DNA from: Candidatus Kapaibacterium sp. | GTDB lineage: Bacteria > Bacteroidota > Ignavibacteria > Kapaibacteriales > UBA4661 | Direction: 5' to 3' | NCBI GenBank assembly: GCA_025358765.1 | Contig: JANYIG010000318.1 | Coordinates: 1-42,252 of the forward strand | DNA: 42,252 nt | In this document: in pieces, positions 1-42,252 of the stretch | How positions within the stretch are numbered: position 1 is the stretch's first letter | How the letters are laid out: every line of letters starts with the position of its first letter | Program-made: the position numbers and the translations under genes | Notes under the pieces: model-generated | The model's input: only the letters and a program-made list of their open reading frames with translations | What the model was told of the DNA's origin: nothing | The model's database searches: none

Positions 1-120
1 CGCTCAATGAATGGTGGCGCGGAGCCACTTGCAACAAACACGGTTTTGGCGTGTGCGCTGGGATATGTGGTATTGCTTTCGGCAGCATCCTATCTTCTTG
101 TCAAACGGACTGATTTATAG
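1..120 (+). CDS. ABC-2 type transporter permease, C-terminal end (partial)
   Basis: The left edge is open in frame 1 for 39 codons and ends at a TAG at 118-120. The translated tail has one hydrophobic stretch (VLACALGYVVLLSAASYLLV) followed by a short charged end, KRTDL. That is the usual last membrane helix and cytoplasmic tail of ABC-2 type permeases. The next gene on the same strand is an ABC ATPase, which supports the reading, but too little is left for a firm family assignment. The 5' part lies outside the window. Confidence 0.5.
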   Translation, partial: RSMNGGAEPLATNTVLACALGYVVLLSAASYLLVKRTDL

Positions 121-134
121 CGATTTGTAAGCCT

Positions 135-257
135 CAATGTCTTTAAGTTAAGCCCCTCACCCAAACCCTCTCCCAGAGGGAGAGGGCTTCAAATCTTCCT
201 CCTTCTCCCTCTGGGAGAAGGTCGGGATGAGGGAAACTCCTTAACTTAATGCCATTG
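135..257. mobile_element. MITE-like palindromic element flanked by an 11-bp direct repeat
   Basis: The ends form an imperfect 18-bp inverted repeat (135-152 and 240-257, 16 of 18 matching; left arm CAATGTCTTTAAGTTAAG). The arms directly abut an identical 11-bp direct repeat, TTTGTAAGCCT, at 124-134 and 258-268, as a target-site duplication would. The interior is two GC-rich hairpins (CCCTCTCCC/GGGAGAGGG type). It has no coding capacity. A related core occurs at 18204-18303. The element lies between the permease stop and the ATPase start and could also affect the transcript there. Confidence 0.6.
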
Positions 258-320
258 TTTGTAAGCCTTCATTCCAACAATTCTCCAACTCAATTTTTTA
301 ACCTAACCACGCACGAAATT

Positions 321-1247
321 ATGTCTTCTATTATCGAAGTTTCAAACCTTAGTAAAACGTATCTCTCGCCGATTGGACGCTTAACAAAACGAGGCGCAAA
401 ACGAGCTGTGGATGGTATCTCCTTTGACGTACAGGCAGGGCAAGTGTTTGGCTTTTTGGGACCAAACGGAAGCGGTAAAACCACAACGATTGGGATGCTG
501 CTCAACATCATTAACCGCACTGGCGGCGACATTAGCCTTTTTGGGACGACAAACTTGGACGATGCCCGCAAGCGCATCGGTGCTACGCTCGAAACACCGA
601 ATTTTTATCCGTATTTGAGTGGTTACGATAATCTGAAAATTGTGGCAAGCATCAAGCGCTGCACAGAAGCTCGTGTTCAGGAGATGCTCGAAACCGTCAA
701 ACTTGCTGACCGCCAAAAAGATTCGTTCAAATCATATTCACTCGGCATGAAACAGCGTTTGTCGCTTGCTTCTGCGATGTTGGCTGACCCCGAACTCGTC
801 ATTCTCGACGAACCTGCAAACGGCTTAGACCCAGAGGGCATCCGCGAAATTCGTGAAATCATCCGTGACTTGGCACGGCAGGGCAAAACAGTTTTTCTTT
901 CAAGCCATCTACTTGATGAAGTGGAACACGTTTGTACGCACGTCGCGGTAATTAAAAAAGGCAAGGTTGTTGCACATGGTAGTGTGGCGGAATTAACCAG
1001 CCGAAATGCGTCTGTTTGCCTGCGCTCAGAGCATTTGGACACGTTGAAAGAAACGATTGCCCGCTATCCAAAAACAGAATCGGTCGAGATTCGCAAGGAC
1101 GGTCATGGCGTAAGTGTATATGCGGCTCTCGCGGATACAGATTTTGCTATGTTGAACAAATTCCTTGCTGAAAGCGGTGTGTACGTCTCGCATCTGGCAG
1201 AGCAGCGTCAAAGCCTTGAAGAAGTATTTTTGGAACTTACGCAATAA
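321..1247 (+). CDS. ABC transporter ATP-binding protein
   Basis: This is the cytoplasmic ATPase of an ABC-2 type exporter and presumably pairs with the permease whose end lies at 1-120. Counted from ATG 321 (308 aa), it has Walker A GPNGSGKT at about 47-54, the signature YSLGMKQRLSLA, Walker B LVILDEPANGLD and the switch histidine in LSSH. A C-terminal domain of about 90 residues follows, as in the BcrA/GldA-like subgroup. An in-frame ATG at 249 would add 24 residues encoded partly by the flanking repeat of the palindromic element. ATG 321, immediately before the conserved IIEVSNLSKTY start of the domain, is preferred. The substrate cannot be deduced. The next gene begins 22 bp downstream, probably in the same operon. 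Confidence 0.9.
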   Translation: MSSIIEVSNLSKTYLSPIGRLTKRGAKRAVDGISFDVQAGQVFGFLGPNGSGKTTTIGMLLNIINRTGGDISLFGTTNLDDARKRIGATLETPNFYPYLSGYDNLKIVASIKRCTEARVQEMLETVKLADRQKDSFKSYSLGMKQRLSLASAMLADPELVILDEPANGLDPEGIREIREIIRDLARQGKTVFLSSHLLDEVEHVCTHVAVIKKGKVVAHGSVAELTSRNASVCLRSEHLDTLKETIARYPKTESVEIRKDGHGVSVYAALADTDFAMLNKFLAESGVYVSHLAEQRQSLEEVFLELTQ

Positions 1248-1269
1248 GCTGTGTAGCGAGAGGTATGAA

Positions 1270-3381
1270 GTGAAAAAAATGCAGATACTCTGTCTGATTT
1301 GTCTGATGCTGTGTACCTTGCAGGGTGTTTGTTTGTCGCTCCATGCTCAAAACAATGTACGCGTGGCACCAGACAGCCTTGTGAAAACAACGGGCACGTG
1401 GATGCGGCTCTACGAGCAACGCTGGAGCTACCACGCGGGTGATAGTGGCGCGTATGCTCACCCAATGAAGGACGACAGTTCTTGGGAACAAGTGTTGACA
1501 ACGCTTGAGTCCGATGATTCTTCGCCTAAAACGGAGTGGACAGGGATTGGCTGGTTTCGTTTGCGTTTGGACGTTGATTCCGCGCTTGTGAGCAAACCCA
1601 TTGGATTCTTTATGATCCAACAGGGTGCTTCGGAGGTGTATTTGGATGGAACGTTGCTCTATCGTTTTGGTGCGGTTGCTGCCGATGCCGCTCACGAAAC
1701 CTTGTTTGTCTCACGAATGCCACACATTGTAATATTTCGATCTGCTGGCATCCACACGCTTGCCGTTCGCTATTCCAACCATTCCACCAAGTTTTTTCGG
1801 GATGCGAATCATTTTGCCGGTTTCAAAGCCTTTCTTTATGACGCAGAGCTGATGACGGCAGAGCGTATGGAAGACTTTAGGTGGTTTAAGTTCCAAGAAA
1901 CTCTGTTTCTGACGGTTAACGCCACGTTTGCATTTCTGCATTTATGTATTTTCGCTTTTTATCCGAGGTTGCGGATAAACTTGTTCTATGCCCTTGCAGT
2001 GCTGTGTTTCGGTGTGAGCATCATGTGTGGCTTTGAGCGAACATTTGTCAGTAATCCGATGCTCTTTGTACGCCTACATTGGTATTCGGTATGGCTGCAA
2101 ATTGCAACGTTTCTGCTGCTTGCCTTGTTTAGTTACTCCCTTGTTCACCGTCGAATACCTCGCCGATACTGGCTTCTGGTGGTGTTCGGTAGCGTTGTCG
2201 GTATGTATCAAACCTTGCCACATGGCGTAGAATCTGAAAACCTATTTATCCTGTGGATAGCGTTAATAACGGCGGAAATGGTTGGTGTTTCTTTATTCGC
2301 TTTTCGGCAGAAAGTATCGTTACAAAACCAAGAAGGCAAGTGGATTATTGCGGTAGGCGCGTGTTTTCCGTTGTTCACGTTTCTTTTTTTCGTCGTACCC
2401 CCGTATTTTCACATGCTTGAAAGGCAGCAAGCGCAGTTGGAGCAATTTCTTGGAATTGAGCCAATTTTATTTGCATTTTTGTGTTTTATCGCCTCTGTTT
2501 CGATTTACCTTGCCTACACCTTTGCCTCGACGAACAAAAGCCTTGAGCGTCGTTTGGCAGAAGTAGAAGAGCTTTCCGCCAGAACAGTAGAGCAAGAGCG
2601 CCTTGCAGCCGAGCGCGACGTGGAGCGGAAACTCCTTGAAGCCGATAACAATCGCAAAACCGCTGAACTTGAGGAAGCACGAACGCTTCAGCTTTCCATG
2701 TTGCCACGAACGCTGCCCGTACTTCCGGAACTTGATATTGCTGCCTATATGGAAACCGCAACGGAAGTTGGGGGCGATTATTACGATTTTTCAAGAGCAA
2801 GTGATGGCTCGCTCGTCGTAGCGGTGGGTGATGCAACAGGACACGGCACAAAAGCAGGCTACTTCGTTTCGACCACAAAAAGTTATTTCCAATCGAATGC
2901 AAAAGAGTGCGAAATGCCGGAGCTTGCAAGCCGCATATCGTCTGGGCTGGCGAATATGAATCTCCGTGGGATGTTCATGGCGCTCACACTCATCAAAATT
3001 ACGGGCAATACAGCATTGATTACTGCTGCTGGAATGCCGCCCGTGTTGATTCTCCGCGCCGATGGTAGCGTGGAAGAAATTTTGCTAAAATCCATGCCGC
3101 TCGGAGTGTTCCCGAACATCCGCCACGAACAGCGCAGTATCACGCTTGCAAGTGGCGATGCGATTATCGTGATGAGCGATGGCTTTCCAGAACGATTTAA
3201 CGAACAAAGCGAAATTTTGGGATATGAGACGGCAAAAGCCTTGTGTAACATTTCCGTAGCCAAATTGCCGGAACGGTCTGCTCAGGCAATTATTAATGAA
3301 CTCGTTCTTCAAAGCCGTCTTTGGGCTGGTATGGCTTCCCTTAACGATGATATGACGTTTGTTGTGCTTGCCATTCGGTAA
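1270..3381 (+). CDS. 7TM sensor with SpoIIE-type PP2C phosphatase output
   Basis: This is a membrane signalling protein predicted to dephosphorylate a serine/threonine-phosphorylated partner, such as an anti-sigma antagonist. From the start used here (703 aa) it has a Sec signal peptide ending near LSLHAQ and a periplasmic beta-rich domain to about 200 that resembles 7TMR-DISM extracellular modules. About seven membrane segments follow (205-420), then a coiled coil (about 420-480). A SpoIIE/PP2C domain runs from about 490 to the end, with the metal-binding motifs EVGGDYYDF (500-508) and GDATGHG (520-526). GTG 1270 is chosen because AGAGG lies 6 nt upstream and it gives a lysine-containing signal-peptide start (VKKMQIL); ATG 1279 is the alternative. 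The gene follows the ABC ATPase closely. No anti-sigma or STAS partner is in the window. Confidence 0.88.
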   Translation: MKKMQILCLICLMLCTLQGVCLSLHAQNNVRVAPDSLVKTTGTWMRLYEQRWSYHAGDSGAYAHPMKDDSSWEQVLTTLESDDSSPKTEWTGIGWFRLRLDVDSALVSKPIGFFMIQQGASEVYLDGTLLYRFGAVAADAAHETLFVSRMPHIVIFRSAGIHTLAVRYSNHSTKFFRDANHFAGFKAFLYDAELMTAERMEDFRWFKFQETLFLTVNATFAFLHLCIFAFYPRLRINLFYALAVLCFGVSIMCGFERTFVSNPMLFVRLHWYSVWLQIATFLLLALFSYSLVHRRIPRRYWLLVVFGSVVGMYQTLPHGVESENLFILWIALITAEMVGVSLFAFRQKVSLQNQEGKWIIAVGACFPLFTFLFFVVPPYFHMLERQQAQLEQFLGIEPILFAFLCFIASVSIYLAYTFASTNKSLERRLAEVEELSARTVEQERLAAERDVERKLLEADNNRKTAELEEARTLQLSMLPRTLPVLPELDIAAYMETATEVGGDYYDFSRASDGSLVVAVGDATGHGTKAGYFVSTTKSYFQSNAKECEMPELASRISSGLANMNLRGMFMALTLIKITGNTALITAAGMPPVLILRADGSVEEILLKSMPLGVFPNIRHEQRSITLASGDAIIVMSDGFPERFNEQSEILGYETAKALCNISVAKLPERSAQAIINELVLQSRLWAGMASLNDDMTFVVLAIR

Positions 3382-3404
3382 ACTCCCATCGAATACCTAA
3401 TCTT

Positions 3405-3436
3405 CTTGGCGTTCAAACTTCCATTGTGTATCTTTC
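3405..3436 (+). promoter_or_regulatory. candidate Bacteroidota-type promoter for the PAS kinase
   Basis: CTTG at 3405-3408 and TATCTTTC at 3429-3436 are separated by 20 nt. Each differs by one base from the TTTG / TAnnTTTG pattern of Bacteroidota housekeeping promoters. The kinase ATG follows 27 nt later. The match is imperfect and is offered only as a candidate. Confidence 0.3.
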
Positions 3437-3463
3437 CTGAAGTATTTTCCTCTAACAACGTGC

Positions 3464-6400
3464 ATGGCAATGACAGCGTCGCAAGATTTTTTTAGTAGCA
3501 TACCGAAGGCATTACGCCTGATAGTGACCGCGTTAGAACAAAGCGCCATTGCTACCGTGATTGCGGATGGCAGCAAAGGCGTTCAAGCGGACATCCAGCC
3601 AATTGTGTTCGTCAACCAAGCATTTTGTACCCTTGCCAATGTGAGGAGCGAGGACGTGATTGGCAAGAGGCTTGGCGACGTACAAATCTCCGATGCAACC
3701 ATTGTTTCAGAACCACTGTTCGGCGGACTTGACGAAAGCGGCAAAACAAGATGGTTTGTTTCTATGATTACTCCGATTACATCCTCATCATCACCCGAAG
3801 CTGCAACAGTCTTAGCAAACCCTTCTTTCGCAAGTCCTTCTTTTTATGATACTCTTCTTTCGGGATGCTCAAGGGATTTATTAGCGCTTGTGGATCGCAA
3901 TGAGACCGTATTGGCGTTCAACAACCAAATGGCAGACGCGGTATTAGTCGTTCGTGGGGTGCATTTGAAGCGTGGTGCGTTGCTTTCAGATTTTATCGCT
4001 CCGGTGTTATTGTTGAATGCCCGCAAATATTTTCAGCGAGCGCTTAGTGGTGAAGTTGTGCGGATTGAACAAGATTTTGTTGTAACTGGCGGCTCAGACC
4101 GTTGGTACACGGTGCAATACAGCCCTTCATTTGACGGAATGGGTGAGGTTTTTGGTGTGTGTATTGGTGCACACGACATCACCGAACAAAAACGTGCAGA
4201 GCAAGAACTTTTAGAGACCTATCGTATCTTTGAAGATTTTTACGAATATGCTCCTGTTGGCTATCACAGCCTGAACGCGGAGGGGTTTGTTATTCAGGTT
4301 AATGCTACGGAGTGCGAGATGTTTGGGCGTGAAAAACAAGCAATGGTCGGGCAGAATTTCCGAGAATTTGTTGCACCGACATCATTAGAAGAATTCGAGC
4401 GGCATTTGGCGTTTTTGGCGGAATACGGAGCGGGGCGTTGCGAGATAGCTTGTTTTCACGCTGATGGCACCCAATTTTGGGTGGAAACAATTGCTACTAT
4501 TCGCCGAAAGGACGGCGAACAATCTTCAACGTTCGAGACGCGCTCTGTGCTTCGTAATGTTACCGAACGCAAGCAATCGGAGGAAACGCTCCGAGCATCG
4601 GAAGCAAACCTGAGAACTCTTGTTGATAGTAGCTTGCTTTCAACGATTTTGCTCAACCGTGAAGGGCGTATTCTGATTGCCGACAAGAAGACCCATGATG
4701 AGGCATTGCAGCATTTTGGGCGCGAAATGAAACCCGGCAGCCGGATGATAGATTTTGTGTTACCATCAGGTTTGGAGGACTTTCAAACGTACTTTGGGCA
4801 AGCCTTGAGAGGCGAAACCGTTCGTTTTGAGCAACAGGTAGGCATTTCTCCTTACAAAGAGGTATGGCTTGATATATCGTATTTGCCTGTTATAGGTGAG
4901 GATGACGGCATTCGTGGCGTTATATTCCGCACAAACGATATTACTGAACGTAAAACCGCTGAACAAGCGCTCCGCGAAAGTGAAGCTCGCTTTCGTGATT
5001 TGATAGAAGGTTCAATCCAAGGTATTGTGATACACCGCGAGTTCCGCCCACTTTTTGCCAATGAAAAATTTGCGGAAATTTACGGTTTTGATTCTGTGGC
5101 AGAAGTCTTGGAGCTGCCAGATTTGCTGGCAATGATGCCACCACAATTGCTCTACGAAGCTCGCGACGTTTGGCATTTTTTAATGGGCGGTGCTGCCGAT
5201 GGCGTTATTTCTCGTGTGGGGAATTATCACAAAAACGGCTCGAAGATTTGGGTGGACATCATCCAGCACAAAGTGATGTGGGATGGTAAAATTGCAATGC
5301 AAGTAAGCGTTATTGATGTTACCAAACGCCACAAAGCAGAGCAGCTCGTTCTTAAAACACAGGCTGACCTCTACGAAGCACAGCGCATTGCTAAAATAGG
5401 CAGTTTTGAAACCGATCTCAAAACCCTTACATCCAAGTTTTCACCGATGCTGTATCAGATTGTAGGGTTGAACGACATGGCGGAAATCCCTCTCGAACAA
5501 TTCACCGTCCTTGTTCACCCTGAAGATAGACTAATGCTCATGGAAGCCGTGAAAAACGGTATGATGTCACGGGAGAGCTTTCAATGCGATTTTCGTGTTG
5601 TGCGTCCTAATGACACCGTAATATGGGTTTCGGGCAGCGCACGGATGCTGACTGATAATCGCAACATGCCGATAACAATGATTGGCACGATTCAGAACAT
5701 CACTGAGCGGAAAAAATCTGAGGAAGCATTGCGTGATACCAAAGAAGCCGCTGACAAGGCAAATCAGGCGAAATCAAGTTTTATTGCGAATGTTAGCCAC
5801 GAAATCCGTACGCCGATGAATGCTATTCTTGGTTTTACGGAACTCTTGCGTGAATACGTCCACGAGCCGCTTGGACAGGATTATCTTCGCTCGATTGTAA
5901 CCAGTGGTGCATTGTTGATAGATTTAATCAACGACGTACTCGATTTCTCGAAGATTGAAGCTGGTCGCATGAAACTTGTCTATCGTCCAATGGATGTGCG
6001 CCATCTTTTTGACGAGATGCAACTCATCTTTTTTGCACCCATCCGTGAAAAAGACTTACAATTTAGAATTGAGGTAGAATCAGGATTTCCGGCAATTCTC
6101 ATGCTCGACGAAGTACGATTACGACAAGTTCTTTTGAATCTTATCGGAAATGCTGTTAAATTTACGGAATTTGGCGTGGTAACATTGTCGGCGCGAACGC
6201 TTGTAATGGCTCCAATGGCGGAAGATTCCAACCAGCATTGTGTGGTGAGCATTGAAGTGAAGGATACTGGCATTGGTATTCCCCGTGAACAGCAAGAACT
6301 GATTTTCGAGGCGTTTCGGCAGCAAGACGGTCAAAGTACGCGCAAATACGGCGGTACGGGCTTAGGGCTAACCATTAGTCGGCGGTTGGCGGAAATGATG

Positions 6401-6883
6401 AACGGAACGCTTTCTGTGCAAAGTGAGATGGGCATAGGGTCTGTGTTCACGGTTGTGCTGCATGACGTTGCAATCATTGCTGAGACGACAGATTCACAAT
6501 TGTTGTCGTCAACAGCAGAAATGACGGGTAATGCCTTGATGGGGTTTGAGTTGACAGAAAGAATTGCGTTTCCGAAAGAGCTTTCCGCACAGACAAAACA
6601 ACAACAATCAGCATTGGCGCTCTTATTGCACGACGAAGCAATGCCACGCTGGACGGCAGTTGCAGAGGGCGGTTTTCAAACGAAAGAACTGATCCGCTTT
6701 GGCGAATATGTGACGCACATTGGGACGGAGTACGACATTGAGGCGTTTGTGCGTTATGGAGCGCTCATTACCGAACAGGCTCGAAATTTTGAGGTTCGCA
6801 AACTTGGGCTGTCACTCAAACGGTTTCCAAATCTCGTGAATGCGCTGACGGCATTGATGCCGGATGTCAATGTGATGGATTAA
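3464..6883 (+). CDS. multi-PAS sensor histidine kinase
   Basis: This is a cytoplasmic kinase of 1139 aa with no membrane segments. It carries about six PAS/PAC modules in series (roughly 20-100, 130-245, 252-370, 382-498, 508-625 and 640-750). Several end with the PAC hallmark ITERK or VTERK. They are followed by HisKA with SHEIRTP (phospho-acceptor H779) and HATPase_c with NAVKF, DTGIGIP and the YGGTGLGL lid. About 135 residues follow the ATPase (1004-1139), where a receiver domain would sit in many hybrid kinases. No receiver aspartate motif is seen there, and the tail is helical-looking and of unknown function. The next gene starts 57 bp downstream with a receiver domain, so the two proteins may work as a split hybrid relay. 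The signal sensed is unknown. Confidence 0.9.
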   Translation: MAMTASQDFFSSIPKALRLIVTALEQSAIATVIADGSKGVQADIQPIVFVNQAFCTLANVRSEDVIGKRLGDVQISDATIVSEPLFGGLDESGKTRWFVSMITPITSSSSPEAATVLANPSFASPSFYDTLLSGCSRDLLALVDRNETVLAFNNQMADAVLVVRGVHLKRGALLSDFIAPVLLLNARKYFQRALSGEVVRIEQDFVVTGGSDRWYTVQYSPSFDGMGEVFGVCIGAHDITEQKRAEQELLETYRIFEDFYEYAPVGYHSLNAEGFVIQVNATECEMFGREKQAMVGQNFREFVAPTSLEEFERHLAFLAEYGAGRCEIACFHADGTQFWVETIATIRRKDGEQSSTFETRSVLRNVTERKQSEETLRASEANLRTLVDSSLLSTILLNREGRILIADKKTHDEALQHFGREMKPGSRMIDFVLPSGLEDFQTYFGQALRGETVRFEQQVGISPYKEVWLDISYLPVIGEDDGIRGVIFRTNDITERKTAEQALRESEARFRDLIEGSIQGIVIHREFRPLFANEKFAEIYGFDSVAEVLELPDLLAMMPPQLLYEARDVWHFLMGGAADGVISRVGNYHKNGSKIWVDIIQHKVMWDGKIAMQVSVIDVTKRHKAEQLVLKTQADLYEAQRIAKIGSFETDLKTLTSKFSPMLYQIVGLNDMAEIPLEQFTVLVHPEDRLMLMEAVKNGMMSRESFQCDFRVVRPNDTVIWVSGSARMLTDNRNMPITMIGTIQNITERKKSEEALRDTKEAADKANQAKSSFIANVSHEIRTPMNAILGFTELLREYVHEPLGQDYLRSIVTSGALLIDLINDVLDFSKIEAGRMKLVYRPMDVRHLFDEMQLIFFAPIREKDLQFRIEVESGFPAILMLDEVRLRQVLLNLIGNAVKFTEFGVVTLSARTLVMAPMAEDSNQHCVVSIEVKDTGIGIPREQQELIFEAFRQQDGQSTRKYGGTGLGLTISRRLAEMMNGTLSVQSEMGIGSVFTVVLHDVAIIAETTDSQLLSSTAEMTGNALMGFELTERIAFPKELSAQTKQQQSALALLLHDEAMPRWTAVAEGGFQTKELIRFGEYVTHIGTEYDIEAFVRYGALITEQARNFEVRKLGLSLKRFPNLVNALTALMPDVNVMD

Positions 6884-6940
6884 ATCGGCAGAATACACTC
6901 TATTGAATCAGAACAGGTTTCATTTTTTGTAAAAACTTCT

Positions 6941-8074
6941 ATGGATGCACAAATAGGCAATCAGATTTTGATTGTGGATGATGTCCCAGAGAACTTGCAG
7001 GTGCTGGGGAGCATGTTGCAACGCAAGGGGTACGATGTCAATGTCGCTTCCAGTGGCATGGATGCCCTGACGCTTGTGGGCAAGCAGCCACCGGATTTGA
7101 TATTGCTGGATGTGGCAATGCCGCAGATGGACGGTTTTCAGGTATGCGAAACATTGAAAAATGGGGAGCTAACAAAAGATATTCCTGTGGTGTTTTTGAC
7201 AGCACATTCCGACAAAGAGCGCATCGTACGAGGTTTTCAAGTAGGTGGTGTGGATTATATTACCAAACCATTTCACGCAGCGGAGCTTCTGGCGCGTGTG
7301 CGGACACATTTGGAACTCAAATTCTCCCGTGAGCAGCTGTTGCATCGTAGCGAGCAGATGAAAGCGCTTAACGATGAGAAAAACGAACTGCTCGGTATTG
7401 TTGCCCACGACCTCAAAAATCCGCTCAATGGTATTCGTGGTATTGCAGAAGTGTTGATGAAAGATATGACGCTTACGCCGGAACAGACGCAAGAATTTTA
7501 CGGCAGTATTTATGATTCCTCCGAGAAGATGTTCACGCTTATCAAAAATTTGCTGAATGTGAATGCGATTGAGCGCGGGGGCATCAAGTTCGACATACAA
7601 CCGATTGCTCTTGCGGGGATTTTGGAGCATATCGTGAATGATTATCGCCAACGAGCACAGGCAAAAGAAATTACGCTCCATCTTGATAATCAATCCGTGA
7701 TGCCGATTGCTGACGAAACGGGGCTGGTACAAGTGTTGGACAACCTGATTTCCAATGCTATCAAATATTCGCCCAACGGAAAGAGTATTTTTATCAAAAC
7801 AGAAGTGACAACGGTGGATGAAACGCCACGAGTGCGTGTGGCGGTGCGCGATGAGGGACCCGGGTTTTCCGACGATGACAAAACCAAACTCTTCGGCAAA
7901 TTTGCCCGCCTCAGCGCCAAGCCAACGGGGGGCGAGCATTCAACAGGTTTGGGGCTTTCGATTGTAAAAAAAATGGTCGAAGCCATGAATGGTCAGGTCT
8001 GGTGTGAAAGTGAATTTGGCAAAGGTGCGACATTTATCGTCGAATTTCCAGAAGCGAACGAAGATGAATTTTGA
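6941..8074 (+). CDS. response regulator receiver-histidine kinase fusion
   Basis: This is a soluble 377-aa protein with an N-terminal receiver and a C-terminal kinase. The receiver (about 8-125) has the acidic pair in IVDD, phospho-acceptor D57 in LILLDVAMP and the conserved lysine in YITKPF. A short helical linker leads to HisKA with AHDLKNPL (H156) and HATPase_c with NAIKYSP, DEGPGF and GLGLSIVKK. This REC-HisKA layout is typical of intermediate phosphorelay proteins. The PAS kinase just upstream lacks its own receiver, so it is the likely phosphate donor (inference). No output DNA-binding domain is present. Confidence 0.9.
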   Translation: MDAQIGNQILIVDDVPENLQVLGSMLQRKGYDVNVASSGMDALTLVGKQPPDLILLDVAMPQMDGFQVCETLKNGELTKDIPVVFLTAHSDKERIVRGFQVGGVDYITKPFHAAELLARVRTHLELKFSREQLLHRSEQMKALNDEKNELLGIVAHDLKNPLNGIRGIAEVLMKDMTLTPEQTQEFYGSIYDSSEKMFTLIKNLLNVNAIERGGIKFDIQPIALAGILEHIVNDYRQRAQAKEITLHLDNQSVMPIADETGLVQVLDNLISNAIKYSPNGKSIFIKTEVTTVDETPRVRVAVRDEGPGFSDDDKTKLFGKFARLSAKPTGGEHSTGLGLSIVKKMVEAMNGQVWCESEFGKGATFIVEFPEANEDEF

Positions 8075-8118
8075 TGTTTTACCTCATTCGTCATTCCTAA
8101 TTTTTCATTCTTAACTTT

Positions 8119-8130
8119 CTTGAGTTCAAG
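8119..8130. promoter_or_regulatory. near-palindrome CTTGAGTTCAAG ahead of alaC
   Basis: This 12-bp site differs by one base from the perfect palindrome CTTGAATTCAAG found at 14383-14394 and 15275-15286. It ends 6 nt before the aminotransferase ATG. It could be a weak member of an operator family or chance. Confidence 0.25.
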
Positions 8131-8136
8131 TTCCAA

Positions 8137-9375
8137 ATGTTTCCAGAAATTGAATTTAATCGTATCAAGCGCCTGCCGCCGTATATTTTCGCGCAAATCA
8201 ACGACCTGAAGATGAGTGAACGTCATGCAGGGCGCGATATTATTGATTTGAGCATGGGAAATCCTGACGGCGATACGCCACAAGCAATTATTGATAAAGC
8301 CGTCGAAGTGTTTCAGCGCCCCAGAACCCACCGATACTCGGCTTCCAAAGGCATTTTTAAGCTCCGCGAAGCAATTGCACGTTGGTATGAACGGCGGTAC
8401 GGCGTGACGATAGACCCCGACACCGAAGCAATTGCGGCGATTGGTTCAAAAGACGGCTACGCGCATCTAACGCTTGCCATCACCGACCCAGGTGATTTGG
8501 CGGTGGTTCCTGACCCGAGCTACCCGATTCATGCGTACGGCGTGATTATTGCCGGCGGGAATGTTGTACGGGTGAAACTCTCTCCAAACGAAGATTTTTT
8601 TCAAAACCTTGTTCGCGCTATTCGTGAATCTACGCCGAAGCCGAAGTTTGTGGTTGTGAATTTTCCAAATAACCCCACAACGGCGACAGTTGATTTAGAG
8701 TTTTACAAAAAACTCGTTGCGCTCGCAAAGCAAGAACGGTTCTATGTTATCAGCGATATTGCGTACGCCGATATCTGTTTTGGCGACTTCAAAACGCCGT
8801 CCATCATGCAAGTGGAGGGAGCAAAGGACGTAGCGGTCGAGACGTTCACGCTCTCCAAAAGTTACAACATGGCGGGATGGAGAATGGGTTTTGTTGTGGG
8901 CAATCAACGACTGATTGGTGCGTTGGCAAAGATGAAAAGTTATTACGATTATGGCGTTCACACGGCGATTCAGGTTGCTGCCATCGAAGCGTTGAACAAT
9001 CATGACGACGATGTAGAAAAAATCCGTCAAATGTACGAAAGCCGCATGATTACTCTCGTAGATAGCTTTAACCGTGCAGGTTGGGTGATGGAACGACCAA
9101 AGGCTTCAATGTTTGTTTGGGCTCCAATCCCAGAGCAGTACAAGGAGATAGGTAGTTTCGAGTTTACGAAGCTGCTTATGACGGAAGCGCAGATTGCGGT
9201 GAGTCCGGGCATCGGTTTTGGTCCATATGGTGACGACCACGTTCGGATTGCCTTTATCGAAAACGAAGAACGCATTCGTCAGGCTGCAAAGAACGTAAAA
9301 GAGTTTTTCAAACGCGAACAGCTCGTACCAAATAGCGCAAGCAACAGCTATAGAAAAATTATTGAAAGCGTGTAA
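8137..9375 (+). CDS. alaC: AlaC-type alanine (glutamate-pyruvate) aminotransferase
   Basis: This is a PLP-dependent class I/II aminotransferase of 412 aa, the same length as Escherichia coli AlaC (YfdZ). It matches that protein nearly end to end as I remember it: RLPPYIF near the start, DLSMGNPDG, VPDPSYPIHAYG, PSIMQV, and the PLP lysine K241 in TLSKSYNMAGWR. AlaC makes alanine from pyruvate and glutamate. The related LL-diaminopimelate aminotransferase family is the main alternative, but the SMGNPDG and SPGIGFG segments and overall length favour AlaC. It has no signal peptide and is cytoplasmic. ATG 8137 begins the conserved region with little room for another start. It is followed by a tRNA gene with its own promoter, so it is probably monocistronic. 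Confidence 0.88.
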   Translation: MFPEIEFNRIKRLPPYIFAQINDLKMSERHAGRDIIDLSMGNPDGDTPQAIIDKAVEVFQRPRTHRYSASKGIFKLREAIARWYERRYGVTIDPDTEAIAAIGSKDGYAHLTLAITDPGDLAVVPDPSYPIHAYGVIIAGGNVVRVKLSPNEDFFQNLVRAIRESTPKPKFVVVNFPNNPTTATVDLEFYKKLVALAKQERFYVISDIAYADICFGDFKTPSIMQVEGAKDVAVETFTLSKSYNMAGWRMGFVVGNQRLIGALAKMKSYYDYGVHTAIQVAAIEALNNHDDDVEKIRQMYESRMITLVDSFNRAGWVMERPKASMFVWAPIPEQYKEIGSFEFTKLLMTEAQIAVSPGIGFGPYGDDHVRIAFIENEERIRQAAKNVKEFFKREQLVPNSASNSYRKIIESV

Positions 9376-9462
9376 GTATGATAGATGGTTGTTCTGCGAG
9401 CATCTTCTTGTAATAAAAGCGCTTTATTTTGGCGCTAAAAATACTGCTGATTGAAGAAAAAA

Positions 9463-9494
9463 TTTGCCACGTTAATAAAAAAAACGTATCTTTG
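9463..9494 (+). promoter_or_regulatory. Bacteroidota-type promoter of tRNA-Pro
   Basis: TTTG at 9463-9466 and TATCTTTG at 9487-9494 are separated by 20 nt. This is an exact match to the -33 TTTG / -7 TAnnTTTG promoter pattern known from Bacteroidota. The mature tRNA begins 28 nt after the -7 box, leaving room for a short 5' leader. Confidence 0.7.
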
Positions 9495-9521
9495 AGTTCT
9501 GTAAGTGAAAGCATACAGAAT

Positions 9522-9598
9522 CGGGGCGTAGCTCAGCTCGGTAGAGTGCTTGCTTTGGGAGCAAGATGCCATCAGTTCGAATCTGGTCGCCCCGACCA
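9522..9598 (+). tRNA. tRNA-Pro (anticodon UGG)
   Basis: A complete cloverleaf is visible. The acceptor arms CGGGGCG (9522-9528) and CGCCCCG (9588-9594) pair fully. The D arm contains AGCTCAG, the anticodon stem is CTTGC/GCAAG around loop TTTGGGA, the anticodon TGG is at 9556-9558, and the T arm has TTCGAAT. The discriminator A and an encoded CCA (9596-9598) close the gene. It is followed at once by an intrinsic terminator. Confidence 0.97.
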
Positions 9599-9608
9599 TC
9601 AAACATAT

Positions 9609-9650
9609 AAAAAAAAGCCCGTAAAATTTTAGTTTGCGGGCTTTTTTTAT
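9609..9650 (+). terminator. intrinsic terminator after tRNA-Pro
   Basis: The stem AGCCCG (9616-9621) pairs with CGGGCT (9637-9642), extended by a few A-T pairs on the loop side with one mismatch. It is preceded by an A tract and followed by seven T residues (9642-9648). It can end the tRNA transcript 11 nt past the CCA, and the flanking A tract means it could also work in the other direction. Confidence 0.85.
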
Positions 9651-9700
9651 TCGTACTCTCCACCGGACTACCTATTTCAGGGCGACATTAGGTTAAATTT

Positions 9701-10369
9701 ATGTCGAACTATGACCTCACACCACTGCTTCTTACGCTCAAACTGTCTTCGCTGACAGCTTGTCTTCTCTTCGTATTTGGAATGCCGCTTGCATACTGGC
9801 TTGCATACACACGCTTCATCTTAAAGCCTGTTATAGAAGCATTTGTGGCAATGCCGATTATTCTACCACCAACAGTACTTGGTTTTTATCTTTTGGTGCT
9901 ATTGGGCAATACAAGCCCGCTTGGGAGGTGGCTTCTTGCAACATTCGATGTGCAACTGGTGTTTAGCTTCGCGGGTTTAGTGATTGGCTCGATACTCTAC
10001 AGCTTGCCGTTTATGATTCAGCCCCTGCAAGCAGGATTGGAAGCCATTCCGAGAGAGTTTATCGAATCGGCGCGGGTGATGGGAGCTTCGCGGTTGCAAA
10101 CGGTGGGACGGGTGATTTTGCCAACGATGCGACGGTCGGTGTTGACGGGCTTAGTGCTAAGTTTCGCGCATACTGTGGGTGAGTTTGGCGTGATTATGAT
10201 GATTGGCGGTAACATACCGGGTGAAACCCGCGTGGCATCTATCGCGGTGTACGACGAAGTGCAAGCGATGAATTATTCTGCGGCAAATTTTTATGCGATA
10301 GTGTTGCTTCTGGTAAGTTTTCTTATCTTACTGCTGGTTTATAGTACAAACCGCCGTTTTTTTCGATGA
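9701..10369 (+). CDS. modB: molybdate ABC transporter permease ModB
   Basis: This is an inner-membrane permease of 222 aa, close to the usual ModB length of about 225-230. It has five or six hydrophobic segments and the cytoplasmic coupling loop ESARVMGASRLQTVGRVILP (EAA motif). The segments MPIILPPTVLGFYLL, SFAHTVGEFGVIMMIGGNIPG and the TRVASIAVYDEVQ end are strongly characteristic of ModB. It normally works with the binding protein ModA and the ATPase ModC, but neither is next to it here; they must be elsewhere or be replaced by another system. Its stop overlaps the next start by 4 bp (ATGA), so translation is probably coupled. Confidence 0.9.
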   Translation: MSNYDLTPLLLTLKLSSLTACLLFVFGMPLAYWLAYTRFILKPVIEAFVAMPIILPPTVLGFYLLVLLGNTSPLGRWLLATFDVQLVFSFAGLVIGSILYSLPFMIQPLQAGLEAIPREFIESARVMGASRLQTVGRVILPTMRRSVLTGLVLSFAHTVGEFGVIMMIGGNIPGETRVASIAVYDEVQAMNYSAANFYAIVLLLVSFLILLLVYSTNRRFFR

Positions 10370-11370
10370 AATTTTATTCCGCTCAAGTATTTAAGTCTTC
10401 CGTAATGAATCTGCTGCAATCCTTCGTCGTTGTTGCCTGTTGCTTATTGTATGCTGCTCTCGTATCTGCTCAAGAGCGTGGCAGTGAAACGCCGTTTGGT
10501 ACAATGGTGGTTGTAGGGATGAAAACAGCGCCGTTTCCGCATCCCGCGCGTTCGGGGGGATATACCTATAACGGAAAATTTTTTCCGGCTGCAAAACATT
10601 ACAGCGATAGCAGTGTAGCAATAATGATTCCACGCGGTGTTGAGATTGCGGGAACGCTGGATGTTATCGTATATTTGCATGGCTGGAACAACACGATTGA
10701 CAGTGCGAACGAGCAATTTCGCCTTTTTGAACAATGTGCCGCAAGCCAAAAAAATGCTGTCCTCGTATTTCCTGAAGGACCCGCAAACGCACCAGATTCC
10801 TTCGGTGGCAAGCTCGAAGACCCCGACGGGTTGAAGAATCTTCTTACGGAAGTTGTGGGGAATTTGGAACGGCAACGCGAGCATAAATCGTCGCTTAGCA
10901 TCGGAAAAATTATTCTTGCCGGACACAGTGGCGCGTACAGAGCAATAGCGGCAATGCTGGATAGGGGTGGTATGGCGGGGCAGATTCACGAAGTATGGTT
11001 GTTTGATGCACTCTACGGGCAATCGGATGTATTTTTGCGGTGGATTGAAACGGATATGCCGCGCGTGAAGGGAAGATTTATCACGATTTATACCGATGGT
11101 GGTGGCACAAAAGAACAAACCGAAAAGCTTATTGCTGAATTGCGGAAGCGTGAGAATAGTGCTACGGCTATCGTTACCGCCGAAGAGCTTACGGTAGATG
11201 CTAACGCGATGAAGCAAATACTGAAACAACCAGGGACATACTTCATTCATACAGATTTGACGCATAACGGCGTTATTGCACAACGCCAACAATTTCAACG
11301 CTACGCAGAGACAAGCTGCTTACAGGCTTTGCAGACAATTCCTTCCAAGAACACAAATAAAAAGAAATGA
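10366..11370 (+). CDS. secreted alpha/beta-hydrolase-like protein
   Basis: A hydrophobic Sec signal (about 17-36, ending ALVSAQ) precedes a hydrolase-like fold. The strand and oxyanion region IVYLHGWNN (101-109) and the nucleophile elbow GHSGAYR (S188) are clear, and a late histidine in HTDLTHNG (near 304) could complete the triad. The elbow GHSGA is shared with PHB-depolymerase-like or esterase-type hydrolases, but no substrate can be named. ATG 10366 overlaps the modB stop; ATG 10405 would give a shorter signal-peptide start and is also possible. The 4-bp overlaps at both ends tie it to modB and the downstream transporter in one operon. Confidence 0.65.
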   Translation: MKFYSAQVFKSSVMNLLQSFVVVACCLLYAALVSAQERGSETPFGTMVVVGMKTAPFPHPARSGGYTYNGKFFPAAKHYSDSSVAIMIPRGVEIAGTLDVIVYLHGWNNTIDSANEQFRLFEQCAASQKNAVLVFPEGPANAPDSFGGKLEDPDGLKNLLTEVVGNLERQREHKSSLSIGKIILAGHSGAYRAIAAMLDRGGMAGQIHEVWLFDALYGQSDVFLRWIETDMPRVKGRFITIYTDGGGTKEQTEKLIAELRKRENSATAIVTAEELTVDANAMKQILKQPGTYFIHTDLTHNGVIAQRQQFQRYAETSCLQALQTIPSKNTNKKK

Positions 11371-12554
11371 GTACACCTGTTATTCCAAAATCGAATAATC
11401 GATCGGCGCTGTTAGGGGCTGCGTTTTTGATGGCAACCTCAGCAATCGGACCGGGGTTTTTGACGCAGACAGCCGTTTTTACGGAAAAACAAGGAGCAAA
11501 TTTTGCTGCGGTCATTTTGCTTTCGATATTGATTGACATCGGCGCACAGGTGAATGTTTGGCGGATTATTGCCGTATCGGGGCGGCGTGCTCAAGACATT
11601 GCAACGATGATCGTACCGGGTTTGGGCTGGGTGCTGACGACCGCTATTGTCATTGGCGGTATAGCATTCAACGTCGGAAACGTTGCCGGTGCTGGGTTGG
11701 CGCTTAGTAGTGTCTTGCTTCTCACGCCGCTCGAAGCCGCTATAACCAGCGCGATGATTGGCATCGGGCTGTTCCTCGTAAAAGAGGCGGGGCAGGCAAT
11801 GGACAAGTTCGCACAGTGGCTTGGATTCTTAATGATTGGCTTGATGTTTTACGTTGCGTGGGTATCCTCACCACCAATTTTGCTGGCAATGCAAAAAGCG
11901 GTGATGCCGGACAAGATTGATTTTTTCTCGCTTGTAACGATTGTCGGCGGTACTGTTGGCGGCTATATCACGTTTGCAGGCGGGCATCGGTTGCTGGATG
12001 CAGGAATTAAGGGGCAAGAGCAACTCCCACAAGTTACCAAAAGCGCGGTGACGGGGATTATTGTTACCTCCATCATGCGTATTCTGCTGTTTACAGCAGC
12101 ATTAGGCGTGGTGAGCGCCGGCGCGATACTGCACGCATCGAATCCACCAGCGTCGGTGTTCTACAACGCTGCGGGTGTATTAGGCGTTAATTTTTTTGCG
12201 ATTGTAATGTGGTCAGCGGCAATTACGTCGGTGGTTGGCTCTGCCTATACGTCGGTATCGTTTTTGCGGTCGTTGATTCCATTTGTAGAAGCAAATCAAA
12301 AAATTACGATCGTGGGATTTATCACACTTTCAACGACAATTTTTGCCATTGTAGGAAAACCTATCACACTATTGCTGCTTGCGGGAGCTATCAACGGTTT
12401 TATTTTACCACTTGCGCTCACGGTGATGCTCATCGCGGCATACAAATCTACAATAGTCGGCACATACAAACATCCGTGGTGGTTGACGGTGTTTGGCGTT
12501 ATGGTAATTATTATGATGCTTGGCTCCAGTATTTACGCGCTCTTGAAGAAATAA
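11367..12554 (+). CDS. NRAMP-related divalent metal transporter, divergent
   Basis: This is an integral membrane protein of 395 aa with about eleven hydrophobic segments. It resembles the NRAMP (MntH) fold: a first helix with an unwound GPG (residues 28-30), a second with DIGAQVNVWR, and GGTVGGYITFAGGHR midway. Classical NRAMP proteins carry DPGN in helix 1, where Asp and Asn bind Mn2+ or Fe2+. Here the motif reads GPGF, so both ligands are missing. Sequences of this kind belong to NRAMP-related branches, some of which carry Mg2+ or have no known substrate, so Mn/Fe transport should not be assumed. The start overlaps the upstream hydrolase by 4 bp. Confidence 0.7.
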   Translation: MSTPVIPKSNNRSALLGAAFLMATSAIGPGFLTQTAVFTEKQGANFAAVILLSILIDIGAQVNVWRIIAVSGRRAQDIATMIVPGLGWVLTTAIVIGGIAFNVGNVAGAGLALSSVLLLTPLEAAITSAMIGIGLFLVKEAGQAMDKFAQWLGFLMIGLMFYVAWVSSPPILLAMQKAVMPDKIDFFSLVTIVGGTVGGYITFAGGHRLLDAGIKGQEQLPQVTKSAVTGIIVTSIMRILLFTAALGVVSAGAILHASNPPASVFYNAAGVLGVNFFAIVMWSAAITSVVGSAYTSVSFLRSLIPFVEANQKITIVGFITLSTTIFAIVGKPITLLLLAGAINGFILPLALTVMLIAAYKSTIVGTYKHPWWLTVFGVMVIIMMLGSSIYALLKK

Positions 12555-12690
12555 TGCTTTTTGGTACAATGATCGCAGAGGCGGGAGAGTACGAAGAGGT
12601 TAGAACCGAAATTTTAAACTGTTCTTTCTCTATATTCTTGATTCTCTGCGCCTCGGCGGTCAATCCGTTTGGTATCAAAACTTTCATTGT

Positions 12691-13545
12691 ATGCTTCCCA
12701 TTCATCGCCTCGAAACATCTCGCTACGTTGATAGCTATAGTGCTGACAGTAGCCAAACACGTAGCACAGGAACACCACTTGTGTTGTTGCATGGCTTTTG
12801 TGAAAATTTGTCCGTTTGGGAAGGCATGATACATTTGCTGCAAGAGCAGATGCCGTTGCAACGTTTGATAGCACTTGATTTGCTGGGGCATACGCCTGAG
12901 GAAGAGCCACCAAACGGCGTGAGTTGGACGATGCAGGACATTGCGGCGCACGTAATAAGGGTTTTGGAGCATTGCGGCGTGGCGAGTGCCGTCATTGTTG
13001 GGCATTCGCTCGGCGGCTACGTAGCAATGCAGCTTGCAAAGCACCATCCGGAGCGGCTTTCTGGCTTATGTTTATTCCAATCCATGCCGTTTGCCGACGC
13101 AGAAGAAACGAAGCAGAATCGGAATCGCCAGATTGCTATTTTGCACGAAGGCAAAAAATCTGCTGTTGTTGACGGGTTGTGCGACCGCATCTTTGCTACC
13201 TCCTCGAAATTTTCGATGCCTGAAGCGGTTGAATTTGCGCGGTCGTTGATGATGCAAACTCCCACCAACGGCATGATTGCAACACTCGCAGCCATGCGTG
13301 ACCGCGAAGATACGAGTGCTGTTTTAGGTACGCTGGAATGCCCCGTGATGTTTTTGCTTGGTGCTGAAGATGTGATTGTACATATGCCGCGAATGTTTGA
13401 GCTTCTTACAAATCCAGTCGGAACGATACAACCAAGATTCGTGAGCATCCTGCCAAATACAGCCCATATGGGGATGATTGAATCGCCGTTAGCAAGCGTC
13501 GAGGCATTGAAATATCTTGCAGCGACGGTGACGGCAAGGTCATAA
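12691..13545 (+). CDS. alpha/beta hydrolase
   Basis: This is a cytoplasmic protein of 284 aa with the complete alpha/beta-hydrolase set: oxyanion strand PLVLLHGF (29-36), nucleophile elbow VGHSLGGY (S106), acid in LLGAEDVI and histidine in PNTAHMGM. The cap region (about 130-200) is helical. It falls in the broad esterase / haloperoxidase-like group, and the substrate cannot be read from the sequence. There is no signal peptide. The 136-bp gap behind the transporter gene holds no other convincing gene, so it may have its own promoter, though none was recognised. Confidence 0.8.
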   Translation: MLPIHRLETSRYVDSYSADSSQTRSTGTPLVLLHGFCENLSVWEGMIHLLQEQMPLQRLIALDLLGHTPEEEPPNGVSWTMQDIAAHVIRVLEHCGVASAVIVGHSLGGYVAMQLAKHHPERLSGLCLFQSMPFADAEETKQNRNRQIAILHEGKKSAVVDGLCDRIFATSSKFSMPEAVEFARSLMMQTPTNGMIATLAAMRDREDTSAVLGTLECPVMFLLGAEDVIVHMPRMFELLTNPVGTIQPRFVSILPNTAHMGMIESPLASVEALKYLAATVTARS

Positions 13546-13659
13546 TGTGCAGTGCAACGTACAGCGCCGTCGAGCCATACAGCCCGCATGACCACAGCGT
13601 TTGTAAGGAAGTTGAAGATGTGGTACATTGTTGTTTGAATGTAATCCATGAAATAACGC

Positions 13660-13678
13660 AGTACGTACTCAACAGGAG
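13660..13678 (+). promoter_or_regulatory. palindrome AGTACGTACT and Shine-Dalgarno AGGAG before the antitoxin
   Basis: A perfect 10-bp palindrome (13660-13669) lies just upstream of AGGAG (13674-13678), which sits 5 nt from the antitoxin ATG. Toxin-antitoxin operons are commonly autorepressed at a palindrome near the start, so this is a candidate operator. The strong SD is unusual among genes of this window. Confidence 0.4.
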
Positions 13679-13683
13679 TCTCT

Positions 13684-13920
13684 ATGAATGCCTACCGCAC
13701 GGAACTTCGCATCCCCAATAATAACATTCTCCAGATTGTCGCCACTGGTTTTCAGGCGGGCGAGGAGGTGGAAGTTATCATCCTTTCTAAAGAATCGGCT
13801 GAACCTAAACCCAAAAGTAATACGCATTTGATGCGCCGTGCGGGTTTTGCTAAAGGAATATTCACAATGGCGAACGATTTTGACGCTCCATTAGAAGAGT
13901 GGAAGGAATACGTCGAATGA
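13684..13920 (+). CDS. VapB-like antitoxin (DUF2281-type)
   Basis: This is a 78-aa protein. The first half looks like a small beta-rich dimerisation and DNA-binding segment (NNNILQIVATGFQAGEEVEVII). The C-terminal half, RRAGFAKGIFTMANDFDAPLEEW, matches the toxin-binding tail of DUF2281-type antitoxins that end in a DDFDAPLE-like motif. It is followed with a 4-bp overlap by a PIN-domain toxin. Expected role: neutralise the toxin RNase and repress the operon. The start is fixed by AGGAG 5 nt upstream. Confidence 0.8.
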   Translation: MNAYRTELRIPNNNILQIVATGFQAGEEVEVIILSKESAEPKPKSNTHLMRRAGFAKGIFTMANDFDAPLEEWKEYVE

Positions 13921-14300
13921 ATGTTCTGCTTGACACTCACGCATTGATCTGGTTTGCAGAAGACGACCCGCGTATAAGTCCGGCAGCAACAATGGCGATT
14001 GAGCAAGCAGAAAACACTGTTTTTGTCAGCATGGCGAGCCTATGGGAAATTGCCATCAAAACCAGTATTGGCAAGCTCTCCATGAATATTCCTTTTCCGT
14101 TGCTTCAAGAAATGATCCAACAATATGGCTTCGACCTGCTACCAATCGTATTTGATGATATGATTGAATATACGCGACTTCCCCTCGTTCACCGCGACCC
14201 ATTTGACAGACTGCTCGTGGCACAAAGTCGCCGATTGCAGTATGCTATTGTTAGCCGAGAGACAATTTTTGATGAGTTAGGGGCAACACGTATTTGGTGA
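13917..14300 (+). CDS. VapC-like PIN-domain toxin
   Basis: This is a PIN-domain endoribonuclease of 127 aa. It begins with LLDTHALIW (first catalytic Asp, D6), has the central acidic residue in SLWEIAIK and the late acidic residues in HRDPFDRLLVAQ. These are the metal-binding carboxylates of the family, in the subgroup often called Sll0205-like. ATG 13917 overlaps the antitoxin stop (ATGA); an upstream ATG at 13899 would add six residues inside the antitoxin gene and is less likely. No residue needed for catalysis is obviously missing, so the toxin is probably active and held in check by the upstream antitoxin. Confidence 0.85.
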   Translation: MNVLLDTHALIWFAEDDPRISPAATMAIEQAENTVFVSMASLWEIAIKTSIGKLSMNIPFPLLQEMIQQYGFDLLPIVFDDMIEYTRLPLVHRDPFDRLLVAQSRRLQYAIVSRETIFDELGATRIW

Positions 14301-14381
14301 ATTGGTAAAAAAATCTTCTTCCACTTGGAAACATGAGCCGTTGTACCGTTTGTACGATAGGGGAAGATTGCGTACATTATT

Positions 14382-14395
14382 GCTTGAATTCAAGC
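14382..14395. promoter_or_regulatory. perfect 14-bp palindrome upstream of mntA-hepT
   Basis: The sequence GCTTGAATTCAAGC reads the same on both strands and ends 23 nt before the mntA-like ATG. Its 12-bp core CTTGAATTCAAG recurs at 15275-15286 ahead of the S9 peptidase gene. It is a candidate operator of a shared dimeric repressor. Confidence 0.45.
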
Positions 14396-14418
14396 GTATT
14401 GTTTTACAATTATTTGCG

Positions 14419-14718
14419 ATGATGAAGACATACCAGGACATTCACGCCACACTTGCCAAACGAAAGCCGGAAATTCAAGCGCGATTTCATGTACGAGAAA
14501 TTGGTATTTTCGGCTCGTTCGCACGGGGCGAGCAGACGCGGCGCAGCGATGTGGATATTCTGGTGGATTTCGAGCCGGAACACATCACGTTTGATAATCA
14601 TGTTAATTTACAACTTTATCTCGAACGGCTTTTTCGCCGTAAGGTGGATGTAGTGCGATTGGGGGCAGTCCGAAAAGAATTGCAACCCTTTATTCTTCGA
14701 GAGGTTTTGTATGTCTAA
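14419..14718 (+). CDS. mntA: MntA-like minimal nucleotidyltransferase antitoxin
   Basis: This 99-aa protein is a minimal nucleotidyltransferase with the hallmark GSFARGEQTRRSDVDILVDF: the GS pair followed by DVD, the metal-binding aspartates. In the MntA-HepT (type VII) toxin-antitoxin family this protein transfers AMP groups to a tyrosine of the HEPN toxin and so inactivates it. The partner follows with an 8-bp overlap. Two ATGs in tandem (14419 and 14422) are possible. The longer frame from 14302 is not preferred because its first 39 codons run through the upstream palindrome and match nothing conserved. Confidence 0.88.
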   Translation: MMKTYQDIHATLAKRKPEIQARFHVREIGIFGSFARGEQTRRSDVDILVDFEPEHITFDNHVNLQLYLERLFRRKVDVVRLGAVRKELQPFILREVLYV

Positions 14719-15085
14719 CCCTGCATCGAAACGGTCATCACATCGTGATTACAAGCTGTTTTTGCAGGATATTCTCGATAGCATTGACAAAATTCAGTCC
14801 TATATTGGCACTAACAATGAACAGGAGTTTTACGCTCATGGAATGCTTGTGGATGCGGTGGTACGAAATATTGAAATTATTGGCGAGGCAATCCGTAATA
14901 TTCCACCAGACCTGAAAAAGCGTCATCCCAACATTGAATGGCGACGCATCAATGCCATGAGAAATATTTTGGTACACGATTATTTTGGTGTAGATGTTCT
15001 TGTGATTTGGCAGGTGACACACAATGAGCTGCCCGGCTTGCAACATCAAATAGCTGCCATCCTCGCCGCCGAAAACGCAAAATAA
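14711..15085 (+). CDS. hepT: HepT-like HEPN-domain RNase toxin
   Basis: This is a 124-aa helical HEPN protein. The catalytic RX4HXY motif is intact as RNILVHDYF near residue 94, and the preceding VRNIEIIGEAIRNIP stretch is typical of HepT. It is predicted to be an RNase toxin whose motif tyrosine is adenylylated by MntA. The overlap with mntA supports tight co-translation. It lies directly next to the VapBC-like pair, giving two unrelated toxin-antitoxin modules within 1.4 kb. Confidence 0.9.
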   Translation: MSNPASKRSSHRDYKLFLQDILDSIDKIQSYIGTNNEQEFYAHGMLVDAVVRNIEIIGEAIRNIPPDLKKRHPNIEWRRINAMRNILVHDYFGVDVLVIWQVTHNELPGLQHQIAAILAAENAK

Positions 15086-15114
15086 TTTTTTGCCATCAAT
15101 ATCCCGCAAACCCC

Positions 15115-15255
15115 ATGAATACTCGCATTCCCATCGTCATTGTCCGTGCGCTGCTGCTTGCCGCCAGTGCTGCGGCGCACGCACAACGCCACAGATGGTT
15201 CGATGCAAACAACAGCCCTTGTTTTGGTGTCCACCCGGCAAAAATTTTGTGTTAG
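15115..15255 (+). CDS. small ORF with a signal-peptide-like start; possible gene remnant
   Basis: ATG 15115 opens 46 codons. Residues 1-24 look like a Sec signal peptide (positively charged start, IVIVRALLLAASAA core, AHAQ cleavage-like end). Only about 22 residues follow before a stop. This could be a tiny exported peptide, or the surviving 5' end of a secreted-protein gene whose body was lost. No Shine-Dalgarno site is obvious. Low certainty. Confidence 0.25.
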   Translation: MNTRIPIVIVRALLLAASAAAHAQRHRWFDANNSPCFGVHPAKILC

Positions 15256-15272
15256 GCGTAGTGAAATAAACC

Positions 15273-15288
15273 TACTTGAATTCAAGTA
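15273..15288. promoter_or_regulatory. perfect 16-bp palindrome upstream of the S9 peptidase
   Basis: TACTTGAATTCAAGTA is fully palindromic and ends 26 nt before the peptidase ATG at 15315. It shares the 12-bp core CTTGAATTCAAG with the site at 14382-14395. It is a candidate operator. Confidence 0.45.
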
Positions 15289-15314
15289 TTGTTCTTTTAT
15301 CAATCCTTACTCCA

Positions 15315-17489
15315 ATGAAAACTCTCCGAACCGCATTCGTCCTGCTGTGTGGGCTGTTTATTGCCTCGACAGTATTCGCGCAACTGCAAAGCGCTGTGAC
15401 CATCGAAAAACTCCTCAGTGTACCGTTCCCATCGGAGCTTGTGGCAGCGCCTGTGGGCGGTTCTGTAGCATGGGCGTTCGATGCTCAAGGAGCGCGAAAT
15501 GTTTGGGTGGCGGAGCCAGACGGCAAAAACGGCTACAAATCGCGCCAAATAACACACTATACGGCAGATGACGGGCAAGAAATCACAAACATTGTGTGGT
15601 CGCCGGATGCTGCAACACTTGTGTTTGTGCGTGGTGGCGATGCGAATCGTCAGGGTGAAATCCCTAATCCAACAAATGCACCCGAACCCGCAGAGCAACG
15701 TGTTTGGGCGGTAAACGTAAGTGGCGGTGAGCCTATAAGCCTTGGAAAAGGAAGTGCACCGACGGTTTCGCCCAAAGGGGACATTGTGGTGTTTTTGCAG
15801 GGCGGGCAGATGTGGTCTGCTTCGTTGAGTGCTGTGAACACGCCGAATACCAAGGACGGCAAAGAGAGTAAAAGTGAAAAAGACGAAAAGGGGAAGGCTG
15901 CAAAATTCTTGACGATTCGCGGAACGGCTTCGGCACTGCGTTGGTCGCCCGATGGCGGGAGATTGGCATTTGTAAGCGCTCGCGGCGACCATAGTTTTGT
16001 TGGTTTCTACGACCTTGCGAAAAAAACGATAACATACCTTGACCCTACGGTTGACTTCGATTCTGAGCCAGTGTGGTCGCCCGATGGTAAACAACTTGCC
16101 TTTATTCGTGTTCCGGGTAGGCGTTCGGGGTTGCCATTTACGCCGCAGCGCGAACGTGAGCCGTGGTCTATTCGCGTGGCAGATGTTACAACTGGCGCTG
16201 TGCCAGCAAAGTCCCGTGAAATTTGGCGAGCTGAACGTGGTGTTGGTAGCGCGTTTCAGGGGATTGCTGCTGAAAAACAACTCTTTTGGACAGCGAATGA
16301 ACGCATCGTGTTTCCGTGGGAGCGCGATGGGTGGCTGCATCTCTATTCCACCGGAGTAAAAGGCGGCGTTGCTGTTTTGCTCACACCCGGCAAGGGCGAA
16401 GTGGAGCATGTCGCGCTTTCGGCTGACCAGAATCAAATTCTGTATTCATCAAATATGGACGACATTAACCGTCGCCACATCTGGCGTGTAGATGCCGTCG
16501 GTGGCAAACCCGTACAATTAACGCTCGGAAGCGGCATTGAATGGTCACCCACGCCAATTTCTGACGGCAAGTCGCTTGCTGTATTGCGCTCGGATGCTCG
16601 GATGCCGGGACATCCAGCATTTTTATTATTCGAGAAGCCGTCCGCCATTCAGCCATTTGCGCCAGAAGCGATGCCAAAAACATTCCCCGCAACCGAGCTT
16701 GTAGAGCCGCAAGCGGTAATGCTTCTTGCGACGGATAGCATGAAAATTCCCGCACAATTATTTTTGCCAAAAAACCTCCGTGCTGGCGAAAAACGTCCGG
16801 CGATTATCTTTTTTCATGGCGGTTCGCGGCGGCAGATGCTGCTCGGATGGCATTACATGTATTATTATCATAATGCTTACGGCTTCAACCAATACCTTGC
16901 TAACCTTGGATACATCGTGCTTTCGGTAAATTATCGCAGTGGTATTGGGTACGGCATGGAGTTCCGCGAGGCGCTCAATTACGGTGCTGCGGGTGCAAGT
17001 GAGGTGCAAGATGTGATGGGCGCTGGCAAATACCTACAATCCCGCATGGATGTAGATGCAAAGCATATCGGTTTGTGGGGCGGTTCGTACGGCGGCTATT
17101 TGACAGCAATGGGTTTAGCACAGGCATCGGATATGTTTGCTTGTGGTGTGGATATCCACGGCGTGTTCGATTGGAACGTGGTCGTGGGCAATTTTGCGGG
17201 CGGCTACGACTCGAAATTGATGCAAGATTTTGCCCGAAAAGCCCGTGAATCCTCGCCTGTAGGAAATATGAGTGGATGGAAATCGCCTGTACTGTTGATT
17301 CATGGTGACGACGACCGTAATGTGCCATTCCGCGAAAGTGTAGATTTGGCGGAAGCACTACGAACGCGGCGTGTTCCGTTCGAGCAGTTGATATTCCCCG
17401 ACGATATACATGATTTTTTGCTCCACCGCAACTGGCTTCGTGCCTACAATACTTCGGCGGATTTTTTCGATAAATATTTGAAAAAATGA
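15315..17489 (+). CDS. secreted S9-family prolyl oligopeptidase-like peptidase
   Basis: This 724-aa exported peptidase has a signal peptide (MKTLRTAFVLLCGLFIASTV, ending VFAQ) and an N-terminal beta-propeller of TolB/PD40-like blades. Repeated WSPDG segments (for example LRWSPDGGRLAFVSARG and PVWSPDGKQLAFIR) mark the blades. The C-terminal alpha/beta-hydrolase domain has the S9 triad: Ser in GGSYGGYLT, Asp in HGDDDRNVPF and His in DDIHDFLLHR. Members of this dipeptidyl-aminopeptidase / acylaminoacyl-peptidase group trim short peptides in the periplasm. The upstream in-frame TTG at 15276 is not used because it lies inside the palindrome and precedes the signal peptide. The stop overlaps the next start by 4 bp. 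Confidence 0.9.
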   Translation: MKTLRTAFVLLCGLFIASTVFAQLQSAVTIEKLLSVPFPSELVAAPVGGSVAWAFDAQGARNVWVAEPDGKNGYKSRQITHYTADDGQEITNIVWSPDAATLVFVRGGDANRQGEIPNPTNAPEPAEQRVWAVNVSGGEPISLGKGSAPTVSPKGDIVVFLQGGQMWSASLSAVNTPNTKDGKESKSEKDEKGKAAKFLTIRGTASALRWSPDGGRLAFVSARGDHSFVGFYDLAKKTITYLDPTVDFDSEPVWSPDGKQLAFIRVPGRRSGLPFTPQREREPWSIRVADVTTGAVPAKSREIWRAERGVGSAFQGIAAEKQLFWTANERIVFPWERDGWLHLYSTGVKGGVAVLLTPGKGEVEHVALSADQNQILYSSNMDDINRRHIWRVDAVGGKPVQLTLGSGIEWSPTPISDGKSLAVLRSDARMPGHPAFLLFEKPSAIQPFAPEAMPKTFPATELVEPQAVMLLATDSMKIPAQLFLPKNLRAGEKRPAIIFFHGGSRRQMLLGWHYMYYYHNAYGFNQYLANLGYIVLSVNYRSGIGYGMEFREALNYGAAGASEVQDVMGAGKYLQSRMDVDAKHIGLWGGSYGGYLTAMGLAQASDMFACGVDIHGVFDWNVVVGNFAGGYDSKLMQDFARKARESSPVGNMSGWKSPVLLIHGDDDRNVPFRESVDLAEALRTRRVPFEQLIFPDDIHDFLLHRNWLRAYNTSADFFDKYLKK

Positions 17490-18157
17490 GAATGGAGAAG
17501 AGAGTTGCCGCGCGGTTTTTGGGTGTAGCATTGGTGCTGGCTTACGGGGCAATTGTTCCGCTGTTCGCGCAACCGCCGAAAGAGGCTGGTACGTTTCGCA
17601 CGTCAGAGTTAGTGGAGCTTATACGGATTGACTCCACCATAAAACTTGACGTTCGATACGCCACAGCAAATAATTTTGTTGGACAACCTGTCTATAAGCA
17701 AGCGCGGGCGTTTTTGCAACGTTCGGCGGCTGCGGCTTTGGTGCGGGTACACCAAAAACTCACGCCAGAAGGGTATGGGTTGTTGATTTTCGACGGCTAC
17801 CGCCCGTGGAGCGTCACAAAGCGCTTTTGGGATGTGGTTAAACCCGAACAGCGAAAATTTGTTGCCAATCCAGCAAAAGGCTCCGTCCACAATCGTGGCT
17901 GTGCGGTGGACGTATCCCTTTACGACCTCAAAACAGGCAAAGAAATTCCGATGCCAAGCGAATACGATGCGCTCGACGAGCGTGCCGCGCTTGCGTACAC
18001 GGGTGGAACGCCCGAACAGCGCCGTACACGAGAGTTATTGCAAGCCATTATGCGCTCTGAGGGTTTTCGCGGTGTGCGGCACGAGTGGTGGCACTTTGAT
18101 TACAAGGATTGGAAGGAATACCCGATTTTGGATGAAGAATTTTCAGCAATTCGTTAA
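17486..18157 (+). CDS. ddpX: VanX/DdpX-like D-Ala-D-Ala dipeptidase
   Basis: This is a 223-aa zinc dipeptidase of the M15 (VanX) family with an N-terminal signal peptide ending near PLFAQ, hence periplasmic. The zinc and catalytic residues keep the VanX spacing: SVHNRGCAVD gives H135 and D142, HEWWH gives E200 and H203, and R106 sits in DGYRPWS. The family cleaves D-Ala-D-Ala and is used in peptidoglycan dipeptide salvage. Without VanH or VanA partners nearby, a role in glycopeptide resistance is not indicated. The ATGA overlap with the S9 peptidase gene shows they form an operon for peptide breakdown. A palindromic element follows 14 bp later. Confidence 0.9.
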   Translation: MRMEKRVAARFLGVALVLAYGAIVPLFAQPPKEAGTFRTSELVELIRIDSTIKLDVRYATANNFVGQPVYKQARAFLQRSAAAALVRVHQKLTPEGYGLLIFDGYRPWSVTKRFWDVVKPEQRKFVANPAKGSVHNRGCAVDVSLYDLKTGKEIPMPSEYDALDERAALAYTGGTPEQRRTRELLQAIMRSEGFRGVRHEWWHFDYKDWKEYPILDEEFSAIR

Positions 18158-18171
18158 AAATGCAGTCTTTT

Positions 18172-18359
18172 ATTTTGAAGTTTAGATAAAATTGTCTGTT
18201 TCGCCCCTCATCCCCCGCCTTCTCCCAAAGGGAGAAGGAGCGAAGACAAGGAAAATCAATGTCTTCTGAAGCCTTCTCCCTTTGGGAGAGGGTTGGGTGA
18301 GGGCAAACACAAGAGCGAGGTTTTATGCGAGTTCCGAGATTTTATCTAAACTTCAAAAT
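18172..18359. mobile_element. MITE-like palindromic element with perfect 21-bp inverted repeats
   Basis: The two 21-bp ends (18172-18192 and 18339-18359; the left one begins ATTTTGAAGTTTAGA) are exact reverse complements. The GC-rich core (18204-18303) carries hairpins CCTTCTCCC/GGGAGAAGG and resembles the core of the element at 135-257, yet the outer arms of the two are unrelated. No direct repeat flanks this copy. It lies between the VanX-like gene and the epimerase gene and could end transcription as a large hairpin. Confidence 0.6.
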
Positions 18360-18394
18360 GTGAGTTCTCAATTGATTTCTAAAAAACATCAACT

Positions 18395-19393
18395 ATGGCT
18401 TCAAAAACTTTTTTTTGCGTGGACGCCCACACCTGTGGCAACCCTGTACGGGTAGTTGCTGGCGGCGGACCGTTGCTTGACGGTACGACGATGAGCGAAA
18501 AACGACAACATTTTTTGCGAGACTACGATTGGATTCGGCGGGGTCTCATGTTCGAACCGCGCGGTCACGACATGATGTCCGGCAGTATTTTGTATCCGCC
18601 CTCCGACCCACAAAACGACGCGGGAGTGCTTTTTATCGAAACAAGTGGGTGTCTGCCGATGTGCGGACATGGAACAATCGGCACGGTTACGGTGGCGATT
18701 GAACAAGGGCTGATCACGCCCAAAACTCACGGCATACTTCGGCTGGAAGTTCCGGCGGGTTTGGTGGTTGCCGAATACCGACAAGAAGGTAAAAAAGTAA
18801 AATCTGTCAAAATCACCAACATCGCATCGTATCTTGCTGCTGAATCCCTCGAAACAGAATGCTCGCTTGGTAAGCTCGTTGTGGATGTGAGTTATGGTGG
18901 AAATTTTTACGCTATTGTGGATCCACAAGAAAATTTCCCGGGATTGCAAGAATTTAGGGCAGAACAACTTATCATCTGGAGCCGCGAACTCCGCGCAGCG
19001 ATGAACGAGCGCTATTCGTTCGTACATCCACAAAACCCTACAATACAAGGTTTGAGTCACATTTTATGGACAGGTACAACGCTTTCGGCGCAGGCGACCG
19101 CTCGTAATGCAGTTTTTTACGGCAATAAAGCCATAGACCGCTCTCCGTGCGGCACCGGGACATCCGCACGTATGGCACAATGGCACGCCAAAGGAAAACT
19201 CAAACGCGGCGAAGAATTTATCCACGAAAGTATTATTGGCTCTACGTTTATCGGCAAAGTTGAGGCAGAGACGGAGATTGCGGGCATAAAAGCAATTATC
19301 CCAAGCATCGAAGGTTGGGCGATGGTAACGGGATACAATACAATTATCATTGACGACGATGACCCTTACGCCTTTGGTTTTCAGGTGATGTAG
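18395..19393 (+). CDS. 4-hydroxyproline epimerase
   Basis: This is a 332-aa member of the proline racemase family. Both catalytic cysteines are present: C90 in MCGHGTIG and C252 in SPCGTGTSAR. Two cysteines mean racemase or epimerase activity; dehydratases of the family have a threonine at the second site. The protein interconverts trans-4-hydroxy-L-proline and cis-4-hydroxy-D-proline, the first step of bacterial hydroxyproline breakdown. Proline racemase is the alternative, but the oxidoreductase gene 24 bp downstream favours the hydroxyproline pathway. It is cytoplasmic, with ATG 18395 directly before the conserved FFCVDAHTCGNP start. The later pathway enzymes (deaminase, semialdehyde dehydrogenase) are not in this window. 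Confidence 0.85.
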   Translation: MASKTFFCVDAHTCGNPVRVVAGGGPLLDGTTMSEKRQHFLRDYDWIRRGLMFEPRGHDMMSGSILYPPSDPQNDAGVLFIETSGCLPMCGHGTIGTVTVAIEQGLITPKTHGILRLEVPAGLVVAEYRQEGKKVKSVKITNIASYLAAESLETECSLGKLVVDVSYGGNFYAIVDPQENFPGLQEFRAEQLIIWSRELRAAMNERYSFVHPQNPTIQGLSHILWTGTTLSAQATARNAVFYGNKAIDRSPCGTGTSARMAQWHAKGKLKRGEEFIHESIIGSTFIGKVEAETEIAGIKAIIPSIEGWAMVTGYNTIIIDDDDPYAFGFQVM

Positions 19394-19417
19394 TTTTTTT
19401 TCTATTTTCAGAAGATT

Positions 19418-20662
19418 ATGAAACGAGTATGTATTATTGGCGGCGGCATCATCGGGCTTATGACGGCATATTTTGCACGTAAGGCGGGATGCGAAGTCAC
19501 GGTGTTGGAGCAAACAGACCTGACGGATGGTTGTTCGTTCGGCAACGCGGGAATGATTGTACCGAGTCACATTATTCCGCTTGCCGCGCCGGGCATGATA
19601 GCAAAAGGCTTCAAAATGCTTCTTAATCCGACAAGCCCTTTTTACATCAAACCACGTTTGAGCGGTTCTTTGTTGCGATGGGGATATTATTTTTACAAAT
19701 CGTCCACTGCCGACCATGTTCGCCGCTCTATCCCCGCTTTGCGCGACATCAGCCTCCTGAGCCACAATCTCTATACTGATTTGGCGCACGAACTTGATTG
19801 TTCCTTTGGTTTCGAGCAAAAAGGTTTGCTTATGCTCTACAAAACGGCAGCCGTCGAACACGAAGAACAAAAAACGGCAGAAATCGCCAATCAAGCGGGC
19901 ATTGAAGCACGAGTGCTTTCGCACTCCGAATTGCGAGAGGTAGAACCGGAAGTAGAATTAGATGTACGCGGCGGTGTCTATTATCCGGGCGATGCACATC
20001 TTAACCCCAACGAGTTAATGAAAAATCTTGTGCGACACCTTACGAACAATGGCGTAACACTTGCCACACAAACGACAGCAAACGATTTTGAGCATTCGGG
20101 CAATCGCATTCGCGCGGTTATTACCGACAAAGGGCGGTACGAAGCCGATGAAATTGTGGTTGCTACGGGCGCATGGTCACCGTTTACGGCTGCAAAATTA
20201 GGCATAATGCTCCCGATGCAGTCAGGCAAAGGATATAGTTTTTCCGTGCCTAATGCTGCGCCCAAAATTCACATTCCCAGTATTTTAGCCGAAGGCAAAG
20301 TTGCCGTTACGCCGATGGGCAATATGGTGCGGTTTGGCGGAACGATGGAAATTACGAATATTGATTTTTCTGTAAATCTTCAGCGTGTTCGAGGCATCGC
20401 TCAAACAATTCCGCAATTTTATCGCGGAATGAATATCGAAACACCTACACCAGAGCGTTTGTGGAGCGGTTTGCGACCATGCTCACCCGACGGACTGCCG
20501 TTTATAGGTAAAAGCAAGCGTTGGCAAAACGTCATCATCGCCACCGGACACGCTATGATGGGGTTGAGTCTTGCACCAGCCACCGGATTGCTCGTGACGG
20601 AACTCATCACGAACACGCCTTTACATATGGATATGGTACCCTTTCAGCCGGAACGTTTTTAA
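19418..20662 (+). CDS. FAD-dependent D-amino acid (probably D-hydroxyproline) oxidoreductase
   Basis: This is a 414-aa DAO/DadA-type flavoprotein. The N-terminal Rossmann motif GGGIIG (8-13) binds FAD, and a C-terminal segment SGLRPCSPDGLPFIG with GHAMMGLSLAPATG completes the FAD fold. It has a DadA-like length. In hydroxyproline pathways this enzyme oxidises cis-4-hydroxy-D-proline to pyrroline-4-hydroxy-2-carboxylate, and its position right behind the epimerase supports that role (inference). Electrons probably go to the respiratory chain rather than oxygen, but this cannot be read from the sequence. Confidence 0.85.
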   Translation: MKRVCIIGGGIIGLMTAYFARKAGCEVTVLEQTDLTDGCSFGNAGMIVPSHIIPLAAPGMIAKGFKMLLNPTSPFYIKPRLSGSLLRWGYYFYKSSTADHVRRSIPALRDISLLSHNLYTDLAHELDCSFGFEQKGLLMLYKTAAVEHEEQKTAEIANQAGIEARVLSHSELREVEPEVELDVRGGVYYPGDAHLNPNELMKNLVRHLTNNGVTLATQTTANDFEHSGNRIRAVITDKGRYEADEIVVATGAWSPFTAAKLGIMLPMQSGKGYSFSVPNAAPKIHIPSILAEGKVAVTPMGNMVRFGGTMEITNIDFSVNLQRVRGIAQTIPQFYRGMNIETPTPERLWSGLRPCSPDGLPFIGKSKRWQNVIIATGHAMMGLSLAPATGLLVTELITNTPLHMDMVPFQPERF

Positions 20663-20663
20663 T

Positions 20664-20699
20664 ACGAAGTCTGTAACGAGGTCTATAACGAGGTCTGCA
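20664..20699 (+). repeat. 12-bp tandem repeat, three units
   Basis: Three units of ACGARGTCTRYA lie head to tail between the oxidoreductase stop and the DUF885 gene. The copies differ at one to three positions. Function unknown; slippage-prone. Confidence 0.6.
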
Positions 20700-20730
20700 A
20701 CTTTTTACGCAACAAAATCACAAAACGAAG

Positions 20731-22455
20731 ATGAGAACATTTGTTGGATGTATAGCCACTACCCTTTACGTCGTCCTGTACGTTTGCTCTGCGCCGTTTG
20801 TGAAGGCACAATCGCTGGAGGCGGACAAAAGCATTGAGACCTTGATTTATCGTTTTCAGGAAGACGCTGAAAGCCTGAATCGTAGATACACTCTCCGCGA
20901 ATCCGACGAATACTATAATCGTATGGCGGGATTTTACGACGATTGGTTACGGGAATTGGATGGCGTGAACGTTGCAACACTTCGGCTTGCGGAAAAAGTT
21001 GACTTTGTAATGTTGCGGCAAACCATCGAAGAGCGTCGTTTTACAGACTCGCGGCGGCAGTCGGAATATCTTGCTATCAAGCCTTTGATTCCATTTACCG
21101 ATAGCCTTGCAAGTTTTATCATACAGCGTAGGCGCGGCGTACAGCCAAATGCTCAAGAACTTGCCGCACGGTTTTTTCGTCTTACGGCGTTTGTTGTTTC
21201 GCTCGGCAAAGAGTTGCGGCAAAAGCCCAAAATGCCCGCCCGCCAAGCCTCGAAAGCCGCAAGTATCACACGCGAATGGCGACGAGCTTTGGAAGAAGCC
21301 TGTAAATTTTATGCAAGTTACGACCCGCTTGTAAGCTGGTGGGCAAAAAATCCATCGGAAAAATTATTGGCAGCGCTTGAAGAATACGCCTCGGCACTAC
21401 AGGCGTGGAATGCCCCCGACAACACACAAGATGACGGAACAGGTATTGTTGGGATGCCAATCGGACGGGAGGAGTTTATCAAAAGCCTGCAATTTGCCAT
21501 GATTCCCTATACACCGGACGACCTCATAGCCGTAGGCAATACCGAATTTGCATGGTGCGAACGCGAAATGCTCCGAGCTTCGCAAGAAATGGGTTTTGGA
21601 ACAAACTGGAAAGCAGCACTTGAAAAAGTGAAAAACGATTATGTAGCACCCGGCGAACAACCAGCATTTATCACATTGTTGGCTGAAGAAGCGATACATT
21701 ACGTAGAAAAAAACAATCTCCTGACCCTGCCGCCGCTTGCCAAAGAGACGTGGCGTATGTCCATGATGACTCCTGAACAACAGCGTATCAACCCATTTTT
21801 TCTGGGTGGCGAACTCATTCAAGTTTCGTTTCCCACCGACGAAATGCGCCACGACGAAAAAATGATGAGTTTGCGAGGCAACAACAAACATTTTGCCCGT
21901 GCGACGGTCTTTCACGAGTTGATACCGGGGCATCATTTGCAATGGTTTATGATGAATCGGTACAATCGGCAGCGTCAACTTTTTGAGTCGCCGTTTTGGA
22001 CGGAAGGATGGGCGTTGTATTGGGAAATGCTGCTGTGGGATAGAAAATTTACGGCAACGCCCGAAGACCGCGTAGGTGCTTTATTCTGGCGGATGCACCG
22101 ATGCGCCCGGATTATGTTTTCCATCAATTATCATCTTGGCAAGTGGACACCAAAACAATGTATTGATTTTTTAGTGGAAAAAGTCGGGCACGAACGAGCT
22201 AATGCCGAAGCTGAAGTACGCCGTTCAGTAATGGGTGGGTATGGTCCGTTGTATCAACTTGCCTATATGATTGGTGCAAAACAATTTATGGCGCTCCGCA
22301 AAGAACTTGTGGAAAGTGGAAAGATGGCGGAAAAAGACTTCCACGACGCAATTTTGCGTTCCGGCAATATCCCGATTGAAATGACACGCTCCTTGCTTAC
22401 GGGGCAACAGCTTGCGAAAGATTTTAAAACATCATGGCGTTTTTTGGAGCGATAG
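20731..22455 (+). CDS. DUF885 family exported metallopeptidase-like protein
   Basis: This 574-aa protein has a signal peptide ending near FVKAQ and the DUF885 architecture: a long helical N-terminal part, then HELIPGHH (H395, E396, H401), a zinc-site motif of the HExxxGH kind, and WTEGWALYWE, which can supply the next ligand. Some DUF885 members act as carboxypeptidase- or oligopeptidase-like enzymes; for this one peptidase function is probable but not proved. Its location after the hydroxyproline genes and the S9/VanX pair fits peptide use. The protein is full length. It is the last + strand gene; sbcC converges on it 57 bp away. Confidence 0.8.
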   Translation: MRTFVGCIATTLYVVLYVCSAPFVKAQSLEADKSIETLIYRFQEDAESLNRRYTLRESDEYYNRMAGFYDDWLRELDGVNVATLRLAEKVDFVMLRQTIEERRFTDSRRQSEYLAIKPLIPFTDSLASFIIQRRRGVQPNAQELAARFFRLTAFVVSLGKELRQKPKMPARQASKAASITREWRRALEEACKFYASYDPLVSWWAKNPSEKLLAALEEYASALQAWNAPDNTQDDGTGIVGMPIGREEFIKSLQFAMIPYTPDDLIAVGNTEFAWCEREMLRASQEMGFGTNWKAALEKVKNDYVAPGEQPAFITLLAEEAIHYVEKNNLLTLPPLAKETWRMSMMTPEQQRINPFFLGGELIQVSFPTDEMRHDEKMMSLRGNNKHFARATVFHELIPGHHLQWFMMNRYNRQRQLFESPFWTEGWALYWEMLLWDRKFTATPEDRVGALFWRMHRCARIMFSINYHLGKWTPKQCIDFLVEKVGHERANAEAEVRRSVMGGYGPLYQLAYMIGAKQFMALRKELVESGKMAEKDFHDAILRSGNIPIEMTRSLLTGQQLAKDFKTSWRFLER

Positions 22456-22512
22456 TGTAAACAAAACACAACGATAGTTTTTCGTGGATGGTGGATGCTA
22501 CCTGATAATGGA
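22456..22512. other. convergent intergenic gap between DUF885 gene and sbcC
   Basis: 57 bp separate the two stop codons. No stable GC-rich hairpin with a T tract is visible on either strand, so how transcripts end here is unclear; rho-dependent or overlapping termination is possible. Confidence 0.4.
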
Positions 22513-25500
22513 TTAATTGGATACAACCCGAAGAGAGCTTACACCATCACCTCGTTTTTTCACCTGAATTTGTGTCGTGATGCGCTCTTTAAGCATTTCG
22601 ACGTGAGAAATTATGCCAATAGTTTTGCCGCGCATTCTGAGGTTTTCAAGCGCGGTCATTACTTCTTCAAGGGTCTGCGCGTCGAGTGTTCCAAAACCTT
22701 CATCCACAAATAGCGAGTCAATAGACGCATTGCGCCCCGCTTTGTCGCTCGCTTTGTGGCTCGCCAAATCCGACAGACCTAATGCCAAAGCCAAACTCAC
22801 CAAAAACGATTCTCCGCCGGACAAGCTCTCAATCGGACGTATCGCGCTTGCTTGCTCGTTATCCACAATTGCTAATTGCAAATCGGAATCTGGCATTTTG
22901 AGCAATTCATACCGTCCATGTAAGCGCGAAAGTTGAGCGTTAGCAAGCCGCACGAGGCGTGAAAGCGTGAGACCTTGCGCGAATTTCCGAAACACATCGC
23001 CTTTTGCCGAACCAATGAGGTTGTTCAGTTTTTGCCAACGATTGACTTCAATACGTTGTATCGCACATTCTTCTGCAAACGCGGCGTATTCTCGCTTGTG
23101 GGTCTCATCGTTTTCAAGAAGGTGTTGCATTGCACCGATATCTTTCAAAAGTTCATTTTGATTGGCAGAACTCTTTTCCAATCTCGATTTTGCCTCCTCT
23201 ACGGACGAATCAGCAAGCAGATTTTTATTGCGTTCAGTTTCCAAGCGTATTTGTAAACTACTCAGGTCATTTTGTTTTTGCGAACGTGCGTCATCAAGCG
23301 TCTTTGCACGACTCTCAAGGCGTTCGGCTTCGGCGGCATCAAGCATAGAAGCGCGAATATCTTCAATGGAAACAAAATTTTGTTCTAATGCCAACTCCAG
23401 CATTGCATCGGTACGTTCTTTCATCTCACGTTCTAAATTTTCCCGCCCACGTTTGTTTTCGTCAAGAGTCGTTGTGAGATTACTCACAATTATCTCTGCT
23501 TCTTGAACAACGCCTTGCGCTTTATTGTACTGTTCTTCACTGCTTTCGACGAGGCTTTCCAAACGTTTGCGCTCGTCAGCGGGTTGTTTTGCACCGAAAA
23601 TCTCACTGCGCTTTGACTGGATATCTTTCAGATGCTTTTCTTTTTTCGTAACATCCTCCAGAAGCTGCTTGTATGTTCGCTCTTTGTCCAAACACATTTT
23701 TTCAAGTTCATCCAAACCAGCCTTGAGCTGCTCGACTTCCCCTCTCAAACGCTCTTCGGAGCGTTGCTGTTCACCGTACGCTGTAGCGCGTTCGGCAAGG
23801 TGATCTACAAGTTTTTGTGCGGCATTGGGACTCTTTGGTATTTCTCCGCCAAATTCAGCAAGTTGTTCCGTAAGGGTCTTTGTGAGTCGTTGTACAAGCA
23901 GCAATGTAGTATTTACGTTAGCTTGAAGCGCCGGCGCACCTTCCAAAAGCGATGTACCTAGACTCTCTGCAACGGCAAAATCTGTTGCAATATTATTCAG
24001 CTCGTCTTTCACCGTATCAGTGTTGATACGCTCTTCAGCAATCTGTGTCTGAAGTTCAGTGAATATTGATTTGATGGCTTGAAGACGTGTATATTCATTG
24101 CGCTTGAGTTTGTATGCGGCTTCTAACGCAACTACGTCATCAAGTAAATATGCAGTATGAAACTGCCTATTCAGCGTATCAAACTGTTCGCGTCGCTCCT
24201 TCACTTCGGCTTGCAAACGCACAATGTCCTGTTCGCTGCTTGTGCGTTCGCTTTCTGCCTTGCTTTTTTTTGCGGCAATCTTGTTTGTTTGGTCATGGAT
24301 TTGTTTAATAAGCGCTTCCACTTTCTTGAGAGCCGCTTCATCGCTTGTTATATCCGCTTTGGACAAATGTTCAGCAAACGGGTGATGCACCGACCCGCAA
24401 AGCGGACAATCTTCGCCATCTACAAGACGTTTACGGTCATCCTCGTACTTGGCAATAAGACGAGAATGATCGAGGACACGCTGTAGGAGATTACGTTTTT
24501 CTTCTGCCTCGCCAAGATTTTTGGCAAGTTCAAGGCTCTGAGTCTGAAGCATTTTTGCCGCCGTATCAGATGATTGTACTTTTTTCAGGGAGTCGCGTAT
24601 TTCCTCGCTTTTAGCAAAAAAATCCTTTGCAAAAGGAATTTGCTCTTTCAGCGCTTGTCCTTCATTCGTACACAGCTTGATTTTTTCCTCAACCTCGTTT
24701 ATGGGTATTCCCTCTAAGGTTTGTTCTGCTTTGTGTTCAAGGTTTTTAATAAGCGTATCTGCCTTGTCGAATGCGGTTTGCAGACTGGTATGTTTTTCGG
24801 AAAGTTTATTGATGCTTGTTGCAACGTTATCATGCTTTTCATTATTTTTTTGCAAGACAGAAAGTGCGTTTTTATGGGCATCTTGTGCCGCCGCTAATTG
24901 CTTGAGTTCGCTCCGAAGAAGTGGCAATACGTTTTCGAGAGATTTGTCAGCGGAGTGAGCGGAAAGCCATTGAGCGGCTTCAGCGGCTTGGATGCGCGTG
25001 GTTTCAAGCGATTGTGTACGTTTGCGAAACTCACCCCGTGCGTTTTCGGCATTTGTGTGGTCGGATTCCGTATTGATACGGTCTTTGGTGATTTGCTCTT
25101 GTTCGGCGGCAATAGCGCTATCTTTCTGTAAAACTTCGTCGAAAAGCGGTTGCGACTCGGCGAGTTCTTTTTTAGCAGCAATTCGCTCACCGTCTTTTTC
25201 CAAGACGAGTTTTTGTGCGTCTTTCAGTACAGTTGCAGCGGCAGGAATTCCCTCCGATTCAATTTGAATAATCGTTGCCGTAATCGTGCGAATATCGCTT
25301 GCCGTCTTGTCTATCACCGCTATGTTTGCGTGAAAAGGTACGGTCTGACGATGTCGCTCCAAACGCTCGCGCTCTGGTGTAAATTCGTCAACCTCGCGCT
25401 GCGCGGTTTTAACACCTACTTTACAATCATTCACCTCACGGTCAAGATTATTTACTTGCTCCATCCACTGAAGCGCAGTGCGAAGCCGCTCCATTTCTTT

Positions 25501-26214
25501 CCCCAAATCATTGCTGGTCGTATTTTTTTCGCGGATGGCGGTTTCGTGCGCCTCACGTTCTTCGCGCGATAGTAGCTGCACACCACCCAATTTCTCCTCA
25601 AGCCTCTCCAATACTTCTTTTGTTGATTTTGCTTTTAAAAACACCGCACTGGAAATTTTCGAGTATTCATCCGTACCCGTCATCTGCTCCAACAACGCAG
25701 CGCGATCGTTTTCGTTGGCTTTCAGAAATTCCGCAAATTTACCTTGCGCCAACATCACTGAGCGCAAAAATTGTTCACTCGTCAGACCGCTTATTTCCGC
25801 AACTTTCGCAGGAACTTCGGATTTTTTTTCGGCGAGCAACACCCCCTCTACCGCACCATTCGATAATTCAGAGAGTTCCATTTTATCAGGCTGCAAAGCA
25901 CCGTCGGGCTTTTTTCGTGAACGAAAAAGCGACCATTTGGAGCGGTAACGTTTGCCACCGGATTCAAACTCAACTTCGGCGTAACACTCGCCGGTGTGCC
26001 GCGCCATCAGGCTTTCGGGTTTTTTATCGTCGTAGCGGGCAGCGCGTCCATAAAGTGCAACGGTGATAGCATCCAAAATTGTGGTTTTTCCCGCACCCGT
26101 TTCGCCCGTGATAAGGTACAAACCGCTTTCGGCGAGGGGTGTAGCATCGAATTCAATGTGATGTTCACCGCGCAAGGAATTCAGATTGGCAAAGCGTACT
26201 GAACAAATTTTCAT
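22513..26214 (-). CDS. sbcC: exonuclease subunit SbcC (Rad50-like SMC ATPase)
   Basis: This is an ATPase of 1233 aa that with SbcD forms the SbcCD (Rad50-Mre11) nuclease, which opens DNA hairpins and processes blocked double-strand ends. Walker A is GETGAGKT (37-44). Two long coiled-coil arms flank the zinc-hook motif CPLC (C603, C606), almost exactly mid-protein. At the C-terminus are the signature LSGGESFLVSLALALGLSD and Walker B SLFVDEGFGTLD. Its ATG overlaps the sbcD stop by 4 bp, so the subunits are co-translated. SbcCD limits long palindromes, so the many small palindromes of this window are worth viewing with that in mind. Confidence 0.95.
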   Translation of the reverse strand: MKICSVRFANLNSLRGEHHIEFDATPLAESGLYLITGETGAGKTTILDAITVALYGRAARYDDKKPESLMARHTGECYAEVEFESGGKRYRSKWSLFRSRKKPDGALQPDKMELSELSNGAVEGVLLAEKKSEVPAKVAEISGLTSEQFLRSVMLAQGKFAEFLKANENDRAALLEQMTGTDEYSKISSAVFLKAKSTKEVLERLEEKLGGVQLLSREEREAHETAIREKNTTSNDLGKEMERLRTALQWMEQVNNLDREVNDCKVGVKTAQREVDEFTPERERLERHRQTVPFHANIAVIDKTASDIRTITATIIQIESEGIPAAATVLKDAQKLVLEKDGERIAAKKELAESQPLFDEVLQKDSAIAAEQEQITKDRINTESDHTNAENARGEFRKRTQSLETTRIQAAEAAQWLSAHSADKSLENVLPLLRSELKQLAAAQDAHKNALSVLQKNNEKHDNVATSINKLSEKHTSLQTAFDKADTLIKNLEHKAEQTLEGIPINEVEEKIKLCTNEGQALKEQIPFAKDFFAKSEEIRDSLKKVQSSDTAAKMLQTQSLELAKNLGEAEEKRNLLQRVLDHSRLIAKYEDDRKRLVDGEDCPLCGSVHHPFAEHLSKADITSDEAALKKVEALIKQIHDQTNKIAAKKSKAESERTSSEQDIVRLQAEVKERREQFDTLNRQFHTAYLLDDVVALEAAYKLKRNEYTRLQAIKSIFTELQTQIAEERINTDTVKDELNNIATDFAVAESLGTSLLEGAPALQANVNTTLLLVQRLTKTLTEQLAEFGGEIPKSPNAAQKLVDHLAERATAYGEQQRSEERLRGEVEQLKAGLDELEKMCLDKERTYKQLLEDVTKKEKHLKDIQSKRSEIFGAKQPADERKRLESLVESSEEQYNKAQGVVQEAEIIVSNLTTTLDENKRGRENLEREMKERTDAMLELALEQNFVSIEDIRASMLDAAEAERLESRAKTLDDARSQKQNDLSSLQIRLETERNKNLLADSSVEEAKSRLEKSSANQNELLKDIGAMQHLLENDETHKREYAAFAEECAIQRIEVNRWQKLNNLIGSAKGDVFRKFAQGLTLSRLVRLANAQLSRLHGRYELLKMPDSDLQLAIVDNEQASAIRPIESLSGGESFLVSLALALGLSDLASHKASDKAGRNASIDSLFVDEGFGTLDAQTLEEVMTALENLRMRGKTIGIISHVEMLKERITTQIQVKKRGDGVSSLRVVSN

Positions 26215-27467
26215 GCGGTCATCCCCTCTTTTGTAAATTCCGCTTCATCCAAAAGTGTGAGTAATTCCTGAAACGTGCGTTGCAGTTCAATCATTTCTTC
26301 GCCCTCAATACCCGATTTTTTAAGCCTTTCAGCAAAAACATCCATGCGAGAAAGTTCTTCCAAACCCGTAGAGGAGTTCTTATCGAATGCAGGTACTCCG
26401 ATAGTACGAGTTTGAACGACGCGTAAAATCTGCATTTTTTCGCCGTGGTGTTTTGCAGTAAGTGTACGAAAATAATCATTCACGTCCAGCGCTGCCGTTG
26501 TTGCATTAGGCGACAAATGGACTTCAGCAAAGACAGAACGTTCGTATTTATTTGTGTCAAAATCTTTTATGGCGTGTTCTACCTCGGCAAACATTCCCGA
26601 AAACCGCACCAAACGGCGAAACGTAGGAAGTGGGATTATCTCTATGCGGGCGGTCTGTTTGGGCAAACATTCCACAATCACCACCTGCTTTGCATCGTCG
26701 CGTTCGCTAAAATCCAACGCCACCGGAGAGCCTGAGTACCTCACCGTATCTCGCCCGCCGACTTTTTGCGGACGATGCAGATGCCCCAAAGCGACGTACG
26801 CAAGTCCTGCGGGAAACGCATCCGCGCCGATTTGCCCTAAATTACCAACGTGAATTTGCTCTTTGTTGTCCAAATCACCCGTTATGCCGCCTTGAGCGAA
26901 AAGGTGACCCGTTGCGATAATCGGCAAATCATCTGTGTTGAGTAGTTGCGCGGCGGCAACAACACGTTCGTAATGCTCCTGAATCCCAGCAACAATGCGC
27001 TTTGAGCGTTCTGCGTCCGTTTCGCCCGGCATGGAATAGCGCAAATCTTTATCCCGCAAAAATGGCACGGCACAGCAGTAGCCAATGGTCTTGCCTTCGG
27101 AGTTTTTTATAGGGAGAATTTCATCGGCAATATTTTCCGTCGCACCACCCACAACATAAATATTCAGTGCTTCCAAGAGGTCTTTAGGCGCATTCAACGC
27201 GGTGGGTGAATCGTGGTTGCCACCAGTGATGATGACCGTACCGCATCCAGCCTGTGCTACGCGGGCGAGAAAATTATAGTATTGCTTGAGGGCGTAATTT
27301 GGCGGGGTTCCAGTGTCAAACACATCTCCGGCGTGTATAAAAGCATCCACGCGGTGTTCGCGGATAAGTCGAATAATTTCATCCAAACAAGCATCATGTT
27401 CGGCGGCAAGTTCTTGTCCATGCAAGCGCCGCCCCAAGTGCCAATCCGCGGTGTGGAGAAATTTCAT
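26211..27467 (-). CDS. sbcD: exonuclease subunit SbcD (Mre11-like)
   Basis: This is a metallophosphoesterase nuclease of 418 aa. The five family motifs are visible: DWHLG (D8, H10), GDVFDTG, GGNHDSP, an H in ATGHLFAQGG and ALGHLHRPQ. They bind two Mn2+ ions for exo- and endonuclease activity. The C-terminal part holds the SbcD cap and the SbcC-binding helices. It starts 7 bp after the methyl-accepting protein stop, so it may be transcribed with the sensory genes upstream; no promoter is visible in that gap. Confidence 0.95.
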   Translation of the reverse strand: MKFLHTADWHLGRRLHGQELAAEHDACLDEIIRLIREHRVDAFIHAGDVFDTGTPPNYALKQYYNFLARVAQAGCGTVIITGGNHDSPTALNAPKDLLEALNIYVVGGATENIADEILPIKNSEGKTIGYCCAVPFLRDKDLRYSMPGETDAERSKRIVAGIQEHYERVVAAAQLLNTDDLPIIATGHLFAQGGITGDLDNKEQIHVGNLGQIGADAFPAGLAYVALGHLHRPQKVGGRDTVRYSGSPVALDFSERDDAKQVVIVECLPKQTARIEIIPLPTFRRLVRFSGMFAEVEHAIKDFDTNKYERSVFAEVHLSPNATTAALDVNDYFRTLTAKHHGEKMQILRVVQTRTIGVPAFDKNSSTGLEELSRMDVFAERLKKSGIEGEEMIELQRTFQELLTLLDEAEFTKEGMTA

Positions 27468-27474
27468 ATAAGTA

Positions 27475-29271
27475 TCACACCTTAAAGCGTTCTATTGAAT
27501 CAAGTAATTCGCTGCTCGATGTCGTAAGGTCAATGGCGCTTTCCGCGATTGCGCCTGTGAGCGTAGCGGAATCTTGTGCAACGGTCTTGATAACTTCAAT
27601 GGTTTGGCTAATCGCCCGCCCGCGTCCGGCAAGTAGCTCACTCATGGTTGCAAGCTGATTGATGCTGTTCGCAACCGCCGCCGTGCGTGTAATGATGCGC
27701 TCTAACGCATCGGCAGCTTTTGCTGCAGCATTTTTTCCTTGTTCTGCATTTTTTGCAGAAGCCTGCATTGATTTAACAACTTGCTGCGTTTCGTGTTGAA
27801 TTTGGGTAATCATTGCCGATATTTCTTTGGTCGCTTGTTGTGTGCGTTCGGCAAGTTTGCGTACCTCGTCGGCAACCACAGCAAAACCTCGTCCTTGCTC
27901 GCCGGCACGAGCGGCTTCAATAGCGGCATTCAGCGCAAGCAGGTTCGTTTGGTCAGCAATTCCTTCAATCACTTCAATCACTTCGCCAATTTGTTCACTG
28001 CTCTTGCCAAGCGCCTTCACCGTACCCACGGATTGGTTCACCACTTCGGCAATCGCATTCATACCGGCAATGGCATCGGAGACGACACGTCCGCCCTGTT
28101 GTGCATCATTGCTCGCTTCAGTAGATTCACGAGCCGTGTTTGATGCTTGCAACGAACTTTCGCTAATGACCGCAATAATCTCATCCATTTCGCTCGTGAC
28201 CGCATTAATTTGAAGCATTTGATTCTCTGCCCCTTTTGCCATAGCACCCGAACTGGACGTAATATTTACACTAACGAGCGCCGTTCCCTGTGCTGCTTGG
28301 ATTACATTCTCAATCAATTGGCTGATATTATACACAGCCAGATTGAAGCCTAATGAAATATCTTGAATAACGTCGTTCGTATCATTGTGCTGCAATTGAA
28401 CGGATAAATCGCCCTTTGCGAAATCCTGCATTGCCTCCAAAATACGTCGCGCCGATTCTTCCAAATAAATTTGTTGTGCTTGAAGTTCGCTGCGAGCACG
28501 TTCGGCTTCTTTTGCCATTTCTTCAGCTTTCGAGATGCGCTGCGCCTCCTCAAGCGCATGACGAATACTGACAACCATCCGATTAAAGGATTTGGCGAGT
28601 ACATCCACTTCGTCGTTGGTGTTGATATCTACCGTCGCCTCAAGATTGCCTGCCGAGACTTGACCGGCAGCACGAGCTAATTTTTTTAGTGGCTGCACAA
28701 GGCGACCAGTCACAACCAGCATAATCACACCACCCACCACCACAATAGCCGCACTAATTCCTAATGCAATAAATAAACTTTGCGTAGCATCGCTCACCAA
28801 CTCTTTTCGGCTGATGCCAACAATCACTTTGCCAATAGCATTGCCTTGATACAAAACAGGTTCAACGTACAACGACACATCACCAACATCAGTGATAATA
28901 CGGTTTGCGGGTTTTGTTTCCGATTTGATAAGTGTTTTGATAGCAGCACTTAATGTTTGGTAGGTATTATCGGCTTTGTAACCAGCAATTTCTTCCCCCG
29001 CTGGATTAACAATGCTGACAAACTTTACACCCGAAAGTGATGGTAATACATCCAAAGTGGACTTTACCGCAGTAGCGTCTTCAAACATAACCCCCGTCGA
29101 GGCGTTAAAGGCTATCATTTGTGCTGTTACAAATACCTTTTCGTTCAAATATTTGTTCATTTGCGCTTTTTGGCGCTGCGGAAAGAAGGCAGCAATAAAC
29201 GCAGCAATACCCATAAGCATTACCAACACAAGCGTTACAAACTTCTTCTGGATACCAAAACGATGTTTCAT
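27475..29271 (-). CDS. methyl-accepting chemotaxis-type protein with CHASE8-like periplasmic sensor
   Basis: This is a 598-aa membrane signaller: TM1 (about 11-30), a periplasmic domain (35-155) whose pattern [21 protein letters not shown] ... GYKAD fits CHASE8 (the YfiN periplasmic domain), TM2 (170-190), HAMP (190-245), a second HAMP-like stretch, and a long MCP coiled coil. The MCP hairpin tip is canonical: [20 protein letters not shown] then [19 protein letters not shown]. It should bind CheW/CheA, but no che genes are in the window. The first 240 residues are nearly the same as those of the kinase at 29343-30836. ATG 29271 aligns with the kinase start; ATG 29280 is possible. YfiR-like genes lie upstream. 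Confidence 0.88.
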
Positions 29272-29301
29272 AGTGAGCAATAATTCAATAAAAATGGGTA
29301 T

Positions 29302-29316
29302 TGACGCATTGCGTCA
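29302..29316. repeat. 15-bp palindrome TGACGCATTGCGTCA (copy 1)
   Basis: The seven-base arms TGACGCA/TGCGTCA match perfectly around a central T. It lies between the kinase stop and the methyl-accepting gene start. The matching stretch ahead of the paralogous kinase gene aligns on both sides but lacks the complete palindrome. Confidence 0.7.
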
Positions 29317-29342
29317 GCCAATCAGAGAGAGTAGTAATGCAT

Positions 29343-30836
29343 TCAAGCGCTCAAAACGTCTCGCGGTACGCCTTGCAGTACGCCTTGTGGTACATCCATA
29401 TTTTTCGGCAATTCGGCAATGAATGTCGTCCCCTCACCAACTTGACTTTCTGCCCAAATTTTACCACCGTGTAAATCTACAACACGTTTTGTAATTGCCA
29501 ACCCCACACCGTGTGAGGATTCGCCGGCTGTCGGTCGCGCCGAAAGACGCTGAAAAAAACCGAACAATTTCTGTTTATCTTCATCGGTCAACCCCGGACC
29601 TTCATCTTGTACTTCAAAGCGAATGGCGTTCGTCGTTGCAATCACTCGCGTCGTAATAGTCGTTTTAGGGGGAGAATATTTAATGGCGTTGGAAGTAAAA
29701 TTTTCTAAGACTTGATATATCAACATTTTATCTGCATCAAAATCAAAATTACTCCCTTCGCTCAAAAGCGTAAGCTTTTGCGATTTTTGCTCAAGATTGA
29801 GGCTGTTAGCTTCTGCAACCCGCTTCATAAGGTCTTTGGCATTGCACGTTGACTTCGAGATTTGTATTTCTCCCATTTCCATCGCCGAACTCGCCAATAA
29901 GTTTTCAATAAGCTCAATCATACGCTCGCATGTTCGGCGAAGCATACCACCAACCTCGGGAAATTCTTCGGTGGTAATATCACCATATTCAATAAGTTTT
30001 ATCGCTGCTAAAACCGATGAAAGCGGACTTTTGAGGTCATGAGAAACAATACTCATCAGTTCTGTTTTACGGGCATTTGCCGACTGGGCTATGCTTAAGG
30101 AGGATTGCACTTCTTCAAGCGCACGACGAATATTGGCGACCATACGATTAAAGGAATTGGCAAGTATCTCTACTTCGTCGTTAGTGCTGATATGCACCGC
30201 CGCATCAAGGTTGCCCGCCGAAACTTGACCAGCAGCGCGAGCCAATGTTTTGAGCGGTTGCACAAGGCGGTTACTCAACACCAACATAATCACACCACCC
30301 ACCACCACGATAGCCGCGCTTATTCCTAATGCGATAAATAAACTTTGGGTGGCATCACTCACAAGCTCTGTACGGCTAATACCGACAATCACTTTGCCGA
30401 GAGTATTCCCCTTAAATATTACTGGCTCAGCATATAATGAAACGTCGCCAATATCAGTAATCCTACGATTTGCGGGTTTTGTTTCCGATTTGATGAGAAT
30501 TTCAATTGCACCATTTAATGTTTGATACGTATTATCGGCTTTGTACCCAGTAATTTCTTTTCCTACCGTATCAATAATGCTTACAAACTTGACACCAGAG
30601 AGTGATGGCAAGACATCCAATGTAGCTTTTACCGCATCAACGTCTCCAAACGCAACACCCGTAGAAGCATTGAAGGCTATCATTTGCGCCGTCACGAGTA
30701 TTTTTTCGTTCAAATATTTATTCATTTGCGCTTTTTGGCGCTGAGGAAAGAAGGCAGCAATAAACGCAGCAATAGCAATCAGCAACACCAGTACAAGTGT
30801 TACAAATTTCTTTTGGATACCAATGCGTCGTTTCAT
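29343..30836 (-). CDS. CHASE8-HAMP histidine kinase
   Basis: This is a 497-aa membrane kinase: TM1 (11-30), CHASE8-like periplasmic domain (35-155), TM2 (170-190), HAMP (190-243), HisKA with SIVSHDLKSPLS (H266), and HATPase_c with TSNAIKYSPP, QDEGPGL and SSHGVGLAITKR. The sensor half is about four-fifths identical by eye to that of the next gene, showing a duplication with different outputs. In YfiN the same kind of domain feeds a diguanylate cyclase and is held off by YfiR; here the output would be phosphotransfer to a regulator not found in the window. The last residues (GVLQGVPRDVL) are encoded by a short degenerate tandem repeat, which may be a recent extension. Confidence 0.88.
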   Translation of the reverse strand: MKRRIGIQKKFVTLVLVLLIAIAAFIAAFFPQRQKAQMNKYLNEKILVTAQMIAFNASTGVAFGDVDAVKATLDVLPSLSGVKFVSIIDTVGKEITGYKADNTYQTLNGAIEILIKSETKPANRRITDIGDVSLYAEPVIFKGNTLGKVIVGISRTELVSDATQSLFIALGISAAIVVVGGVIMLVLSNRLVQPLKTLARAAGQVSAGNLDAAVHISTNDEVEILANSFNRMVANIRRALEEVQSSLSIAQSANARKTELMSIVSHDLKSPLSSVLAAIKLIEYGDITTEEFPEVGGMLRRTCERMIELIENLLASSAMEMGEIQISKSTCNAKDLMKRVAEANSLNLEQKSQKLTLLSEGSNFDFDADKMLIYQVLENFTSNAIKYSPPKTTITTRVIATTNAIRFEVQDEGPGLTDEDKQKLFGFFQRLSARPTAGESSHGVGLAITKRVVDLHGGKIWAESQVGEGTTFIAELPKNMDVPQGVLQGVPRDVLSA

Positions 30837-30909
30837 CAGAATGGGCGGTAATTCAATAAAAAGTAGTCATATTGATGCATCCAGCTAACTTCGGCAAGAG
30901 CTGCCGGCA

Positions 30910-31467
30910 TCACTGATATATTTTAGCAACCTTCAACAAGCCAGCAGAAAACTCCTGTTTTTCTATTTTAGCCCGTCGAGTATTCACAAGTACCTTTGGC
31001 TTGCCAGCTACAATACCAATAGAGACCGACGTTCTGCCGCTTTCCGTCAGTGAGGGCATTCCTGTAATGGAAAGAATGCCATTTTCTTCGCAGAATTTTT
31101 GTGCGGCGTTAGCACCGGGAGCTATGTAGATAACATCGGCATCGCCAGCTTCCTGTTCCATCTGCGACACTAAACATGCCGTTGCCTGAATACCGATAGC
31201 CTTAAAACCGCTCAACACCTCATCTTTAACTCGTGATGAAGCATCGGTATAGACAATCACGACCGTTATCTTCTTTCCTTGGAGTGTTTTACTCAAGGAG
31301 AAAACTTTTTTTAATAATACTACGTGAAGTTTGACTGGCACAAGAATTTCTTGTGCCATGCTCGGTGGGACTCCGATGATAGCCATCATGATCACAGTGA
31401 AGGCTATGACGATAGAATTAGGACGAGGCATTGAAATTCGACGCAATATGTTAGGTGACGTTTTCAT
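30910..31467 (-). CDS. YfiR-like (DUF4154) periplasmic protein, second copy
   Basis: This 185-aa protein has a signal peptide ending PPSMAQ and a YfiR-type domain. Typical stretches are KLHVVLLKKVFSLSKTL, VVIVYTDASSRVKDEVL, DADVIYIAPGANAAQKFCEENGILSITGMPSLTESG and SVGIVAGKPKVLVNTRRAK. In Pseudomonas YfiR represses the membrane cyclase YfiN through its periplasmic domain. Here it sits directly before the CHASE8 kinase gene, its likely target. ATG 31467 is chosen because it gives the same length and layout as the other copy (33087-33635); a start at 31644 would add 59 residues with no conserved content. About two-thirds of residues match the other copy. Confidence 0.8.
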   Translation of the reverse strand: MKTSPNILRRISMPRPNSIVIAFTVIMMAIIGVPPSMAQEILVPVKLHVVLLKKVFSLSKTLQGKKITVVIVYTDASSRVKDEVLSGFKAIGIQATACLVSQMEQEAGDADVIYIAPGANAAQKFCEENGILSITGMPSLTESGRTSVSIGIVAGKPKVLVNTRRAKIEKQEFSAGLLKVAKIYQ

Positions 31468-31651
31468 AATTTTAACGAAAAAATGTCGTTGCAAAAATCT
31501 CCGAACCCTGACCCAGCCGGTCTTGCCGATTTTGGCAGGGACTGGTTGCGTCAACTGCAATTGAAAAACAAGACAGAAGAAATACAAAGAGACGCAAGAG
31601 TGTCTGTCACAGGTTTTTGGCAAAAAGCTGTGTGGAATCAACACGAATTTG
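31468..31651 (-). other. 184-bp leader between LRR gene and second YfiR gene
   Basis: No convincing gene. The 60 bp next to the start align with the leader of the other YfiR gene (shared TTGACGCA and a later GATTTT...CATTTTTTC-like stretch). At 31509-31553 an imperfect hairpin, outer arms TGAC/GTCA, inner arms CCAG/CTGG and TGCC/GGCA, sits where the other copy has the 15-bp palindrome. It may act as an attenuator or regulatory site. Confidence 0.4.
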
Positions 31652-32815
31652 TTAAAATTTTATCTCGCATTTGGGTAGGAGTTTTTTAATTTTTTCTTGC
31701 TCCTCCGCCGTGAGTTTGTTACCGCTCAATACCAACGTTTGGATACTGGCAAGATTGCCAATCTCCATTGGCAGCGTTATCAATTGATTCCCACCCAGAT
31801 TCAAGGTTTGAAGCTTTTTGAGTGTTGCCACCGTATTAAACATGGCTGCAAAATTTAGCTCTGGATTGCTGCTCAACGCCAGTGTATGGAGATTCGTGAG
31901 CTTGCCTATTTCCGAAGGCAGCGCTGTTAGGTGGTTACCACCTAAATACATCATCTTGAGGTTTGCGAGTTTACCAATTTCCGTAGGAAGTGTCGTTAGT
32001 TGGTTGCTGCTCAAATTCAACGTTTGAAGGTTTGTGAGTTTGCCAATCTCCGTAGGCAGTGCCGTCAGTTTGTTATTGCTTAAATCTATAAGTTGAAGAT
32101 TTGTAAGTCCACCAATTTGCGTCGGCAATGTCGTCAGCTGATTATTCCAAAAATACAACGTTCTGAGGTTCGTGAGTTTGTCAATCTCCGCAGGCAGCAC
32201 CTTCAATTGATTACTGCTTAGATACAACGTTTGAAGATTTGTGAGTTTGCTAATCTCTGGCGGTAACGCCGTTAGCAGATTACTACTTAAATACAGCGTT
32301 TGAAGACTGGTGATTGCCCCAATCTCAGCGGGTAAAGTCGTTAGTTGATTATTCCACAAATTCAGCGTCTGAAGATTTTTAAGTGCGGAAACCGTCGTAA
32401 AAACTGAAGCGAAATTTAACAGCGGGTTACTACTCAAGTCTAATGTTTGAAGGTTCGTAAGCTTGGCAATCTCTGCTGGCAGCGCTGTTAGTTGATTGTT
32501 CCACAAATTCAGCGTTTGCAGGTTCGTAAACATCCCAATTTCCGCAGGAAGCACTTTCAATTGACTGCTTTTTAGAGTAAGCCGATACACCTTGGTAGGC
32601 TCTTTGAGCGCTTCATCAAGCGATACATATTCCTTCTGCGCTTCAAGAGCAATACTATCCAAAAGTTTCCCTCCCTGACGTAATGCGTCAGGCTTCTGGA
32701 CAGGCTGAGTATAAGCAAAGGGCGCAAAGAACTGTAGCATGACGCATTGCGTCATGATGCCAAACACAGCGAGAGGGCGCAATGTACCTATGAGTAATTT
32801 TTTTTTGTTCATCAT
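31652..32815 (-). CDS. secreted leucine-rich repeat protein
   Basis: This 387-aa protein has a signal peptide (MMNKKKLLIGTLRPLAVFG... ending FAYTQ) and about a dozen leucine-rich repeats of 23 residues. The unit is LTNLQTLNLSSNQLTTLPTEIGK, shown here as LxxLxxLxLxxNxLxxLPxxI. Two units are longer, with an inserted FASVFTTVSALKN-like segment. Such proteins bind other proteins or glycans at the cell surface. No sorting tail or anchor is visible, so it may stay in the periplasm. Two 15-bp palindromes lie inside the coding sequence, one in the signal-peptide core (IMTQCVM) and one just after it (PDALRQG). The ATG at 32926 would add 37 residues ahead of a clean signal peptide and is not preferred. 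Confidence 0.85.
   Translation of the reverse strand: MMNKKKLLIGTLRPLAVFGIMTQCVMLQFFAPFAYTQPVQKPDALRQGGKLLDSIALEAQKEYVSLDEALKEPTKVYRLTLKSSQLKVLPAEIGMFTNLQTLNLWNNQLTALPAEIAKLTNLQTLDLSSNPLLNFASVFTTVSALKNLQTLNLWNNQLTTLPAEIGAITSLQTLYLSSNLLTALPPEISKLTNLQTLYLSSNQLKVLPAEIDKLTNLRTLYFWNNQLTTLPTQIGGLTNLQLIDLSNNKLTALPTEIGKLTNLQTLNLSSNQLTTLPTEIGKLANLKMMYLGGNHLTALPSEIGKLTNLHTLALSSNPELNFAAMFNTVATLKKLQTLNLGGNQLITLPMEIGNLASIQTLVLSGNKLTAEEQEKIKKLLPKCEIKF
32676..32690. repeat. 15-bp palindrome TGACGTAATGCGTCA (copy 2, one mismatch)
   Basis: It lies inside the LRR gene just past the signal peptide and encodes PDALRQG on the - strand. Arms match at six of seven positions; it is flanked by CC/GG that extend the pairing. 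Confidence 0.65.
32738..32756. repeat. palindrome CATGACGCATTGCGTCATG (copy 3)
   Basis: Nine-base perfect arms around a central T. It lies inside the LRR gene and encodes part of the signal-peptide core on the - strand (IMTQCVM), keeping the frame open. Confidence 0.7.
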
Positions 32816-33086
32816 TATTGTTACTTGAATCGTGAAGATGATGATGAAAATTATTTCTGGGTAAGGACGCAATTCGTCCAGTACAAATCCACGACAACGG
32901 CAGCCAAGTGAGTGGCAGAGCTTCATATCGTCATTATGAGTGACGAAGGTTGTTCAAAAAACAAAGTGTCAAATGTGGGACGCGGGCAAAAGTTTGTCGT
33001 TAATTAAAGCCTTTGACACAGACGAAATCTACTGGTTGCGGCGGCGAATTTCTCTTTGCACTCCAAAAGGTTATTGTTTTTCAACC
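32816..33086 (-). other. 271-bp region upstream of the LRR gene
   Basis: No convincing gene. It holds one further palindrome copy, GGACGCAATTCGTCC at 32865-32879 (one mismatch in the arms), only about 50 nt before the LRR start. A promoter is likely here because the gap to the upstream YfiR gene is the longest in the island, but no TTTG/TAnnTTTG pair was found. Confidence 0.35.
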
Positions 33087-33635
33087 TTAAAATATTTTTG
33101 CAACCTTGAATAAATCCGATGAAAATTCCTGCTTTTCTAATTTAGAACGGGGGAGGCTAATAAATACCTTTGGTTTGCCGGCTTCGATACCAACAGAAAC
33201 TGATACTTTGCCACTTTCTGTCAACGACGGCATCCCTGTGATGGAAAGAATTCCTTTGTCCTCACAAAATTTTTGGGCGGCATTCGCACCGGGAGCTATA
33301 TAGATAACATCGGCATCACTCGCTTCTTGCGCTATTTGTGGTACTTTACATGCTGTTGCCTGAATACCGATAGCAATAAAACCGTTCAACGCTTCATCTT
33401 TAACGAACGATGAAGCATCCGTATAGACAATCACAACCTTCACTTGTTTACCTTGAAGTGTTTTGCTCAAGGATAAGACTTTTTTTAATAATACTACATG
33501 GAGCTTCACCTGCACAGGAATTTCCTGCGCCATACTTGGTGGAGCAACAGTAAAAATCAGCGTCATCACAACGAACAGTAATGATATGATGTATGAACCA
33601 GACATCGACGCAATGCGTCTGATTATTATATTCAT
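33087..33635 (-). CDS. YfiR-like (DUF4154) periplasmic protein, first copy
   Basis: This 182-aa protein has the signal peptide ISLLFVVMTLIFTVAPPSMAQ and the same domain as the copy at 30910-31467: KLHVVLLKKVLSLSKTL, VVIVYTDASSFVKDEAL, DADVIYIAPGANAAQKFCEDKGILSITGMPSLTESG. A cysteine in ATACKVPQ and one in QKFCED could form the disulfide known in YfiR. It follows the TonB receptor gene by 79 bp, and TonB receptor-YfiR neighbours are common in Proteobacteria and Bacteroidota. Inferred role: periplasmic messenger between outer-membrane state and inner-membrane CHASE8 sensors. A palindrome (33607-33619) lies within its first codons (RRIASM). Confidence 0.82.
   Translation of the reverse strand: MNIIIRRIASMSGSYIISLLFVVMTLIFTVAPPSMAQEIPVQVKLHVVLLKKVLSLSKTLQGKQVKVVIVYTDASSFVKDEALNGFIAIGIQATACKVPQIAQEASDADVIYIAPGANAAQKFCEDKGILSITGMPSLTESGKVSVSVGIEAGKPKVFISLPRSKLEKQEFSSDLFKVAKIF
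33607..33619. repeat. palindrome GACGCAATGCGTC (copy 5)
   Basis: Perfect six-base arms around a central A, inside the start of the first YfiR gene. The second copy of that gene encodes a similar RRISM here without a complete palindrome. Confidence 0.6.
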
Positions 33636-33677
33636 AATTCCCTGAAAAAAGTGTTCTTGAGAAAATCTTCCAACCCG

Positions 33678-33705
33678 TGACGCAATGCGTCAAGGCAATA
33701 CGTCA
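33678..33705. repeat. 15-bp palindrome TGACGCAATGCGTCA (copy 6) plus half site
   Basis: Perfect seven-base arms at 33678-33692, followed by a half copy GCAATACGTCA at 33695-33705. It lies between the TonB receptor stop and the YfiR start. Confidence 0.7.
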
Positions 33706-33714
33706 ACGAAATAC

Positions 33715-35907
33715 TTAGAAACGCAAACGATACGAAGCTTTGAGTACAATTTCGCGTGATGATCCGGGCAAAACTGCGTTCCCAGTGTTGTAAGGCTGCA
33801 CAAAATCGTAGTTTGAGCCAAGTGCGTCGTACACACCTACGCCCATATCTAATCCCTGAACCTTAAAAGCATTTTTATAGTGAATAAACACATTCAAAAG
33901 CGCCACAGATTTTGTTTCTTGAACAGTTTGAGCACCCTCAACAAACAGTTTGAGCGTAGAAACGGCATAGCGACTGCCCAAAAAAACAAACGATGGATTG
34001 ATACTCAAACCAACGGCTACGTCGGAAAGATTAAATGATGAATTGAGTGTGATTTTATGAGGGGCAAAACCCAAGACCACGTTATCATTCGTAAAAAGTG
34101 TTTCCTGTTTACCGTTTGTGTTCGTTCGGTAGCTCCAAACGCGATAGGGATTCTGCATACGAACACTGTCGGAAAGTCCGTCGTTGCTTGCTAGATAGAA
34201 TGAGTAATTTACATTTACACTTCCCCACGTATCTTTGAAAAAATACTCCAACTCCACCCCGCGTGTTTGCGTACGGGCGTAGTTTATGTATCCCCCGCCG
34301 CCAAAAATAATGGCATCACTTATCGAAACGTTAAAAATATTAGCAGAGACAAACATATTATATTGCAATTGATACCCAAGCTCTATTTCTAATGCCGTGG
34401 TTAATTCTGGTTTGATGTTCGGGTTTAGACGGATGTTTTCTATAGAAGGTGCGCGGAAATTCTGCCCGAACAATGCCTTCACATTAAAATTACCGATAGT
34501 TTTTGTCAAACCTAACCACGGCACAAGCGCTAATGGCACAGCGCTATATTTGTCCAACCGCAAACCGGCATTGATATTCACAAGATTCGTCGTGAGGAGT
34601 GTTTGCAAAAACACCCCGAAATTATTGTATTGCACCGAACGGCTGCTATTTCCGCGCCCATCATTCCAAAGCGATGATGGTGGATCAACTGATGAAGCGT
34701 TCCCATTATCAATATAATATTCGGTGCCAAGGGTAAAAAAGAGATTTTTGGAGACATCTGCTGAGATTGCAAGACTGCCCAAAAGCCGCTCAACGGTTTT
34801 ATCAATAACCAAAAAATTGAAATCAGAGGCAGGATTTATCGCTGAACTGTCCGCAAGGTTCCACGGTTGTTGGCGCGTATAATTCAGGCGTGGAGAGAGT
34901 GTTACTTTGTCCGAAATTTTCCATTCATACCGAGCATCAGCGACAAGTGAGGTAAAGTTGGTGCTGAAGGTTCGTGGCAATGACGTTGTTCCAATACCAT
35001 TTCGCATCGTGGTATTATAGCGGTCGTAAAGGACACGCGCTTGAAAATCACCCGCTTTTACGGTCGCATTCACACTGAGCGGTGAAATTGTTTGGTTGTC
35101 TGCCATTGGAAACGAAACCGTGTCCTCCAAACCTTTGTAGGCACGGTCACTGGTGTTTGCTTTCCCTACGAATGCGGACACGCCAACGGCGACCTCACCA
35201 AATTTCTTTCCAAAGCTGATATTTCCATTCAAGCGCCCAAAAGCATCTTGCATTTGGCCAAAATTGCCCGAAACAACTACTCCATCTATATCCTGCGGCG
35301 CACGAGTTATGATATTGATAACGGTAAGCTCGGCAAAACCACCATAAAACGAAGACCCGGGTCCGCGGATAATCTCTATCCGCTCAATTTGGTCGAGCGC
35401 AAAACGATTGCCTATCGGAACAGTAGCAAACAGAAAATCATTGATTTGCAAACCGTCTATCATGACAAGCGATTTCCCTTCGTGCGCCCAGTTACCGCGG
35501 ACTCCAATTCCTATCACGCCTTGAATATCACCACCAAACTCAAAACCCGGTACCATACGGAGTACGTCTGTAAGGTCGCGGGCACCAGAGTTCTGAATTT
35601 CATCCCGCTTAATAAGCGTAACCACACCCGGAACATCTTTTTTAGAAAGAGGCTTTTTTGATGCCACTTGCAATAAATCAATATCGAGTAATAAGTCAAA
35701 CGAGATATTATCGAGGTCTCGAATATCAATTTTATCAAGGTCTTGCGCCTGAATATTGTTTACACCCATCAAAATGAGTAAAACAATGGTCAAAAATATG
35801 CAGCTGGAGTACGCTCCGGCTGTGTGGCGAGCCGTCTCCGGCTGGGTTTGCCAACGCGACAGAAAAAGAATGCAACGTGTCATATTTTTGAGTAAAAAAA
35901 TGTGCAT
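33715..35907 (-). CDS. TonB-dependent outer-membrane receptor
   Basis: This 730-aa receptor starts with an N-terminal export signal, then a DIDLLQVASKKP segment typical of this receptor subgroup. A plug domain follows (about 90-205) with VTLIKRDEIQNSGARDLTDVLRMVPGFE-like sequence, VRG, LVMIDG, IERIEIIRGPGSSFYG and INIITR. The 22-strand barrel fills the rest and ends in an aromatic residue (ASYRLRF). It would import or sense a ligand at the outer membrane; the ligand is unknown. The ATG is 5 bp from the stop of the giant TIG gene, so the two are probably co-transcribed. The signal peptide is interrupted by a hydrophilic stretch (residues 22-35) encoded by a GC-rich palindromic segment; the hydrophobic core resumes at CIFLTIVLLILMG. 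Confidence 0.9.
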   Translation of the reverse strand: MHIFLLKNMTRCILFLSRWQTQPETARHTAGAYSSCIFLTIVLLILMGVNNIQAQDLDKIDIRDLDNISFDLLLDIDLLQVASKKPLSKKDVPGVVTLIKRDEIQNSGARDLTDVLRMVPGFEFGGDIQGVIGIGVRGNWAHEGKSLVMIDGLQINDFLFATVPIGNRFALDQIERIEIIRGPGSSFYGGFAELTVINIITRAPQDIDGVVVSGNFGQMQDAFGRLNGNISFGKKFGEVAVGVSAFVGKANTSDRAYKGLEDTVSFPMADNQTISPLSVNATVKAGDFQARVLYDRYNTTMRNGIGTTSLPRTFSTNFTSLVADARYEWKISDKVTLSPRLNYTRQQPWNLADSSAINPASDFNFLVIDKTVERLLGSLAISADVSKNLFFTLGTEYYIDNGNASSVDPPSSLWNDGRGNSSRSVQYNNFGVFLQTLLTTNLVNINAGLRLDKYSAVPLALVPWLGLTKTIGNFNVKALFGQNFRAPSIENIRLNPNIKPELTTALEIELGYQLQYNMFVSANIFNVSISDAIIFGGGGYINYARTQTRGVELEYFFKDTWGSVNVNYSFYLASNDGLSDSVRMQNPYRVWSYRTNTNGKQETLFTNDNVVLGFAPHKITLNSSFNLSDVAVGLSINPSFVFLGSRYAVSTLKLFVEGAQTVQETKSVALLNVFIHYKNAFKVQGLDMGVGVYDALGSNYDFVQPYNTGNAVLPGSSREIVLKASYRLRF
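35803..35843. repeat. GC-rich double hairpin inside the receptor signal peptide
   Basis: Two short hairpins, AGCCG/CGGCT with a 4-nt loop (35830-35843) and GGAG/CTCC-type arms (35803-35820), sit side by side. They are far richer in GC than their surroundings and encode PETARHTAGAYSS on the - strand. This looks like a small palindromic insertion that kept the reading frame. Confidence 0.45.
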
Positions 35908-35912
35908 TCCGT

Positions 35913-38900
35913 TTAACGACTAATCATAAACATTGCAGATATGCGCTTTTCACGTGTTTCTACGACTACGGTGTATGCGCCTTGTGCAAGGCTATTTAAT
36001 GCTGAAGTTATTATATGTTCCCCAACCTCTTGTGCATCTTGCTGAAGTGTTTTTATTAAGCTGCCCTTCATATCCAAAATACGAATTGTGACGGTTTCGG
36101 CTTTTTCTTCTAACGAATAGGCAATTGTGATGTTATCGGATGCTGGGTTCGGGTAACATTTCACTGTGCCTGGGGCAATAGGAGGAGTTGTCGGTGGAAC
36201 AACCCCGTTCGGAGTAAAGAGAAACCGTCCGGTAGATACTGCCACGCCAAGTGGTGAAACAACCACAATATTACCGCTTGTTGCACCCGATGGCGGTATA
36301 GTAACCAAAAGTTCTGTCGAGCTTTTTACGCTGAAAAGAACAGGTACGCCACCAACAAAGACAGCATTTGCACCACTAAAATTCGCACCCGTTACGATCA
36401 CCATCGTACCGACATCACCTTGTGTTGGCGAAAAAGAAGCTATGGATGGCGACGACGTAATAAACGTAAAGGTCGAAGTTGTGGTTACCACGCCAAGCGC
36501 GGTGGTCAAACCAATAATGCCAAACGCACCCGTTTGTGGAATAGTAATGACAACTTGCGTGGAACTCAATGCTTCAAAACTTACAGGGACACCGCCGACA
36601 CTGGCTTGCGTCGTACTACTCAGATTCTGTCCGCTGATTATCAGCCGTGTGCCGGGTCCGCCTCGTGAGGGTGCAATTGCTGTAATTGCTGGCATCAATG
36701 GCATACCAGTTGACAACGCCACCCCGCCGGGGGTGGTTAGCCGTATAATGTCTGTTTGTGATGCGCCTGGCGGGATGGACGCGGTGACTTGTGTTTGGTT
36801 CACCACATTAAATTGAACTGTTATCTGCCCTATATTTACACTCATCGTGTTGGCAAAGTTTATGCCCGTGATTCTCAATATCACTCCTTGTCGGCTTTGA
36901 ACAAAGCCCGCCGATTCAATATTTGGTGGCGGGACAAACTGGAATGATTGCGTGGATATTCCTACTCCCCCACTGCTCGCAATAGTAATGTTCCCATTTG
37001 CCACGCCACTTACAGGAATAACAACAGTAATTTGACCGTCGGAATTAACGGCAAACGGTATGCTAACACCGCCTATAACAACGCTACTGCTCCCGCTAAA
37101 GTTTTTCCCTGTTATTATTATTGACGTTCCAACCGCTCCGTTTGCCGGCGTAAATGACGTTATCGTCGGCGCAGGAATAAAGGTAAAGCCGGGCAATGTT
37201 GCTGTTCCATCTGGCGTTGTCACCACAACACTACCGCTTGCACCTCCGCCAATAATTGCCGTTATCTGCGTATCGGAACCGACGACAAAACTCGCTGCTG
37301 GTGTTCCACCGAAACTCACGGCAGTTGCACCGGTAAAGTTTGTTCCGATAATCGTTACCGTCAACCCTGCTCCAGCACTTGTAGGTGTGAACCCCGAAAT
37401 AATTGGAGCAGAAACACTAGTAAATCCTGGGCTTATCGCTGTCCCGCCGGGCGTAATTACCGATATGCTCCCAGTCGTTCCCAATGCCGATAGCACCGCC
37501 GTTACGACTGAGTCAGAAACTACTGTAAAACTTGCGGCTGCCACGGTTCCTGTTGTACCACCAAATCCAACAAACGTTGCACCTGTGAAATTTTTTCCAG
37601 TGATTGTTATCACTACCCCAGCCAGTGCTCTTTTGGGAGTAAACAACGTTATCAACGGTGGTGGAATCAATCGAAAGCCTGCTCGTGTTCCCGTTCCACC
37701 CGATGTCGTAACGGAAACATCACCACTCGTTCCGCCAGCAGCTACTACCGCAGTGATTTGGGTCGGGGAAATCACCGTGAAACTTGCTGCCGTAACAGCA
37801 CCAAAACTAACTGCCGTTACATTTGTAAAGTTTGTTCCCGTCAATGTTACCGTCATTCCAACTCCAGCGCTCGTTGGCGTGAAGTTGGTAATTGTTGGTG
37901 GCGCGAGGAACGTAAAACCGCCTCGCGTCGCCGTACCAGCAGGAGTCGTAACCAACACATCACCACTTATCGTACCGGCAGCGACAACCGCTGTTATCTG
38001 TGTTGAGGAAACAACAACAAAACTTGCCGCTGGCGTACCACCAAAACTCACCACCGTCGCCCCCGTAAAGTTTGAGCCATTGATTGTTATTGTCGTTGTC
38101 GGTCCAGCATTCGTTGGTGTGAAACTGCTAATCGTAGGAGATGGAAGAAACGTAAAACCAATTGCATTTGCAGTTCCACCCAATGTTGTTACTGCTACAC
38201 TACCCGTCGCTCCGGTAGATACTACCGCCGTTATTTGTGTTGGAGAAAGCACCGTAAACGACGTTGCGGCTACTCCACCAAAACTGACACCTGTTCCGGT
38301 TGTGAAGCTTGTTCCCGTGATAGTAATTGTCTTCCCTGTACCCGCGCTTGTCGGCGCAAAACTTGTGATACTCGGAACAGGAATAAATGTAAAGCCTGCT
38401 AATGTAGCTCTTCCGTTCACCGTGGTAACGGACACTGAACCACTTACGCCGACTGGAACTACCGCTGTTATTCGTGTTGGGGAAATCACGGCAAATCGTA
38501 TTGCAGCAACAGTTCCCGTAGCACCGCCAAACCCCACAGCGGTCACATCAATAAAATCCGTTCCATTGATTGTCACCGTGGTTCCGGCTCCCGCACTTGT
38601 TGGCATGAACGACAATATTATCGGCTGCGATGGAATATAGGTAAAACCCGCTAAGGTAGCCGTTCCGCCGGCGGCTGTAACAGTAACACTTCCACTCGAA
38701 GTGCCAGAAGCTACTGTTGCTGTTATCTGCGTCGGAGAAATCACGGAGAAATTTGCTACGGCTGTGCCGCCAAACTTTACTGCCGTTACGCCGATAAAGT
38801 TTGTTCCGGTAATCGTTATCACATCTTCAGCGAGAGCACTTGTGGGGCTAAAACTCGTAATGGTTGGTGCTGAAAGAAATGTAAAGCCTTCTTTCGTCGC

Positions 38901-41900
38901 CGTACCACCCGGTGTCGTAACGAGTACACTGCCACTGGCTCCTGTTGCCAAAACTGCTCGTATTTGTGTAGGGGAAACAACGGTAAAACTTGTTACTGCT
39001 ACGATTCCTATTGTGCCTGTCGTGCTGCCAAAACCTACGGTTGTTGTTCCCGTGAAGTTTGTTCCAGTAATCGTCACCGTTGAATTCAATCCGGCACTGG
39101 TTGGCGTAAAACTTATAATCGTTGGTACCGGAATGAAGGTAAATCCGCCAAGCATTGCCATCCCACCTGTTGCAGTAATAGAAACCCCACCCGTTGCGCC
39201 CGTTGCAACAATGGCATTTATTTCTGTTGGAGAAACTACCGTGAAACTTGCCGCCGCTACACCGCCGAAGCTCACGGTTGTCACGCCAATAAAGTTTATT
39301 CCTCGAATTGTTACGGTTGTTCCTGACCCTGCCCCTAATGGAGTAAAGCCTGTAATGATTGGCGTTGGAATAGACGTAAAGCCACCGAGTGTTGCTGTAC
39401 CACCGGAAGTTGTTACGGCAATATTACCGCTTGCCGCAATTACCGCTGAAATCTGTGTTGGAGAAAGCACAATAAAACTGGTCGCTGGTACACCACCAGA
39501 ACTCACCGCCGTCGCACCCGTAAAATTCGTTCCCGTGATAATGACCGTCGAACCGGCTGTTACCGTCATCGGGCTAAAATCCGTTATTGTTGGCGCAGGA
39601 ACAAAGATAAATCCTGCCAAACTTGCTGCACCGCCCGGTGTTATTACGGATACATTACCCGTAGCCCCCGTGCCGAGTACAGCCGTTATTTGCGTCGGAG
39701 AAATTACCGTGAAACTTACAACGTTCATACCACCAAATGTAGCGGCGGTTGCACCAGTAAAACCTGTTCCTGTGATTGATACGGTCATTCCAGGACCACC
39801 GCTCGTTGGCGTAAAACCCGTGATTGTCGGAATAGGTGGAATAAATACAAACCCCGCTAAACCACCCGTACCATTCGGCGTTGTCACCTCAACACGTCCG
39901 CTTGCACCGCCAATAGCCACGACCGCTGTTATTTTTGTTGGTGAAAGCACCATAAAACTTTCCGCCGCTACGCCACCAAAACCTACGGATGTCACATCTG
40001 TGTAATTCGTACCCGTGATAGTTATCGTCTCACCAGGACCGGCACTTGTGGGCGTAAAACTCGTGACCGTTGGGGCAGGAATAAATGTAAAGCCCCCTTG
40101 TAACGCCTTGCCGCCAGGGTTAACAACAACAACTAATCCGCTCGACCCAGCCAAAATCGGTACGACGGCATTTATTTGTGTTGGCGAAACCACCGTGAAG
40201 TTCTTCACCGTTGAATCCCCAAAACTCACCAAAGTTGTTCCCGTAAAGTTCGTACCCGTAATGGTTATTATCTGCCCAGGTTCAGCACTCATCGGCGTAA
40301 AACTCGTAATTGTCGGCGCTGGGAAATACGTATAACCTGCCAAACTCGCCGTTCCGCCCGGAGTCGTCACCACAACACTACCGCTTGCCCCCGCACCCAC
40401 AACTGCTGTTATTTGTGTGGAAGAGCTAACCGTAAAAAATGTTGCCGCAATACCGCCAAACGTTACTGCCGTTGTACCAGTAAGGTTTGTCCCTCTAATT
40501 GTAATAAACTGACCTGTTCCACTTGTTGTTGGTGTAAAACTCGTAATTGTCGGTGCCAAAAAGTACGTAAAACCTGCCAATGACCCTACTCCATTGGGCG
40601 AATTTACTCGCACACTTCCACTCGTTCCCGCACCCACAACTGCCGTTATTTGCGTAGGAGAAACTACCGTAAAACTCGCTGCTGCCACACCACCAAAGCT
40701 CGCTGATGTAACACCGATGAAGTTTACTCCCGTAATCGTTACGGTTGTTCCTGCTCCCGCGTTTATCGGCGCAAAGGTAGAGATGGTCGGTGGAGGGGCA
40801 AACATAAAACCTCCAAGTGTCGCCGTGCCACCAGAAGTCGTTACTGCCACAACCCCATTCAAACTCCCCGCACCGACAACTGCCGTTATTTGCGTAGGAG
40901 AAATTATCGTAAAGCTGGTTGCTGCCACGGTTCCTGTGGTGCCGCCAAACCTTACCGATGTTGCGCCAGTGAAATTTGTTCCGTTAATCGTTACCGTTGC
41001 ACCTAATGCGGCAAGTGTTGGTGAAAAGATCGTTATCGTTGGCGCTGGATAGTAAATAAATCCTGCTATCGTTGCCGTTCCAGCCGGATTGGTTACAGCA
41101 ACATTACCCGTTGCTCCTGCACCGACAACTGCCGTTATTTGCGTCGGGGAAACTATCGTAAAACTCGCTGCCGCCGTCCCGCCAAAACTAACGGCGGTCG
41201 CAAAAGTAAAGTTTGTTCCTGTGATGGTCACCGTTTGCGACGGTCCGGCATTTGAGGTTGTAAAACCCGTTATTGTTGGCGGAGCAATAAACGTAAACCC
41301 TGGTTTTGTCGCCGTGCCGCCAAATGTTGTCACAACAACACTACCAGTTGCACCCGTTGTTCCCACAACTACTGTTAGCAAATTCGAGGAAATCACGTTG
41401 ACACTTGCTGCTGGTATGCCGCCAAAACTGACTGCCGTCGCACCTGCAACAAAATTTGTTCCGTTAATCGTTACTGTTGCTCCGGATGCTGCCAACGCGG
41501 GTGAAAAATTCACGATTGTTGGGGTTTGGTAAAATGTAAACCCAGCAAGGGTAGCCGTCCCGCCCTGATTTGTGAGCGAGACACTCCCAGTTGCGCCCGT
41601 TGTCCCTACGACTGCTGTTATCTGTGTCGGGGAATTAATGGTAAAACTCGCTGTAGCCGTCCCGCCAAAACTGACTGCCGTCGTTGCTGTAAAATATGTA
41701 CCAGTAAGAGTTACGGTCAACCCCGGTCCAGCATTGACGGGCGTGAAACTCGTAAGCGTTGGCGGATCAAAGAACGTGAAGCCTGCAAGTGAACCTGTGC
41801 CGCCCAATGTTGTCACGGAAACACTACCCGTCGCTCCCACTCCTACATCTGCGGTCATCAACGTAGAGGAAATCACAGTGAATGTCGCTGCGGCGGTGCC

Positions 41901-42252
41901 GCCAAAATTGACTGCCGTTGCTCCGGTAAAATTTGTTCCGGTAATCAGTATCGTTGACCCCATTGCTGCACTTGTGGGTGTAAAACTGGTAACCGTGGGC
42001 GGAGGAACAAAAGTAAACCCTGCTAAGGTTCCTGTACCAGAAGGATTTGTTACAGAAACACTACCGCTTGCACCTGCCGCAACGACTGCTGTTATCTGCG
42101 TGGAGGACACCACCGTAAAGCTCGTTGCCGCTGTGCCACCAAAACTCACCGCCGACGTGCCAGCAAAGTTCGTACCTGTAATGGTTACAATTAGTCCCGT
42201 TCCGGCACTTGTCGGCGTAAAGCTCGTGATGGTTGGTAGTGCAAAGATAAAC
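35913..42252 (-). CDS. giant IPT/TIG-repeat secreted protein with T9SS sorting tail (partial)
   Basis: The frame is open to the right edge, so the N-terminus is missing; 2112 codons are in the window. About 25 immunoglobulin-like IPT/TIG repeats of roughly 80 residues follow one another. The unit runs PTITSFTPTSAGxGxTVTITG, TNFTGATAVSFGG, SFTVVSPTQITAVV and ends GFTF. The last three (nearest the C-terminus) are more divergent. After a proline-rich linker (VVPPTTPPIAPG) comes a type A T9SS signal: CYPNPASDNITIAYSL, VTIRILDMKGSLIKTL and a final FMISR. The protein should be exported by the type IX system and placed on the surface or released, likely as an adhesin or fibre. The TonB receptor gene follows 5 bp later. 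The starting methionine sometimes drawn at 42149 is a GTG inside the repeat, not the true start. Confidence 0.92.
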   Translation of the reverse strand, partial: FIFALPTITSFTPTSAGTGLIVTITGTNFAGTSAVSFGGTAATSFTVVSSTQITAVVAAGASGSVSVTNPSGTGTLAGFTFVPPPTVTSFTPTSAAMGSTILITGTNFTGATAVNFGGTAAATFTVISSTLMTADVGVGATGSVSVTTLGGTGSLAGFTFFDPPTLTSFTPVNAGPGLTVTLTGTYFTATTAVSFGGTATASFTINSPTQITAVVGTTGATGSVSLTNQGGTATLAGFTFYQTPTIVNFSPALAASGATVTINGTNFVAGATAVSFGGIPAASVNVISSNLLTVVVGTTGATGSVVVTTFGGTATKPGFTFIAPPTITGFTTSNAGPSQTVTITGTNFTFATAVSFGGTAAASFTIVSPTQITAVVGAGATGNVAVTNPAGTATIAGFIYYPAPTITIFSPTLAALGATVTINGTNFTGATSVRFGGTTGTVAATSFTIISPTQITAVVGAGSLNGVVAVTTSGGTATLGGFMFAPPPTISTFAPINAGAGTTVTITGVNFIGVTSASFGGVAAASFTVVSPTQITAVVGAGTSGSVRVNSPNGVGSLAGFTYFLAPTITSFTPTTSGTGQFITIRGTNLTGTTAVTFGGIAATFFTVSSSTQITAVVGAGASGSVVVTTPGGTASLAGYTYFPAPTITSFTPMSAEPGQIITITGTNFTGTTLVSFGDSTVKNFTVVSPTQINAVVPILAGSSGLVVVVNPGGKALQGGFTFIPAPTVTSFTPTSAGPGETITITGTNYTDVTSVGFGGVAAESFMVLSPTKITAVVAIGGASGRVEVTTPNGTGGLAGFVFIPPIPTITGFTPTSGGPGMTVSITGTGFTGATAATFGGMNVVSFTVISPTQITAVLGTGATGNVSVITPGGAASLAGFIFVPAPTITDFSPMTVTAGSTVIITGTNFTGATAVSSGGVPATSFIVLSPTQISAVIAASGNIAVTTSGGTATLGGFTSIPTPIITGFTPLGAGSGTTVTIRGINFIGVTTVSFGGVAAASFTVVSPTEINAIVATGATGGVSITATGGMAMLGGFTFIPVPTIISFTPTSAGLNSTVTITGTNFTGTTTVGFGSTTGTIGIVAVTSFTVVSPTQIRAVLATGASGSVLVTTPGGTATKEGFTFLSAPTITSFSPTSALAEDVITITGTNFIGVTAVKFGGTAVANFSVISPTQITATVASGTSSGSVTVTAAGGTATLAGFTYIPSQPIILSFMPTSAGAGTTVTINGTDFIDVTAVGFGGATGTVAAIRFAVISPTRITAVVPVGVSGSVSVTTVNGRATLAGFTFIPVPSITSFAPTSAGTGKTITITGTSFTTGTGVSFGGVAATSFTVLSPTQITAVVSTGATGSVAVTTLGGTANAIGFTFLPSPTISSFTPTNAGPTTTITINGSNFTGATVVSFGGTPAASFVVVSSTQITAVVAAGTISGDVLVTTPAGTATRGGFTFLAPPTITNFTPTSAGVGMTVTLTGTNFTNVTAVSFGAVTAASFTVISPTQITAVVAAGGTSGDVSVTTSGGTGTRAGFRLIPPPLITLFTPKRALAGVVITITGKNFTGATFVGFGGTTGTVAAASFTVVSDSVVTAVLSALGTTGSISVITPGGTAISPGFTSVSAPIISGFTPTSAGAGLTVTIIGTNFTGATAVSFGGTPAASFVVGSDTQITAIIGGGASGSVVVTTPDGTATLPGFTFIPAPTITSFTPANGAVGTSIIITGKNFSGSSSVVIGGVSIPFAVNSDGQITVVIPVSGVANGNITIASSGGVGISTQSFQFVPPPNIESAGFVQSRQGVILRITGINFANTMSVNIGQITVQFNVVNQTQVTASIPPGASQTDIIRLTTPGGVALSTGMPLMPAITAIAPSRGGPGTRLIISGQNLSSTTQASVGGVPVSFEALSSTQVVITIPQTGAFGIIGLTTALGVVTTTSTFTFITSSPSIASFSPTQGDVGTMVIVTGANFSGANAVFVGGVPVLFSVKSSTELLVTIPPSGATSGNIVVVSPLGVAVSTGRFLFTPNGVVPPTTPPIAPGTVKCYPNPASDNITIAYSLEEKAETVTIRILDMKGSLIKTLQQDAQEVGEHIITSALNSLAQGAYTVVVETREKRISAMFMISR
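36215..42252 (-). repeat. IPT/TIG tandem array, about 25 units of ~240 bp
   Basis: The DNA repeats with a period near 240 bp, with short near-identical blocks (for example GTTATTTGTGTTGG and CCACCAAAACTCAC variants on the + strand) recurring across the array. Units differ enough that simple slippage is not recent everywhere, but neighbouring units share wording, which suggests recombination among them. Assembly of this stretch should be checked. Confidence 0.8.

Follow-up and report, generated by a model that had tools for sequence, protein, structure and literature searches.

From its sequence, we consider it reasonably likely that a cluster of seven genes in Candidatus Kapaibacterium sp. 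encodes a YfiR-CHASE8 envelope relay in which a TonB-dependent receptor (TBDR) takes the place of YfiB, and the cluster is probably a variant of the established YfiBNR system that recurs elsewhere. The window analyzed is an entire contig (C58; 42,252 bases). The seven genes are all encoded on the minus strand (Table 1), and their composition and order were confirmed as given in a preliminary description of this DNA. Its account of a cluster with neither YfiB nor GGDEF was also borne out, as Pfam scans matched no YfiB (an OmpA/Pal-like lipoprotein) in six whole proteins and the scanned end of the TIG-repeat protein, and no GGDEF output on the two window CHASE8 sensors, which carry MCPsignal or HisKA and HATPase_c in its place.

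Table 1. Genes of the cluster, with their positions in the window.
Gene product	Coordinates	Strand	Evidence and remarks
Giant TIG-repeat surface protein	35913..42252	-	T9SS sorting tail; 5' end lost at contig end
TonB-dependent receptor (TBDR)	33715..35907	-	Plug; proposed outer-membrane input
YfiRa, YfiR-like periplasmic protein	33087..33635	-	Identity to YfiRb, orthologue scores, AlphaFold2 model
Secreted leucine-rich-repeat (LRR) protein	31652..32926	-	Many LRR matches; start probably near 32812
YfiRb, second YfiR-like protein	30910..31644	-	Subthreshold DUF4154 match; likely start 31467
Sensor histidine kinase (HK), CHASE8-HAMP-HisKA-HATPase_c	29343..30836	-	Pfam
Chemoreceptor (MCP), CHASE8-HAMP-MCPsignal	27475..29280	-	Pfam

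Receptor, TIG, and LRR Proteins

The window receptor matched Plug at 64.4 bits, over the Pfam cut-off of 23.9, identifying it as a TBDR. The C-terminal 599 residues of the TIG protein, the part scanned, matched Por_Secre_tail (45.1 bits) and TIG (138.2 bits), and an orthologue adjoins the TBDR in all seven relatives whose contig reaches that position. The preliminary description had allowed that the TIG or LRR protein might share the YfiB role with the receptor. The TIG protein is clade-specific, being seen solely at this clade's locus, and the LRR gene adjoins YfiR in only two of the eight relatives and is dispensable; the LRR protein is probably an accessory. As a general substitute for YfiB both are ruled out by their absence from other receptor-YfiR loci.

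A gap of 160 bases lies ahead of the LRR gene, which together with YfiRb separates the two halves of the cluster. No response regulator adjoins the window HK, and scans for promoters and terminators at operon borders gave counts no higher than those of shuffled sequences.

The YfiR-Like Proteins

Neither small protein reached the Pfam gathering cut-off (24.9 bits) of DUF4154/YfiR (PF13689): YfiRb scored 19.2 bits (E 0.0014) and YfiRa had no Pfam match at all. YfiRa nevertheless belongs with the YfiR-like proteins, based on its 71% identity to YfiRb, the scores of its orthologues and its predicted structure. Two of the eight orthologues exceeded the DUF4154 cut-off (G002, 26.6 bits; G006, 25.5 bits), two more scored 19.3 bits, and the other four were not among the matches listed at E 0.05. 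The AlphaFold2 model of YfiRa (pLDDT 83.9) matched the chains of Pseudomonas aeruginosa YfiR with Z 13.5-13.9 and rmsd 2.8-3.3 over 131-135 residues, a YfiR-like fold despite only 12-14% identity in the structure alignments. The identification of these proteins as YfiR in the preliminary description thus stands on orthologue scores and predicted fold, and not on the direct Pfam match of either protein. Comparison of profiles for the YfiRa group and the canonical YfiR group gave 90.8% probability over 81 columns. Searching PDB sequences with the YfiRa profile returned a designed protein as the best match and no YfiR, and the same search with the canonical YfiRs of this genome returned YfiR at E 0.04. 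The Phe of YfiR stressed in passages of PMC3375315 varies across the family, in which merely a hydrophobic position is kept. YfiRb is the sister of YfiRa in our tree (support 92/88, on a long branch) and is likely a lineage-specific duplicate of it; its start is probably the internal ATG at 31467, which would give back a signal peptide.

The YfiRa model is, however, nearer to a Vibrio cholerae binding protein (3lkv; Z 15.6, rmsd 2.8, 140 residues) than to YfiR (best Z 13.9), and by Foldseek alone the binding proteins of R. marinus and V. cholerae rank ahead of YfiR. It is therefore possible, though less likely than not, that YfiR is a half-size periplasmic binding protein and not a repressor, in which case the receptor would import a ligand and the loaded YfiR would act on the CHASE8 sensors, in the manner of galactose-binding protein, which acts on Trg when loaded. 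Besides 3lkv, the structural matches of YfiRa include the R. marinus substrate-binding protein 8wgl (Z 13.8, rmsd 2.9, 135 residues), CD0873 (6hni; Z 13.7, rmsd 4.8, 157 residues), and 3lft (Z 14.6, though with a poor rmsd of 9.8); YfiR is the N-terminal domain of a kinase at four loci (see below), and P. aeruginosa YfiR is described in part of PMC4887326 as binding L-Trp and vitamin B6. Against this, a fold in common proves no function, and the genetics reported in passages of PMC3375315 make P. aeruginosa YfiR a repressor.

Gene Neighborhoods of YfiR

In the main survey, YfiR genes were counted if they scored at least 40 bits with custom HMMs, duplicates being removed by their last 120 residues (L104 was dropped as a copy of L063). 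There were 36 loci outside the window's family (33 places not its own, plus L063, L103, and L105) and 60 places inside it, 50 classed in this survey and 10 in a further one, from 10 genomes searched, with none in G001. With neighbors defined as ORFs of a simple caller, so that adjacency is approximate, and with paralogous loci that are not independent, a TonB receptor directly adjoined YfiR on the same strand at 26 of the 36 outside loci and at 27 of the 60 family places (25/50 and 2/10), and a CHASE8 sensor adjoined YfiR at 20/36 and 13/60, respectively. A receptor neighbor would be expected by chance at about 2% per locus, assuming 1,100 bases per gene and applying the Plug density of the window's genome, which has 45 Plug places, to the others. 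Receptor, YfiR, and sensor occurred together (receptor within two genes and CHASE8 sensor within three genes of YfiR) at nine of the 60 family loci (9/50 and 0/10).

On plasmids, a CHASE8 sensor lay next to YfiR in all five YfiR places (35-65 bits with a custom profile, the weakest, at 35 bits, being under the 40-bit bar of the survey). Four of the five plasmids carried receptor, YfiR, and CHASE8 sensor, with the receptor directly before YfiR; on the fifth the receptor is in two pieces and an IS30 transposase lies between it and YfiR. Fusions were also found among the 36 outside loci, four having a YfiR-kinase fusion after the receptor (L171-L174; YfiR N-terminal) and one a TonB_C-YfiR fusion adjoining a receptor (L181). 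The recurrent adjacency, the plasmid cassettes, and the fusions suggest that the TonB receptor is the likely outer-membrane partner of YfiR. The proposal of the preliminary description that the receptor fills the role of YfiB is accordingly upheld as to recurrent gene partnership, but 33 of the 60 family YfiR genes have no adjoining receptor. Each of nine genomes has one YfiR gene inside the ATP synthase operon and one solitary YfiR gene, both without an adjoining receptor.

The sensors were less constant neighbors in the eight related genomes. No CHASE8 gene was found by the receptor-YfiRa pair within the reach of their contigs (downstream was unseen in G009 and upstream in G005), and no YfiR lay within three ORFs of the putative orthologues of HK or of MCP, each of which was found in seven of the eight; we therefore regard the pairing of the sensors with YfiR as putative. 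Scattering of these genes among relatives, which the preliminary description had named as evidence against its reading, is thus half borne out, as the HK and MCP orthologues were not found by that pair within contig reach. It might be argued from this that the receptor and YfiRa make up one unit and that HK, MCP, and YfiRb belong to another, which lies downstream by chance in this genome. The location of HK and MCP elsewhere in eight relatives (within limited contig reach), and the gap and the LRR and YfiRb genes between the halves, are consistent with such a division. We consider it unlikely, however, as the tree joins YfiRb to YfiRa and the order of receptor, YfiR, and CHASE8 recurs elsewhere, including with an MCP at C336 of the same genome and in G005, G007, and G008.

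The CHASE8 Sensors

Both sensors exceeded the Pfam cut-off for CHASE8 (PF17152; 27 bits), as the preliminary description had predicted, with 44.1 bits at residues 42-154 of MCP and 36.6 bits at residues 39-151 of HK. The whole genome has one GGDEF match (E 0.001) versus seven CHASE8 matches, and CheW domains in seven places. A Phe proposed as the docking site for YfiR in passages of PMC3375315 aligned in 12 of the 12 sensors compared, including Escherichia coli DgcN.

The sensory halves of the window MCP and HK are 82% identical (45-58% in the six relatives carrying both), and the likeness stops directly past HAMP. This identity suggests that gene conversion may have occurred, although a one-clade test gave no rejection of ordinary orthology (p-AU 0.258 in one run and 0.598 in another). 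The modeled sensory half of MCP has an extracellular PAS/Cache-like fold, its best matches being WalK (Z 15.3) and amino-acid chemoreceptors. Such a predicted fold, which is often a direct ligand binder, would suit an ordinary nutrient-uptake locus in which the receptor transports only and the sensors detect the same substrate unaided, but this we think very unlikely, as it leaves the recurrent YfiR gene by receptor and sensor, and the fusions, unexplained.

Proposed Relay

In the YfiR-CHASE8 relay that we favor, the TonB receptor would be engaged by a ligand at the outer membrane, and movement of the plug or transport, driven by TonB, would change YfiR at the periplasmic face, the receptor either holding YfiR or handing ligand to it. 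YfiR would then release or load onto the membrane-distal CHASE8 face, near the Phe that is conserved in the TGV-x-F stretch, and HAMP would relay the change simultaneously to two outputs, kinase activity and CheW/CheA signaling. Both sensors likely read the same YfiR state, given their near-identical sensory halves, and, if the analogy with YfiN applies, YfiR would by default repress the sensor. It is plausible, if still tentative, that receptor, YfiR, and CHASE8 sensor constitute a general route from outer to inner membrane, apart from those of FecA-FecR and YfiB, with YfiR as the go-between and outputs freely swapped, and that in this genome a single receptor controls both the kinase and the chemoreceptor, the module being essentially uncoupled from c-di-GMP.

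Relationship to Known Systems

The cluster has in common with YfiBNR of P. aeruginosa (also AwsXRO and TpbB) and yfiR-dgcN-yfiB of E. coli a periplasmic YfiR, a CHASE8-HAMP inner-membrane sensor, and a proposed outer-membrane partner. It differs from YfiBNR in that this partner would be a TonB receptor and not the Pal-like lipoprotein YfiB, and in having kinase and MCP outputs and not GGDEF. The preliminary description thought such a circuit possibly undescribed, a claim that holds only in part: passages of Malone et al. (2012; PMC3375315) describe divergent YfiR-YfiN[PAS] modules that mostly lack YfiB, have outputs swapped to kinases, HPT, GGDEF-EAL, and MCP, and in Thauera pair two YfiRs with one sensor. 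The outputs that are swapped in the general reading given above are kinase, hybrid kinase, chemoreceptor, SpoIIE phosphatase, and GGDEF-EAL. The SpoIIE output and the fusions are not among the modules in those passages of PMC3375315, whose main text does not mention TonB. TonB receptors have also been linked to alkanes (parts of PMC6304351 and PMC9788540), OmpS of Alcanivorax dieselolei being reported as an alkane sensor and chemotaxis trigger, and TOL_0244 of Thalassolituus being raised sevenfold on n-C28 versus Tween 80; these are TonB receptors, as is that of the window, but YfiR is unmentioned in the text of PMC6304351.

NCBIfam also anticipates the combination, as the names of NF053590 (TOL_0244 TBDR), NF053591 (TOL_0243 YfiR-like), and NF053592 (YfiR-associated kinase) imply the same three genes. 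The window TBDR (78.3 bits; cut-off 645) and MCP (62.7 bits; cut-off 194) score under the cut-offs of these models, as does the C247 YfiR of the same genome against the YfiR-like model (120.8 bits; cut-off 125). YfiRa and YfiRb matched none of the three at E 0.1, and the kinase model was not among the best 25 of 93 families for the window HK. Judged by titles and the openings of abstracts, we found no paper in the open PMC literature in which YfiR is treated together with a TonB receptor as parts of a single system.

Systems of the FecA-FecR type are a known way for a TonB receptor to report its cargo to the inner membrane, and in FecA-FecR-FecI the receptor signals over the periplasm. The window receptor differs in that no STN or FecA-like signaling domain was matched in it by Pfam scan, and the proposed go-between is YfiR. 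If true, the receptor-YfiR-CHASE8 cassette, which was found in the phylum sampled and on Pseudomonadota plasmids, would be a second route by which a TonB receptor reports cargo inward. It is open to direct testing in cultivable hosts, such as Sphingobium, of which S. indicum carries a cassette of receptor, YfiR, and hybrid kinase, and Thalassolituus, and could bear on the triggering of alkane chemotaxis by a TonB receptor, as reported in parts of PMC6304351 and PMC9788540.

Composition of the cluster

The window is a complete contig of 42,252 bases from a genome of 4.86 Mb, and among named records the closest YfiR relatives are in metagenome genomes of Candidatus Kapaibacterium and Ignavibacteria. 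Its seven-gene cluster (see table) had been proposed to pair two YfiR-like proteins, YfiRa and YfiRb, with two CHASE8 sensors, a histidine kinase (HK) and a chemoreceptor (MCP). Both sensors matched the Pfam CHASE8 profile, at 44.1 and 36.6 bits against a cut-off of 27. The YfiR assignment stood less directly: against the Pfam family DUF4154 (cut-off 24.9) YfiRb reached 19.2 bits and YfiRa gave no match, but orthologues and fold support a YfiR-like identity. Two of eight YfiRa orthologues passed the DUF4154 cut-off, two fell below it and four were absent from the Pfam matches listed. YfiRa and YfiRb are 71% identical. The sensory halves of HK and MCP are 82% identical across 234 residues, with the similarity ending directly after HAMP, and for this reason a single YfiR state probably drives both outputs.

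The predicted model of YfiRa aligned with solved YfiR structures at Z 13.5-13.9 and with a Vibrio cholerae binding protein at Z 15.6, while Foldseek by itself placed binding proteins at the top; because of these matches, YfiRa may have a ligand-binding role. The MCP sensory half was modeled (pLDDT 74.5) with an extracellular PAS/Cache-like fold, matching WalK at Z 15.3. A phenylalanine of the CHASE8 sensor is proposed as the YfiR docking site by Malone et al. (2012; PMC3375315), and it is conserved in 12/12 sensors aligned, including Escherichia coli DgcN; on the YfiR side, the corresponding stretch is conserved merely as a hydrophobic position. YfiR may act either by docking repression or by ligand relay.

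Features of the cluster and of the YfiR loci compared
Feature	Position	Strand	Remark
TIG-repeat protein with T9SS tail, TonB-dependent receptor, YfiRa, LRR protein, YfiRb, CHASE8 HK, CHASE8 MCP	window, in this order	minus	
sbcD/sbcC-like genes	window, after MCP	minus	identified by eye
YfiR-like gene in ATP synthase operon	L053:9377-9889 (window's genome, contig C89); L138, L139, L140, L141, L142, L144, L146, L213		
Solitary YfiR-like gene	L054:4549-5091; L115:1496-2020; L204-L210		
CHASE8-HAMP-SpoIIE phosphatase	L057:5644-7239; L121:9910-11442		close to YfiR and TonB receptor
CarboxypepD_reg, TonB_C and YfiR in one protein	L181:6326-7630		beside TonB receptor
HAMP-guanylate cyclase	L137:4640-6121		flanks receptor-YfiR pair
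HAMP-kinase	L137:9159-10913		flanks receptor-YfiR pair

Gene order in related genomes

Conservation of the gene order was partial. In genus g3 (n = 8) the TIG, receptor and YfiRa genes are neighbors in 7/7 genomes whose contig covers them, the eighth contig starting at YfiRa, but putative orthologues of HK and of MCP (each in 7/8) lie away from receptor-YfiRa, with no YfiR found within three ORFs of them. The contig of genome G009 stops just past YfiRa, placing its downstream side outside the comparison. Three parts separate in g3 are thus adjacent in the window, and the seven-gene arrangement occurs in the window's genome only, among nine compared. The additional YfiRb, sister of YfiRa in the tree (support 92/88, long branch), most likely arose by local duplication. 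Another locus, with the order receptor-YfiR-CHASE8-MCP, occurs in the window's genome (contig C336) and in related genomes G005, G007 and G008. The corresponding receptor-YfiR pair of G002 and G006 adjoins different genes.

Association of YfiR with a TonB receptor

A PF13689 search of 198 genomes of the phylum found the family in 26, the window's genome among them. We compared 36 outside loci, comprising all 33 places beyond the window's genome and three from other searches. A same-strand receptor is adjacent to YfiR in 26/36 and a CHASE8 sensor in 20/36; 20/36 loci have a receptor no more than two genes away plus CHASE8 within three genes (16 loci) or a kinase fusion (four). Each of these four fusions (L171, L172, L173, L174) carries YfiR at the N-terminus of a histidine kinase without a CHASE8 match and comes directly after a receptor. 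YfiR is fused with CarboxypepD_reg and TonB_C in 1/36. Five plasmid records (from Sphingobium, Indioceanicola and Pseudoalteromonas) matched a YfiR query; a CHASE8 sensor follows YfiR in 5/5 by our own HMMs (one at just 35 bits), and the receptor directly precedes it in 4/5, the fifth having a receptor in two pieces with an IS30 transposase between it and YfiR. All three plasmid sensors scanned with Pfam exceeded the CHASE8 cut-off (two hybrid kinases, one GGDEF-EAL). Because the order recurs and fusions exist, the TonB receptor is most likely the outer-membrane partner of YfiR, which favors the bold part of the preliminary description.

Both HAMP proteins of L137 match our own CHASE8 profiles, without a Pfam CHASE8 match at E 0.01. 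A UvrA-domain gene, identified with Pfam, lies directly upstream of YfiR and a CHASE8 kinase in L055 (window's genome, contig C247) and L131; the same neighbor is suggested by size only in L130, L133 and L134.

Among 60 YfiR loci of the window's family, a receptor is adjacent in 27, CHASE8 in 13, and both are near in nine. The remainder include one ATP synthase operon gene and one solitary gene per genome (9/9 each, genera g1 and g3). The former lies, by position and size, between the delta and alpha subunits of the F-type ATP synthase, and Pfam scans of three loci (L053, L139, L213) verified both neighbors. The latter has no adjacent receptor or CHASE8 sensor; a weak receptor-profile match (45 bits) lies two genes along in L207, and a weak Omp85 match adjoins the solitary gene in the window's genome.

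Signaling outputs

CHASE8 had seven matches in the window's genome, six above the cut-off, with three chemoreceptor, three kinase (one without a HisKA match) and one SpoIIE phosphatase outputs, and the single GGDEF match at E 0.001 is away from all of them. The YfiR-CHASE8 module of this genome is therefore, on its domain content, no c-di-GMP device. CheW occurs at seven places, one clustering with CheR-, CheY-, CheA- and CheB-like genes identified by eye. Against NCBIfam, the CHASE8-HAMP-SpoIIE protein scored highest with SiaA, a biofilm phosphatase (247 of 700 bits), and the SpoIIE locus of the window's genome additionally has an FAD amine oxidase.

Relation to known systems

For divergent Yfi systems, Malone et al. 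(2012; PMC3375315) describe YfiB as mostly absent, outputs as kinase, HPT, GGDEF-EAL or MCP, and two YfiRs as possible. NCBIfam already names a receptor/YfiR-like/kinase trio, after TOL_0244 and TOL_0243. Two papers (PMC6304351, PMC9788540) give TOL_0244 as sevenfold up on n-C28 and its relative OmpS as a reported alkane sensor triggering chemotaxis. Titles and abstract openings in the open literature yielded no paper that treats a TonB receptor and YfiR as parts of a single system. YfiB loss, swapped outputs and paired YfiRs are therefore already known, and what is new here is the link of the TonB receptor to YfiR, and the fusions.

Follow-up and report, generated by a model that had tools for sequence, protein, structure and literature searches.

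Probably homogenised CHASE8-HAMP input halves in an adjacent histidine kinase and methyl-accepting protein suggest a two-output YfiR/CHASE8 sensory locus in Candidatus Kapaibacterium

Chimeras joined at the HAMP junction, both natural and engineered (e.g. Tar-EnvZ), demonstrate that the input and output halves of receptors are exchangeable at HAMP. Unlike chimeras of the Tar-EnvZ type, the two genes described in this study are a natural pair with a common input, and they are still neighbours in the genome. In the YfiBNR system, YfiN is repressed by YfiR, which attaches to an AAVVF motif in the periplasmic PAS domain of YfiN, and the release of YfiN is passed on via the transmembrane helices and HAMP (PMC3375315). 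The YfiR-YfiN[PAS] core is modular: distant homologues can have a sensor kinase in place of the GGDEF output, and there is one system with two YfiR homologues (PMC3375315). The 42,252-nucleotide stretch of Candidatus Kapaibacterium DNA analysed here (the window) is similar to the YfiR-YfiN[PAS/CHASE8] arrangement in that a periplasmic YfiR-like gene adjoins a CHASE8-HAMP membrane receptor (PMC3375315). However, the window differs from the YfiR-YfiN module in having two tandem receptors with near-identical inputs, one of which is a methyl-accepting protein (MCP), and a TonB receptor upstream. Its outputs are HisKA/HATPase_c and MCPsignal with no GGDEF, and none of the neighbouring genes was recognised as YfiB; it is not a member of YfiBNR but resembles the YfiR-YfiN[PAS] core, to which it adds an MCP branch. 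Duplicated sensor domains are also found in Campylobacter, in which Tlp2, Tlp3 and Tlp4 are paralogous chemoreceptors derived from domain duplication (PMC9769880). These are all chemoreceptors, whereas the sensor shared in the window spans two receptor classes.

The kinase and MCP genes lie head to tail on the minus strand with 71 nt between them, the kinase gene being the upstream one. An earlier sequence-only reading of this DNA had given coordinates that do bracket the two sensor halves, but the genes themselves occupy 27475..29271 (MCP, 598 aa, ATG start) and 29343..30836 (histidine kinase, 497 aa). According to Pfam and the translations, the order in both proteins is TM1, a periplasmic CHASE8 domain, TM2 and HAMP, followed by a linker and MCPsignal in the MCP or by HisKA and HATPase_c in the kinase. 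CHASE8 is found at residues 39-151 in both proteins (44.1 and 36.6 bits against a cut-off of 27), and HAMP follows TM2 at residues 187-237 in both (61.8 and 53.2 bits, cut-off 25). The output of the MCP is well supported (MCPsignal, residues 383-564, 162.5 bits, cut-off 34.6), as is that of the kinase, with HisKA at 257-320 (37.6 bits), HATPase_c at 369-478 (94 bits) and the H-box motif SHDLKSP. AlphaFold modelling gives the sensor a PDC/PAS-like fold, with CitA and CdgS9/LapD among the structural matches. The genome that contains the window has seven matches to the CheW domain, some of them within long (CheA-sized) frames. Downstream of the MCP gene on the same strand, 22513-27467 looks, by sequence inspection only, like an SbcC/SbcD nuclease pair. 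Separately, two imperfect palindromic repeats, 73% alike, lie in apparently intergenic stretches of the window at 135-257 and 18205-18303.

The sharing of the sensor is real and sharply bounded. As the sequence-only reading had proposed from an ungapped likeness of about four-fifths over the first ~240 residues, codons 1-244 of the MCP (28540..29271, minus strand) and of the kinase (30105..30836, minus strand), which comprise the CHASE8-HAMP half, align without gaps and are 81% identical in both amino acids and nucleotides. The extension of the likeness into the leader, which that reading had also noted, was confirmed. Positions 30106-30862 and 28541-29294 give a single blastn match of 757 columns at 80.8% identity, with three gaps that all fall within the leader; the DNA match thus reaches 24-26 nt beyond the start codons, and the shared block consists of leader plus sensor. 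The shared leaders of the MCP gene (29272..29294, minus strand) and the kinase gene (30837..30862, minus strand) both carry the 14-mer TTTTTATTGAATTA, at 29281-29294 and 30849-30862, respectively. This 14-mer occurs exactly twice in the 4.86-Mb genome and its reversed control not at all, and no counterpart of it was found in the leaders of the relatives. At the other end of the block, identity per 15-residue block is 9-15/15 up to residue 240, falls to 4/15 at 241-255, and is 0-1/15 thereafter. Since HAMP ends at residue 237, this collapse indicates that the break lies directly after HAMP. Within the sensor, the CHASE8 core is the least alike segment (80 of 105 residues identical, with about one quarter different). 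It includes a motif segment that reads TGVAFGD in the kinase and TGVMFED in the MCP, and residues 62, 64, 66 and 67, in or beside this segment, differ. Identity to the other CHASE8 sensors of the same genome is only 28-39%.

Relatives of this organism carry both genes. The comparison comprised eight genomes of the sister genus, and the window's own genus is represented by one genome only; the named relatives are Candidatus Kapaibacterium or Ignavibacteria MAGs. Seven of the eight contain a single-copy orthologue of the kinase (sensor 62-77% and output 69-77% aa identity to the window kinase), and seven of eight a single-copy orthologue of the MCP (sensor 45-61%, output 59-65%). In these relatives the two orthologues are unlinked and carry different versions of the one CHASE8-HAMP sensor family, and in a search of ten family genomes the side-by-side arrangement was found in the window genome only, among the matches listed. 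Both output types therefore pre-date the local event. The idea of domain shuffling at the HAMP junction in this very locus holds insofar as the exchange stops at HAMP, but the outputs were not joined to this sensor family here, and the search for ancestral single-copy loci proposed by the sequence-only reading showed that a local swap did not create the pairings. Kinase and MCP sensors within one relative's genome are 43-57% identical, above the 28-39% seen with other CHASE8 sensors, which indicates that both architectures share an older sensor ancestor. Moreover, soluble kinases of about 335 aa in the sister genus and in other Kapaibacterium MAGs, for example at L067:5740-6747 and L068:5779-6786, share the transmitter of the kinase (57-67% identity) but have no sensor, so that joining at the post-HAMP junction preceded the local event. 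In the window genome nothing besides the kinase itself exceeds 44-46% identity to this transmitter. No empty ancestral MCP site could be demonstrated, as a flanking gene that is present in 8/8 sister-genus genomes is absent from the window genome; a search with the kinase flank returned only a 42% homologue elsewhere.

The phylogenetic trees separate the history of the outputs from that of the inputs. The window outputs cluster with orthologues of their own class, the MCP output joining those of the relatives at 100/100. In the sensor DNA tree, the window kinase and MCP sensors are instead sisters (100/99), nested within the kinase-sensor clade (98/97); in keeping with this, the two are 81% identical to each other and at most 77% identical to sensors elsewhere, so that neither is closer to genes of other genomes. 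Forcing the MCP sensor to group with MCP sensors was rejected by the AU test on DNA (p=0.028 and 0.030), with codons 151-180 contributing 14.9 of the 17.5 lnL units of signal. By segment, TM2-HAMP is decisive and clearly kinase-type (sisters 99/98), with weaker agreement from TM1 and no resolved placement of the CHASE8 core. The protein-level tree is neutral and does not reject the MCP sensor among MCP sensors (p=0.62 and 0.43), and for this reason the direction rests on DNA, mainly TM2. Around TM2 a transfer from kinase to MCP appears well supported, the remainder of the sensor giving no resolution. Together, the orthologues of both genes in relatives and the own-class grouping of the outputs point to a local event in which a sensor was overwritten or homogenised between pre-existing genes, atop an older shuffle.

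Upstream of the kinase, all on the minus strand, follow YfiR/HmsC-like copy 1 (30910..31467), a leucine-rich-repeat (LRR) protein gene (31652..32926) identified by domain search and synteny, YfiR/HmsC-like copy 2 (33087..33635), a TonB-dependent receptor gene (33715..35907) with a Plug domain, and a giant TIG-repeat protein gene (35913-42149) with 21 TIG matches and a secretion C-terminal sorting domain. Copy 1 is a protein of 185 aa with a likely signal peptide that matches DUF4154 below the Pfam cut-off (E=6.8e-4, 20.2 bits against 24.9), and copy 2 has no match at 1e-3; 10 of the 11 members of the YfiR-like alignment match DUF4154 at E<=0.1, the best at 2.5e-6. The AlphaFold model of copy 1, of low confidence (pLDDT 60), weakly resembles YfiR in a fold search (5eb1, E 0.02, TMt 0.51), and the YfiR profile gave no relevant match among PDB sequences. 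The two copies constitute a second duplicate pair of the locus, with 79% identity in nucleotides and 55% at four-fold sites, and copy 2, the one adjoining TonB, is 72-75% identical to its orthologues in relatives. Each of the eight sister-genus genomes has one close YfiR orthologue, preceded by the TonB and TIG genes wherever the contig suffices, and in two of them (G002 and G006) the LRR gene follows YfiR too. Given the single TonB-linked YfiR of the relatives, the block special to the window locus consists of YfiR-like copy 1, kinase and MCP. A second TonB - YfiR - CHASE8-HAMP-MCP cluster is present in the same genome (L133:7138-11759, G000:C336), with a counterpart in G007, so that the pairing of YfiR with an MCP is not unique to the window. 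The NCBIfam families HK_near_YfiR_like (NF053592) and TonB_dep_TOL0244 (NF053590), which are named for CHASE8-HAMP-type and TonB receptors, respectively, near YfiR-like proteins, match the right regions, but with scores far under the curated cut-offs (62.8 against 194 and 78.3 against 645). The NF053592 match is to the MCP, and this family is not among the 25 matches listed for the kinase.

We consider, with a probability of roughly 0.6, that the window contains a two-output YfiR/CHASE8 sensory locus in which both receptors carry homogenised input halves. Both architectures would go back to an old shuffle at HAMP; it is well supported that the family had kinase and MCP versions of the CHASE8-HAMP receptor, with related sensors, before the window's genus split from the sister genus. 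Later, after that split, in the window lineage and with the genes in tandem, one leader and sensor half was probably copied onto the other, or repeatedly homogenised with it, up to HAMP; most likely the leader and sensor of the kinase overwrote or homogenised those of the receptor, in which MCP-type residues remain. The YfiR-like gene was duplicated as well, with a silent distance close to that of the sensors. An envelope or TonB-receptor signal might then alter the YfiR-like protein, which would bind the CHASE8 domains, and HAMP would relay their state both to transcription, through the kinase, and to behaviour, through CheA/CheW arrays. YfiR-type control of two outputs is the likely logic of the locus, and we infer that a single CHASE8 input, supplied by periplasmic regulators of this type, reaches both a kinase and a chemosensory array, as a two-output variant of YfiR-YfiN[PAS]. 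That one input would serve two outputs is plausible, although the CHASE8 cores differ at about one quarter of their residues, some of them beside the proposed YfiR-binding motif. Tentatively, the locus may exemplify concerted evolution across receptor classes, in which tandem recombination would keep the CHASE8-HAMP halves matched to the same YfiR-type regulator(s) and hard-wire one envelope signal to transcription and behaviour, while class-specific residues near the predicted YfiR contact would be held against homogenisation.

The same history is compatible with separate inputs, each CHASE8 core being tuned to a different YfiR-like paralogue while only the membrane and HAMP parts were homogenised. 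It is possible, though we would not favour it, that the low similarity and unresolved placement of the core next to a clearly kinase-type TM2-HAMP, together with a YfiR-like pair at the same silent distance, reflect such a division. The differing residues flank TGV(A/M)F(G/E)D, which by position would match the AAVVF site of YfiN (PMC3375315). However, this correspondence is positional only, leaving the YfiR contact putative, and the model of YfiR-like copy 1 is of low confidence.

With regard to timing and mode, homogenisation of two old sensors has to be weighed against a simple local duplication with output swap, in which a duplicate of the 5' half of the kinase gene was joined in a single event to an MCP output to give a new chimeric receptor. 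The single block of leader and sensor ending at HAMP and the DNA sisterhood of the sensors agree with such a copy, and Sawyer-type tests found no significant clustering of silent differences in the sensor pair (p=0.21-0.52). Discrete conversion tracts are thus unsupported, and one old whole-sensor copy with convergent sites also fits. However, MCP orthologues with a CHASE8-HAMP sensor of this family are already present in the relatives, the window MCP output is orthologous to theirs, and the window MCP sensor still contains residues of its own class: at 13 sites the MCP is MCP-type where the kinase is kinase-type, and only 2 sites show the converse. We therefore regard the one-event copy as unlikely, and even if true it would amount to replacement of a related sensor and create no new pairing. 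Changes that followed a clean recent copy of the kinase sensor would not be expected to favour MCP-type residues. The mean lean of the differing sites of the MCP sensor to MCP-type is +0.13, compared with at most +0.01 in kinase-kinase controls (56 ordered, not independent), which suggests that two old sensors were partially converted or homogenised, the alternative being convergent selection exerted by the MCP output. At four-fold sites the sensor pair is 53% identical and the kinase 27-41% identical to other genomes (34% when pooled, p=0.0003), the excess being marginal against the nearest single relatives (p=0.04 for G005, 0.17 for G007). Silent identity of the pair exceeds the codon-usage expectation in 4/4 segments tested. 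As the close species pair G002/G006 shows 61-63% four-fold identity, the sensor event would fall between the genus split and the separation of this species pair, if rates are alike. The near-equal values of the YfiR-like pair (55%) and the sensor pair (53%) make the two duplications look contemporaneous or homogenised together. Homogenisation in tandem would represent a natural and roughly datable case in which a sensor half moved between receptor classes at the HAMP junction while the two genes stayed adjacent and sister genomes retained unconverted orthologues of both kinase and MCP, and the native pair makes the rule that any input fits any HAMP output testable.

Vertical descent of two old genes whose sensors stayed alike through strong constraint, without recent exchange, is very improbable and was rejected, for although the protein tree does not distinguish between the histories (p=0.43-0.62) and sensor protein identity is close to the orthologue range, kinase and MCP sensors diverge far more within relatives, the silent sites of the pair are nearer to each other than to any orthologue, and protein constraint cannot explain the likeness of a non-coding leader whose 14-mer is unique to both genes.

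A further observation concerns the kinase sensors of two relatives. Between the kinases of G007 (L053:7921-9405) and G005 (L051), the CHASE8 core (codons 46-150) is 51-67% identical in nucleotides and the segments flanking it (TM1, HAMP and junction) 73-100%, which is either a separate replacement of the sensor core or fast divergence in a relative.
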